44,591 nucleotides of DNA from a virus, in the IMG/VR virus record IMGVR_UViG_3300020034_000033, positions 1 through 44,591 of that record. One strand, given 5' to 3'. Positions 1 through 44,591 of the stretch are shown in pieces (position 1 is the first letter of the stretch; each line of letters begins with the position of its first letter). The notes below the pieces were generated by a model that did no database searches, was not told the origin of the DNA, and saw nothing but the letters and a program-made list of their open reading frames with translations. A program made the position numbers and the translations under genes.

Positions 1-2334
1 CTCAAACTGGTAGCGCGCCGTAATCTGCTTATAAAGATGCGGGAGCATTGCTTTGGCGCTCTCGATGACGTCAGGCTGGGTGATGAAGCGCATGTAAGCA
101 TCGCCAGCGTGGCCGGCATTTCGCTCCAATCCCCTTCGCAGGTCGTCACCTTGGCTCGCGAGCCGCGTGTCGAACGCGACGGGGAGTTCGATGACCCTGA
201 ATTGCATCGCATCTTGGTTCTCCGGGTTCGCCATCAGTTGCTCAACAAGAGACTTGTTCGAGGCAGTGAACAGCAGCGTCTGCCACTCGGCTTTTTGCTG
301 CCTCAACCCGCCGTCTGTCGTGGCGCGTGCCCGGTCGCGGCCGTTTGTGAAGTCCTGAATATACTCGTAGAGCACAACAGGGTCTTTCATCATGATCTCG
401 TCGTAGACCACTGGCAGGTTGCCCATTGCGCCAAGCAAGATGCCCTTGGCGTTCATCGTGTCGCGGTTGGTAATCTTGAGTCCTTTTATTTCGCCCCACA
501 CCGACGCGACAGCTTCGAGGGTTGTGGTCTTGCCGCGCGCGCTCTCGGGCGTCACTAGGGACACGATCGCCCCGCCTTCGTCGTGATGGTGCAGCTTCAT
601 AAACGGCGCGGCGAACGACGCGAGCAACGCGAACGACTGCGCCTCACTGCCGGCCTGGAACAACGTGTTTGCTGCCAAGCTCCATTCCTGCAGCGAGCCC
701 TTCGGCTTAGGCCCCAAGAACCGTGCACGTTCGGTCAGCAGGTTGGTGATCGCTGCAGGCTTAACTTCACCGCCTTCATATAGCGTGCTGCCAACGACAA
801 ACCCGCGCTCGTCATTCTTCCAACCGTATTGCTCGAACCGCGTCCCCGGTACCGTCTGATCCGTCAACATCTTTTGCGCCTTTTGGGTGTACTGCTTAAA
901 CATATCCATGTCGAAGATGATCGCGCCGCTCTCGGCGAGCTTGGACCTGCCGGTTGGGCCCTGCAGCTCACCTGCGCCGATCTTAATTTCTTGGACCTTC
1001 TGGTTAGGCATCCAATGGTGATAGCAAAGCGAGTAGCGCTCGCCGTCTTCGCTGGTTTGCACGGCCGCCAGATAGATCGGGTAGGGACTGACGATGCGCT
1101 CGACCGGCTGACCGTTTTTCTCAGTCGCGAAGACTAGCCCGTCGTATCGGACGGTGTATCCGTCGACTGCGAGACACCCTTTGCTTTCCAATATCGTTGT
1201 AGTGCGGCCCCCATCGCCATTTCCAGTTGAGGGGGGTTCAAACTTGGGAATTTCTGACTCATCTCGGAAAGAAGCACGGCCAAGCTGTAGGGGTGTGGTG
1301 ACACGATCAGCGTACGGGCAGCCCACGCAACTGCCCGGGTTAATACTTCTAAAGTGATCACATCTCGTTGGGGCAATATCTCCGTTTTCTTTTTGAGCAA
1401 ATTTTCTGTCGATTGCGGAGTGCCACTCTGGACTAGCGCATTCGTAAGCGAAGTCTCTACCCCCCGTAGCGTGTCGAAGAACACCGACTGCGGCATACCA
1501 GTCAGGATCGCTAACTTGCCCACGTGTCTCAAACAGTCGCGCAACTTGATTGCATCGCTCGTATATAAGGTCAACGTCAGACGGTTCTTCTCGGAAGATG
1601 CCGGCGGTTCCGCGGGCGAGCATGTCTCTGCGGGCGGCCCCCACACCGGCGCGTCCAAGTTGTCCCCCCTGCGGGAGCACGAATGGGGTAGCTGGTCGTT
1701 GTACATTGCCCAGCACAGCGGACATCGGACCTGCATTGATCGCTCCCAAATCCTCGGCAAGATCGAATGGCCCAACCAGCTCGCCTACTTGGACGAGCGC
1801 ATGGCCGCCGTGCTTGCGATTGTATGTCCCGGGGGGACGAAGTACCGACGCCAGATCACGAGACCGAGTGGGGTCGACGTGAAGCCCGTGCTCTTTACAA
1901 AGCTTAAATAGCCTTTCGGCACAGGCGCGCCAGCGTACAGGATCAAGAGCCTCGACCAGCGGCCAATACGTATGTAGACCTGAACCCGAGCCGACGATGA
2001 CCGGCATAGGTAGATGTGTCGCAGTGCAGAAGCGACACACGGCTTCATAGGCGGCTTGGGGCGTGGCGTAGTGCTTGCCTTCTCCAGCATCCAAGTCTTG
2101 CCAGAAAGATCGCGCAGCGAGTGCATTGTCAGCCTTCCTGTTGTCCGACGTTTTGAATGACGAACACGCGTGGTAGGCAGCGAAGCCGAGCGCGTCTTGT
2201 GCTGTGAGGTAGTTCGCAAGATCTTCGAACGTGGCGAAAAACCTGTTGAACGCTCGACCTTCGCTTATCAGAGTGGCGCATTTTAACCCTTCATCCGGCA
2301 GGACGTGCTGCAGGAACTCTAGGATGTTTGCCAC
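1..2334 (-). CDS. Primase-helicase fusion (AEP primase + DUF927-like ATPase), partial at left edge
   Basis: Replicative protein combining primer synthesis with an ATP-driven helicase-like module. One uninterrupted frame of 778 codons starts at a GTG (2334) behind AAAGGGGC and runs off the window. The N-terminal half has archaeo-eukaryotic primase motifs: D80-L-D82 (motif I), GSGSGLHTYW at 115-124 (motif II), and D160 followed by LASVLRPPGTYN (motif III). A PriCT-like segment with a C-x2-C pair follows. The C-terminal part matches DUF927/phage helicases, with a Walker A-like PESARGKTTT near 596-605 and a Walker B VVYDEI near 642-647. The usual first Gly of Walker A is not present. It overlaps the upstream small gene by 44 bp, which suggests translational coupling. 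The C-terminus lies outside the window. Confidence 0.9.
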   Translation of the reverse strand, partial: MANILEFLQHVLPDEGLKCATLISEGRAFNRFFATFEDLANYLTAQDALGFAAYHACSSFKTSDNRKADNALAARSFWQDLDAGEGKHYATPQAAYEAVCRFCTATHLPMPVIVGSGSGLHTYWPLVEALDPVRWRACAERLFKLCKEHGLHVDPTRSRDLASVLRPPGTYNRKHGGHALVQVGELVGPFDLAEDLGAINAGPMSAVLGNVQRPATPFVLPQGGQLGRAGVGAARRDMLARGTAGIFREEPSDVDLIYERCNQVARLFETRGQVSDPDWYAAVGVLRHATGGRDFAYECASPEWHSAIDRKFAQKENGDIAPTRCDHFRSINPGSCVGCPYADRVTTPLQLGRASFRDESEIPKFEPPSTGNGDGGRTTTILESKGCLAVDGYTVRYDGLVFATEKNGQPVERIVSPYPIYLAAVQTSEDGERYSLCYHHWMPNQKVQEIKIGAGELQGPTGRSKLAESGAIIFDMDMFKQYTQKAQKMLTDQTVPGTRFEQYGWKNDERGFVVGSTLYEGGEVKPAAITNLLTERARFLGPKPKGSLQEWSLAANTLFQAGSEAQSFALLASFAAPFMKLHHHDEGGAIVSLVTPESARGKTTTLEAVASVWGEIKGLKITNRDTMNAKGILLGAMGNLPVVYDEIMMKDPVVLYEYIQDFTNGRDRARATTDGGLRQQKAEWQTLLFTASNKSLVEQLMANPENQDAMQFRVIELPVAFDTRLASQGDDLRRGLERNAGHAGDAYMRFITQPDVIESAKAMLPHLYKQITARYQFE

Positions 2335-2596
2335 TCCGAAGCCCCTTTATGTAATCTGGTCTTGCCAGTTGGTTCTTGATTGGCGGGATGGGAAATCCGT
2401 CCCGCGCTTTGATGCGCGCTTCGAGATAGTCGAGCCTCTTCATGATGAAGCCGGAAGGCAAGTCCCGAGCTTCGTTCCCCAGCAAGACCCATGCGCGCAC
2501 CGTCGACCGTGGGCGTTCGAACCAGTGGTGCAGGTCGGCGATGGTCATGTCACCATGCTTGATGCACCACTGCAAGCGCTCGCTGAACGTTTTCAT
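2291..2596 (-). CDS. Small HTH-like protein (101 aa)
   Basis: A 101-aa protein whose segment at about residues 17-38 (TIADLHHWFERPRSTVRAWV) reads like a helix-turn-helix, so DNA binding is inferred. The ATG is preceded by AAGGGTCAAGC, an acceptable ribosome binding site. It lies between the 460-aa Cys4 protein gene and the primase-helicase gene, and overlaps the latter by 44 bp in another frame. It could be a regulator or a replication accessory factor. No specific family is recognised. Confidence 0.7.
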   Translation of the reverse strand: MKTFSERLQWCIKHGDMTIADLHHWFERPRSTVRAWVLLGNEARDLPSGFIMKRLDYLEARIKARDGFPIPPIKNQLARPDYIKGLRSGKHPRVPAARPAG

Positions 2597-2605
2597 GCTT
2601 GACCC

Positions 2606-3988
2606 TTATTTGGTGGGAAGGCCGAACGCCGTGTCTAGGTTTAGTGCCATGGCCGCGTCGACACCTGCCGGGGCCTGCACACCGAAGTCAGGCGTTGGCT
2701 GCGGCGCGGCCGCCGGCTGTGGTGTCCGATCAAGGAACGGCGGGATGTCCGGGCTCGCGGCCGGCGGCGTGAACGGAAGCGGCGGGGCTCCGCTCGGCTG
2801 ACCGGGCGGGATGACCTCTTGGTGCGTCACCTGCTGGGGAGGCACGAACGTAGGCGCTGCGGGAGGCGCGACGAACGCAGGCGCCACCGGCTGCGCGGGC
2901 TGCTGGGGAGGCGCAGCGAACGGGGGTGCCTGTTGCTGCACGGGCGGCTGTGGGACCGCACCAGCGGCCGCGGCAGCGTCTGCAGCCATTTGTTCCTTCG
3001 ACCGTCGCGTCCGTTTCGGCTTTTCAGGTTCAGTAGGGGATGCAGTCGGAGCAGGCCCAGCCGGTACGGGTTGCTGCTGTGGCGGGACGAAACCAGTCGC
3101 CCCGGGTGCTGCCGCATTCGGGGCAATGTTCGTCTGCGGTGGGGCGAAAGGGGGCGCCGCCTGCGGCTGGTGGGTAACCTGTTGCACGGGCTGTTGCTGC
3201 GGGGGCTGAAACTGTTGCGGCTGCGGCGCTGCAGCAGATGCGGCGAGCTGCCGGGCCTTCCATTGCTCGGGATCAATCGGGCGATCCTGATCCCCGACAA
3301 TCTCCCCGTGCACATCAGGATGGTCCCACAGCGAATTGAGCTGCTGTTCCTGCGGCGTGCCAGCGACCATGCCAACGGGCTTGAACTGCAGTACACCCAT
3401 TGTGTTTGGCGCGAAGCTGATGCGGGTAATCACATCGCAGGGCTGTAGGTTGTAGCCTTTGAGCGCGTTGCAGTACCAAACCCAACCGCCCTGCTGGGGG
3501 TCAGTGGTTGGCTTGTGGCTGTAGGAACCCGGCGGCACGCGGAACTCATACGCAAGCCCACTTGGATCGTTCAGTACGAGCACGGCGAGCTTCTTGCCAG
3601 ACTGACAAGCGGGGATCGCGTTGCCCTGTTGCGTGATCTTCGAGCCCCACACTGCCTGCGGGCAGGACGAGCACAGCGCGCTTTGCGGCACGCGGGCCTG
3701 CGAGCTGGGACCAATGCCGTTGTCCGAGAAGCACGTCGGTGGCTCGCCATTGCCAGCGTTCGCAGGATCGAATTGGCCGGCGAAGTACATGCGACTATCG
3801 TTTGGGCCGATGTCGGCAATCACCACGTCGATATAAAGCAAGTCCCACGGCTTTTGGGAACCGGCGGTGTCGACCAGTGTGAAGCGATTGCCTGCACGGC
3901 TGATCATGGGATGTTTAAGGCCGCCTATCCCTTGGGTAGCGGCCTGTGTCAGATCGCGCGTCGGACGACGAGTAAGTGCGCCTGTCAT
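2606..3988 (-). CDS. Cys4 (zinc-ribbon-like) phage protein with long Pro/Gln/Ala tail; candidate ssDNA-binding protein
   Basis: A 460-aa protein. The start is the ATG at 3988 behind AGGAGAAGTTAGA; a longer upstream reading is Arg/Ser-rich and lies over the preceding gene. The N-terminal ~240 residues look globular, with four cysteines (C86, C106, C109, C128) in a zinc-ribbon-like arrangement and the segment PQSALCSSCPQAVWGS. From about residue 245 the chain is low-complexity Pro/Gln/Ala, interrupted by a basic patch (KPKRTRRSKEQM). A folded domain plus a disordered tail, placed among replication genes, would suit a single-stranded DNA-binding or recombination mediator role, but this is inference. 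I recall similar Cys motifs in uncharacterised phage proteins. Confidence 0.75.
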   Translation of the reverse strand: MTGALTRRPTRDLTQAATQGIGGLKHPMISRAGNRFTLVDTAGSQKPWDLLYIDVVIADIGPNDSRMYFAGQFDPANAGNGEPPTCFSDNGIGPSSQARVPQSALCSSCPQAVWGSKITQQGNAIPACQSGKKLAVLVLNDPSGLAYEFRVPPGSYSHKPTTDPQQGGWVWYCNALKGYNLQPCDVITRISFAPNTMGVLQFKPVGMVAGTPQEQQLNSLWDHPDVHGEIVGDQDRPIDPEQWKARQLAASAAAPQPQQFQPPQQQPVQQVTHQPQAAPPFAPPQTNIAPNAAAPGATGFVPPQQQPVPAGPAPTASPTEPEKPKRTRRSKEQMAADAAAAAGAVPQPPVQQQAPPFAAPPQQPAQPVAPAFVAPPAAPTFVPPQQVTHQEVIPPGQPSGAPPLPFTPPAASPDIPPFLDRTPQPAAAPQPTPDFGVQAPAGVDAAMALNLDTAFGLPTK

Positions 3989-3989
3989 T

Positions 3990-4373
3990 CTAACTTCTCC
4001 TGACGTTGAGGTTCCAGATATATTCGACCTTGATCCCCGGCGGGGGGTTTTGCTCGTGCGCTTCGATATACTCGGCGACAGCATCCTTGGGAACTGCGTT
4101 CGTGATGAAGCCCTCGCGTCGACCGTCGAACACGAAATCCATGAAGTCATCGCGACTGTCGATCTTGCAGCGCATGATCTTCGACTTGTATGCCGTGCCG
4201 TAGGGCGTCGGCATGCTCGTGAGCCCATGTTGATTTAGCTGATCAGCGAGCCAAGTTTCCATCGCGTCGAGCGCGCCTTTGTAGGGCGCGATATAAGCAT
4301 CGAAGCGCTTTTGCTCGGCGTCGATCTTGTCGCGGATAGCAACATACTTGGCAATCACATCGGCGGGTGTCAT
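3990..4373 (-). CDS. Gp157-like helicase-associated protein (127 aa)
   Basis: A predicted helical N-terminal half (KIDAEQKRFDAYIAPYKGA) is followed by METWLADQLNQHG and a beta-rich basic segment. This layout resembles Siphovirus Gp157-type proteins, which sit beside helicase and recombination genes. The ATG at 4373 overlaps the SNF2 stop by one base (TGATG) and is preceded by GGGGAG; a GTG three bases upstream is an alternative. One base separates its stop from the next start. The family call is tentative; that it is a real gene is well supported by spacing and RBS. Confidence 0.6.
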   Translation of the reverse strand: MTPADVIAKYVAIRDKIDAEQKRFDAYIAPYKGALDAMETWLADQLNQHGLTSMPTPYGTAYKSKIMRCKIDSRDDFMDFVFDGRREGFITNAVPKDAVAEYIEAHEQNPPPGIKVEYIWNLNVRRS

Positions 4374-5947
4374 CACAGCTCTCCCCGGGCAAGTTTAAGC
4401 ACGAGCCCCTGCATATTTTCGTTATTCGCTAGGCGCTTATAGATTTCGCGCTCGATCGCCGTCGCGGCGAGCTGGATGATCGTAGTGGCCTTTGTCTGAC
4501 CAGGGCGATCAATTCGTTTGTTGGCTTGTAGGTAAAGCTCCGTCCGATCAGTCGGGCTAAACCACACGATCGCCGTTGCTGCAGTAAGCGTAAGGCCGTG
4601 GGCCATTGTCGCAGGATCGGCAATAAGCACGCGGGGGTCCGCTGCCTGTTCGAATGCTGCAAACGTCTCAGATCGAACCTTGTTGCTGACTGCGCCATTG
4701 ATCACCCGGCATGAATAGTCTTTGCTCAAATCTTCGTACAACATATCTAGAATAGATGTCAATCCGGCGAAGACAATTATTTTCTCATTGCACTGTGACA
4801 TGACCTCGCGCAGCGCCGCGATGCGCGGAGCGCAGTCGAGTTTGTTTGTCTCGCGCAGCGCCCCACTGCCGGAATAGACAGCGCCGGCTGACATCTGAAT
4901 GAGCTTGAACCGCAGCACCGCCTCATTAGCAGGCGTTATTTGGTTCTGTTTCAGCATCACCGTGCACTGCCGGCGCAGCTCGGTATAGCTCTTGGCTTGC
5001 TCGGCTGACAGCTCGACGTCGCGTAGCTGCACCGTGCAGGGCGGCAGGTCTACGCAGTCGCTGATCTTGAACCGCACCGCGGGCTGCATCAGCTCGTAGG
5101 CTTCCTTCTGCGAGCCCACGCGCGGAACCCACACGAAGCGCGACACCTGCGTCATCACGCGATGCTTGTAGCTGGTGAACGTCAGGCCCTTGGCTCTGTT
5201 GACCAGCAGGGCAATACCATAGGCGTCAACCGGACCGTTGGGCGTCGGCGTGCCGGTCATCATCCAGAGATATTGCCGGTCGAAGAGTTTGCGGGCCCGC
5301 TTGTGCCGGCTTGTGGAGAAGTCTCGGTAGGCGCTAGCCTCATCGACAAGGACCAGTTGAATGTCCGGCCGCAGTGCCAAATGTTCCCCGACCACGTGCA
5401 GCCCGTCGTAGTTGATAATGTAGAAATCGGCTGGGGTGTTGAGAGCTTTAATTCTTTTCTCGCGACTGCCGTGCACAATGACACAACTACGTCGACCCAT
5501 AAAATTCCGAAAGATTTCATCCGCCCACACCCTTTGAAGTGTCGACAGCGGCGCCACGATCAGGCACCGCATGCCGGGATTGCACGCTAGAACGAAGTCA
5601 GCAGCCCATAGAGCGGCGAGTGTCTTGCCTGTGCCCATGTCAGACAGCACGAAAGCGCGAGGATTAGCAGCCAGAAAATTAGCAGTGACGCGCTGCGCTT
5701 CAAACGGCTTGTATTTGCCGGGCCAATCGTATTTCCATAAGTCAAGGATCGGGAGGGCGGGCAGTCCGAGCCAGCGACAGATTTGGTTGGAGTGGACAGA
5801 CAGCGGCATGGCAATGTGCCGCGCTGAAACGACACGCGCCTCGGGGATCGTGCTCTGCACGCGAGCAAAGTGTTCTGGTGCATCGTATATCGCCAGATTT
5901 CTAGGCGCGTCGTAGAACACGCGCGACTGCGTTAGGGTGCCGTGCAT
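4373..5947 (-). CDS. SNF2/DEAD-like superfamily 2 helicase
   Basis: A 524-aa ATP-dependent helicase or translocase. Motifs are Walker A LSDMGTGKTL (101-110), DEAH-type VDEAS (201-205), motif III-like MTGTPTPN (about 232) and, in the C-terminal RecA-like lobe, ADPATMAHGLTL and the arginine-finger motif QANKRIDRPGQT. This is typical of phage SNF2 proteins acting on DNA during replication, recombination or repair. The ATG at 5947 overlaps the VRR-NUC stop (TGATG), so the two proteins are probably made together and may act as a helicase-nuclease pair. Confidence 0.92.
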   Translation of the reverse strand: MHGTLTQSRVFYDAPRNLAIYDAPEHFARVQSTIPEARVVSARHIAMPLSVHSNQICRWLGLPALPILDLWKYDWPGKYKPFEAQRVTANFLAANPRAFVLSDMGTGKTLAALWAADFVLACNPGMRCLIVAPLSTLQRVWADEIFRNFMGRRSCVIVHGSREKRIKALNTPADFYIINYDGLHVVGEHLALRPDIQLVLVDEASAYRDFSTSRHKRARKLFDRQYLWMMTGTPTPNGPVDAYGIALLVNRAKGLTFTSYKHRVMTQVSRFVWVPRVGSQKEAYELMQPAVRFKISDCVDLPPCTVQLRDVELSAEQAKSYTELRRQCTVMLKQNQITPANEAVLRFKLIQMSAGAVYSGSGALRETNKLDCAPRIAALREVMSQCNEKIIVFAGLTSILDMLYEDLSKDYSCRVINGAVSNKVRSETFAAFEQAADPRVLIADPATMAHGLTLTAATAIVWFSPTDRTELYLQANKRIDRPGQTKATTIIQLAATAIEREIYKRLANNENMQGLVLKLARGEL

Positions 5948-6234
5948 CAATCAACCTGTTCAATCCAGACTAGATCGCCCTTGGCGTTTGCGGTCACGAG
6001 CCACGTCTTAGCGCCGGCCGCGCGCATTTGCTTCATCACGGCAGCCTGCTGGGGCGTGGGCTCGCGCACACCAGCTCGCTTGCACTCAATTGCTACCCAC
6101 GAGCCCCGCCAGCAGATCAGCACGTCCACCGTCGTCGCGCCGAAGCCCCCGGGCACAGGCCAGTATTGATACAGCTCGGGCCAAGTGGACAGCGACTTTT
6201 TTAGCTTCGCTTTAACTTTGCCTTCGGGTGTCAT
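5947..6234 (-). CDS. VRR-NUC domain nuclease
   Basis: A 95-aa single-domain PD-(D/E)XK nuclease. The VRR-NUC signature is visible as GFGATTVDVLI (G32...D37), then VAIECK (E50-x-K52) and PTPQQ (59-63). The family includes stand-alone phage enzymes suggested to cut branched DNA, next to SNF2 helicases exactly as here. It is sandwiched by start/stop overlaps with both neighbours (ATGA upstream, TGATG downstream), so it belongs to a coupled operon. Confidence 0.92.
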   Translation of the reverse strand: MTPEGKVKAKLKKSLSTWPELYQYWPVPGGFGATTVDVLICWRGSWVAIECKRAGVREPTPQQAAVMKQMRAAGAKTWLVTANAKGDLVWIEQVD

Positions 6235-6644
6235 GTCCGTGCACGCGTCTCCGCAGTTTGCGTCCGCAGCATAAGTGCGCTGGCGAGTTCAATAAGTTCG
6301 GCCAAAAGCGGCTGCGAATGCATCGGTTCCTGCGCCGCCCTAGCTCGCAAGTGGTCGATCTGCTTTGCAATTACGCCGTGGTCGTGCGTCACTGGACGTG
6401 CCCGATACTTGCAGTCCTCCGCTTCATGCGGAGCCTTACCGCATTGCGCGCAATAGCCATCAGCCCAGCGTTTAGTTTCTTCGCTTCGGTTGTGTGCATC
6501 GATGATCGACTGTGCCCATCTTTGGTCCGTTACGGCGGCGATCACGTTCACAGTGCGGTCGTGAACTTCGTCATCCGTTGAGGGCCGTGGCGGCTGATCG
6601 ATGATATAAAGCCCGTCGTTCTGCGCTCCGAGATACCAACGCAT
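6231..6644 (-). CDS. Hypothetical protein with Cys cluster (137 aa)
   Basis: The start is the ATG at 6644 behind AAAGGAGACTGAA, a strong ribosome binding site; the longer upstream reading is rejected. Residues about 65-85 contain GYCAQCGKAPHEAEDCKY, a C-x2-C...C cluster that could bind zinc. The C-terminal third is helical and Leu/Ala-rich. It overlaps the VRR-NUC gene by 4 bp (ATGA). No family recognised. Confidence 0.7.
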   Translation of the reverse strand: MRWYLGAQNDGLYIIDQPPRPSTDDEVHDRTVNVIAAVTDQRWAQSIIDAHNRSEETKRWADGYCAQCGKAPHEAEDCKYRARPVTHDHGVIAKQIDHLRARAAQEPMHSQPLLAELIELASALMLRTQTAETRART

Positions 6645-6675
6645 TTCAGTCTCCTTTGTCGCCAAGCGCCATCGT

Positions 6676-6915
6676 TCATTGAAGTATTGTACCTTCGGGC
6701 GGGAGCACCTGCACAGGTGTGCCGTCTGTCTCATACGCGGCCGCTGCGATGCTGTCCGCCTCGATATAGAGCCCTGGCGCGAACAGGTGCCCATCCGCGC
6801 GCATGCTCTTGATCATCAGAATAAAGTTGAAGTTCGCGGGATCAATCACAGGCGTCGCGATCCGCACGCCGTTCTTAAGGAAGAATACAATCTGTGGCTT
6901 TTGTGGTTCGGTCAT
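6676..6915 (-). CDS. Hypothetical protein (79 aa)
   Basis: A small soluble protein beginning MTEPQKPQIVFFLKNGVRIA. Its ATG overlaps the stop of the preceding PD-(D/E)XK nuclease gene by 4 bp (ATGA), which supports its being a real, co-translated gene. No motifs recognised. Confidence 0.75.
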   Translation of the reverse strand: MTEPQKPQIVFFLKNGVRIATPVIDPANFNFILMIKSMRADGHLFAPGLYIEADSIAAAAYETDGTPVQVLPPEGTILQ

Positions 6916-7595
6916 CGTGCGCGCCTCGGGTTGAGTTCACAGCTAAACACGTTGCAGTAGGAACATAATGGGCTCTCGGTTGGCGAGAACCCGTCAGGTC
7001 CGTATTTCATACGCTCGGTGATGTCGCGCCGTGCCTTGGCCAGCTCTGCCCAGGTGCCGGCGAAGTCCGACAGGTCGTAGGGCTTGCCTACCTCGCCGTC
7101 TTTGAGCCAGACATACCAGCCTTTAATGCTCTCAATGTGCTTATTGTGAGACTTGAACAGAAGCGCGTGCAGTCGCAGCTCACTGTCGTCAGTGTACTTC
7201 TTATTCCCGCCCGTCTTCCAGTCAACGAGCGCGGCTTGCTGCGATAGCGGCTGGCCTTCGATAACGACGTCAGCCACACCACGAACCGCAACGTCGGGAT
7301 CAAAAAACCCGCACGGACTGCCATCAACTTTCATCCCCATCTTTTTCTCGGTGGCGATGCGATAGCCAGCGGGGAATTGACAGAAGCGCTCGTAATGCTC
7401 GAAGCCACCGGGCAATGGCGTCCCGCGATGCACGCGCGCGGCAAGTGCATCGTGCGCGGCCTTCCCCCAATCCTGCGCGTCCGATTTCTCGTAGGGGACA
7501 GTCTTCGCGATGTTGTAGTGCCATGCTTTCCGCTCGCAGCTCTCGTAGTTGCGCAGCAAAGTGTAGGTCAGCACGGGAAAGGCGAGTTCTTTCAT
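6912..7595 (-). CDS. RecB/Cas4-like PD-(D/E)XK exonuclease, candidate Fe-S protein
   Basis: A 227-aa nuclease of the PDDEXK_1 (RecB/Cas4/AddB-like) type. Visible motifs are YESCERKAWHY (17-27), GKAAHDALAAR with H48, GVADVVI with D109, and VDWKTG with D125 and K127. C20 plus a C-terminal cluster C211-x2-C214-x4-C219 reproduces the one-plus-three cysteine layout that ligates a 4Fe-4S cluster in AddB and Cas4; cluster binding here is inference. It probably processes DNA ends in phage replication or recombination. No CRISPR array or cas genes are nearby. Confidence 0.88.
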   Translation of the reverse strand: MKELAFPVLTYTLLRNYESCERKAWHYNIAKTVPYEKSDAQDWGKAAHDALAARVHRGTPLPGGFEHYERFCQFPAGYRIATEKKMGMKVDGSPCGFFDPDVAVRGVADVVIEGQPLSQQAALVDWKTGGNKKYTDDSELRLHALLFKSHNKHIESIKGWYVWLKDGEVGKPYDLSDFAGTWAELAKARRDITERMKYGPDGFSPTESPLCSYCNVFSCELNPRRAR

Positions 7596-7615
7596 GTCGA
7601 AAAAATTCCACTTCG

Positions 7616-7828
7616 CTAGGGAGTATCATCGTCGGGCCTGTAGGGCTTGGGATAGACATCTTGGTCGCAGCGATTGAAGCGGCGCCCGTAAGTGTTGCAC
7701 TCCTGCCCGGATATGCCGAGCTTGTATTTGATCGCGTCCGCGGTGTCGCTGATCGCATGCAGCATGAACATTGCTGCCCAAGCGGTGCCGCAGAGCAGGA
7801 TCACCAGCACATTACGAATAACGCTCAC
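7616..7828 (-). CDS. Small single-pass membrane protein (70 aa)
   Basis: Starts at GTG 7828 behind GAGGGG with 7-nt spacing; an ATG at 7846 lacks a ribosome binding site. Residues 3-25 are hydrophobic (SVIRNVLVILLCGTAWAAMFML), giving one N-terminal membrane segment or an uncleaved signal anchor, followed by a polar tail with two cysteines. It overlaps the DNA polymerase stop by 17 bp. Function unknown. Confidence 0.65.
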   Translation of the reverse strand: MSVIRNVLVILLCGTAWAAMFMLHAISDTADAIKYKLGISGQECNTYGRRFNRCDQDVYPKPYRPDDDTP

Positions 7829-9671
7829 TGATTGACCCCTCGGCATCTAGCGGAATGGATGGGCACCACATCGGCGCGCGCCGGAACTCGGTCAGCACAT
7901 CCTGCAGGGCTTGCTCTGCCCTGTCAATAGTGACAACAGTCGCATACGCGTCATGTTCGAGCAGCGCCGGCCGGTAGCCATAATTCTTTTCGAGCCTCAA
8001 TATTGTTTGGCTCATGTCCACGCGCGCGGCGGCTTGGATCAGGTTCTCAACGAAGGCACCGCCCCACAGCGTCGCGGCTCCATAGCGCGTCGCGTAGTGC
8101 CAAGCACCCTGCGGTTTGTACTTGCTCGTCATCCAGCTCAATTGCGGGTACATTAGCGGGCAGCCATTCGGCAGCCACACCTTTCCCTTGTCGAAATGGA
8201 AGATCGACCAGCTAAAGCCCCGCGTGTCCTCTCCGGTCTGTTGTGCGGCTAATCGGGGCAGGCAGCTCTCGGCGTTTTTCCAGTAGCTGATAACGGCCGG
8301 ATGTGTAGCGCGATAGAGGTCACGCCATGCAAGTCCTGTTGCACGATCAATTCGCACCGGCGGTCCATATGTGCCTCGTGCAGCGGTTGCAACGATTGTA
8401 TCAGCTCCTGCACCGTACCCACAGGATAGCTCCAACTGTTTGCCAGTGCCGCGCTTGGTTTCCATTTCTTCTTTGCGAGGGTCATCTTTCTTCGGCTTGT
8501 AGACTTCGTGTCCATATGCTGCACTCGCGATTGCTGTGTAAGGGTCATCGCCCCGCTTGAACCGCTCGATCACGTCCATTTGGCCGGCGAGCATGTTCAG
8601 ATAGCGGCACTCGACCTGCGACTTGTCGGCCTTGACTATCACCGACCCCGCTGCAGCTCGGACAGATCGTCTGATCCCGCCGCCCCGTTTGAAATTTTGC
8701 CAGTTGACTTTGTCTCCCCCACTCCATCGTGTTGTGTGAGCGCCACAATAGTGCAGGTACACAGGAAGCCGACCACGCCGAGACATCCAACCAAGACGCT
8801 CCGCTCTTGTTTGGTCAATTGTGCTCCGAATTCCGAGACGCGCTTCGACCAGATTTCTTGCAAGCTCGTTGTCATGATCCTCTCCGCTCCATTCCTTCAT
8901 GAACTCGTCTGTTTTGGCGAACGCATAGGCTGTTCCGGCTTTAGTGGCTTTAAGTGGCGGCTCCACGCCCGCCCGGCGAAGTAAATTCGCAAAAGTATCA
9001 GGAGATTGCAGGTCAGCAGCCCCCACGCCCAGCCGTTGAAGTAGCGCATCTTTCTTGTCCCGCTCTGCGATCCAGATATCTGCGAACGATTGCGTGTCGC
9101 CCTCGAACACGGGCTCCGTGAACATTCTAATTGACAGGTCAATAACCTTGAACTCTTCGATCGGCATGGCGGGCGCGAGCCTGCAGAAAATGTCCCAGGT
9201 CAGCGCTGCATCGTGCAGTCCCCCTGCGGATAAGGCGCGCTGAACTTCTGGCTGCAGCTCGCGCCATAGCTGCCCCTCATTGAAACACTCGTAGGGTACA
9301 GACTTAGCGACAAGGCCAAAATGCCGAGCAAGATTGTCCAGGCTGACACTAACATGATTGCCGATAAGAAGCCGCGCCATAGACAGCGTGTCGAAGATTG
9401 CATAGGGCCGCACTCCGTAGTGCCAATTGAGAATTGCCGCGTCGAACGCCGCGTGATGGCAGAGCACGGCGCATTGTGTCCAGTCTATGCGATCGAACGT
9501 CGGCCTGCATTGTTCAGGTGTGAGCCACAGCCCTTGACCGTTCGGCGTGCGCAGCGCACAGCCAAGCGCGGCGAACTTCGGATCACGAATATACGCCTCG
9601 GTGGTCATCTTTTTAAGAGTGTAGTCGCGCTTGTGAAAGCGCGTTTCAAAATCCAGCGTGATAATCTTCAT
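7812..9671 (-). CDS. Family A DNA polymerase with 3'-5' exonuclease
   Basis: A 619-aa replicative polymerase. The exonuclease domain shows DFETR (7-11), CHHAAFDAAI (71-80) and HDAALTWD (153-160). Polymerase motif A is D349-KSQVECR, motif B is RGTGKQLELSCGYG (R407, K411, G420), and motif C is HDA (573-575), where most Pol I enzymes have HDE. The ATG at 9671 was chosen because the exonuclease motif follows at once; the longer upstream reading is Arg-rich. It starts 2 bp after the 54-aa gene and has no good ribosome binding site of its own, so coupling is likely. Confidence 0.93.
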   Translation of the reverse strand: MKIITLDFETRFHKRDYTLKKMTTEAYIRDPKFAALGCALRTPNGQGLWLTPEQCRPTFDRIDWTQCAVLCHHAAFDAAILNWHYGVRPYAIFDTLSMARLLIGNHVSVSLDNLARHFGLVAKSVPYECFNEGQLWRELQPEVQRALSAGGLHDAALTWDIFCRLAPAMPIEEFKVIDLSIRMFTEPVFEGDTQSFADIWIAERDKKDALLQRLGVGAADLQSPDTFANLLRRAGVEPPLKATKAGTAYAFAKTDEFMKEWSGEDHDNELARNLVEARLGIRSTIDQTRAERLGWMSRRGRLPVYLHYCGAHTTRWSGGDKVNWQNFKRGGGIRRSVRAAAGSVIVKADKSQVECRYLNMLAGQMDVIERFKRGDDPYTAIASAAYGHEVYKPKKDDPRKEEMETKRGTGKQLELSCGYGAGADTIVATAARGTYGPPVRIDRATGLAWRDLYRATHPAVISYWKNAESCLPRLAAQQTGEDTRGFSWSIFHFDKGKVWLPNGCPLMYPQLSWMTSKYKPQGAWHYATRYGAATLWGGAFVENLIQAAARVDMSQTILRLEKNYGYRPALLEHDAYATVVTIDRAEQALQDVLTEFRRAPMWCPSIPLDAEGSISERYS

Positions 9672-9673
9672 GG

Positions 9674-9838
9674 TCAATGACAACAGTCGGGGCAGTAATC
9701 CCACTCTAGCCCGTGCGGGCACGCGGGGGCATTGTCTTGACATTGCCGCGCAGGTGGCGCTTCCCAGCTAATCAAAACTCGGATAAGCCACAGGTAGACA
9801 CCGAAGCCGATCGCGAGCGCAATTGAGAGTTCAAGCAT
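9674..9838 (-). CDS. Small membrane protein with Cys-rich tail (54 aa)
   Basis: A short gene with ATG at 9838 behind AGGGTCGGTC. Residues 3-24 form a clear transmembrane helix, followed by a tail with five cysteines ending CPDCCH. Its TGA sits two bases before the DNA polymerase ATG, so it probably drives polymerase translation by coupling. Function unknown. Confidence 0.6.
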   Translation of the reverse strand: MLELSIALAIGFGVYLWLIRVLISWEAPPARQCQDNAPACPHGLEWDYCPDCCH

Positions 9839-9854
9839 GACCGACCCTGATATT

Positions 9855-9980
9855 TCAATTAAGCTTTTCTATTGTCTCATGGCTGCGTGGGGGATCACTG
9901 CTGTGGTCGCCGCGTATCTGGATGACTAGCCACAGCAGCCACAACCACAGCCTGCCTGCAGGTGTTGGCGCCCACTTCAT
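9855..9980 (-). CDS. Micro membrane protein (41 aa)
   Basis: Starts MKWAPTPAGRLWLWLLWLVI, giving one Trp/Leu-rich membrane segment and then a charged tail. Its ATG overlaps the stop of the upstream 33-aa gene by 4 bp (ATGA), part of a chain of overlapping mini-genes. Function unknown. Confidence 0.55.
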   Translation of the reverse strand: MKWAPTPAGRLWLWLLWLVIQIRGDHSSDPPRSHETIEKLN

Positions 9981-10078
9981 GCGACGAGCCCCCACAGGAA
10001 CATAGCGACACCGATCACGGCAGCCCAGCTCACGATTGCGAGCGTGATCACGATCAGCACCTTGGCGAGCCCAGGCAT
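9977..10078 (-). CDS. Micro membrane protein (33 aa)
   Basis: Almost wholly hydrophobic (MPGLAKVLIVITLAIVSWAA...), one transmembrane helix. The ATG overlaps the preceding stop as TGATG and its own stop overlaps the next start (ATGA). Gene status rests on this overlap chain and hydrophobicity. Confidence 0.55.
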   Translation of the reverse strand: MPGLAKVLIVITLAIVSWAAVIGVAMFLWGLVA

Positions 10079-10203
10079 CAGTTGTCCCCCGGCGCGCGCG
10101 CCTCGATCGCACCAAGGACGCACAGGGCTCCGACTAGGCCTGCGAGCACGAACACACACGCGAGCCCGGTAATTAATATAGTCACTAGAATATCTTCGAT
10201 CAT
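10078..10203 (-). CDS. Micro membrane protein (41 aa)
   Basis: Starts MIEDILVTILITGLACVFVL, a single long transmembrane segment, with a short tail EARAPGDN. The ATG overlaps the HTH gene stop (ATGA), and its TGA overlaps the next ATG. Function unknown. Confidence 0.55.
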   Translation of the reverse strand: MIEDILVTILITGLACVFVLAGLVGALCVLGAIEARAPGDN

Positions 10204-10481
10204 GTCCAATCCCATTGGTTGCCTGCATTCGCCTCGCACCATGCGCCAAGGCACGCCATGCGCAACTTGCGCCACTCGCGCTTCTGCCGCGGCGTGCGAC
10301 CTGTCTCATACTCTACCAGCGACGCGACACTGTAGCCTGTCATGGCTGCCAGCCTGCCACGGCTCCAGCCCATGCGCTCGCGCCACAGGCGCAATCGGTC
10401 GCCTTCTGTCACGGGATGGATGGTCGCCCTATCCCAAGGCTTGCGGAATTCTACTTCGCTCTCGTCAAGAATGTTGGCCAT
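10200..10481 (-). CDS. Cro/C1-type HTH transcriptional regulator (93 aa)
   Basis: Contains an XRE-like helix-turn-helix at about residues 29-62: LRLWRERMGWSRGRLAAMTG then YSVASLVEYETGR. Probably binds operators in the early region. The ATG at 10481 lies inside the end of the 76-aa gene (31-bp overlap) and is preceded by GAGAGAGC. It heads the chain of micro membrane genes leading to DNA polymerase. Cognate operators are not identified; the palindromes at 14.5-14.6 kb are candidates. Confidence 0.8.
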   Translation of the reverse strand: MANILDESEVEFRKPWDRATIHPVTEGDRLRLWRERMGWSRGRLAAMTGYSVASLVEYETGRTPRQKREWRKLRMACLGAWCEANAGNQWDWT

Positions 10482-10681
10482 ATCACGTTAGCTCTCTCTT
10501 GTTCCAGCAGATCGAACCACTGGTCGATGATATCGTCTCGAGCTTTTAATAGCGCGTTGCTTATCTCGGCGTGCTCTATGTCCCCTGTGCGCGCCAACAG
10601 TGAGTTGCGGGTCTGCGCTCGCGCATGAAGCACTCGCGCCTGCTGTGCGAGAAGTTTTAGTTTGAACCCAATTGAAGGCAT
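10451..10681 (-). CDS. Helical hypothetical protein (76 aa)
   Basis: Starts at ATG 10681 behind AGGGGAGAGCT. Rich in Ala/Leu/Arg and predicted helical throughout (KLKLLAQQARVLHARAQ...). First gene after the inverted repeat at 10703-10732, and overlaps the HTH gene. Function unknown. Confidence 0.65.
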   Translation of the reverse strand: MPSIGFKLKLLAQQARVLHARAQTRNSLLARTGDIEHAEISNALLKARDDIIDQWFDLLEQERANVIWPTFLTRAK

Positions 10682-10702
10682 AGCTCTCCCCTTCTGTGCA
10701 GT

Positions 10703-10732
10703 CCCGGGAGCAATGGCCACATCACTCCCGGG
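10703..10732 (-). terminator. Inverted repeat, possible terminator/attenuator
   Basis: Perfect 8-bp arms CCCGGGAG and CTCCCGGG with a 14-nt loop, in the 139-bp gap between the 57-aa and 76-aa genes. No T-run follows on the minus strand, so it may be a weak terminator, RNA-processing hairpin or attenuator. The rest of the gap shows no gene. Confidence 0.45.
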
Positions 10733-10820
10733 TGGCTGGACAAGCCTTTAGCCTAGCATACTTCGAAGTTTCTCCACGGTTTACGCTACGCGATTACGCA
10801 ACGCCTTCTCTCGAAGCTCT

Positions 10821-10994
10821 TTAATTCTCGGGCACATATCGCCCATGCACGTGCCAGTCTCTGCCTGCAGGGGGGCGCTCATGCACGTGCTTCACGACTG
10901 CCCCGCCTGTGCGGTCGCTGGTGTAGACCACCATGATAACGCCGCGCGCGTTCGCTGCTTGCTGCGCAGTATATTCTGCTTGCTCTAGTGTCAT
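10821..10994 (-). CDS. Hypothetical protein (57 aa)
   Basis: Short soluble protein (MTLEQAEYTAQQAANARGVI...) whose ATG overlaps the upstream stop by 4 bp. The C-terminus is His-rich (VKHVHE, DWHVHGRYVPEN). Last gene before the 10703-10732 inverted repeat. No family recognised. Confidence 0.65.
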   Translation of the reverse strand: MTLEQAEYTAQQAANARGVIMVVYTSDRTGGAVVKHVHERPPAGRDWHVHGRYVPEN

Positions 10995-11419
10995 GGCAAC
11001 GTGTTCCCATTGTCCCGCCAGATCGGCGCCTCTTTGGTCTTTTTCACGCGGCACAGGTCAGTGTTCTCCCCGAGCTTACCATAATACGCGGCGCCATTTG
11101 TAGCGCGGAACCGCACAGCCCGCATGCGATGGCCAAAATTGCTGACGAATGTTTTCACGCTCACGCGATAGGCCAGCACGTCGCCCTGCCAGTTGGTCGC
11201 GATGTAGCGCGTGGGATAGAAGGCACCATTAAAGCCCTGCTGGTTAGCCTTCCACTCGGGATTGGCCACGATATAGACAGCCCAGCGATCGGGCTTGGCA
11301 GCCCAGCGCTTAAGCTCTGCATCGCGTATCGCGCTATTGCGCTGTGCGTTCTCAGCAGGCTTGACGCTTGTGCCATTAGGCGTGAACACCTTGCCATCGT
11401 GCTCGAAACCGTAGTCCAT
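10991..11419 (-). CDS. Hypothetical protein (142 aa)
   Basis: The ATG at 11419 follows AGGAGTGAGCT, a strong ribosome binding site. Mixed alpha/beta sequence rich in Asn, Trp and Tyr (AKPDRWAVYIVANPEWKANQ), with no recognised domain. Its stop overlaps the next ATG (ATGA). Confidence 0.7.
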   Translation of the reverse strand: MDYGFEHDGKVFTPNGTSVKPAENAQRNSAIRDAELKRWAAKPDRWAVYIVANPEWKANQQGFNGAFYPTRYIATNWQGDVLAYRVSVKTFVSNFGHRMRAVRFRATNGAAYYGKLGENTDLCRVKKTKEAPIWRDNGNTLP

Positions 11420-11428
11420 AGCTCACTC

Positions 11429-11611
11429 CTATTTGCTGGGGCTGATCCCAATTACCAGTTGCCAAACGCGCTTGGTCACGCGCATAGTTCTCGGCGCGAC
11501 TGTGAACGTGTCAGGCAGGAAGCGATGCCGGTACACCATGTAGCCCTTGCGAGCCTTGTCTGCACGGGCCCGGGCTTCGGCTCGCGCCTGTGCCTCGGTG
11601 CTGATTATCAT
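11429..11611 (-). CDS. Basic hypothetical protein (60 aa)
   Basis: Arg/Ala-rich helical N-terminus (TEAQARAEARARADKARKGY), then a beta-like segment. Its ATG overlaps the upstream stop (ATGA). The basic charge would suit nucleic-acid binding, but this is only inference. Confidence 0.6.
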   Translation of the reverse strand: MIISTEAQARAEARARADKARKGYMVYRHRFLPDTFTVAPRTMRVTKRVWQLVIGISPSK

Positions 11612-11901
11612 CGGTAGAACGTGGCGCCGGGATGGCGCTTCAAGAGTTCCAGTTTTGCTGCAGCACGATCGCCCGCGCGAAAGAAAAACTCAATCGACCC
11701 GCTCTCACAACACGCCCAATAGAGCGGCCAACCGTGCCCCCAATACGCGCCACCACGATCATAGCCACCTTGATTTAGCGGCACGCGCTGCAGCGTGAAC
11801 TTGCGAGTGGCGTTTGGCCACAGCGAGGGATTGTCCTGCCGGCCCATGCTGGCGCCGCGCTTAGGGTTGCCCATCCATCCCGCTGCTGGTAAGCGCGGCA
11901 T
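11608..11901 (-). CDS. Hypothetical protein (97 aa)
   Basis: The ATG at 11901 overlaps the preceding TGA (TGATG); a GTG at 11904 is an alternative start. Trp/Gly/Tyr-rich middle (GGAYWGHGWPLYWACCESGS) and a basic C-terminus. No family recognised. Confidence 0.6.
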   Translation of the reverse strand: MPRLPAAGWMGNPKRGASMGRQDNPSLWPNATRKFTLQRVPLNQGGYDRGGAYWGHGWPLYWACCESGSIEFFFRAGDRAAAKLELLKRHPGATFYR

Positions 11902-12125
11902 CACACTGCCTCACACTTGAAGGGCTCGAACGACCAGATATGCATCCCGGGCTCGCTTAAGCGCTTGACGTGCTCGGCGCAGATTGGGAACCCGGCTGAA
12001 GCCGTGAACTTGATCGCACGCCCGTGGAATTGCTCGATACGCTCGCCACACTGCACGCGGCCGATCGCCTCGTTATCGTCGCCGGTCGGCACGCCGTCGA
12101 CTATCCACTTGATTTGACATTTCAT
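11901..12125 (-). CDS. Hypothetical Cys-containing protein (74 aa)
   Basis: Starts MKCQIKWIVDGVPTG at ATG 12125 behind GGAGGAACACCCG, a very good ribosome binding site. Four cysteines (residues 3, 27, 50 and 71 by count) could form a metal site. Overlaps both neighbours by start/stop fusion. Confidence 0.65.
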   Translation of the reverse strand: MKCQIKWIVDGVPTGDDNEAIGRVQCGERIEQFHGRAIKFTASAGFPICAEHVKRLSEPGMHIWSFEPFKCEAV

Positions 12126-12235
12126 CGGGTGTTCCTCCGATTGTCGATCGCGACTGCGATCAAGGCGCCAAGCATGAAGGGCGCACACCATGCGGCAAAG
12201 ATCGCGCATGTGATCAGTGTTGCGGTGTTGCTCAT
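12122..12235 (-). CDS. Micro membrane protein (37 aa)
   Basis: A 37-codon frame starting MSNTATLITCAIFAAWCAPF, one membrane helix followed by DNRRNTR. Joined by TGATG to the upstream 31-aa gene and by ATGA to the downstream 74-aa gene. The ribosome binding site is weak, so coupled translation is likely. Confidence 0.5.
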   Translation of the reverse strand: MSNTATLITCAIFAAWCAPFMLGALIAVAIDNRRNTR

Positions 12236-12330
12236 CACAGCCACCAATGCCAAACGACCAGCGCAACAACAATCCAACTCGCCCACATCATGCGGCGGTC
12301 GTTACGCATCTTGCGTTCGATCAGCGTCAT
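12235..12330 (-). CDS. Micro membrane protein (31 aa)
   Basis: A 31-codon frame with ATG at 12330 behind GTAGGAGCGTAGTGTC. Basic N-terminus, then a Trp/Val-rich membrane segment (MMWASWIVVALVVWHWWL) ending at the stop. Confidence 0.5.
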   Translation of the reverse strand: MTLIERKMRNDRRMMWASWIVVALVVWHWWL

Positions 12331-12334
12331 GACA

Positions 12335-12421
12335 CTACGCTCCTACGAACACGGCAAGGGCGAACACGATCGCGCCTGTTGCGAAAGTCACTAGCGCGTA
12401 CTCAACCAAGTCCCTAAGCAT
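12335..12421 (-). CDS. Micro membrane protein (28 aa)
   Basis: A 28-codon frame, ATG at 12421 behind CGGGGGAGTGTC. Starts MLRDLVEYALVTFATGAIVF, one transmembrane helix. First gene downstream of the TTGACA promoter at 12446-12474, so it leads this early transcript. Confidence 0.5.
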   Translation of the reverse strand: MLRDLVEYALVTFATGAIVFALAVFVGA

Positions 12422-12445
12422 GACACTCCCCCGTTCGATGCACAG

Positions 12446-12474
12446 ACACTACTAGATAGTGCGAAACATGTCAA
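12446..12474 (-). promoter_or_regulatory. Sigma70-type early promoter
   Basis: On the minus strand, a perfect -35 TTGACA (12474-12469) is followed after exactly 17 bp by TAGTGT (12451-12446), 25 bp before the first ATG of the micro-gene operon. The -35 is consensus and the -10 matches 3 of 6. Confidence 0.65.
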
Positions 12475-12504
12475 GAGTTAAGTTGCGGTGCTGTAGAATT
12501 AAGT

Positions 12505-12524
12505 GAGGCGCATTTGCGCGCCTC
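12505..12524 (-). terminator. Hairpin downstream of the 126-aa gene
   Basis: Perfect 7-bp stem GAGGCGC/GCGCCTC with a 6-nt loop, just after the stop of the 12533-12913 gene and before the promoter at 12474. The minus-strand tail ACTTAATTCT is only moderately T-rich. Possible terminator separating two transcription units. Confidence 0.45.
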
Positions 12525-12532
12525 GATTAAAC

Positions 12533-12913
12533 TCACAGCGCCCAAGGGCGCGGGCCGTTGAAACACCACACTGCCGAGCGCGGTCGCACATATTGGTCTG
12601 CCTCGGCATCATAGGCGATGGCGCCATCGGCCAGCAGTTGCGCCACCATCGCGTCAATGGCTGGATCACGCTCGGGCGCAGGCACAACGCAACCATCGGC
12701 GCGCAAGGCATAGACAGGCGCGGCGGGCTGTGCGGCCTTCAAGCGTGCGTTTTCAGCGCGTGCCGCTTCAAGCTCGCGGGCGATGTGCTCGCGACGTGCT
12801 CGCCTCTCATCCTCGGCGCGCAGTGCTGCAAGGTCCAGCGCTTCTAAACTGCAGGGCGAGGGCGCCGGCTTGGCGACCGGTGCGACGAACGTTGGCGTGT
12901 AGAACTTCGGCAT
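12533..12913 (-). CDS. Coiled-coil hypothetical protein (126 aa)
   Basis: Starts at ATG 12913 behind GGGAGATAGTGTC. Residues about 27-62 (LEALDLAALRAEDERRARRE onward) are a strong coiled-coil candidate. The C-terminus ends CFNGPRPWAL. It lies between the DUF932 gene and the TTGACA promoter. No family recognised. Confidence 0.7.
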   Translation of the reverse strand: MPKFYTPTFVAPVAKPAPSPCSLEALDLAALRAEDERRARREHIARELEAARAENARLKAAQPAAPVYALRADGCVVPAPERDPAIDAMVAQLLADGAIAYDAEADQYVRPRSAVWCFNGPRPWAL

Positions 12914-12988
12914 GACACTATCTCCCATCATCAGGCGGCGCCTAACGCCGCGACAGGAAGGGCGCGAGCCCTCCCCGTTTCGGGATTG

Positions 12989-14023
12989 TCAGGCGTCGAT
13001 CAAGACGCGATCCTTGATCCTCGGCATAAGCAGCCCCATCGCCTTGCCTTTGAGTGCTGCACCGCTACCGAACTGAGCAGACAACACCTTGGCCTCGCCG
13101 GCATGCTCACTCTGGCGCGTGCCGCGGTCGTGGTCAACGTAGCGAGTGATGGCCTGCAGGGCAGCCCAGGCCGTGCCTTTCTCTGCACCCTCGCGCACGC
13201 TGGTGTGATAGGCGCGTGTAAGATCTGAGAACTGATTAAGCTTGCGGGTGCTCAAGTCGCCCTGTGCTTCGTTCGGGTCGATGTCGAGTGTGAGCTTGAA
13301 GAACGCGCTTATTTCCTCCCCGCTCATGTGATGGGCTGCCATCGCGTCGCCCATAGCCTTGAACTGCACGACAGACTGTGCAAGCTCGGAAAGCTCCTGC
13401 CCAACCTTCTCGGCGTTGAACTTCGTATTGTGGCGCGTGCGCACCGTCGCGTTCTTCCCACCTGCAAGCGCTGCGTCGAGCGTATTGTTGCAGACAACCC
13501 GCACCATCGACATCTTGTTGATGGTTGCGCCTGTGCCGTCGAAGGTTGTCGTCATCAGCACGCGGGCCAAGTGCCGCTCGCCTGCAACAGTGACGTCGCC
13601 GTTGTAGCGCGCCATGGCCCAGATAATCGACCCGCCTTTTAGCGACCCTGCAGTGTCACTGTTGCAGCGGTCATCAACCGAGATGTACTTGTCGAACCAC
13701 GCGAGCACGTCAGCAGGTTGCACGTTTATGTGACGGTCCGACAGAGCGGGGCTGATTACCTCTGCAGTATCAGACCGCGCATTGAAATAAAGCCCAGTGT
13801 CGACCAGCCTGCGGTCTGCAGGCATGTGTGCAAAGTCAGGCCCCTCCAGGGCTGCGAGCGCGGGAACTTTGACTGCAGTCCAGTCCAGCCCGGCAGCCTT
13901 GGCCCAATCCTGCAGGGACATGCCAGCCTGCATTTGACTGCCGAGCCCATGCCAAATCGCGCCTCTAGAGCCCAGGAAGGCTAAATTAGCGCGATTGTTG
14001 CTCATGTCGATGTTGTGAGCCAT
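12989..14023 (-). CDS. DUF932 / phage-plasmid-like protein (344 aa)
   Basis: Matches the DUF932 (TIGR03299-like) phage/plasmid family in length and order: an N-terminal GSRGAIWHGLG segment, DKYISVDDRCNSDTAGSLKG in the middle, then MVRVVCNNTLDAAL and VRTRHNTKF. The biochemical role is unknown; members are widespread on mobile elements. The ATG follows AGGAGACTTAAGTC. It is the first minus-strand gene next to the AT-rich divergence region, so probably early. A hairpin-rich 75-bp spacer follows (arms GCGGCG/CGCCGC). Confidence 0.85.
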   Translation of the reverse strand: MAHNIDMSNNRANLAFLGSRGAIWHGLGSQMQAGMSLQDWAKAAGLDWTAVKVPALAALEGPDFAHMPADRRLVDTGLYFNARSDTAEVISPALSDRHINVQPADVLAWFDKYISVDDRCNSDTAGSLKGGSIIWAMARYNGDVTVAGERHLARVLMTTTFDGTGATINKMSMVRVVCNNTLDAALAGGKNATVRTRHNTKFNAEKVGQELSELAQSVVQFKAMGDAMAAHHMSGEEISAFFKLTLDIDPNEAQGDLSTRKLNQFSDLTRAYHTSVREGAEKGTAWAALQAITRYVDHDRGTRQSEHAGEAKVLSAQFGSGAALKGKAMGLLMPRIKDRVLIDA

Positions 14024-14089
14024 GACTTAAGTCTCCTATTTTAACCGGCTAGCGGTTTTAAGTTAACGGCGTCTCGCGCCGCGCAGTAA

Positions 14090-14118
14090 GGATTAGCACT
14101 GCGCTAAATAGGCGTCAA
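14090..14118 (-). promoter_or_regulatory. Candidate leftward promoter for the DUF932 operon
   Basis: Minus strand TTGACG (14118-14113), 17-bp spacer, TAATCC (14095-14090), about 70 bp upstream of the DUF932 start. Good -35, weak -10. Confidence 0.4.
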
Positions 14119-14126
14119 CTAAAATA

Positions 14127-14143
14127 TGTAGTGGCAAGCAATT
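14127..14143. repeat. 17-bp direct repeat, copy 1
   Basis: TGTAGTGGCAAGCAATT; an identical copy lies at 14548-14564, 421 bp away, in the same non-coding region. Confidence 0.85.
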
Positions 14144-14169
14144 TATTTTAGCGCTGGTCTGCACGCACA

Positions 14170-14200
14170 GCTAAATTTAACTTATCGCTGCTAAATTTAA
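14170..14200. repeat. Iteron-like tandem repeat
   Basis: Two copies of GCTAAATTTAA starting at 14170 and 14190, exactly 20 bp apart (about two helical turns). Confidence 0.6.
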
Positions 14201-14213
14201 GCTCGGCGCTTAG

Positions 14214-14232
14214 GACTAGACACGACTAGACA
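14214..14232. repeat. 10-bp tandem repeat GACTAGACA
   Basis: Two copies of GACTAGACA at 14214 and 14224 (one helical turn apart). The inverse core TCTAGT recurs near 14252 and 14581. Confidence 0.55.
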
Positions 14233-14362
14233 TTAATTCCTTTTGTGAGCCGTCTAGTTCTAAGTGGTTGATTTCGGCTCGGAATGCTCGTTTGTTCATG
14301 TAGTAGTATTTTAGGTCCACATATGAGAGAGTATTATATGGGTCTTTAGCCCTATTACTAAT

Positions 14363-14398
14363 TATAAGTTAAAAGTTATAACTAAATATAAGTTAAAA
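14363..14398. repeat. 12-bp direct repeat TATAAGTTAAAA
   Basis: Copies at 14363-14374 and 14387-14398, with the palindrome AGTTATAACT between them. Very AT-rich; a possible DNA-unwinding element. Confidence 0.6.
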
Positions 14399-14520
14399 AT
14401 CTCGCGTCGATATCTATTTTTTTGAAAAAGACTAATACTACTACTACTAGCTCTAAATTGTTCTGCCGCTGCAGGATGATAGCGCGAAACGTTAAGAAAA
14501 GAAATGAGCCGCGCCTATGA

Positions 14521-14546
14521 TATCGTTACGATAGTACCTTTAAGGT
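14521..14546. promoter_or_regulatory. Pair of small palindromes, possible operators
   Basis: TATCGT-T-ACGATA (14521-14533) and ACCTT-T-AAGGT (14536-14546) are perfect palindromes with one-base centres, directly before the second copy of the 17-bp repeat. Confidence 0.4.
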
Positions 14547-14547
14547 C

Positions 14548-14564
14548 TGTAGTGGCAAGCAATT
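14548..14564. repeat. 17-bp direct repeat, copy 2
   Basis: Exact copy of 14127-14143. Confidence 0.85.
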
Positions 14565-14586
14565 GGCCATCTAAAACCTGTCTAGT

Positions 14587-14632
14587 TAACAGTCACTGTT
14601 AGTTGCGCGCTAACAAACGCTAAAAGCGCAAC
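14587..14632. promoter_or_regulatory. Operator-like palindrome and hairpin
   Basis: TAACAGT-C-ACTGTTA (14587-14601) is a perfect 15-bp palindrome of repressor-operator type. Overlapping its end, AGTTGCGC (14601-14608) pairs with GCGCAACT (14626-14633). Confidence 0.45.
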
Positions 14633-14797
14633 TCGGGGATCGAATGGGGGGACGGGGAGAAAAGAAAATTTTGGCGACGTCACTTCCATAGCGCTTCTAA
14701 TTTTGAAAGCTTTATACCTTAAATACTACTAGTACCTTTCCAACCTTATACCATTTACCTTTACCTATTACCCCCGCCCACGCATTATAGCAGCGAT

Positions 14798-14826
14798 TTG
14801 ACTTTTCCAACCGAGCGCTACATGCT
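14798..14826 (+). promoter_or_regulatory. Candidate rightward promoter
   Basis: TTGACT (14798-14803), 17-bp spacer, CATGCT (14821-14826), 44 bp before the first plus-strand ATG. Good -35, 3 of 6 at -10. Confidence 0.5.
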
Positions 14827-14869
14827 GTGCTTAAGGCCCGGTGTTGGTGGGCGCTGCAGGGAGAGACAC

Positions 14870-15136
14870 ATGGTTGAGAATACAGCTTTCAATGAGAGGC
14901 TGCGGGAGCGCGTGCAGGCTGCAGCGGTGCAGACCAGATACAAGATCGTGCAGCGCACGACGTATGAGCTGCAGCGGGTGGTCAGTTCACTCAACTCGCT
15001 GACCGGGACCATCGACGGGCGCGTCGAGACAGTCGCGACAAGCGCGAATGCGATGAACCTGTACCGAGCCGGCTGCGCGCTGTCGCTGGCCGACAAGTGC
15101 GACGGCCCCGAGTGGCACCCCGGGTGGGACGCTTGA
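14870..15136 (+). CDS. Hypothetical protein (88 aa), first rightward gene
   Basis: The ATG at 14870 follows CAGGGAGAGACAC; upstream in-frame TTG codons lie in the promoter. Helical, polar protein (FNERLRERVQAAAVQTRYKI...) ending in GPEWHPGWDA. Likely early because it is first behind the rightward promoter. A TTGACA motif overlaps its stop codon. No family recognised. Confidence 0.7.
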   Translation: MVENTAFNERLRERVQAAAVQTRYKIVQRTTYELQRVVSSLNSLTGTIDGRVETVATSANAMNLYRAGCALSLADKCDGPEWHPGWDA

Positions 15137-15372
15137 CAGCCGGCGGGGATCGTGATTGCTTAGCAACCGTTCCATGGTGGAACGACCACACGCTTAGGCT
15201 CTGGTTCACTCCGGCTTAGGCTGACCGTTCGGTCCTCTGTTGAGCGCCTCCCTCGCTGGTTGTCTTGGTGACGGCAGCGAAACCTTACAGGAGCTGTTGC
15301 ACGACCCCGATACCCTCGGAGTTAGCCCCCCAGCCCGCAGCAGCTCCTGTTTTTCTCTTGGTGGAGAGAACC
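15137..15372 (+). other. Structured non-coding leader of the anti-defence operon
   Basis: 236 bp without a supportable gene, holding three perfect inverted repeats: CGTTCCA-TGG-TGGAACG (15168-15184), GACCG-TT-CGGTC (about 15222-15233) and a 10-bp long-loop pair. It also has two copies of GCTTAGGCT. A consensus -35 TTGACA at 15133-15138 has no convincing -10. Could be a regulated leader, attenuator or small RNA. Confidence 0.55.
15287..15354 (+). terminator. Long-loop inverted repeat with T-tract
   Basis: ACAGGAGCTG (15287-15296) pairs perfectly with CAGCTCCTGT (15341-15350), followed by TTTTT. The 44-nt loop is long for a simple terminator, so attenuation is possible. It ends 18 bp before the acb2-like start. 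Confidence 0.5.
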
Positions 15373-15633
15373 TTGGACCCCGCCCAAAACACGACAAACT
15401 TCGACCCCCTGCCCGAGCCTACCGGCGAGCCGATGCTGCGGTATTTCACGTACTCGCACCTGCCCGGCTCGCTGCAGGACGTGAGCAAGCTATTTCACGC
15501 GTGTGCTATCGCCATCGCTGTGAGCTTGCCGCGATCCGCGGAGCGGACGGTGTCCTTACGCAAACTACTCGAAGCGAAGGACGCGGCCGTGCGTGCCGCC
15601 GTCTTTGACAGTCCCGCGCAAGGCGGTGGCTGA
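15373..15633 (+). CDS. acb2: Acb2-type anti-CBASS cyclic-nucleotide sponge
   Basis: Small helical protein of the Acb2/Tad1-hairpin family (T4 Vs.4 type). Family members bind and sequester the cyclic oligonucleotide signals made by CBASS, and some bind Thoeris signals, so effectors stay off. Hallmarks are YFTYSHLPGSLQDVSKLF (24-41) and ERTVSLRKLLEAKDAAVRA (57-75). I chose TTG 15373 (86 aa) because GTGGAGAGAACC gives a Shine-Dalgarno at 6-nt spacing and the length fits the family; ATG 15433 would remove little of the conserved part. The stop overlaps the tad2 start (TGATG). Family assignment is from recalled motifs, not a search. Confidence 0.82.
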   Translation: MDPAQNTTNFDPLPEPTGEPMLRYFTYSHLPGSLQDVSKLFHACAIAIAVSLPRSAERTVSLRKLLEAKDAAVRAAVFDSPAQGGG

Positions 15634-15848
15634 TGGACATCGGTGCTGCGCTCACAATGCTGCGCGCCGGCCGACGCGTCATGCGCGACGGTTGGAACGG
15701 CAAAAACATGTACCTCGAATTGCAGGTGCCCGACGCGAATTCGAAGATGACGCTGCCCTACGTGTACATGCGCACGGCGCAGGGTGATCTTGTCCCCTGG
15801 CTCTGCAGTCAGACCGACTTGCTTGCGTTCGATTGGCGCTCCGCATGA
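15633..15848 (+). CDS. tad2: Tad2-type (DUF2829) anti-Thoeris protein
   Basis: A 71-aa protein with the full DUF2829/Tad2 pattern: WNGK (21-24), PDANSKMTLPYVYM (33-46) and GDLVPWLCSQTDLLAFDW (51-68). Tad2 proteins bind the glycocyclic-ADPR-type signals of Thoeris TIR enzymes and so block abortive defence. The length is normal and the key segments are intact. The ATG overlaps the acb2-like stop by one base and its own TGA overlaps the next ATG, so two signal-sequestering proteins are translated as a unit. Confidence 0.92.
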   Translation: MDIGAALTMLRAGRRVMRDGWNGKNMYLELQVPDANSKMTLPYVYMRTAQGDLVPWLCSQTDLLAFDWRSA

Positions 15849-16039
15849 ATTGGATACAGCTCTCAAGCTCGAACCTTGACGCCATGCGCTACGATCCCGA
15901 GACGCAGGTTCTCGAAGTCAGGTTCAAATCTGGAAGGACTTACCCGTTCAATGGCGTCCCGCAAGCGGTTGCCGAAGGGCTCGAAAGTGCGTCGTCGCCC
16001 GGTTCGTTCTTTGCGCAAAACATCAAAAACCAATTTTAA
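15845..16039 (+). CDS. KTSC domain protein (64 aa)
   Basis: Matches the KTSC domain (named after the lysyl-tRNA synthetase C-terminal region): SSSNLDAMRYDPETQVLEVR, then FKSGRTYPFNGVP and a Phe-Phe-containing end. The family is common in phages; its function is not established. ATG 15845 overlaps the tad2 stop (ATGA). Position suggests an accessory or anti-defence role, by inference only. Confidence 0.88.
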   Translation: MNWIQLSSSNLDAMRYDPETQVLEVRFKSGRTYPFNGVPQAVAEGLESASSPGSFFAQNIKNQF

Positions 16040-16079
16040 TCATCCTGCATTGCGTCGGCTCGGGTTCAAGGTTCTCGAC

Positions 16080-16421
16080 ATGGACCTCGGGATTTTTCGC
16101 CACCAGATACGCGTGCTGCTTGGCCCAAGCACGCACCTGCAGGCTTACGTTCGACATGAGTTTGGTGAACCCGACATGGACTGCGAAGTGGGTGGGCATC
16201 GCGGCATGGCGTTTCTGAAAACTGGCCACGTGCCGATCGTGTGGTTGCCGCGTTACCCGCGAACGTCGCGTGAGATTGGAACGCTGGTGCATGAGCTGCT
16301 GCACGCGCTTAGGCATATCTTCGTGAACGTGATCGGGTTTCCGTTAGATCGCAACACGGACGAAACGTTCTGCCACGCGCTGAGCTACACGACCGAGCGC
16401 GTGCTCGAAGACCTGAAATAA
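16080..16421 (+). CDS. HExxH zincin-like protein (113 aa)
   Basis: Contains the zinc-protease signature HELLH at 71-75 inside IGTLVHELLHALRHIF, with downstream acids (TDETFCHAL, 93-101) that could supply the third ligand. Resembles small phage metalloprotease-like proteins; no substrate can be inferred. ATG 16080 follows AAGG; upstream in-frame sequence is out of character. End of the accessory operon. A ~93-bp gap follows with no gene. Confidence 0.7.
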   Translation: MDLGIFRHQIRVLLGPSTHLQAYVRHEFGEPDMDCEVGGHRGMAFLKTGHVPIVWLPRYPRTSREIGTLVHELLHALRHIFVNVIGFPLDRNTDETFCHALSYTTERVLEDLK

Positions 16422-16514
16422 CAGCGCACGGCTGCCAATAGCCTGCAGCTATAGACAAATCCTGATGACCCCCATAGGTTGAGGGCAGCTCCAATCCCCT
16501 GGGGAGGCCCCATT

Positions 16515-16934
16515 GTGTCAACTGACGAATACGAACGTGACGCGGCGCAGTCGCGCAAAGAACTCAACAGCAAGGCTGAACGGCTGATCCAGAAGGCCGA
16601 TGCGACGATTGTGGGGATTGCTGCAATTGAGGCCCGCCAGCTCGGGATTGAAGACCAGATCAAGGAACAGCGGCGGTTCGTTGAGAACGAAATCCGCGAC
16701 CTGAAAAACGAGCAACTTGCGGATTTGCGCACATCGGTCCAGACTGCCGACCGCAAACGCGAGGAATTGTGGCATGTGGTGGACAACCTTGTGAAAGACT
16801 TCCACAGCATCGACAAGAAAGTCGCGTCCTTTCAAGCGGGGGCTTACGTGTTTTACATCGCGCTCGTGACCGCTGCAGGCGCCGCCGGGTTCTTCATCAG
16901 CACGATTGTGCAGGCTGCGAAGCTTTTCAAATGA
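16515..16934 (+). CDS. Coiled-coil protein with C-terminal membrane segment (139 aa)
   Basis: Starts at GTG 16515 behind GGGGAGG with 7-nt spacing. Residues 1-105 are charged and helical (coiled coil), and 107-130 form one transmembrane helix (AYVFYIALVTAAGAAGFFIS). Its stop overlaps the TerL ATG (ATGA). Its position is that of a small terminase, but the membrane segment argues against this. It could be a membrane-anchored accessory or lysis-related protein. Confidence 0.7.
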   Translation: MSTDEYERDAAQSRKELNSKAERLIQKADATIVGIAAIEARQLGIEDQIKEQRRFVENEIRDLKNEQLADLRTSVQTADRKREELWHVVDNLVKDFHSIDKKVASFQAGAYVFYIALVTAAGAAGFFISTIVQAAKLFK

Positions 16935-18892
16935 GCGACCTCAAGGAAGCGCTGACTGAGCTGTTCAATGACCCGTGGGTAGCGCACAAAGTTCTCTTCG
17001 CACATCGGCACCCGAACGCGACGCCGGCTTTTCACGTCGACATCATCAGGGCTTGGCATTCGGAGCACCCTCGTGTCCTCATCAAAGCGTTCCGCGGCGC
17101 GGCCAAAAGTACGATCGCCGAAGAAGCAATTTGCGTTCAAGCATTGTTTCGACAATTCCGGAACGGCATCATTCTTGGCGAGACTGTCGAACGAGCGATT
17201 GAGCGTCTACGTGCCATTAAGCACGAGTTCGAGACGAACCCAATTATCGAGCAGCTTTTTGGGAACATGGTTGGCTCGACGTGGACTGAAACTAAAATCA
17301 TCCTCGCGAACGGTGTTATCATTCAGGCCTTCGGGCGTGGGCAGTCCTTACGTGGTAGTAAACATTTGGATTTCAGACCTGACCGGGCGTTCGGCGACGA
17401 CATCGAAAACGAGGAAAGCGTCGCGACCGAAGAGGCGATAGCGAAGTGCATGCGCTGGCTCATGAGCGTGGTGATCCCCGCGCTTGACCCGAGCGCGACC
17501 GTGCGGATCAACGGCACGCCGCTGCACCCCAAGAGCGTGATCGAGCAGCTTTCGATGCAGCCCAATTGGCAGGTGCAGACCTATCCGATTGAGTATGTGG
17601 ATGCCGAGACGGGCGAAGCAAAGTCTGCGTGGCCGTCGCGCTTCCCGCTCTCGTGGATCGAGACTGAGCGCGGCGTCTACAAAAAGCTGGGCCTGCACGA
17701 CAACTTTGAACAGGAGTTTATGTGCCGAGCCGAAGACGCGAGCATGAAGCCGTTCAACGAGGGCATGTTCCGCGTCGAGCCAACGGTGCGGACGTGGGAA
17801 GCCGTCTATGCGATGTACGACCCTGCGCGTACTGTGAAGTCTTCCTCGGCCTCGACCGGGGTTGCGGTTTGGAGCTGGATCAACAATCGCCTTATAGTTT
17901 GGGACGCCTACGGCGTGATGTGGAAACCGGATGAAATAATCTCGGACATGTTCCGGGTTGACGAGCAGTGGGGGCCGGTGACGATCGGAGTTGAGCGCGA
18001 TGGCCTGGAAGAATTCATCTTGCAGCCGCTACGACAGGAACAGCTCCGACGAGCCTACTCGATACCCATCCGACCTCTGCGCGCCCCGAAGTCGAAGCTC
18101 GATTTTATCAAAGGGCTACAGCCGTTTTTTAACGCGCGCGAAGTCATCTTCGCGAAAGACCTCCCCGATGCGAAAGAGCAGTTTTTGGGTTTTCCGACTG
18201 GTCGAATTGACGTGCCTAATGCTCTTGCTTACGCTCTTTTGTTACGCCCTGGCGCCGCTATCTATGACGATTTCACTCACGCCAACGTCGCAGATGGGCT
18301 GCGTCGAGTGGGTAGGGAACCGGTGTATCTCGCTGTCAACACGTCCAACATCTACACCACCGCAGTTTTAGTTCAAATCATCAATGGAGGCCTGTATGTC
18401 CTTAGAGACTGGATCAGAGAAGGCGATGCTGGTAGCTGCCTCGCAGACATTGTTGCCTCCGCAGGAGCAGAGGCAGAGGGAGCCGTTCGTGTCTGTGCCG
18501 GCCCAAACCATTTCCGTGACAATGACACTCTCGGACTTCGAGCTGCTGCGCGCAAAATTCCCGTCGACCTCCGTCAAGGTTTCTCAGAACTCATCGGGCG
18601 CGAAGAGATACGCGCTTGCCTTACAAGGCAGTCCCGCGGCTATCCAGCGCTGCGCGTGAGCCTACAGGCGAAAGGGACGCTGAACGCGTTCACTGCCGGG
18701 TTCTGCAAAGAGATCAGCAAACAGGGCGCGCTGACCGAGTTTCCGGTTGAAAACGAGTACCGGGTTCTGATGGAGGGGCTCGAACACTTCGCCGCCTTGT
18801 TGCGAGCTGCGAACGCTGCTATGGATGACAAGATTAACTACCAGACAACGTCGGACGGCCGGCGTTACATTAGCGCGCTCGTGAGGCGATGA
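16931..18892 (+). CDS. terL: Terminase large subunit
   Basis: A 653-aa DNA packaging motor. Walker A is FRGAAKST (54-61) and Walker B RAFGDDIE (152-159, D156/D157). The RNase H-like nuclease has D297 (AMYDPARTV), E355/D357 (GVERDG) and D427 (GRIDVPNAL). The chain continues ~190 residues past the usual nuclease end. That extension (465-500, VYLAVNTSNIYTT then QIINGGLYVLRDW) resembles a second, catalytically empty RNase H-like fold. ATG 16931 overlaps the upstream stop. It is followed by the portal gene with a one-base stop/start overlap. Confidence 0.93.
   Translation: MSDLKEALTELFNDPWVAHKVLFAHRHPNATPAFHVDIIRAWHSEHPRVLIKAFRGAAKSTIAEEAICVQALFRQFRNGIILGETVERAIERLRAIKHEFETNPIIEQLFGNMVGSTWTETKIILANGVIIQAFGRGQSLRGSKHLDFRPDRAFGDDIENEESVATEEAIAKCMRWLMSVVIPALDPSATVRINGTPLHPKSVIEQLSMQPNWQVQTYPIEYVDAETGEAKSAWPSRFPLSWIETERGVYKKLGLHDNFEQEFMCRAEDASMKPFNEGMFRVEPTVRTWEAVYAMYDPARTVKSSSASTGVAVWSWINNRLIVWDAYGVMWKPDEIISDMFRVDEQWGPVTIGVERDGLEEFILQPLRQEQLRRAYSIPIRPLRAPKSKLDFIKGLQPFFNAREVIFAKDLPDAKEQFLGFPTGRIDVPNALAYALLLRPGAAIYDDFTHANVADGLRRVGREPVYLAVNTSNIYTTAVLVQIINGGLYVLRDWIREGDAGSCLADIVASAGAEAEGAVRVCAGPNHFRDNDTLGLRAAARKIPVDLRQGFSELIGREEIRACLTRQSRGYPALRVSLQAKGTLNAFTAGFCKEISKQGALTEFPVENEYRVLMEGLEHFAALLRAANAAMDDKINYQTTSDGRRYISALVRR
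18396..18659 (+). CDS. Possible overprinted ORF inside terL (87 aa)
   Basis: In another frame from terL, an ATG at 18396 follows GGAGG with 5-nt spacing, the best-placed Shine-Dalgarno sequence seen inside a gene here. The product (MSLETGSEKAMLVAASQTLL...) is not Arg/Pro-rich like typical shadow frames. It may still be chance, because terL coding (INGGLYV) supplies the GGAGG. No family recognised. Confidence 0.3.
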   Translation: MSLETGSEKAMLVAASQTLLPPQEQRQREPFVSVPAQTISVTMTLSDFELLRAKFPSTSVKVSQNSSGAKRYALALQGSPAAIQRCA

Positions 18893-21201
18893 TGGCGAAG
18901 TCACCGGCGGAAGTGGACGAGAAGCTCGGCGAAGACGATGACGACACCGAGCTTGACGCTGCCGGGAAAAAGGCAGTCGAGAGCCGCAAGGACAATCTGG
19001 TCAACAAGGCCGGTGTCAATGAACAGCTCCTAGACCTCTTCGCCGACGTCACGCAAGGCTTTCAAGACCAGCTCCACCGGTCGAACGACCAGATGGACTT
19101 TTGGGATATCTATAACTGCCAGCTTACATCGCAGCAGTTCTACTCGGGCACGTCGCAAATCTTCGTGCCCATCGTGCACAACGCGGTCAACGCGCGTAAG
19201 ACCCGCTACGTCAACCAGATGTTTCCGCGCTCGGGCCGGCATATCGAGGTGACCTCGGATGACGGTACGCAGCCGGATGCGGTCACCGCGCTGTTGGAGC
19301 ACTACATTCGCAAGGCCAAGCTGCGCACGAAGGTCATGCCGGCGCTGATGGTCAACGGCGACGTTGAAGGCCAATACAGCCTCTACGTCTCGTGGTCGGA
19401 GACGAAGCGCAACGTCACGTGGCGCGACGAAGATCAGCCCGAGTTCGAGGATACCGGCGAGCCCAACACGGTTGCTGAACCTGTGCTGTCGATCCAGCAG
19501 GAGGAAGTCAAAGAGGGCTTCCCGCTGGTCGAAGTGATCGCGGATGCTGACCTGCTGGTGCTTCCGACGACGGCCGACAGCACGACCGAAGCGATTGCCT
19601 CGGGTGGCTCGGTGTCGATCATTCGTCGCTGGGGTAAGGGCGACATCCGGCGCATGATGCGCGAGCGTTGGATCAGCAAAAAGGCGGGTAGAGAGCTGAT
19701 CGCCGGCATCACGTCGCTGTCATCGCGCGACCCCCAGCATGTCGACAAGTCAGCGAAGATGGTCGACGCCGCTGGGATCATGCGCCCGGACATGAACGGG
19801 CCTGCATACGCGCAGGTCTACGAGACGTTTTCGACCCTTTTCGTGGGTGGCAAATGGATCCTGTGTCGGGCCTTCTACGGTGGCGAACAGAACTTGCTTG
19901 GCGCGCAGCGCAATCCGCTTTGGAGCGATCGTTTGCCAATTATCAGCGCGCCCGTGAACAAGCTGCAAGGCGTGTTCAAGGGCATCAGCATGATCAAGCC
20001 CTGCGCGACAATGCAATACGCCGCCAACGACGCGGTCAATGAGGCTTGGGACAGTGCTGCCTACGCGCTGATGCCAATCATCATGACCGACCCGAGCAAG
20101 AACCCACGGATCGGTTCGATGGTGCTGTCGCTCGCCGCGGTGTGGGAGTGCGACCCGCAGTCGACGCAGTTTGCCGAGTTTCCGCAGCTCTGGCAGCACG
20201 GGTTCGAGATGGTGTCGGCCTGTAAAGCCGAAGTGCAGCAGACGCTGTCCGTCTCGCCGGCAGCCATCGCGCAGGGACAACAGGGCCGGCTGGGCGGGGC
20301 GAAGCCTACGCAGGCCGAAGTCGCACAGTCGCAGCAGGTCGACATCCTGACGACGGCCGATGCGGTCACGATCGTGGAAGAGGAAATGCTGTCGCCGCTC
20401 TTGGCGCTTTTCCTCGAGTTCGACCACCAGTATCGCGACCGGAAGCTGACCGTGCGCAGCTACGGGCAGATGGGCCAGAAGGCCAACATGCAGGAAATCC
20501 CGCCGATCCAGATGGACAAGCGGTATGTGTTCACGTGGTCGGGCGTCGAGCAAGCCAAGAACGCGCAGATGATCCAGCAGCAGATCGCGATGATGAACGT
20601 GCTCCGCGGCATCCCGCCCGAGCAAATGAAGGGCTACCAGATCAATCTCGTGCCGGTCATTCAGAACGCCGTCGAGAGCGCATTTGGGCCGCAGCTCGGG
20701 CCGCTCGTGTTTGTGTCGCCGCAGGATCAGGCGCCCGTGCCGGCGATGACTGAGAACGAGTTGCTCGCCGCCGGGTTCGACGTGCCGACGCATCCGCAAG
20801 ATGACGACGCGATGCACATTCAGGCTCACATGACGCTTCTCCAACCACAAGCAGGAGCCACCGGTGGCATCTCGAACAAAAAGAAAATCCAGCAGCACAT
20901 CATGCTCCACGTCCAGCAACAGGCACAGAAGCAAGCGGCGGCGCTACAAGCCCAACAAGCGGCCGTTATGGGCGCTGCCGGCGGACCTCCGGGCCTTGGC
21001 GGTCCCCCTGCAGCGGCCGGACAGCCCGGGATGGTGCCGGGTGCTGTTGGAGTGCCTGGAGGGGCTGGCCCTGGAGTTGCGGGGACACCTCGACAGGGTG
21101 CGCAGCCCGGACAAGCCACGGGGGGCCAAGGGCCGCCCGGCATGATCCATCAGGACCAGATGAGCGACCCGAGCGTGATGCCGCGGCTTAAGGCCGTGTG
21201 A
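18892..21201 (+). CDS. Portal (head-tail connector) protein
   Basis: A 769-aa portal through which DNA enters and leaves the capsid. Directly after terL, with portal-like features: a helical N-terminal region (FADVTQGFQDQLHRSNDQMD), central ATMQYAANDAVNEAWDSAAYA and PTQAEVAQSQQVDILTTADA, and a long C-terminal tail rich in Gln then Gly/Pro. The ATG at 18892 is preferred because GAGG is 5 nt away; an ATG at 18889 is the alternative. Longer than many podovirus portals because of the ~100-residue low-complexity tail. Confidence 0.88.
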   Translation: MAKSPAEVDEKLGEDDDDTELDAAGKKAVESRKDNLVNKAGVNEQLLDLFADVTQGFQDQLHRSNDQMDFWDIYNCQLTSQQFYSGTSQIFVPIVHNAVNARKTRYVNQMFPRSGRHIEVTSDDGTQPDAVTALLEHYIRKAKLRTKVMPALMVNGDVEGQYSLYVSWSETKRNVTWRDEDQPEFEDTGEPNTVAEPVLSIQQEEVKEGFPLVEVIADADLLVLPTTADSTTEAIASGGSVSIIRRWGKGDIRRMMRERWISKKAGRELIAGITSLSSRDPQHVDKSAKMVDAAGIMRPDMNGPAYAQVYETFSTLFVGGKWILCRAFYGGEQNLLGAQRNPLWSDRLPIISAPVNKLQGVFKGISMIKPCATMQYAANDAVNEAWDSAAYALMPIIMTDPSKNPRIGSMVLSLAAVWECDPQSTQFAEFPQLWQHGFEMVSACKAEVQQTLSVSPAAIAQGQQGRLGGAKPTQAEVAQSQQVDILTTADAVTIVEEEMLSPLLALFLEFDHQYRDRKLTVRSYGQMGQKANMQEIPPIQMDKRYVFTWSGVEQAKNAQMIQQQIAMMNVLRGIPPEQMKGYQINLVPVIQNAVESAFGPQLGPLVFVSPQDQAPVPAMTENELLAAGFDVPTHPQDDDAMHIQAHMTLLQPQAGATGGISNKKKIQQHIMLHVQQQAQKQAAALQAQQAAVMGAAGGPPGLGGPPAAAGQPGMVPGAVGVPGGAGPGVAGTPRQGAQPGQATGGQGPPGMIHQDQMSDPSVMPRLKAV

Positions 21202-22301
21202 TGCCTTTGCTCGCGTTCGTGGTGGCGGTCGCGTGCATTTCCCCGTTCGCTGATGGAGGCACCGGGACGCGATGGTCGATATTGAGCATTACGGTGCCTT
21301 TGGTTTTGATGATGACGCGCCCCCGCGCATGGACGATTGGGGACTTGCTGGGGCTCCTGTTTTTATGTTGGGCGTCGTGTTCTCTGCTGTGGACGCCAGG
21401 AGTAGGACAGGGATTGTTTACGCTGTGGAGCTTGGTTCTGTTCTTCACGATCGGCTGGCTACCTACATGCGCAATGAGCGATATATACAAAGGGTTGGGG
21501 CTGGGACTGTCGCTAAACGGGTTGATTGTAGCCTTGCAGGTTGCTGGCTATCATCCGGTTACTGAGGCGATCCCGCCGGCAGGGCTGTTCTACAACAAGA
21601 ACGCGGGAGCCGAGATGACGGCACTCGCGCTAATCGGGGTTCTCTCACTCTCATGGCGATGGTGGCTCGCATGCAGTCCGATGCTGATCACGTTGCTCGC
21701 TTGGCCGGGGAATACGTTGTCGCGCACGCCGCTTATTGCCCTGGGAGTGACCGGCTTTTTCTGGACGTGGCGACGGTCGAAGCTCTACGCATCCGTGGTT
21801 GCCCTATCTGTGGGGCTGTGCTTCGTCTCGTTTGTGTTGTTGCAGAGCCGAGCCCCGAGCGCGAACATGCGCATGGAGCTGTGGGGCGACATGATCCGAC
21901 ACTTGGGTTGGTTGGGCCATGGGGTAGGCTCGACTGATTGGTTCTACCCGTTCATGGAGTTTGCCCACAATGACTTCCTCCAAATCGCCTTCGAGTTTGG
22001 CGCTGTTGGCGCGGTTCTGTGGGTTGGGTTTATCGTTTGCTGTCTTGCTGGTCCTGTGCGTGTCGAGAGCTATATTGTCATCGCTTTCCTCTGCATGGGC
22101 GTCTTCGCATTCCCGCTTTTCATGCCCGGGAGCGTCTTTGTTGCCGGTCTTGCCGCTGGCCATCTTCTTCGCCACCGGCGTCCTGTATTCGATATCATGG
22201 TTCTACGCGAGCTGGACGATTTACGAGGCAGTGAGCACGCCGGGCACGATCGAAGAGAAGATAGCTGGGTACGAGCGCGCGGCTTCGGTTTTCCCCATTA
22301 A
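21201..22301 (+). CDS. O-antigen ligase/polymerase-like membrane protein (Wzy/WaaL superfamily)
   Basis: A 366-aa protein with about ten hydrophobic segments and the superfamily landmarks: GLFYNKNAGAEM (128-139), RMELWGDMIR (224-233) and FAHNDFLQIAFEFGAVGAVL (254-273), the Wzy_C loop with HND. Bacterial homologues join or polymerise O-antigen or other glycans at the inner membrane. In a phage it could alter the host surface (receptor masking, superinfection exclusion). The ATG overlaps the portal stop (TGATG). The last ~45 residues lie over another hydrophobic frame. Confidence 0.85.
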   Translation: MPLLAFVVAVACISPFADGGTGTRWSILSITVPLVLMMTRPRAWTIGDLLGLLFLCWASCSLLWTPGVGQGLFTLWSLVLFFTIGWLPTCAMSDIYKGLGLGLSLNGLIVALQVAGYHPVTEAIPPAGLFYNKNAGAEMTALALIGVLSLSWRWWLACSPMLITLLAWPGNTLSRTPLIALGVTGFFWTWRRSKLYASVVALSVGLCFVSFVLLQSRAPSANMRMELWGDMIRHLGWLGHGVGSTDWFYPFMEFAHNDFLQIAFEFGAVGAVLWVGFIVCCLAGPVRVESYIVIAFLCMGVFAFPLFMPGSVFVAGLAAGHLLRHRRPVFDIMVLRELDDLRGSEHAGHDRREDSWVRARGFGFPH

Positions 22302-22464
22302 GACTGCCTACCGTCAGCTCCCCGCCTACACGCTGACCTACATCGCTGTGGGCATGGGGATAGCCGAAGCCCGAGAACCTGCTATAAGAGCCGTTCGGAA
22401 CGCTTTGACGTGGAACCCAAATTCCTATTATCTTCGGCACCATCTTGAGAGGATGCAGCAATGA
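22141..22464 (+). CDS. Membrane-anchored TPR-like protein overlapping the ligase gene (107 aa)
   Basis: Different frame from the ligase gene, overlapping it by 161 bp. The best start is TTG 22141 behind GGGAG (8-nt spacing); no ATG is available. N-terminal membrane helix (PVLPLAIFFATGVLYSISWF), then TPR-like helices (EEKIAGYERAASVFPIKTAY; RAVRNALTWNPNSYYLRHHL). Many O-antigen ligase-like enzymes carry TPRs at their C-terminus, so this may be a separated partner, or the tail of one protein reached by frameshift. The stop overlaps the next start (ATGA). Confidence 0.7.
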   Translation: MPVLPLAIFFATGVLYSISWFYASWTIYEAVSTPGTIEEKIAGYERAASVFPIKTAYRQLPAYTLTYIAVGMGIAEAREPAIRAVRNALTWNPNSYYLRHHLERMQQ

Positions 22465-22655
22465 AACAGTTCCTATGGATGGTCGCCGGTGCGTTGGTTG
22501 CTGCCGCGGTGGGCTCCGCGGTTGGGCAGAACCAGACGACGCCGAATGTGATCCCTGGCTGCATCTACAACTCGGTGCCGCCGACGCTCGCCGATCGCCA
22601 GCAGGCTGTGCTGCAGTGTGACGCCAACGGCAACCTGCGGGTGACGGGATCGTGA
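22461..22655 (+). CDS. Exported small protein (64 aa)
   Basis: Sec-type signal peptide (MKQFLWMVAGALVAAAVGSA, likely cut near AVG/QN), then a ~40-residue mature part with YNSVPPTLADRQQAVLQCD. The same motif occurs near the N-terminus of the next protein (YNLVRPTLATRQQAVFQ) and is typical of phage tail/structural proteins. Starts inside the previous stop (ATGA). Confidence 0.7.
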   Translation: MKQFLWMVAGALVAAAVGSAVGQNQTTPNVIPGCIYNSVPPTLADRQQAVLQCDANGNLRVTGS

Positions 22656-24325
22656 AAAAATTACTGCTGGCGTTCTGCCTGATCGCAGGTGCTGCGGTAG
22701 CGCAGACGCCTGCGGAAATTTGGGGTGGGCTCTACAATCTCGTGCGGCCGACGCTGGCCACTCGTCAGCAAGCCGTGTTCCAGATGTCGAGCACGGCGTC
22801 GCTGCGCCTAGCGGTGGCGGCGTTCGACCCCGCCGCGCAGACCCTGATCAACGCGATGGTGCCGACGCCCCAGCTCGGGCGCCAGCTCCTGATCAATCGC
22901 ACGATCGTGGCGCTCAAAGCCGGCGGCGTGTGGCCATTGCTTGACGCGCTCTATCTGACTGCCGCGGCCAGCGAGCAAGCCGCGCGGCTTAATTGGGTAA
23001 ACCCTGCGACGTTCACGCTCACTGCTAGCGGATCGGTGGCGTTTCAGGTTGATCGCGGGTTCACTGGTAATGGTGTGAACAGCTACAACAATACGCAATT
23101 CACTCCCACAACGGCGCCGTCGCCTAAGTACGTGCAGGATAGCGCGCACCTGTCGGTGTGGTCTAACACTCCCGGGCCTCTTAACCCCGTTGACATGGGC
23201 AACTCGCAAGCGTTTTTGCAGACGCAACTGGTGGCGGGGAATATCTTTCGCGCACAGATAAATGCGGGGGTGTCGCCGTCAAATTTTACGACACCTAACA
23301 CCGCGGGGCATTTCATAGGCCAGCGCGTGGATAGCGTAACCACTACTGGTTACTTCAACGGTACTTTTCTCGGGTCTGGTGCGGGGCCGAGCCAAGCGCT
23401 CACTGCTACGGCTATTGCTCTTGGGGGGCGCCCCTTCGGTACGCAATCATTCAGCACGCGCCAAATTGCAGCGGGGTCTATCGGTGCGTCGCTCACAGCG
23501 GCGCAGGCGAGTGCGTTCTACAACGCGCTTGCCGGCTACATGGCCGGCGTGCAGATGGGCTACGACCCGGATGCGAAGGCGATCATTGCAGCGATGGTGC
23601 CGACGCCTTCGGTGGGCCGACAAGCCCTGATCAACAGCACGGTGGTGCAGCTCAAAGCTGCGGGCATTTGGGACCAGCTTGATCTGCTGTATTTCTTTGC
23701 CGCGGCCAACCAGCAGAATGCGCTGCTTAATTGGAAGAACCCGGCAACTTTTACGGCGACGGCAGTGAACTCGCCAGCGTTTGCTGTCGATCGTGGGTTC
23801 ACGGGCAACGGGGTAGATGCGCGCGTAGACAGCAATTACACGCCTTCAACTAACGGCGTTCAGTACACGCAGGACAATGCGTCGCTGTGGGGATATTCGC
23901 TTACAGCAGCCACAGGGCAGGTGCATGACATGGGGCGCATTACTGTCCCTGGTATGGCAATTATCTTGCGGGCATCGTCGGGAAACACTGCTGCTTTTGC
24001 AAATGACGGTACGCAAATTTCGACTAATCCAACTCCTGACGGGACGGGTCTTTGGGGCATTCAACGCAGGGGCGCGACAGATAAAAGATACTGGCGCAAC
24101 GCCGCGCAGATCGGCGCAACACTGACGACAGCTTCGACAGGACTACCTGCGGGCACGCTTTGGTTTTGTGGGGCGTCCGCGTCGGGTGCGCCTACGTTTT
24201 CCACTAGACAGTTTGCATTCGGCGCTGCGGGGGCATCATTGGTTGGTAGGGAAGCTGCGTTTTACAATATTGTCCGCAGTTATTTGCTTGCGGTTGGTGC
24301 AGCATCAGTGGGGGATACACCGTGA
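22652..24325 (+). CDS. Tail-fibre-like protein with signal peptide and tandem duplication (557 aa)
   Basis: GTG start overlapping the previous stop. Signal peptide MKKLLLAFCLIAGAAVA then QTPAE. After a PTLA-RQQAV motif come two homologous ~240-residue units: the first around FDPAAQTLINAMVPTPQLGR ... LNWVNPATFTL ... VDRGFTGNGV, the second around YDPDAKAIIAAMVPTPSVGR ... LNWKNPATFTA ... VDRGFTGNGV. Similar modules occur in prophage tail/fibre proteins. Probably receptor- or surface-related. The signal peptide is unexpected for a virion part. Confidence 0.75.
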   Translation: MKKLLLAFCLIAGAAVAQTPAEIWGGLYNLVRPTLATRQQAVFQMSSTASLRLAVAAFDPAAQTLINAMVPTPQLGRQLLINRTIVALKAGGVWPLLDALYLTAAASEQAARLNWVNPATFTLTASGSVAFQVDRGFTGNGVNSYNNTQFTPTTAPSPKYVQDSAHLSVWSNTPGPLNPVDMGNSQAFLQTQLVAGNIFRAQINAGVSPSNFTTPNTAGHFIGQRVDSVTTTGYFNGTFLGSGAGPSQALTATAIALGGRPFGTQSFSTRQIAAGSIGASLTAAQASAFYNALAGYMAGVQMGYDPDAKAIIAAMVPTPSVGRQALINSTVVQLKAAGIWDQLDLLYFFAAANQQNALLNWKNPATFTATAVNSPAFAVDRGFTGNGVDARVDSNYTPSTNGVQYTQDNASLWGYSLTAATGQVHDMGRITVPGMAIILRASSGNTAAFANDGTQISTNPTPDGTGLWGIQRRGATDKRYWRNAAQIGATLTTASTGLPAGTLWFCGASASGAPTFSTRQFAFGAAGASLVGREAAFYNIVRSYLLAVGAASVGDTP

Positions 24326-26664
24326 AGCGACTTCTACTCGCCGCTGTCCTGGCGCTCGCGCCGTTTGAAGTCGCCCACGGGCAGAATACGTTCTTTGCTG
24401 CCAGCCCTGGCGACATAATCTATCGCGGACCTTCCGGGTGGGCTCCCGTGCCGGGTGCGCAGGCGGGCGCGATCTTGCAATCGCAAGGCCCGACTGTTGC
24501 ACCTGCATGGACGTTCGACCTGTCGTCGGTGTCGCAGCTCAAGCTGCCGTTCATGACCACGAACACCGTGCTCGGCAACGTCACCGGTGGCACGGCCAAC
24601 CCGACGCCGATCACGCAGACGCAGTTCCTCGATACGCTTGGGTACGACATCGTGCGGCCGCCGGTGATTGGCGGCATCCCCATGAAGGCGACGTTCGGCG
24701 TCAACGGCTCGTGGCAGGTGCTGCAACCCGGACCGGCGGGATGGGTGCTGCAGTCGAATGGTCCCGGTGCTGATCTTACCTGGGCGTTCAATTCAACCAC
24801 CGCGACGCCGGGTGGCGCGGGCCTGTGCTTGGTTAGCACCGGGCCGACGACGCCGCCGGTCTATGCCATTTGCCCGATCACGTCGGCGAACCTGACAGCA
24901 ACCGCGCCGCTCGCGTTGAGCTACGGCACGCCGACGAACCTCGCGTTGACGGGTATTGTTGATGTGCCGCACGGTGGCACGGGCAACAGCTCGCTTACGA
25001 GCAACGGCGTGCTAATCGGTGCTGGCGTCGGTGCAATCACGACCAAGACCGGCACCAACGGACAGGTGCTGATGTCGGTCGCTGGCGTGCCGACGTTCAC
25101 GTCGACGCCGTCGATCGCTACGTCACTGACTGTGCCGTCGATCACCACGGCGGCGATCAGCACAGCGACGATGACCGCGACCAGCACGGTAGCTACTGGA
25201 CCGCTGACTGTGACCGGCGCTGGTTCTGTCTCGGGCACGTTCGCCTCGGGACAACAGACGATCACGGGCGCGCAGTTCACTACCGGCAACGTCAATTCGA
25301 ATGGGATCATGACGGCGTCGACCTCGATAGTCGCGCCGATCATTTACGGTGGCAGCGCGGTGGGCTCGACGCTCGCGCTCCGTCCGACCTCGGGCGCGGG
25401 CTCGGGTGGTGCGCGCGTGAACGTGCAGGCTGGCACGAATGGTGCGCTGCAGCTCGCCGAGTTCTCGGGCATCACTGCCTCGTCCTCGCTGGCGCTCGGC
25501 GCTTCGGGCTCCGTGGCGGGGCAGCTCTTGCTCAATGGCAACACGTCGGGCGCTGTGACTATCCGGCCTACGCCTGCCGCGGGCAATTGGCAGTTCGTTT
25601 TGCCAACTACGCCGGGCCTGAACAACCAAGTGCTCACGTCTTCGGGCGGCGGCACGATGACGTGGTCGACGCCGGCCGGCGGTGCTGCGCTTGTGTCGCT
25701 GAACCCCAACTTCATCAACGGGGCTCTTGTCACTTCTGCGTCGGCTGGTGCGCTCACGATTGCCGTTAAGACCAATGCAAGCGGCGGTGCGTCGGACCCT
25801 TCGGCGGGTGACCCCGTCACCGTAGTGTTTAACAACACAACCGCGCTCGGCAGCGGCGTGCAGACGATGTCGCTTACGGCGGCGACATCGATCGTGATCC
25901 CTTCAACTGCAACGATGGGCTTTACCGCTGCCACGGCCGCGCGCTTGTGGATAGTTGGTTTCCGTGACAGTTCCGGGCCGACGTTCCGATTGGGCGTGTG
26001 GAACGGGTTCGACACGATTAATATTTTTCCGCTGATCGAAGGGCTTGGCACGTCCACCACGATCAGCGCGACAGCGGACAACGCGGGGATTATCTACTCG
26101 AACACCGGCGTGACGAACATGCCGATGACCATTCTTGGCTACATCGAGTGGAATTCTTCGGGCGTTGCTGTGCCGGGGACGTGGACGACTACGAACCTGT
26201 TTAAGACACAGCTCCTGACCCCCGGGACTAAGTTGCCCGGTGATGTGGTGCGGTCCTATTATTTTCTTGACACGACTGCGTCGGCGACTAACACCCTGAC
26301 TTACGCGGCAACAAACACCACACAAGCTGTGATCTTGTCGAGCGCCGCGAATGTTGTGCGCCTGCAGGCAAATGGAACGCTGACGACTATTAGCACAGAT
26401 CAAGCTGCGCAGGCGACGCTGTTCCGTAATGGTACGCAGATTGGTAGCGCAGTGGGGCTGATGTCGGCTTTGCAGGTGGCGGGCTCGCCGACGCTCACTC
26501 AGGTAGACATGCCGGCGTCTATGTTTGCGCAGGATTTCCCGAACACGATTGCTTCAACTACGTATTTTGTGGCAATCTTGAGCACTAATGCGGGCTTTAA
26601 TGCTACGTGGAACGTAGCACCGGTGTCGAACGCCATAATTACAATTCAGGAAATCATGCGATGA
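24322..26664 (+). CDS. Large fibre-like protein with signal peptide (780 aa)
   Basis: GTG start overlapping the preceding stop. Signal peptide MKRLLLAAVLALAPFEVAHG then QNTFF. The mature chain is Ser/Thr/Gly/Ala-rich and beta-repetitive, with typical fibre modules (VPHGGTGNSSLTSNGVLIGA; TNGQVLMSVAGVPTFT). The C-terminal ~250 residues look like a distinct globular head (IVGFRDSSGPTFRLGVWNGF...). Likely the main host-binding fibre or adhesin. Confidence 0.78.
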   Translation: MKRLLLAAVLALAPFEVAHGQNTFFAASPGDIIYRGPSGWAPVPGAQAGAILQSQGPTVAPAWTFDLSSVSQLKLPFMTTNTVLGNVTGGTANPTPITQTQFLDTLGYDIVRPPVIGGIPMKATFGVNGSWQVLQPGPAGWVLQSNGPGADLTWAFNSTTATPGGAGLCLVSTGPTTPPVYAICPITSANLTATAPLALSYGTPTNLALTGIVDVPHGGTGNSSLTSNGVLIGAGVGAITTKTGTNGQVLMSVAGVPTFTSTPSIATSLTVPSITTAAISTATMTATSTVATGPLTVTGAGSVSGTFASGQQTITGAQFTTGNVNSNGIMTASTSIVAPIIYGGSAVGSTLALRPTSGAGSGGARVNVQAGTNGALQLAEFSGITASSSLALGASGSVAGQLLLNGNTSGAVTIRPTPAAGNWQFVLPTTPGLNNQVLTSSGGGTMTWSTPAGGAALVSLNPNFINGALVTSASAGALTIAVKTNASGGASDPSAGDPVTVVFNNTTALGSGVQTMSLTAATSIVIPSTATMGFTAATAARLWIVGFRDSSGPTFRLGVWNGFDTINIFPLIEGLGTSTTISATADNAGIIYSNTGVTNMPMTILGYIEWNSSGVAVPGTWTTTNLFKTQLLTPGTKLPGDVVRSYYFLDTTASATNTLTYAATNTTQAVILSSAANVVRLQANGTLTTISTDQAAQATLFRNGTQIGSAVGLMSALQVAGSPTLTQVDMPASMFAQDFPNTIASTTYFVAILSTNAGFNATWNVAPVSNAIITIQEIMR

Positions 26665-27011
26665 CGCTGACCCCGCAACAAGTTGCAGGTGCGTTCCGTT
26701 GGATTATAAACTTCGGTGGTGCGGCATTGTTGGGCTACTTTGCTGCGCGCTTGCGTTTGACGGACGATCAGGTGAAACAGCTTACCGACCTGTTGACCCG
26801 CCCGGACTTCTGGATTTCGGCGTTTGGGGCAGTGTCGTCGGTGGCGGCGTTGATCAAGGGTCTATTCAGTCACAACAAGACGAATACAATAGCCGCCGCA
26901 GCTTCTCAGCCCGAAGTGAGAGCTGTCGTGACGACGGAGGCAGTCGCTACGAGTGGCGCCCTCGCCGAAAATCCAAAGGTCATTTCACCCGTAAACGCTC
27001 CCGACGCATAA
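26661..27011 (+). CDS. Holin-like membrane protein (116 aa)
   Basis: Two hydrophobic segments, RWIINFGGAALLGYFAARL (13-31) and FWISAFGAVSSVAALIKGLF (51-70), separated by a charged linker and followed by a polar tail. This is the layout of small phage holins that permeabilise the inner membrane. Directly before the lysozyme gene, which supports a lysis role. ATG 26661 overlaps the fibre stop (ATGA). Confidence 0.78.
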   Translation: MTLTPQQVAGAFRWIINFGGAALLGYFAARLRLTDDQVKQLTDLLTRPDFWISAFGAVSSVAALIKGLFSHNKTNTIAAAASQPEVRAVVTTEAVATSGALAENPKVISPVNAPDA

Positions 27012-27025
27012 TCGGATGTGCTCCC

Positions 27026-28033
27026 ATGGCAGCTCCTAGCTATCGTTCAATCTGGCCGACCTACTCGCAAGAACTCGACAATATTAAATTCACGCGCCCC
27101 GCGTCCGCGGCCGCTGCAGCAAAGAAGCTGCTGGCGAACAAGGACAAGTATCAGGCGGTCGAAGCCAAGACCGGCGTGCCTTGGTGGTGGATCGCCTGCA
27201 CGCATAACCGCGAGAGCGATGCAGACTTCTCGACGCAGCTCGCGCAGGGTGACCCGCTCAATCGCGTGAGCGTCAACGTCCCGAAGGGTCAAGGCCCTTA
27301 CTACGGCGACGACGCTTGGGAGCGCGCGGCGATCGTCGCGCTTGAAGATCACAAGCTGAACAAGGTTGTCGACTGGCGGCTTGAGAAGGCGCTGTATTGG
27401 TGGGAGAGCTTCAACGGTTGGGGCTACTATAACCACGGGCGCCCTTCGGCCTACGTGTGGGCAGGCACCAGCACCTACGATCCGCCGGCCGGACCCGGCG
27501 GCAAATATGTTTCCGATGGCGTGTGGAGCGGCTCGGCTGTGGATCAACAGCTCGGCTGCGTCGCGGTGCTTGCAGCGCTGATGGACCTAGACCATAGCAT
27601 TGTCATTGAGCGCGAGACGCCCGAAGGCGTGGCTGACGAGCCGAAAGAGCCGACGCCCGTGCAGCCCGCGCCCGTAGTCCCAACGCCGGTCAATGTGCCG
27701 GCGCAACCCCAGGAGCCTCCCGTGTCTACTCAACCAACCCCGACGCCTGTGCCGGCGCCAGTCTCGCCCGGCTTCCAGATCGACGTGCAGAAGATCAATG
27801 GTTTCATCGACATCGGCTCGAATGTTCTGAATATGATTTCGGCATTCGTCCCGCAGGCTCGGCTCGCACAGCCGTTCGTGCCCATCGCAAAAGAACTTGT
27901 GGAGTTCGTCGGCGAGATTAGCCAGGGCAAGGTCACTGCGGCTAACGCCTTCACCGTGATCGCAGGCCACCTGCACGACATTGGCGACCAGCTCGCTGCA
28001 GCCGGCGCAGCGCTTAAGGCACAGAAGGCTTGA
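27026..28033 (+). CDS. Endolysin (COG5526-like lysozyme family) with C-terminal helical domain
   Basis: A 335-aa protein. The N-terminal ~190 residues resemble the phage lysozyme family: TGVPWWWIACTHNRESDADF with E63 as probable catalytic acid, then GYYNHGRPSAYVWAG. A Pro/Thr/Val linker (~203-245) leads to an amphipathic helical C-terminal domain (VQKINGFIDIGSNVLNMISA...). No signal peptide, so release is through the holin. ATG 27026 has a weak ribosome binding site, 14 bp after the holin stop. Confidence 0.82.
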   Translation: MAAPSYRSIWPTYSQELDNIKFTRPASAAAAAKKLLANKDKYQAVEAKTGVPWWWIACTHNRESDADFSTQLAQGDPLNRVSVNVPKGQGPYYGDDAWERAAIVALEDHKLNKVVDWRLEKALYWWESFNGWGYYNHGRPSAYVWAGTSTYDPPAGPGGKYVSDGVWSGSAVDQQLGCVAVLAALMDLDHSIVIERETPEGVADEPKEPTPVQPAPVVPTPVNVPAQPQEPPVSTQPTPTPVPAPVSPGFQIDVQKINGFIDIGSNVLNMISAFVPQARLAQPFVPIAKELVEFVGEISQGKVTAANAFTVIAGHLHDIGDQLAAAGAALKAQKA

Positions 28034-28233
28034 AGAGGGCACCACGACCTGTCGGTCGCGGAGCTTGATAAGGCGACGTTCGACAGTCCGTTCTATCGGA
28101 ACCGTGGCTAATTGACATTGGCCACGGCTCCCGCTTAAAGTGCGCTCTCGACTGGTGACCGTAAGTCACTGACCCGATTGACGCCCGGAAGGCGTTTTCG
28201 TTTTGCAGACGTAATCTGCTGGAGAGAGTGATC
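28034..28233 (+). other. Non-coding spacer between lysis and capsid genes
   Basis: 200 bp without a normal gene. Holds the hairpin CCGTGGC/GCCACGG (28102-28108 with 28121-28127) and the terminator listed separately. In the lysozyme frame after its stop is a short open stretch (LSVAELDKATFDSPFYRNRG) that looks protein-like but has no start codon. Confidence 0.6.
28181..28203 (+). terminator. Rho-independent terminator after the lysis cassette
   Basis: ACGCC-CGGAA-GGCGT stem-loop followed by TTTCGTTTT, between endolysin and scaffold genes. Confidence 0.7.
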
Positions 28234-29052
28234 ATGCCGAAGGAAATCGCAGATGAGCAGGAAGAACTCCGTCGACGTCAGGCCGCGAACGACTCCGGGC
28301 AAAGTGACGATGCCGGCGGGGAGGAAGACGAAGGGGGGCACGACGACGATGAAGGCACTCCCGCCGAGCAGCTTGGCGGGGAAGAAGGGGATGGGGAACA
28401 AGGCGAGCTAGGTGGCGATGACGGCGACGGCGCCGATGACGGCGACGGCGAACGTGAGCGACGACAGCCAACGCGACGAGAGAACCGGGTAGCCCGGCTT
28501 GCGGAAGAGAGGGCTACCGAGCGCGCCCGAGCAAACTTGCTCGAACAGGAAGTTCAGAGGCTGCGATCCGCCGAGCTACAGCGCGGGCAGCAGATGACGC
28601 AGGAGCAAGAGGAAGCCCGGTTGGCTCTCATGTCTCCCGAAGAGAGAATGGATTATCGGCTCCAAAAGTCGGAGCGGCTCGCGCAACAGAGGGAGGCCAA
28701 CCTACGGCGGGAAATTGCGATCGGGCAGGATGCAGCTTCGTTCAACGCGAAAGCGCAGGTTCACCCGGTCTACAAGAAGATGCAGGCAGTAGTTGAAGCT
28801 GAATTTCAAAAGCTGCTTGCTGCAGGAACCCCCGCTGATAGGGAGACGATCATGAAGTACAAGCTTGGCGAGCGAATGCTGGCGGATGCCGAGAAGCGCG
28901 GTGGCAAGGATCAACGCCGCGGGCAGGAGCGTGTCGAGCGTGAACGGACGGGTCCGACCAATGGTCGGGGTGCCGTACAGCCGCAACGCGGTGTGCGAAA
29001 CAAAGACGAAAGCGCAGCGCGTAGGGCTCGGTTGGAGAAGATGACTTTCTGA
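28234..29052 (+). CDS. Scaffolding-like protein (272 aa)
   Basis: Immediately before the major capsid gene. Very acidic Asp/Glu/Gly-rich N-terminal ~75 residues, a coiled-coil middle (RLAEERATERARANLLEQEV) and a basic C-terminus (RRARLEKMTF). Charge polarity, helical content and position fit a scaffold that guides procapsid assembly. ATG 28234 is preferred over GTG 28228 because of GGAGAG spacing. Confidence 0.8.
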   Translation: MPKEIADEQEELRRRQAANDSGQSDDAGGEEDEGGHDDDEGTPAEQLGGEEGDGEQGELGGDDGDGADDGDGERERRQPTRRENRVARLAEERATERARANLLEQEVQRLRSAELQRGQQMTQEQEEARLALMSPEERMDYRLQKSERLAQQREANLRREIAIGQDAASFNAKAQVHPVYKKMQAVVEAEFQKLLAAGTPADRETIMKYKLGERMLADAEKRGGKDQRRGQERVERERTGPTNGRGAVQPQRGVRNKDESAARRARLEKMTF

Positions 29053-29090
29053 TTGGGCAGTAGCCCGATCTATCATAGGAGAGGGCTACC

Positions 29091-30440
29091 ATGGCGACTA
29101 ATCAGGCGTCGGGCTTTACCGCCGACATCGTACAATACATCGCGGAAGAGACGCTACCACTCGCCCGGCGACAGCTTGTTGTCTATCGCTTCGGCGACCC
29201 GCTCCGTCTCCCCAAGGGCCGCGGCACCACCTATACCGCGACCCGCTACCTGCGCGTCCCCCTGCCGTTCGCGCCCCTGTCGGAAGGCGTCCCGCCGATC
29301 GGCGAGACAATGTCGATCCAACAGGTGTCGGCCGTGGCACAGCAGTGGGGTGACAAAATCACCATCACTGACGTCGCCGAGCTGACGATCTATCATCCGC
29401 TGTTCGAGAAGGCGATCGAGCTGATCGGCCTGCAGATCGGCGAGACGCTCGAACGCAACACCTTCAACACCCTCAACGCGGGTACTCAAGTCAACTTCGT
29501 CAACTCCCGCGGCTCGCGCGCCAACCTGCAGGCGGGCGACGTGATCAACCCGTTCGAAGTCACTCGCGCCTACGCGCAGCTCTACACCATCGGAGCCCCG
29601 CGCTATAACGGCGATGAAATGACCGACATGAAGCTCGACGCCGACGCCGGTGGCGCCAAGGCTTCGAGCAACCCGCGGTCCATGCCTCACTACGTGAGCG
29701 TCATGCATCCGTTCCCGATGGCCGATTTCCGACAGAACAGCACGGTGCAGACCGCGTGGTCCTACTCGGACATCAACCGCCTCTATAACTTTGAGGCGGG
29801 CGAGTGGAACGGCATTCGCTTCGTTGAGAGCAACATGGTCCCGAGCTGGACTGGTGTTGCTGCGCAGCAAGGCACTCCGGGTTCGGCCGGCGCGCTCGGC
29901 ACGAACACCATGTACGTGCAGGTGACGGGCTCGGACACGCAGAACCAGTTCGAGAGCCAAGTGCTGCAGATCAGCAACGCGATCAGCGTGGTTGGCCCGA
30001 ACGGCTCCATCCAAGTGACCGTGCCCTCGACGGCCGGTTACACGTGGAACGTCTACATCTCGACCAGCCCGACCATGGTTGGCAGCTCGCTTGGGCTGTC
30101 GGTCTCGGGTCCGACCACCGGCCCCCTGCAGGGTCAAGCCGTGCAAATCCCCGGCGGCGCGACTGTCGTCATCACCGGGCTCGGCACCGCGCAGCAGCCG
30201 CCGGCAGCTCCCACGACCGGGATCACCGTCTACCCGACGTACATCTTCGGCCGCGGCGCCTACGGGCAGGTCATGCTCTCGGATGCCGAATTCACCTACC
30301 TGACGGACGCGGACAAGTCTGATCCGCTCAACCAGCTCCGGATCGTCGGTTGGAAGTGCTTCTACGGCACCCTGATCGAGAACAACCAGTTCTTTATGCG
30401 CGTGGAAAGCACCAGCGCGTTCAGCTCGACCTTCGGCTAA
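29091..30440 (+). CDS. Major capsid protein, N4-gp56 family
   Basis: A 449-aa HK97-fold capsid subunit. Matches N4-gp56-type sequences: YIAEETLPLARRQLVVYRFG, GRGTTYTATRYLRV, EGVPPIGETMSIQQVSAVA, QWGDKITITDVAELTIYHPL and GDVINPFEVTRAYAQL. Strong ribosome binding site (AGGAGAGGGCTACC). An internal region at ~255-365 (EFQSQ... beta-rich, Ser/Thr/Gly) may be an inserted Ig-like decoration domain. A strong hairpin follows the gene. Confidence 0.92.
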   Translation: MATNQASGFTADIVQYIAEETLPLARRQLVVYRFGDPLRLPKGRGTTYTATRYLRVPLPFAPLSEGVPPIGETMSIQQVSAVAQQWGDKITITDVAELTIYHPLFEKAIELIGLQIGETLERNTFNTLNAGTQVNFVNSRGSRANLQAGDVINPFEVTRAYAQLYTIGAPRYNGDEMTDMKLDADAGGAKASSNPRSMPHYVSVMHPFPMADFRQNSTVQTAWSYSDINRLYNFEAGEWNGIRFVESNMVPSWTGVAAQQGTPGSAGALGTNTMYVQVTGSDTQNQFESQVLQISNAISVVGPNGSIQVTVPSTAGYTWNVYISTSPTMVGSSLGLSVSGPTTGPLQGQAVQIPGGATVVITGLGTAQQPPAAPTTGITVYPTYIFGRGAYGQVMLSDAEFTYLTDADKSDPLNQLRIVGWKCFYGTLIENNQFFMRVESTSAFSSTFG

Positions 30441-30459
30441 TCCGTCTGACGACGCCTTC

Positions 30460-30482
30460 CCCCGGGGATAAGCCCCGGGGGC
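30460..30482 (+). terminator. Strong intercistronic hairpin after the capsid gene
   Basis: CCCCCGGGG-ATAAG-CCCCGGGGG, perfect 9-bp GC stem without a T-run. Probably transcript-end stabilisation or partial termination to set capsid mRNA levels. Confidence 0.65.
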
Positions 30483-30498
30483 CATTTGGGAGGCAACG

Positions 30499-30792
30499 AT
30501 GGCGCTTATTACGCTCGGCACGAACGCAACCACGACCCTTAACGCGCTTGTCTGGAACCCGGCATCGGCCGCGGCAGACGTGGCGCAGATCAACAACAAC
30601 ATCAAAATGCAGAACGCCGTTGGGAAGCTTATTCCCGGTGCGTTCGCAAAGAACGGCCGCCTACAGCTCCCCGGGCGCCGTGGGTTCATCCTCTTGCTGC
30701 CCGGCGATTATGTCGCCTATGATGGCGCAGGATGGCCCATCGTGGTTTCCGCCTATTCGATCGCCAATGGTGGCGGTTGGACCCATACGTAA
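30499..30792 (+). CDS. Small head protein (97 aa)
   Basis: Ribosome binding site GGGAGGCAACG. Beta-rich small protein (MALITLGTNATTTLNALVWN...; LPGRRGFILLLPGDYVAYDG) directly after the capsid gene; a head decoration or completion role is inferred from position. Confidence 0.7.
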   Translation: MALITLGTNATTTLNALVWNPASAAADVAQINNNIKMQNAVGKLIPGAFAKNGRLQLPGRRGFILLLPGDYVAYDGAGWPIVVSAYSIANGGGWTHT

Positions 30793-30800
30793 GGTGTCCC

Positions 30801-31262
30801 ATGGCAGACAAGAAAGCCCCGCCGGCTAAAGGGCCTGCGAAGTACGACCCGAAGCTTGACTATGAGCTGTTGCTGACCGCTGATGAGCGCGCGGCGATCG
30901 AGCTTGAAGTCGAAGCTGAAGAGAACGAAAAGCTCAAAGAGCTTGCTCGGGTGCAGTACAAGGCGGCGTTTGCTGCCAAGAAGGCTCGCGCGCTGGGGCT
31001 TCTCGAACCGCAGGTCACCATCACGATCGACCTTGCCGAGTTCGCCAACGACGTCCGGCTCGACGGCGTGATCTACCAGCAGGGGATGACATACACATTC
31101 CCGGCGTCGACCGCGCAGTACGTGTTGCACATGATGCAGAACACGTTCAAGCATGAACGCGAAATCAACGGCAAATCCGAGCATGACCGTCGCCGTCCTC
31201 GGAACATGACGCTCAACGCGCATGACGTTGCAACCCCAGCGACAGACTTAAACGCGAGGTAA
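30801..31262 (+). CDS. Hypothetical virion/assembly protein (153 aa)
   Basis: Starts at ATG 30801 behind AAGGTGTCCC. Charged helical N-terminal part (ELEVEAEENEKLKELARVQY), then a beta segment (QVTITIDLAEFANDVRLDGV). Lies in the head-neck gene block. Family unknown. Confidence 0.7.
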   Translation: MADKKAPPAKGPAKYDPKLDYELLLTADERAAIELEVEAEENEKLKELARVQYKAAFAAKKARALGLLEPQVTITIDLAEFANDVRLDGVIYQQGMTYTFPASTAQYVLHMMQNTFKHEREINGKSEHDRRRPRNMTLNAHDVATPATDLNAR

Positions 31263-31263
31263 G

Positions 31264-31719
31264 ATGAAAGAGACCGCTGTGGTGGCATCGGAAATCCCGG
31301 CAATCGGCATCACCTACCAGTTGGAATTGCCGGGAAAAAAGGGACTGACGTTTCAGACGCACGTTGCACAGACCGATACGCAGGAGAGTATCGACAAGGT
31401 TGTCGACAAAATCCGATCGGTCGCTGAACGCCAGTTCTGGTACAACATGATCGACGTGCTGACCCGGGAAGCCGAGCAGCAGGAGCGGATCGCGATTGAC
31501 CACCATAATCGGGTGGTGGTCGTAGAGCAGAACAAGGAACGGGAGTGGAAAGCCAAACAGAAGCGCGGCGAGCCCACTCTGTCCACGACTGAGATAACGC
31601 AGCGGCATCAGGCCATGGCGAACGCCGAAGAGGCCAAGCGCCGAGCGCAGACTGCCAAGGATGACTTGCGGAAGGCTTACGGAAAAGCCGGGGTAGAGGT
31701 TCCAGCGGAGTTGAAGTGA
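31264..31719 (+). CDS. Hypothetical protein with coiled coil (151 aa)
   Basis: Starts one base after the upstream TAA, with GAGG just before. Beta-rich N-terminus, then an alpha-helical, strongly charged C-terminal half (EQNKEREWKAKQKRG, ANAEEAKRRAQTAKDDLRKA). Stop overlaps the next GTG. No family recognised. Confidence 0.7.
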   Translation: MKETAVVASEIPAIGITYQLELPGKKGLTFQTHVAQTDTQESIDKVVDKIRSVAERQFWYNMIDVLTREAEQQERIAIDHHNRVVVVEQNKEREWKAKQKRGEPTLSTTEITQRHQAMANAEEAKRRAQTAKDDLRKAYGKAGVEVPAELK

Positions 31720-32423
31720 CCGCCGCCCAAATCATCACTATGGCTTTGCAGATCGCGAAAATCCCTGGCTACACCAGCCAGGGATTAGTCATGCTGAACG
31801 CGATCTTGCTTGAGCTGTCGCAGGACTACGATTTTGAAGTGATCCGCAAGTCGGCTTACTTCAACTTCAACACAGCCGCTGCAGGCAACGGCTACTCGGT
31901 AGCGAGTGGTCCGAACGTCATGCCGGAAGACTTCATCCGGCTGCACCGCAATGGCTCGTTTTATTACATCTCGAATGTTCCTTACACGCTGATTGGCGTT
32001 AAGCAGGAAGAGTTCGACAGTTTCGTGCAGCAGGCGGGGCTGCAGTCCTACCCGTACCTCGCCTATGTCGACGTGACGCAGATCGTGGGGCAGGAGCCCG
32101 GGCTGTACGTTTGGCCACCGGCCTCGGGCGCCTACCCGTGCACGATCCGCTACAACGCGCGCCAGCCCGACATCACCGACACTGCGTCGACGCCGTGGTT
32201 CCCCAGCTCGTCCTACCTGATCACCCGGCTCGCGGCCGAGATGATGCCGTTTGCCGGCGATGACCGTGCAGACGGTTTCCTTGGCAAAGCCGAGCTGCAG
32301 CTTCGCAAGTATCTCAACATGAAGGATGACCCCGAGACGGCGCCCAAGCGCGTGCTGCTGGATCGGAAGTTCTTTGGCCAGAATACAGCAGCGCTAAAGA
32401 ACACGAAGCAAATCGGGTGGTGA
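31716..32423 (+). CDS. Head-tail adaptor (neck) protein (235 aa)
   Basis: Pattern typical of podovirus/P22-gp4-like or tail-tube-A-like adaptors: a helical start (AAQIITMALQIAKIPGYTSQ), LLELSQDYDFEVIRK, then beta segments and a helical C-terminus (ELQLRKYLNMKDDPETAPKR). GTG start behind GGAG, overlapping the previous stop. Its place between the capsid block and the nozzle-like protein supports the call. Confidence 0.7.
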   Translation: MTAAQIITMALQIAKIPGYTSQGLVMLNAILLELSQDYDFEVIRKSAYFNFNTAAAGNGYSVASGPNVMPEDFIRLHRNGSFYYISNVPYTLIGVKQEEFDSFVQQAGLQSYPYLAYVDVTQIVGQEPGLYVWPPASGAYPCTIRYNARQPDITDTASTPWFPSSSYLITRLAAEMMPFAGDDRADGFLGKAELQLRKYLNMKDDPETAPKRVLLDRKFFGQNTAALKNTKQIGW

Positions 32424-32426
32424 CCC

Positions 32427-34172
32427 GTGGCGCTCCGTAACTCCAAGCCTCTCCCCTTCGCCCCTTCGGGCTGCACTGATGCGCTCGATAGCAGCGACGT
32501 GCCTGCGGGTTCGATGGCTGCGCTCACGAACCTGATCCCCGACCCGACGACGCGCAACCTGTTCCAGTGTCGCCCCGCCGCGTTCCAGCTTAACGAGGGC
32601 TTCGGCCTGTTGCCTGATGCGGGCTTCATCTCGGTGATGAAAGTCGTGGGCAACCGCGTCTATGGGATGGTGGCAACGTCAACTATACCCGGGCGCGATC
32701 AGCCGTTCTGTTATGACATCGCCGCGGACGCGTTCGTGCCAATCAGCGGAACGCAAGACGCGAACACCCTGCCGGTTAGCCCGTCGCCCACGGGTGAGTG
32801 GCAGCCGCCGATCATGGACACGGTTGGCAAATATGTTGTCGTGGCACACGCGGGCTTCGAAGATGCTGCGCTAAAAGTGGCGGGGCTGATCGACATCAGC
32901 GACCCGGCTGATCCGGTGTGGTCGATTACTGATGGAGACGATAGCGGTAGCGGCGAGCCGTTTTTGTTTGCACCTATTTCTGTCGCGGCGTTTGGCGATC
33001 GGGCGTACTACATGGTCCCCGGCGCGACTGCCCCCGGCAGCATCGTCCTGCCGGCAGTTGTGTTCTCGGACATTCTTGATCCAGCCAATAACAATATAAC
33101 GATTAGCGCGGTCAATTCGAATGTCATCACGTTTGACGATAGCGTGGCGCTCACTGCGTTTGGTAAGCAAGGGCTGAACAACCAGCTCGGCGGCATCGTG
33201 CAGGCGCTGTTCGTGTTCAAGGGCGTCACGAATATCTACCAGATCACAGGCGATCCTCTTGGTGGTGTGCTGGTTGCAAACCCCTCGCCGCCGCCCGACC
33301 TAATTCCTGTCCTACCCTCTGGTGTCGCCCCGCTGCAGCGCAACGCGCTCAACGTGGTGACTGGGACGAATGCGCCGCTGTCGGTGTGCTCAACGCCGAA
33401 GGGCATCACGTTCATGTCGCCCGAAGGCTTCCGCCTGATCGACACCATGGGCAACGTGGGCGACCCGATCGGCGTTGCAGGTACGGGCGTCACGGTGCCG
33501 TTCACCTATTCCGTAGTGCCTTCGCGCGTGGCAGCTTGTGCTGGCGGCAACACGCTGCGCATCTCGACGCAGAACGGGTTCGCGCCGGGCACGCCCAATG
33601 AAGAGTGGTTCTTTAACTTCGCGCGCGGTGTATGGACTGGTCCACACACGTTCCCCAGCTCGCTGATCCAACCCTACAATAACACGTTCATTAAGACGCC
33701 AATCGGCGTGCTCGCGACGCTGTGGCAGTCCGACGCCGCGCAGGTTCTCAACAGCACCTATGTCGAGAACGGTACGCAGCTCACGTGGCGCTATCAGACG
33801 TCGCTGCTGCCGAATACCGACCAGATGTGCCAGAATAATATGATCGAGACGACGTTCACCTGCGCGCTCACAGCCGCGGCGGGGCCAGTTAGCTGTTCGG
33901 TGCAGGATCAGGATGGTGTTGTGCTCAATAGCGTCACGATCCCGCAGCAGGGCGAGGCGACGCTGTGGGGGCAGTTCCAATGGGGTCAAGCCTCTTGGCT
34001 TGGCGCCGCGAGCGCGTTACAGCCGCGCCAGATGTTTTGGACCGCGCCGATCGTGTTTCAGCGCATGGCGTTCACTGCGGTTGGCCAGTGCGGGCAGAGT
34101 GTCCGCGTCGGGCGCACCTACTTCCGTTACGAAATGCTCGGCTATCTTCTCCCTTACCCGGTGTCAGCATGA
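32427..34172 (+). CDS. P22-gp10-like nozzle / packaged-DNA stabilisation protein
   Basis: A 581-aa protein with repeating beta-propeller-like blades (GNRVYGMVATS; GKYVVVAHAGF; GDRAYYMVPGA; GITFMSPEGFRLIDTMGNVG; RVAACAGGNTLRISTQNG; GVLATLWQSDAAQ). It resembles the head-completion/nozzle proteins that close the portal in P22-like podoviruses. GTG start. Its stop overlaps the collar gene start (ATGA). Confidence 0.75.
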   Translation: MALRNSKPLPFAPSGCTDALDSSDVPAGSMAALTNLIPDPTTRNLFQCRPAAFQLNEGFGLLPDAGFISVMKVVGNRVYGMVATSTIPGRDQPFCYDIAADAFVPISGTQDANTLPVSPSPTGEWQPPIMDTVGKYVVVAHAGFEDAALKVAGLIDISDPADPVWSITDGDDSGSGEPFLFAPISVAAFGDRAYYMVPGATAPGSIVLPAVVFSDILDPANNNITISAVNSNVITFDDSVALTAFGKQGLNNQLGGIVQALFVFKGVTNIYQITGDPLGGVLVANPSPPPDLIPVLPSGVAPLQRNALNVVTGTNAPLSVCSTPKGITFMSPEGFRLIDTMGNVGDPIGVAGTGVTVPFTYSVVPSRVAACAGGNTLRISTQNGFAPGTPNEEWFFNFARGVWTGPHTFPSSLIQPYNNTFIKTPIGVLATLWQSDAAQVLNSTYVENGTQLTWRYQTSLLPNTDQMCQNNMIETTFTCALTAAAGPVSCSVQDQDGVVLNSVTIPQQGEATLWGQFQWGQASWLGAASALQPRQMFWTAPIVFQRMAFTAVGQCGQSVRVGRTYFRYEMLGYLLPYPVSA

Positions 34173-35260
34173 AGAAAATTCTCGCCTGCCTAGCGGCTGC
34201 AGCTCTACTCGCCGGCGCCTATGGCGTGCGGATCGTGAACGCAGGCATCACCTGCACGCTTCCGTTCCAGCTACAGAACAACACCACGGCCGACGCTACG
34301 CAGGTCATGGCGAACTACAACGCGCTGGTGACGTGCTTCACGAACGCCGCGGCTGCAGGTGTGAACAACGACATCACCGCGCTGATCGGCTTGACCACGC
34401 CGCTAGCGCCGGCCTCGGGCGGCACGGCGAGCTACTACGGGACCGGTGGCGGGATCGCGGCTTCGCAGTCGGTGGCGTCGCTCGCGCCTACAGGCTTCAC
34501 GCTTGCGACCGGACGCCGGGTCACGTTCAAGCCGAGCGTAACGAACGTGTCTGCGGTCACGCTCAACGTGAACGGCGGCGGGGCCGTCGCGGTGTGGCGC
34601 AACACGCCCTATGGGGCTGGCCCGACTGTCGGTGGCGAGCTGACAATCAACACGATGGTGACGGTGGTCTACGATGGCACCCGTTGGGTCATCGAAGGCA
34701 CGATGTTCTACCCGGGCACGATCGCTGACTTTGCCGGGCCTGATATTAGCATCCCCGCCGGCTGGATAGTCGCGCAGGGCAGCACACTGCCCGTTGCAAC
34801 CTTCCCGCAACTCTACGCGGCGCTCGGCAACACCTACGGCGGGGATGCCTCGAATATTGGTATCCCCGACCTGCGCGGCCGCGGCACCGCCGCTGTCGAC
34901 AACGGGTCAGCGCGAGCCACTAACTGTGGCGGCGGCACTCTCGCGGGCAGTTGCGGCGTGGGTTCGACGGCGCTCTCGAAGGCCATGATTGATGATTTTG
35001 TGCTCAACACATCGGTGCTTGGGGTGTCGATCAGCGATCCGGGCCACACGCATGACATTTCGGCAGCCACTACACCCGCCGGAGCTATTACGGGCTTTAT
35101 GCAACCCTCGACCAGTTCAGGGCTCGGCAACCAACCCACGCAAGCCGCCGCTACTGGTATTAGCGCGAGCCTGACAGGCGCAGCGTTTACCGGCGGCGGC
35201 GGTGCGGGCCTAAGTCTTTGGACGCCGGCCCTCATTGTCCAGAAGATCATAAAGCTGTAG
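34169..35260 (+). CDS. Tail collar domain protein with signal peptide (363 aa)
   Basis: Signal-like N-terminus (MKKILACLAAAALLAGAYG). Then QLQNNTTADATQVMANYNAL, a fibre module, and a phage tail-collar domain: AGWIVAQGSTLPVATFPQLY, ALGNTYGGDASNIGIPDLRG, ending DPGHTHDIS and LSLWTPALIVQKIIKL. Collar domains usually sit at the tips of short or long tail fibres. The combination with a secretion signal is unusual. Confidence 0.85.
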   Translation: MKKILACLAAAALLAGAYGVRIVNAGITCTLPFQLQNNTTADATQVMANYNALVTCFTNAAAAGVNNDITALIGLTTPLAPASGGTASYYGTGGGIAASQSVASLAPTGFTLATGRRVTFKPSVTNVSAVTLNVNGGGAVAVWRNTPYGAGPTVGGELTINTMVTVVYDGTRWVIEGTMFYPGTIADFAGPDISIPAGWIVAQGSTLPVATFPQLYAALGNTYGGDASNIGIPDLRGRGTAAVDNGSARATNCGGGTLAGSCGVGSTALSKAMIDDFVLNTSVLGVSISDPGHTHDISAATTPAGAITGFMQPSTSSGLGNQPTQAAATGISASLTGAAFTGGGGAGLSLWTPALIVQKIIKL

Positions 35261-35324
35261 ACGAACAAGGAACTAGGCTCTATCCTTCACCCCGGACACG
35301 AAGTCCACCAGCTAGGAGATCACC

Positions 35325-35903
35325 ATGTTCAAGCGACTTCTCTCGACGGCCGCCGCGGTGCTCTGCGCTGGCGCGATTGCGTTTGGTGCCAACGTCCCGC
35401 TCATCGTCGGGCCAGTGCCCGCTGCGGACGTCCAGTCCTTCCTCAACCAGTTGATCACGTCGTTCAACGGCGCAACTGGCAAGATCAGCGCCTCTACGCT
35501 GTCTGCCGGTAATACGGCCACGACCGCAGAGGTAACCCTGCAGTCCTACACTGTTGCGCCAAACCAACTCGCTGCCGGCGGCGACAGCATGCGCGTCACC
35601 TGCTGGGGCACTGCTGCCGGCGGTGCGGCCAAGACCGCGAGGCTCTACTTCGGCGCCTCTGTGATCACCGCTTCGTCTTCGGCCGGCGGTCAGTGGCAGC
35701 TCTCGCAGGTCATCACGCGTAAGTCGGCTACCACGCAAGGCTACACCGGGCAGGGCATCTACAACGTCTCCCCGTCCGTGAACTCGGTTGACGGTGCCGA
35801 GACATTGACTGCCGCGGTGCTCGTGAAGTGCACCGGTCAGTCTGCCGGCGGCGCTGCCAACGAAGTGATCGCTAACGGCATGGTGGTCGAAGCGCTCAAA
35901 TAA
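35325..35903 (+). CDS. Exported virion-like protein (192 aa)
   Basis: Strong ribosome binding site (TAGGAGATCACC). Signal peptide MFKRLLSTAAAVLCAGAIAFG. The mature part is beta-rich, with Ser/Thr/Ala (LQSYTVAPNQLAAGGDSMRV, GGAAKTARLYFGASVI) like phage head-fibre or tail proteins. Followed by a strong terminator. Not recognised further. Confidence 0.7.
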   Translation: MFKRLLSTAAAVLCAGAIAFGANVPLIVGPVPAADVQSFLNQLITSFNGATGKISASTLSAGNTATTAEVTLQSYTVAPNQLAAGGDSMRVTCWGTAAGGAAKTARLYFGASVITASSSAGGQWQLSQVITRKSATTQGYTGQGIYNVSPSVNSVDGAETLTAAVLVKCTGQSAGGAANEVIANGMVVEALK

Positions 35904-35919
35904 GGCGCTGGAACTTTTG

Positions 35920-35955
35920 AAAGCCCCGGGCGTCTTCTAGGCACCCGGGGCTTTT
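35920..35955 (+). terminator. Rho-independent terminator
   Basis: AAAGCCCCGGG (35920-35930) pairs with CCCGGGGCTTT (35944-35954), ending in TTTT. Perfect 11-bp stem with a 13-nt loop, right after the 192-aa gene. Confidence 0.8.
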
Positions 35956-35971
35956 CCACAGGAGAATGGCC

Positions 35972-36637
35972 ATGTCGAAGCTCCCCTTCGCGATTGCGCA
36001 GCAGACCGTTCACGTCAAGCCTGTCGAGGACGATGACAGCGCGCCCACCATTGACCTTTTCTTCGAGGTGCTCGACGCCGACACCACGAAATCCCGCATC
36101 ACCCTGATCGGTAAGGACGGCGCCGACGATGTCGTGCTGACCTTCAACCGCGGCGGGACGCTCGTGTCGACCGAGTACCGGGCACAGCCTGACGAGAGCA
36201 ACGGCGCTGCAGCAAACGAAGCCCGCAACGCGCGCGACATCGAACGCATCCAGAAGGCCAAAGAGGACGTGGCCAAATGGGACGAGGAGCGCCACAGCTA
36301 TGAAGGCGATCCGCGCAACGCCCCGCGCGAGCCCGATGACCTGACCAAGGCCCTCGCAGCGATGGAGCTGCCGGTCGACACCGATGGCAAAGAGCCGACG
36401 CCAGCTAACCCGTTCGGCGGCGCGCGCCTGTCGGATGGCCCGATGCGGCCGGATGAAGGCAAGCCCGAAGATGACCCGCGCCGCGGCCTGCCTGCCGGCG
36501 ACACTGGCGACGCGCAGCGCCCCTCCGGGTTTGAACGCAAGCCCGACAACGTGGTAAACACCACCACGTCAATGGGTGCAAACCAGACTGTGGAGCAAGC
36601 CAATGTCGACAAAGGTAAAATCAACCAGCCTGCTTGA
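35972..36637 (+). CDS. Hypothetical structural protein (221 aa)
   Basis: ATG 35972 has AGGAG at 7-nt spacing; ATG 35966 is too close. N-terminal beta domain (TIDLFFEVLDADTTKSRITL), a charged helical middle (EARNARDIERIQKAKEDVAK) and a Pro/Asp-rich disordered tail. Function unknown. Confidence 0.7.
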   Translation: MSKLPFAIAQQTVHVKPVEDDDSAPTIDLFFEVLDADTTKSRITLIGKDGADDVVLTFNRGGTLVSTEYRAQPDESNGAAANEARNARDIERIQKAKEDVAKWDEERHSYEGDPRNAPREPDDLTKALAAMELPVDTDGKEPTPANPFGGARLSDGPMRPDEGKPEDDPRRGLPAGDTGDAQRPSGFERKPDNVVNTTTSMGANQTVEQANVDKGKINQPA

Positions 36638-36776
36638 AGGCTTGACTGATCGTTCGCCCTCGGCGTCTGATGCGAGCACGAAAGTGCCATCAGGTGCCGG
36701 GAGCGTAAACGACAATGCAACACGTTCAGGACTTAAAGGGGCGACCGTTCGATCCCCTGGACCTCGAAACGCCTAG
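36603..36776 (+). CDS. Small Ser/Thr-rich protein (57 aa)
   Basis: ATG 36603 behind GGAG; bridges the 77-bp gap between its neighbours, overlapping both. Composition Ser/Thr/Lys/Arg (MSTKVKSTSLLEGLTDRSPS...), probably disordered. Moderately supported by position and ribosome binding site. Confidence 0.45.
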   Translation: MSTKVKSTSLLEGLTDRSPSASDASTKVPSGAGSVNDNATRSGLKGATVRSPGPRNA

Positions 36777-37236
36777 CCTGCAGTGGGAGCGCCTTGGCCC
36801 AATAGCCCGGGAACTCCCACCGCTTTTTAAGAAGCACTACGACGAGCTGGCGACGCACAAAGACGCGATCCAGCTCGAACCCGATTGGGACAAGTATTTC
36901 GCGCTCGATTTCGACGGTAACCTGCGCATCCTCACGGTGCGCGACAACGGGATGCTCGTCGGCTACCTCTTCCTGATCGCCGGTCCGGGGCTCCACTACG
37001 CCACGACCCTGCAGGCACAGGTCGATATGTTTTGGCTCGACCCGCTCTATCGCGCCGGCTGGTTCCCCATCACGATCTTTACCGAGCTGCTTCGCTACTG
37101 CCGGGAGCTTAAAGTCACCCGGCTGTACGCTTCGGAGAAGCATCATTTTGAGCGTGACCGCGGGGGAGTGGGCATGATATTCAAGCGGTTAGGGTTCGAA
37201 GTTCAAGATATAGTTTGGGCCATCCAATTGAGGTAA
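36715..37236 (+). CDS. GNAT-like acetyltransferase (173 aa)
   Basis: GNAT fold pattern: NLRILTVRDNGMLVGYLFLI (beta4/5), LDPLYRAGWFPITIFTELLR, LKVTRLYASEKHHFERDRGG and FKRLGFEVQDIVWAIQL at the C-terminus. Such genes occur in many podophage structural clusters; substrate unknown. The canonical Q/RxxGxG/A loop is poorly matched. Confidence 0.75.
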   Translation: MQHVQDLKGRPFDPLDLETPSLQWERLGPIARELPPLFKKHYDELATHKDAIQLEPDWDKYFALDFDGNLRILTVRDNGMLVGYLFLIAGPGLHYATTLQAQVDMFWLDPLYRAGWFPITIFTELLRYCRELKVTRLYASEKHHFERDRGGVGMIFKRLGFEVQDIVWAIQLR

Positions 37237-37240
37237 CGCC

Positions 37241-38275
37241 ATGGGCGGGACGCTTGGGCTAGTCAGTGCAGGCGCAGGCGCTATCGGTTCATTGTCCAGC
37301 CTCTTCGGCGGTGGCGGCAACAAGGCCCCCACTGCCTCGAACGTCGCGCCCGCCGCGAACCCGTGGGACGCGCCCTATGTGAACGGCCAAGGTGGCGTCA
37401 ACGCCGCCGGCAGCTTCGTCTCGGGCATCCCCGGGCTCTCGCAGTACAACCTCTTCCCCCAGCTCCTGCAGCAAGGCCAGCAGGCGACGTCCGGGCAGGG
37501 TGTCAACAATCCCGGGCTCCCACAGTGGATGCAAGGCGCGCAGACGGCTGCAGGCTACGGCGGGCAGGCCGCAAGCAGCGCCATGAACGTCGGGCAGGGA
37601 CTGGTCGGCACGGGTCAGTCGCTCCTGCCGTGGGGCAACCAGCTCCTGCAAAACGGGTTCGACCCACAGAACGCGCTCTATGATCGGACTTCCGGGCTCG
37701 CCTCGCAGGGCGCCCGTGCCGGGCTCACGGCCCGCGGGCTCGACAGCTCGCCCTACGGGGCAGGCGTTGAGGCGAGCGCCATGAACAACTTTAATATCGA
37801 CTGGCAAAACGCCCAGCTACAGCGCCAGCTTCAAGCCGCGCAGGGGGCTAGCGGGCTCGCCAGCGCCAGCGGGAACTTGCAAAACATGGGCGTGGGGCTG
37901 CAGGCGCAGGCGCCGGGCATCGCCTATACGGCCGCGGGCATGCCTTATCAGGTCGGGCAGGCTGCAAGCAGCGACAGCTTGGGTGGGCTCTCGCAGCTCG
38001 GCAACCTCTCAACGGCCGGCGGCAATCAGGGCACGCAACAGCTTCAACAGTGGCTCGACTACATCAAAGCGGCCACTGGCACGTCGAACGCGGCAACCAA
38101 TGCCACGAACTCGAACGTCGCGCAGAACGCCACGAACTTTAATCAGAACCAGCAGCTCTACAACAATCAGCAGCAGGCGGGCTCGCAATTCGGCGGCTCG
38201 CTGGCTGCGCTCGGCAAAAACTGGCCGTCCGGCTGGGGCTCGCCGTCCACGTGGTTTAGCGGGGGAGCGGCCTAA
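37241..38275 (+). CDS. Internal virion / ejection-like protein A (344 aa)
   Basis: Gly/Ala-rich N-terminus (GAGAIGSLSSLFGGGGN), then long Gln/Asn/Gly/Ala-rich helices (NNFNIDWQNAQLQRQLQAAQ). First of three consecutive genes in the place and size order of podovirus internal core proteins that leave with the DNA. Ribosome binding site GAGGTAACGCC. The stop overlaps the next start (TAATG). Confidence 0.7.
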   Translation: MGGTLGLVSAGAGAIGSLSSLFGGGGNKAPTASNVAPAANPWDAPYVNGQGGVNAAGSFVSGIPGLSQYNLFPQLLQQGQQATSGQGVNNPGLPQWMQGAQTAAGYGGQAASSAMNVGQGLVGTGQSLLPWGNQLLQNGFDPQNALYDRTSGLASQGARAGLTARGLDSSPYGAGVEASAMNNFNIDWQNAQLQRQLQAAQGASGLASASGNLQNMGVGLQAQAPGIAYTAAGMPYQVGQAASSDSLGGLSQLGNLSTAGGNQGTQQLQQWLDYIKAATGTSNAATNATNSNVAQNATNFNQNQQLYNNQQQAGSQFGGSLAALGKNWPSGWGSPSTWFSGGAA

Positions 38276-39762
38276 TGGCCTTCATGGGTGGACTAGCCGG
38301 GCTCGGCGCAGCGCCGGGCGGCTTCGTGGACATGACCCGCAAGCTGACCGAAGAGGATCAGCGCCAGCAGGAGCTGCTACTTGGGCAGGACAGGCACCAG
38401 CTTAATCAGCAGTCGCTTAGCCGTGGCTCAATGGGGCTCGGTAGCCAGCAGGACGAGCTGGAAGGAACCGCGGCGCTCGGCCGGGCCCTGGCGGCTGCAG
38501 GCATGAGCCCCCAAGCGCTGACCGGTGGGGGCGGGCCCAGCCCGGGCATGCCTGATGGCGCTATGGCCCCTGCCCCGGGTGCACCTAGCGGCCCCCCACA
38601 GATAGGCCCATCAGCGGGCACGCCACCGGGTTCTCCGATCGGGGACCGGTTCGGGCAATGGGACCAGACCACTACACCGTCCGGCGCCCTGCCGGCGACG
38701 CGACCATCTGCAGCTCCAGGCGGCGGGCCACCACCTGCTGCCGGCGGCACTCCCCCGGGGACCAGTCCCCCCGGCACAGGCGCACCCGGGGGAGGGGCCG
38801 GCCCTGGCATGATGTCGGGTGGGTTTGACCTCGGAACGGTCGCCTCTAAGATCTTAGAGGCGAACCCCGGGATCGCCCAAAAGAACCCGCGCGCGTTCAT
38901 GGCAGCGCTCGAAAAAGCCGCGCCGCTATTGAACCAGCAGGCGAAGATGGAGCTTGCCCAGGCTCGCATTGAGCTACAGCAGCGTGGGCTCGACGTGCGT
39001 CAGCAGATCGCCGCGGACAACAACCAGTCGCGCGCAGACATCGCCGCGGGCAACAACGCCTCGCGCGAGGGGATTGCCGGCGGCAATAACCAGACGCGGC
39101 GCGATCTTGCCGGGCCTGATGTCGTGGCAATCCAGCGCTACCAGCAGGAGAACCCGAACGCCACGGCCGCGGACATCGCCGCTTACCGGCAGACGCTGCG
39201 CACGCAAGGCGCCGAGACTGCAACGTCGATTAAGAACCGGGAGCTAGCGAACAAGTACGACGTTGCTACCGGGCAGATTGACGACGCGCTCGACCTGATC
39301 CGGAAGGGCTTCAAGAACGGCGAGGATGTGACCGGCGCCAAGGGCCAAGCGTACCGGCTCAAAGAGATTGGCACGAACCTCGCCGGCTGGTCGGACCAGA
39401 CGCAGGCCAATCGCTTTGAGACGATCATTAGCCAGTTGAAGCTATCGACGCCCGGCTTGCTCACGAGCGGCGGGGGCAAGACCAGCAAGGACGAGCGCGC
39501 GCGGATCGACAAGATCGTGCGGGGCCTGTCGCTTGGCGACACCAGTCAGATTACCGTGGGCGACCTCAAGTATCTGCAGGAGAGCCTTAAGGCGCTGCGG
39601 CCTGTGAGCACGAACCAGCCCACACGCGCGCAGAGCCCTGGCGGCATCCCCACCGGCGGCGGTGCAGCTCCCGCGCAGGGTGATGCAGCGCTACGTGCAA
39701 AGGCGAAGGCCCAAGGGTATAGTGACGAACAGATCGACCAGTTCCTAAAAAATAGGAAGTGA
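38275..39762 (+). CDS. Internal virion / ejection-like protein B (495 aa)
   Basis: A Gln-rich N-terminal helix (DQRQQELLLGQDRHQLNQQS), a Pro/Gly-rich spacer (~80-190), then helices with three 11-12-residue repeats (DNNQSRADIAAG, GNNASREGIAGG, GNNQTRRDLAGP at ~243-280). The C-terminal domain ends KAKAQGYSDEQIDQFLKNRK. Middle gene of the presumed ejection-protein trio. Confidence 0.7.
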   Translation: MAFMGGLAGLGAAPGGFVDMTRKLTEEDQRQQELLLGQDRHQLNQQSLSRGSMGLGSQQDELEGTAALGRALAAAGMSPQALTGGGGPSPGMPDGAMAPAPGAPSGPPQIGPSAGTPPGSPIGDRFGQWDQTTTPSGALPATRPSAAPGGGPPPAAGGTPPGTSPPGTGAPGGGAGPGMMSGGFDLGTVASKILEANPGIAQKNPRAFMAALEKAAPLLNQQAKMELAQARIELQQRGLDVRQQIAADNNQSRADIAAGNNASREGIAGGNNQTRRDLAGPDVVAIQRYQQENPNATAADIAAYRQTLRTQGAETATSIKNRELANKYDVATGQIDDALDLIRKGFKNGEDVTGAKGQAYRLKEIGTNLAGWSDQTQANRFETIISQLKLSTPGLLTSGGGKTSKDERARIDKIVRGLSLGDTSQITVGDLKYLQESLKALRPVSTNQPTRAQSPGGIPTGGGAAPAQGDAALRAKAKAQGYSDEQIDQFLKNRK

Positions 39763-39763
39763 T

Positions 39764-42640
39764 ATGCCGCGGGAAAGCCTCGAAGAAATCTTCGGCAGCA
39801 CGGCAACTCCAAAGAACGAATTTTCGGGCGTCACCAAACAGGGGGCGCCCGATGCGCCTTACTACGTCCCCACGGGCGCAGGCACTCCGGGCTCGGAAGG
39901 CACGGGCACCGGGCCGAAGCAAACTCTCGAGGAAATCTTCGGCCCCGCCCAGCCGGAAGGCTCGGTTAAGGCCACGTCGCAGAAGGGCGCCGACGTCCTG
40001 CAGGGGCTGACTGCGCTCGACCCCGACGTCGACTATTCGAAGCCCGCGCCGCTGACCGTACGGTTCAACGTCTCGCGCGCGAGCAATCCAACCGAAGTCG
40101 AAGACTATCTCAAAGGCCAGTATGGCGAGGGCAACTTTCGACAGGACGGTGCGGGCAATTGGCTCGTGCGGGAGATGAACGGTTGGGTGCCTGTCCATCC
40201 CAAGGGTGGCCTGCAGAACGTCGCTACCAACGCTGCGGTCGGCATGGCTGCCACGGCGCCCGAAGTGCTCGGCGGTGTCGCTGGCGGCGTTGCCGGCGGT
40301 GCGGTCGGCGGTCCGGCCGGCGCGATCGTGGGCTCGGGGCTCGGCTCCGGTGGTGGCAAGATCGCGAACGAGGCAGCCAAGGCTGCGCAGGGGTTCTTTA
40401 ACAAGACCCCGGGCGAGGCGGCCGGCGAAGTCGGCGCCGAAGCTTCGATGGGCGCGGCGTTCGCTGCTATGCCTACGATCGCACGTGCGCTTATGAATTC
40501 CGGGCGCGGCATGGGCGCGGCCGTGGGGCGCTACGTCGGGGGCATCTCCCCCGAGACACGTGGCACGCTGCAGGAGCTGGGGCAGTTTGCCGACGAGACA
40601 GCGCTAACTGATCCCAAGCTCGGCAATGAGCTGCGCAAGGTCGCGCCGCCGATCGGCGGGTACGCGCCGGGTGCCACGTCGCTTGAATACGATCGTACGC
40701 TGCGCAACTCGCTTAAGGGCATGGACCCCCAGGCCGAGCGGCGCGGCAAGGTTATCGACGCACGCATGGGCAACATGCTCAAGCAGTTTGGCCTGCCGGA
40801 CGACGCCGTTGCCCGGGCAGTCGCGGATATCAGCGACACGAGCAACGCGCTAAGTGGCAAGCAAGTAGGCGAGGCCCTGCGGGGAGCTGTGCGCGGCCGC
40901 GAGACTGCACTGCTGCAGGAGGAACGCGCTAACAAAGATGAGGCTATGGACATCGCGCGCCGCAGCCTGCAGCAGATCACGGACCGCACCCGGCGGCCGC
41001 TCGGTAATCTCGGACAGGACATCGGCGCGCACGTGACTGGCCTGCGCCGGGCCTTCTCGGCTGACATGAACCGCGCCTATCGCAACGTCACAGCCATGAC
41101 CGGGGATCAGCCGGTCGTGCGTACGGATGACGTTGCACGGGAAGCCCAACGGCTGATGGAGACGATCCCGCCGGAAAGCGTCCCGCCTATCATCCGCCGG
41201 CTGGCGCAGCGCATTGAGCCCGGGATTGATGACGCGCCGGTGCCTGACGCGCCGCCTATGACGTTTGAAGAGGCACACAACCTGCGCACCACGCTGCGGG
41301 AGATGGCGAACACGGTGGACCTGTCGCCGATCGGCGCGCGTCGTGGGAACCTGTCGCGCATGGCGGGGATGCTTGACGCTGCCATGGGCCGCGCAGAGGG
41401 ACAGGTAGGGCAGGACGCGGCGCAGGCGCTGCGCGAGCTTGACCGAACCTACGCTGCAGGTATTCAACGCTTCACTAACTCTGACGTGAACTCGCTGATC
41501 CGCGACATGCGCGACGGCCGCACGCCGAATGCCGGCGAGGTGGCGAACCTCCTGATCGACAAGGGCTCGACCGACGCGACCCGGCAGGTGTTCAGCATGC
41601 TTACGCCTGATATGCAGACGCGCGTGCGCATGGCCGACATGAACAATATGTTTGGCGCTGCAAGCCGGGTGGCGAAAGACGGCCGCGAGACGCTCGACGG
41701 GTTGGCGCTGATGCGCATGCTCGACAAGCGCAGCGACGTTAACGAGTTCCTTTACCCGCCCGGTTATACTGACGGGCTCCGCAGGCTTGCCCGGGAGTTC
41801 GCCGCGATCGACGGTGACCTAGACATTACGGGCTTGGCGCCGGGGCAGGTGCGTAGCGCGCTCGAACGGGCGATCGGCGCGCGCCGAGCTCTGGATGAAG
41901 AGGCGGCCAAGAACCCACTGTTTGCGATGAAGTCGAACGACCCGGATATGGTCGACGCGGCCGCACGGGCGATCCTTAAGCCGGGCAGCACGGCACGGAC
42001 GGAAGAGGCTTACTTCGCGCTGAACCCCGGCGCGCGCAACGCCACGATGCCCGTGCAGGCGAGCCCCGAGTGGGACGCTGTGCAGAAGTTTGCCATCACT
42101 GACCTGCTCAAGTCGGCGGTGCGGCCGAAGCAAGGCCTGCAGAACCGCAAGGTGCTTGGCGGTGACCTCGAACAGACGCTCGCCGGATATACGGCCCGGC
42201 AGAAAGAGCTGCTGTTTGGCAACCGCCTGCCAGACATCTTGAAGCTGGCGAAGGAAGCGAAGTTGATGTTCCCCGAGACTGGCGCGGGCTCCAATGATTT
42301 TGGCGCATCGCTCGCGGCCGCCACGATCAAGGGCAACATGCCCTGGACGGTCATGCCCTACGCTTACCGGATGGTGGCAGGTTGGGTTGCCGATCGGCCG
42401 CAGCTCATGCATTGGCTTATCGGCGAGATGGACCGCAGCCCGATCAAGGGCCGCGGCATCTTCAATGTGCTGCTGAATTTCGCGGCCGCGAACTACGGGA
42501 ACCACGCCAAGCAAATGCGCGAACCCGAAGCCGGCATCATGCCCGAGCTGCAGCCTACGCAGCCGTCGTTTCAGCAATTCATGGGCATCCCGCCGACGCC
42601 AACTCCTGCGCGCTCGAAGTCTTACGGGGGGCCGCTGTGA
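39764..42640 (+). CDS. Internal virion / DNA ejection-like protein C (958 aa)
   Basis: Largest protein of the window. The N-terminus has two copies of a short motif, ESLEEIFGS (4-12) and QTLEEIFGP (53-61). A Gly-zipper-rich hydrophobic stretch (VLGGVAGGVAGGAVGGPAGA, about 165-200) could insert in a membrane. The rest is long charged helices. These traits fit an ejection protein forming a channel across the host envelope; no lytic transglycosylase motif is seen. Confidence 0.72.
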   Translation: MPRESLEEIFGSTATPKNEFSGVTKQGAPDAPYYVPTGAGTPGSEGTGTGPKQTLEEIFGPAQPEGSVKATSQKGADVLQGLTALDPDVDYSKPAPLTVRFNVSRASNPTEVEDYLKGQYGEGNFRQDGAGNWLVREMNGWVPVHPKGGLQNVATNAAVGMAATAPEVLGGVAGGVAGGAVGGPAGAIVGSGLGSGGGKIANEAAKAAQGFFNKTPGEAAGEVGAEASMGAAFAAMPTIARALMNSGRGMGAAVGRYVGGISPETRGTLQELGQFADETALTDPKLGNELRKVAPPIGGYAPGATSLEYDRTLRNSLKGMDPQAERRGKVIDARMGNMLKQFGLPDDAVARAVADISDTSNALSGKQVGEALRGAVRGRETALLQEERANKDEAMDIARRSLQQITDRTRRPLGNLGQDIGAHVTGLRRAFSADMNRAYRNVTAMTGDQPVVRTDDVAREAQRLMETIPPESVPPIIRRLAQRIEPGIDDAPVPDAPPMTFEEAHNLRTTLREMANTVDLSPIGARRGNLSRMAGMLDAAMGRAEGQVGQDAAQALRELDRTYAAGIQRFTNSDVNSLIRDMRDGRTPNAGEVANLLIDKGSTDATRQVFSMLTPDMQTRVRMADMNNMFGAASRVAKDGRETLDGLALMRMLDKRSDVNEFLYPPGYTDGLRRLAREFAAIDGDLDITGLAPGQVRSALERAIGARRALDEEAAKNPLFAMKSNDPDMVDAAARAILKPGSTARTEEAYFALNPGARNATMPVQASPEWDAVQKFAITDLLKSAVRPKQGLQNRKVLGGDLEQTLAGYTARQKELLFGNRLPDILKLAKEAKLMFPETGAGSNDFGASLAAATIKGNMPWTVMPYAYRMVAGWVADRPQLMHWLIGEMDRSPIKGRGIFNVLLNFAAANYGNHAKQMREPEAGIMPELQPTQPSFQQFMGIPPTPTPARSKSYGGPL

Positions 42641-43098
42641 GCCCACGCGACCGCATGGCCGCCGAGCTGCACCGGTTGGCCGCGGCAGCCCCGATCCATA
42701 TCGACGCCACCGACCTAGATGCCCCGATGGAGCTGCCGCCGCTGCTCGACCTGCGCCGGCACGAGCCCGACGCGCAGCTCCCCGCGGCCGCGGACGATAT
42801 CGAGGATGAAGACCTGCAGCCCGTGAGCCAGCTCACGCGCGTGGTCAACAAAGCGCTCAACGCGCTCGAAGACATTCTCGACGCCGACGCACAGAAAATG
42901 GACACCGACGAAGCGCGCGCTATGAGCGTGCGCCTGCAGGCCGCGCAGACTGCGCTGAATGTGCAGGCCAAGGTGGATGACACCATGCTCCGCGCGCGGC
43001 AGCTCGACACTCTGCCGAAGCTGTTGGAGCTGATCCGCGAAGCTAAGAAGACGTCGCCTCTGCAGCTCGAAGCACAGAGCCTCGAAGCTGCAGAGTGA
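42637..43098 (+). CDS. Helical protein, candidate terminase small subunit (153 aa)
   Basis: GTG start overlapping the preceding stop, behind GGGGGG. Acidic N-terminal half (DDIEDEDLQPVSQLT), then coiled-coil helices (NKALNALEDILDADAQKMDT; LRARQLDTLPKLLELIREAK). Size and helical build suit a small terminase, which is otherwise missing beside terL, but this is inference; it could be another assembly factor. Confidence 0.5.
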   Translation: MSPRDRMAAELHRLAAAAPIHIDATDLDAPMELPPLLDLRRHEPDAQLPAAADDIEDEDLQPVSQLTRVVNKALNALEDILDADAQKMDTDEARAMSVRLQAAQTALNVQAKVDDTMLRARQLDTLPKLLELIREAKKTSPLQLEAQSLEAAE

Positions 43099-43110
43099 CC
43101 GTTTGACGCT

Positions 43111-44055
43111 TTACTGCGGTCGGACGGTGACCGAGCTGTTCGGGTTGGAGTTGCTGTTCACAGTTTGGCTCTGTGTCCCGCAGCCGATGCTGATCGTGTA
43201 GCTCCCGCTCCAACTGAGCGTGGGGAACCCGCTGGCATCTTCGACGCCCATGCCGTTAAACAAGATCGTGCTCGGCAGGTATTTGTTGCAAGCGGAGAGG
43301 AACCCGCCAGTCTCATAAGCCACAACAGGCGTTGTGAACGTGCCCATGTTTGATGCCGAGTTCAGATACAGGTTGGAGCCAACCTGCGAGCCGCTAAGGT
43401 TGAGCCCGACCGTCCAAATGCCCGAGCCATCCTTGGTCATGAAGCCCTGCAGACCACCACCGACAGGGGTAACAGTGTTAAGCCCTTGCGTGAACCACCA
43501 GCCCATTGACGTGCGGTACAGCCAATTGGAGCTAACCCACTGTGTTGGCACCGATGGACCGTCCGACGCCCAGCCCGTGCCGATCGTGATGACCGGCTGC
43601 AGCAAGTCGAGCCCGCCGCCACCGCTCGGCGTGCCCAGCAAGCCGGGCCACACCGCGTTCAGCTCGTTGGGCGAGCCTGTGGGGTAGGAGGGCACGGGGA
43701 AGTTGGCGTAGAACGCAGTGAGCGACGGCGTGCCGGACACTGCGCAGTCACGCGCGCTGACCCAATTGCTCGTACTCGGGCCTATTGCTGCCTTGTCTCG
43801 CCGCGCTTCGAGGAACGTTTTGATGTCCTTGGCGTGCTTCTCTTTGTGATGGCCGATCCACTCGATCGCCTCTTTCGTGGGCTTGACCACGCGCTTAATG
43901 TCGCTGTGATCTTTCCGGTTCATAAGCACGCCGCCCAAGCCTACGGCGTCCTTGTCGTCAATCGCGTGCACCATCCAGCCATCGGGCACATGATGGCACA
44001 ACGACGCCGGCACCTTGCCGAAACCGCCCGGCACGAGAAGATGTTTCTCAGACAT
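43111..44055 (-). CDS. Lectin/glucanase-fold-like secreted-type protein (314 aa)
   Basis: Strong ribosome binding site (CAGGAGTGACGA). The N-terminal ~95 residues are charged and phage-like (DDKDAVGLGGVLMNRKDHSD). The remaining ~215 are beta-rich with many Trp, Gly and Ser (FPVPSYPTGS, LLQPVITIGTGWASDGPSVP, SSNWLYRTSMGWWFTQGLNT), resembling concanavalin-like lectin domains. Possible surface-binding or glycan-active virion part fused to a phage-specific N-terminus. Converges on the plus-strand late block with only a 12-bp gap. Confidence 0.65.
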   Translation of the reverse strand: MSEKHLLVPGGFGKVPASLCHHVPDGWMVHAIDDKDAVGLGGVLMNRKDHSDIKRVVKPTKEAIEWIGHHKEKHAKDIKTFLEARRDKAAIGPSTSNWVSARDCAVSGTPSLTAFYANFPVPSYPTGSPNELNAVWPGLLGTPSGGGGLDLLQPVITIGTGWASDGPSVPTQWVSSNWLYRTSMGWWFTQGLNTVTPVGGGLQGFMTKDGSGIWTVGLNLSGSQVGSNLYLNSASNMGTFTTPVVAYETGGFLSACNKYLPSTILFNGMGVEDASGFPTLSWSGSYTISIGCGTQSQTVNSNSNPNSSVTVRPQ

Positions 44056-44092
44056 TCGTCACTCCTGTTTCGTGTGATCCTGACAAAATTCA

Positions 44093-44124
44093 GGCCCCGA
44101 CATTCTGCATGTCGAGGCCCTTTT
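44093..44124. terminator. Bidirectional terminator-like hairpin
   Basis: GGCCCCGACAT-TCTGC-ATGTCGAGGCC, an 11-bp stem with one G-T pair, followed by TTTT on the plus strand and by ATTTTG on the minus strand. Lies between the 49-aa and lectin-like genes. Confidence 0.65.
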
Positions 44125-44146
44125 GTCTAGCCGCTAGGGCTGGTAG

Positions 44147-44296
44147 TTACTTCGCCTTTGCAGCCTGTTTGCGCTCGGCTTGGACCTTTTCGTACCACGC
44201 GAGATTTTCCTTCGTGGTTTCCGGTCGGTCTTTCGCCGACAGCCCACGCGTTTCCGCGTAAGCCTTCGCAGGGTTTACTTGTCTCGTGTCAGTCAT
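44147..44296 (-). CDS. Small basic protein (49 aa)
   Basis: A 49-codon frame, ATG 44296 behind AGGTTTGCAA. Helical, Lys/Ala-rich (NPAKAYAETRGLSAKDRPET; C-terminus ending QAAKAK). Lies between the tailspike-like gene and the lectin-like gene. Function unknown. Confidence 0.6.
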   Translation of the reverse strand: MTDTRQVNPAKAYAETRGLSAKDRPETTKENLAWYEKVQAERKQAAKAK

Positions 44297-44335
44297 TTGC
44301 AAACCTATTTAGCTAGAGGGGTTGACGCTACGGGC

Positions 44336-44591
44336 TTACCAGTTGCCTGCAGCGTATGGAGCGGACGACGCGTCGGACACCGGCCCAGCACCGTTGCTGT
44401 TCATCCGGTTGCCGACGTAGGTCATGCCGCCAACACCAGCAACAGCCACGAGCCCGTACCCGGCATTGCGTGCCAGATCGGCGCCGATGACAGACCCGTT
44501 GCCGCTTCCGAACAGGATGCCATGACCGGCAGTCGAGTTCGTGTAAGCCCCGCCGGTGATCATGGTGCACGGGCCGTCGTTGTGCAGGCCC
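44336..44591 (-). CDS. Beta-helix tailspike/pectate-lyase-like protein, C-terminal fragment
   Basis: Open at the right edge; 84 codons visible. Repeating Gly/Asn/Ser turns of a right-handed beta-helix (GGAYTNSTAGHGILFGSGNG, NAGYGLVAVAGVGGMTYVGN, ending SSAPYAAGNW) as in phage tailspikes and depolymerases. In-frame codons continue to the edge (LHNDGPCTMITGG), so the start is outside the window. Confidence 0.65.
   Translation of the reverse strand, partial: GLHNDGPCTMITGGAYTNSTAGHGILFGSGNGSVIGADLARNAGYGLVAVAGVGGMTYVGNRMNSNGAGPVSDASSAPYAAGNW

Follow-up and report, generated by a model that had tools for sequence, protein, structure and literature searches.

Signal peptides (SPs) on tail-fiber-type proteins of uncultured bacterial viruses from soil and water indicate, as read from their sequences, a departure from the accepted view of tailed-phage assembly, in which complete virions are taken to be built in the cytoplasm. 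In the podovirus clade described here, receptor-binding fibers are probably exported through Sec, folded with disulfides in the periplasm, and joined at lysis to virions built in the cytoplasm. On balance, it also appears that particles of this uncultured and widespread clade are put together from components built on either side of the inner membrane and joined at lysis, and that gain or loss of an SP switches the route taken by a fiber. Support comes from a conserved SP and cleavage site, from the parity of cysteine counts, and from a genomic slot shared with SP-less fibers.

Signal Peptides in the Window

The window is the whole stretch analyzed, 44,591 nucleotides of IMG/VR virus record IMGVR_UViG_3300020034_000033, and all of its genes named below lie on the + strand. 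A preliminary description had assigned Sec SPs to five of its genes, and inspection of the N-termini together with a rule-based scorer, positive in only these 5 of 31 genes, confirms the assignment. SP64 (22461–22655; SP codons 22461–22526), a predicted exported protein of 64 aa, begins with MKQFLWMVAGALVAAAVGSAVG, and cleavage falls before QN. SP557 (22652–24325; SP codons 22652–22702), also predicted to be exported, has a GTG start and reads MKKLLLAFCLIAGAAVA up to the cleavage point and QT beyond it; SP780 (24322–26664; SP codons 24322–24381), a predicted exported fiber-like protein likewise starting with GTG, reads MKRLLLAAVLALAPFEVAHG and then QN. In the family A fiber with a tail collar domain (34169–35260; SP codons 34169–34243), MKKILACLAAAALLAGAYGVRIVNA precedes GITC, the cut between VNA and GITC being placed by homology. 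SP192, of family B (35325–35903; SP codons about 35325–35381) and again predicted to be exported, begins with MFKRLLSTAAAVLCAGAIA ahead of FGAN. All five have the features of Sec and signal peptidase I substrates, with a positive n-region, a hydrophobic h-region, and small residues at -3 and -1. The starts at 22461, 22652, 24322, and 34169 overlap the stop codon of the preceding gene (translational coupling), and gene 35325 has its own Shine-Dalgarno site.

The scorer, which weighs a positive n-region, an uncharged h-region, and the -3/-1 rule, rated the five genes at 4.0 to 6.7; among the 31 plus-strand genes called, the remaining starts scored nothing except that of the nozzle gene (1.3). 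Its chance rate in 4830 antisense ORFs is 2.5%, and at least 5 SP genes in 31 would arise by chance with p = 9e-4, conservation being left out of the calculation. A few other window genes show an SP-like string at alternative starts only, and in a few cases an SP is long or has a Lys/Arg late in its sequence, as in GVRIVNA of gene 34169. Anchoring at the cell surface, one of the options raised earlier, is unsupported: none of the 46 SP-bearing proteins at least 150 aa long has a lipobox with Cys at +1, a Pfam search of the five SP proteins found no outer-membrane anchor domain, and a C-terminal outer-membrane signature is not seen, with a C-terminal aromatic residue in only 8 of the 46.

Conservation across Related Loci

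About 100 related IMG/VR loci, found by their nozzle or portal rather than by an SP, provide the comparison. The same gene families keep the SP in 75 of 79 relatives' genes even though the SP sequences diverge, and eight core virion families carry it in 0 of 353. These core genes include, in the window, the portal (18889–21201, with a start possibly at 18892; phrog_332; SP in 0/42), the major capsid protein (29091–30440; phrog_1357, E = 5e-34; 0/54), a head-tail adaptor-like protein assigned by position (31716–32423; 0/60 relatives), and the SP-less nozzle-type tail protein (32427–34172; 0/63), which lies directly upstream of the family A fiber and is the syntenic anchor in relatives. A protein in the nozzle position of a Manatee Spring phage is annotated as a phage stabilization protein. 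In one relative, L204, even the major capsid protein starts with an SP-like segment. Large non-core fiber candidates lacking an SP are few in these operons, so that one would expect to find the receptor-binding proteins within the exported set.

The preliminary description had also called all five proteins fiber, collar, or virion-like. This holds for 34169, the only one of the five with a tail-domain match by name in Pfam or PHROGs; for the other four, the attribution comes from gene position and architecture, from C-terminal modules that they share, and from unnamed PHROGs. The mature part of SP64 consists of a motif, PG-C-IYN..PPTL..Q..LQ-C-D, with one cysteine pair (C34, C53), and its homologues carry an SP in 10 of 11 cases. 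In SP557, a YN-PPTL motif is followed by two tandem domains of ~240 aa (phrog_26223/18498, of unknown function); the counterpart in relative L063 is split into two genes, both SP-bearing, and Microcystis phage Mwe-JY13 has an SP-less homologue directly 3' of its portal. The predicted structure of the SP557 domain had too little confidence to be interpreted (mean pLDDT 42.5). SP780 has a repetitive shaft, a cysteine pair (C169/C184), and a C-terminal module resembling those of the family A fibers of L004, L007, and L010. SP192 has the pair C93/C169, its homologues carry an SP in 10 of 10 cases, and cysteine counts are even in all 35 members of its cluster. Searches of viral contigs returned no locus for SP557 and one locus each for family B and the Scott-type motif.

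Cysteine Parity as Evidence of Export

Cysteine parity, used as an independent test, indicates that export is real. Of 147 mature SP-bearing proteins, 137 contain an even and 10 an odd number of cysteines (p = 1e-29), and counting one protein per family leaves about 28 even to 3 odd (p = 5e-6); elsewhere, counts are even in 86 of 160 core proteins and 129 of 161 other SP-less phage proteins. In 43 proteins whose SP contributes an odd cysteine count, the count is even for 40 of the mature parts and for only 3 of the full-length sequences. Because evenness appears only when the SP is left out, the SP would lie outside the paired set and is probably removed from the mature protein. Four of the five window proteins follow the even-count rule, SP557 with its single mature cysteine being the exception. 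The sequences support export, SP cleavage, and oxidation of these proteins well, the paired cysteines indicating that such tail-fiber-type parts do leave the cell interior to fold. Evenness of the cysteine count also serves as an inexpensive and independent check on export predictions for viral dark matter.

Family A Fibers with and without a Signal Peptide

Family A, to which 34169 belongs, combines a conserved N-terminus with exchangeable C-terminal modules. The window member matches PF07484 at 58.5 bits (cut-off 24; E = 6e-16), family profiles match the virion fibers of PDB entries 7z47, 8vbx, and 1ocy, and fold matches include the fibers of cyanophage A-1(L) and Pa193, the short fibers of T4, and viral collar and tail-fiber models; the AlphaFold model of 34169 is of moderate quality (mean pLDDT 61). 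The length and sequence of the SP vary across the family, and the cleavage boundary has Ala at -1 in 56 of 67 members and at -3 in 48 of 67.

The N-terminal domain holds two cysteines or none in 69 of 69 SP-bearing members, never one, and the two shift position jointly (4/31, 3/31, 1/36). The pair is present in 53 of 69 members with an SP versus 0 of 19 without (p = 5e-10; p = 8e-5 after dereplication at 65%), so that about a quarter of the SP-bearing members lack it. In 34169 it corresponds to C29/C56, and a further pair is C253/C262. SP-less members mostly also lie directly behind the nozzle and start at the mature residue of the exported form: SP-less L135 begins with MT followed by TIIGTLPF, where L120 has an SP ending in AIAQA followed by QIVGTLPF, the two being 67% identical over 241 residues. 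Together with the conserved SPs and cleavage site and the even cysteine counts, the absence of the pair from SP-less homologues strongly supports export to the periplasm, which the preliminary description had listed among its options.

A Proposed Route to the Virion

In the proposed route, the five genes would encode receptor-binding or fiber-type parts that Sec carries over the inner membrane, signal peptidase I would cleave off the SP where the mature fiber begins, and the fibers would fold and pair their cysteines in the oxidizing periplasm. In 34169, a C29-C56 disulfide would tie the extended N-terminal segment to the first helix. Heads, portal, and nozzle would be built in the cytoplasm, until the cell is opened by holin, lysozyme, and disruption of the envelope and the virions meet the fiber pool, attaching their fibers last. 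Of this route, we infer that the disulfides form, that the fibers attach to nozzle or portal, and that they do so at lysis. Candidate lysis genes are a holin-like gene 3' of SP780 (26661–27011), predicted from position and a hydrophobic segment, and a lysozyme-like gene (27026–28033), assigned by position and sequence, for which no family match was found and which has no SP at its called start. Upstream of the exported cluster, a gene coupled to SP64 (22141–22464) is predicted from sequence to encode a small protein with an N-terminal TM segment and a TPR-like tail. A defense or toxin reading was rejected, as PADLOC and NCBIfam matches are absent.

Alternative Readings

The same evidence for export and oxidation would apply if the proteins were exported without being virion parts, as soluble periplasmic fibers that bind the host's own receptors, keeping progeny off debris or excluding superinfecting phages while the virion adsorbs by something else. 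Four or five such genes per genome are many for one short tail, and the exported genes of relative L065 include a lectin-like domain, Laminin_G_3, both of which favor soluble fibers. However, in relatives SP-less homologues lie in the same position next to the nozzle, solved virion fibers are among the matches of the family, the operons offer few SP-less candidates for the virion's receptor-binding protein, and neither a lipobox nor an outer-membrane anchor was found; soluble fibers therefore seem unlikely. Virion fibers are accordingly the best reading, although decoys would give the same sequence signatures.

Two further alternatives give the hydrophobic segment another role. Its retention as an anchor holding the fiber in the membrane might suit the few long SPs and those with a late Lys/Arg, but appears very improbable given Ala-x-Ala at the boundary, parity only without the SP, and SP-less homologues that begin at the mature residue; N-terminal membrane anchoring, entertained in the preliminary description, is thus disfavored, as is its suggestion that the N-terminus is removed during assembly, against which the resemblance of the segments to ordinary Sec SPs also counts. 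With no lipobox, an Ala boundary, and parity only without the SP, the lipoprotein, surface-anchor, and uncleaved-anchor readings were rejected. That the segments are hydrophobic N-terminal assembly arms that never reach the translocon could draw on the SP-like capsid protein of L204, but an oxidizing compartment is hard to do without in explaining parity and the lack of the pair in homologues that have no SP; this reading, too, appears very improbable.

An addition to the preferred reading concerns the accessory gene between the portal and the exported cluster (21198–22301), which encodes a multi-TM Wzy_C protein similar to O-antigen ligases and O-oligosaccharyltransferases (PF04932, 32.9 bits; cut-off 31.7). 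Pilin-specific O-oligosaccharyltransferases are encoded next to their pilin gene, and Wzy_C genes adjoin exported fiber genes in the window, L063, L069, L006, L010, and weakly L004. The protein might then glycosylate exported fibers in the periplasm. Among 30 records in which a family A fiber or a fiber cluster is exported, 7 have Wzy_C, versus 0 of 7 with an SP-less family A fiber, a difference that is not significant; most exported-fiber records lack it, and the proteins are short (about 370-400 aa) with Wzy_C as their sole match. Because the domain also spans O-antigen ligases and polymerases, a change to the host O-antigen is the simpler reading, and fiber glycosylation is doubtful. As a general reason for export, glycosylation was rejected, Wzy_C being present in a minority of records.

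Relation to Known Systems

The Ff inoviruses make their virion proteins pIII and pVIII with Sec SPs, and pIII is disulfide-folded in the periplasm before joining the particle. The likeness would lie in SP-bearing virion-type proteins and periplasmic disulfide folding; Ff particles, however, form at the membrane and leave the cell by extrusion rather than lysis, whereas the window phage, a tailed dsDNA podovirus, has lysis genes and heads made in the cytoplasm, and only its fibers would be exported. Tail collar fibers (PF07484; T4 gp12-like; 7z47, 8vbx) share the collar domain, the shaft motif GANSDITSLxGLTTPL, a conserved N-terminus, and variable tips. P22 tailspikes, which are added late to finished heads, show that a particle can receive its receptor-binding proteins last, even outside the cell, but they lack an SP and fold in the cytoplasm. 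In sampled cultured phages, unlike in the window, none of the 36 tail and fiber genes, annotated as such or likely to be, carries an SP; one further hypothetical gene there, beyond a lysozyme, does. The Manatee Spring phages MW202477 and MW202637 are distant relatives with an SP-like start on the gene right after the nozzle, but their capsid protein is only 26-27% identical, the gene is not annotated as exported, and they have no cultured host. Sec SPs on tailed-phage fibers were not reported in the papers found by a literature search; two podovirus papers apply SignalP or LipoP to lysis genes (PMC9144972, PMC3765740).

If the proposed route is correct, the clade adds an assembly step outside the cytoplasm that ties infectivity to the host Sec and Dsb systems and makes periplasmic chemistry (disulfides, perhaps glycans) available for hardening fibers, and SP searches limited to lysis genes miss part of phage biology. 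As to hosts, a portal search of genome contigs gave no match, and a nozzle profile search matched three binned contigs, labeled Burkholderiales (with an SP), Dehalococcoidia (with an SP, lacking the N-terminal pair), and Methylococcaceae (SP-less).

Signal Peptides in the Late Region

A rule-based score for Sec signal peptides (SPs) exceeds threshold in exactly five of the 31 called plus-strand genes of the window, a phage record of 44,591 bases from IMG/VR, those starting at 22461 (SP64), 22652 (SP557), 24322 (SP780), 34169 (collar fibre) and 35325 (SP192), and re-reading confirms the N-terminal signals that the preliminary description had assigned to these five. Against the 2.5% background rate of antisense ORFs, at least five such genes would arise by chance with p = 9e-4. 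The gene order, in which several labels are inferred from position, runs from terminase, portal, Wzy_C membrane protein, small TPR-like protein, SP64, SP557 and SP780 through holin-like, lysozyme-like, scaffold, capsid, small, adaptor and nozzle (32427–34172) genes to the SP-bearing collar fibre, SP192 and ejection-type genes. The start codon overlaps the upstream stop in four of the five, the exception being 35325, with its own ribosome-binding site. Of the five products, that of 34169 alone contains a named tail domain (PF07484). A 314-residue protein without a family match is encoded at 43111–44055 on the minus strand, where the late region ends.

Searches of the phage collection gave no match to the nozzle and, for the portal, two weak ones (25% identity); the group to which the phage belongs is therefore uncultured. 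Relatives in IMG/VR were retrieved by nozzle (61) and portal (37) queries rather than by SP genes, with gene starts taken from a simple caller. In these relatives SP starts occur on genes directly behind the nozzle and on most of the large genes that lie between the portal and the scaffold: 45/48 for collar fibres, 10/11 for SP64, 10/10 for SP192, 7/7 for SP557 and 3/3 for SP780. Core families have none (nozzle 0/63, adaptor 0/60, capsid 0/54, portal 0/42, scaffold 0/40, terminase 0/33), nor do the families of 37241 (0/31) and 36715 (0/30); the latter (36715–37236) is acetyltransferase-like (phrog_1249) and is conserved in the late operon in some 30 relatives. The Ala-x-Ala boundary is retained despite divergence of the SP sequences. 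Seventeen relatives were read through for the greater part of their length. Ten of them have an exported fibre of family A, the collar fibre family of 34169, and each of these ten carries SP-bearing genes, generally more than one; in the other seven the family A fibre lacks an SP, and five of these still have a different SP-bearing gene (at least 150 residues).

In a sample of cultured phages, none of 36 tail and fibre genes bears an SP; one hypothetical gene in this sample, beyond a lysozyme, does. The gene behind the nozzle has an SP-like start in two Manatee Spring phages (GenBank MW202477, MW202637), so that the trait extends past close relatives. The annotated tail fibre gene of Microcystis phage Mae-JY35 is followed by one (10393–11625) whose product begins MVLFILAFLLSASPASA and then AMTCDV, SP-like without positive charge. 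In record G035, Tat-like signals occur on two phage proteins amid Sec-type neighbors, at L199 11973–12299 (TRRGFIAG) and at L200 6919–7707 (DRRKFIKA), the latter protein having an odd cysteine count. The major capsid protein of record G037 (reverse strand, 10734–12179 of the reverse complement) has an SP-like N-terminus, MNKLNITLTFALSLGLGLFRPAVTNA followed by STGGGG; its Shine-Dalgarno site is strong, and there is no alternative plausible start.

Cysteine Parity and SP-less Homologues

Proteins that reach an oxidizing compartment are expected to have paired cysteines, a test independent of the SP call. Among 156 dereplicated SP-bearing proteins of at least 150 residues, the cysteine count of the mature part is even and non-zero in 137 and odd in 10 (p = 1e-29), whereas core virion proteins divide 86 even to 160 odd and other SP-less proteins 129 to 161. 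The SP192 cluster is even in 35/35 members. Taking one protein from each of 37 sequence clusters gives about 28 to 3 (p = 5e-6), the dereplicated and per-cluster tests lessening but not removing the effect of shared ancestry. Where the SP itself has an odd number of cysteines (n = 43), 40 mature parts have an even count but only 3 full-length proteins do; the SP therefore stands outside the paired cysteines, as its removal would predict.

Homologues without SPs provide natural controls. In family A, SP-less members divide 7 even to 12 odd and SP-bearing members 47 to 5 (Fisher p = 1e-5). Within the first 48 residues of 88 distinct N-terminal domains, two cysteines are found in 53 SP-bearing members, none in 16 and one in 0; paired positions vary (4/31, 3/31, 1/36, 4/32 or 4/30), so the pair moves together. 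It is found in 0/19 SP-less members (p = 5e-10; p = 8e-5 at 65% dereplication), most of which also lie directly behind the nozzle. Two loci 67% identical over 241 residues illustrate the difference: L135 starts MT followed by TIIGTLPF, without an SP, and the SP of L120 ends AIAQA followed by QIVGTLPF. Likewise, each of 26 domains with the YN-PPTL motif of SP64, a second family, has either two cysteines or none. In Sphingomonas phage Scott this motif occurs without an SP and without cysteines, and in Microcystis phage Mwe-JY13 the homologue of SP557, directly behind the portal, again lacks both. A 93.7-kb contig (L107) encodes two adjacent SP64-motif genes, both with the cysteine pair, extending the motif outside the 44-kb podoviruses. 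In the window, 22652–24325 fuses two tandem domains behind one SP; a close relative (L063, 8716–10577) has two genes, each with its own.

Proposed Identity and Assembly of the Exported Proteins

Sec export, cleavage by signal peptidase I and folding with disulfides are strongly supported as predictions from these sequence patterns. Family A combines a conserved N-terminal domain with exchangeable C-terminal parts, and a search with the family profile hits tail fibres of virions with solved structures (7z47, E 2e-9; 8vbx, E 2e-5). A moderate AlphaFold model (mean pLDDT 61) places C29 in an extended segment and C56 in the following helix, and resembles short fibres of cyanophage A-1(L), Pa193 and T4 as well as viral collar proteins. 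Most fibre candidates in these genomes are exported genes. The economical reading is that the exported proteins are receptor-binding parts of the virion; a role as soluble decoys or in receptor masking is a possible alternative.

As receptor-binding fibres, the proteins would join virions at lysis, since heads form in the cytoplasm, soluble exports without an anchor remain periplasmic and, in other phages, fibres can be the last part added. Filamentous phages export virion proteins by Sec, with disulfides, and a similar route is here predicted for a tailed phage. Among the best hits of a full-text literature search, which covered few subscription journals and so does not prove novelty, there were no Sec-exported virion proteins of tailed phages.

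Both in the window (21198–22301) and in several relatives, the Wzy_C protein adjoins exported fibre genes; it is present in 7/30 records with exported fibres and 0/7 with an SP-less family A fibre. Its function may be to glycosylate the fibres or to alter the host surface. In the window it and the small TPR-like protein (together 21198–22464) separate the portal from the exported cluster.
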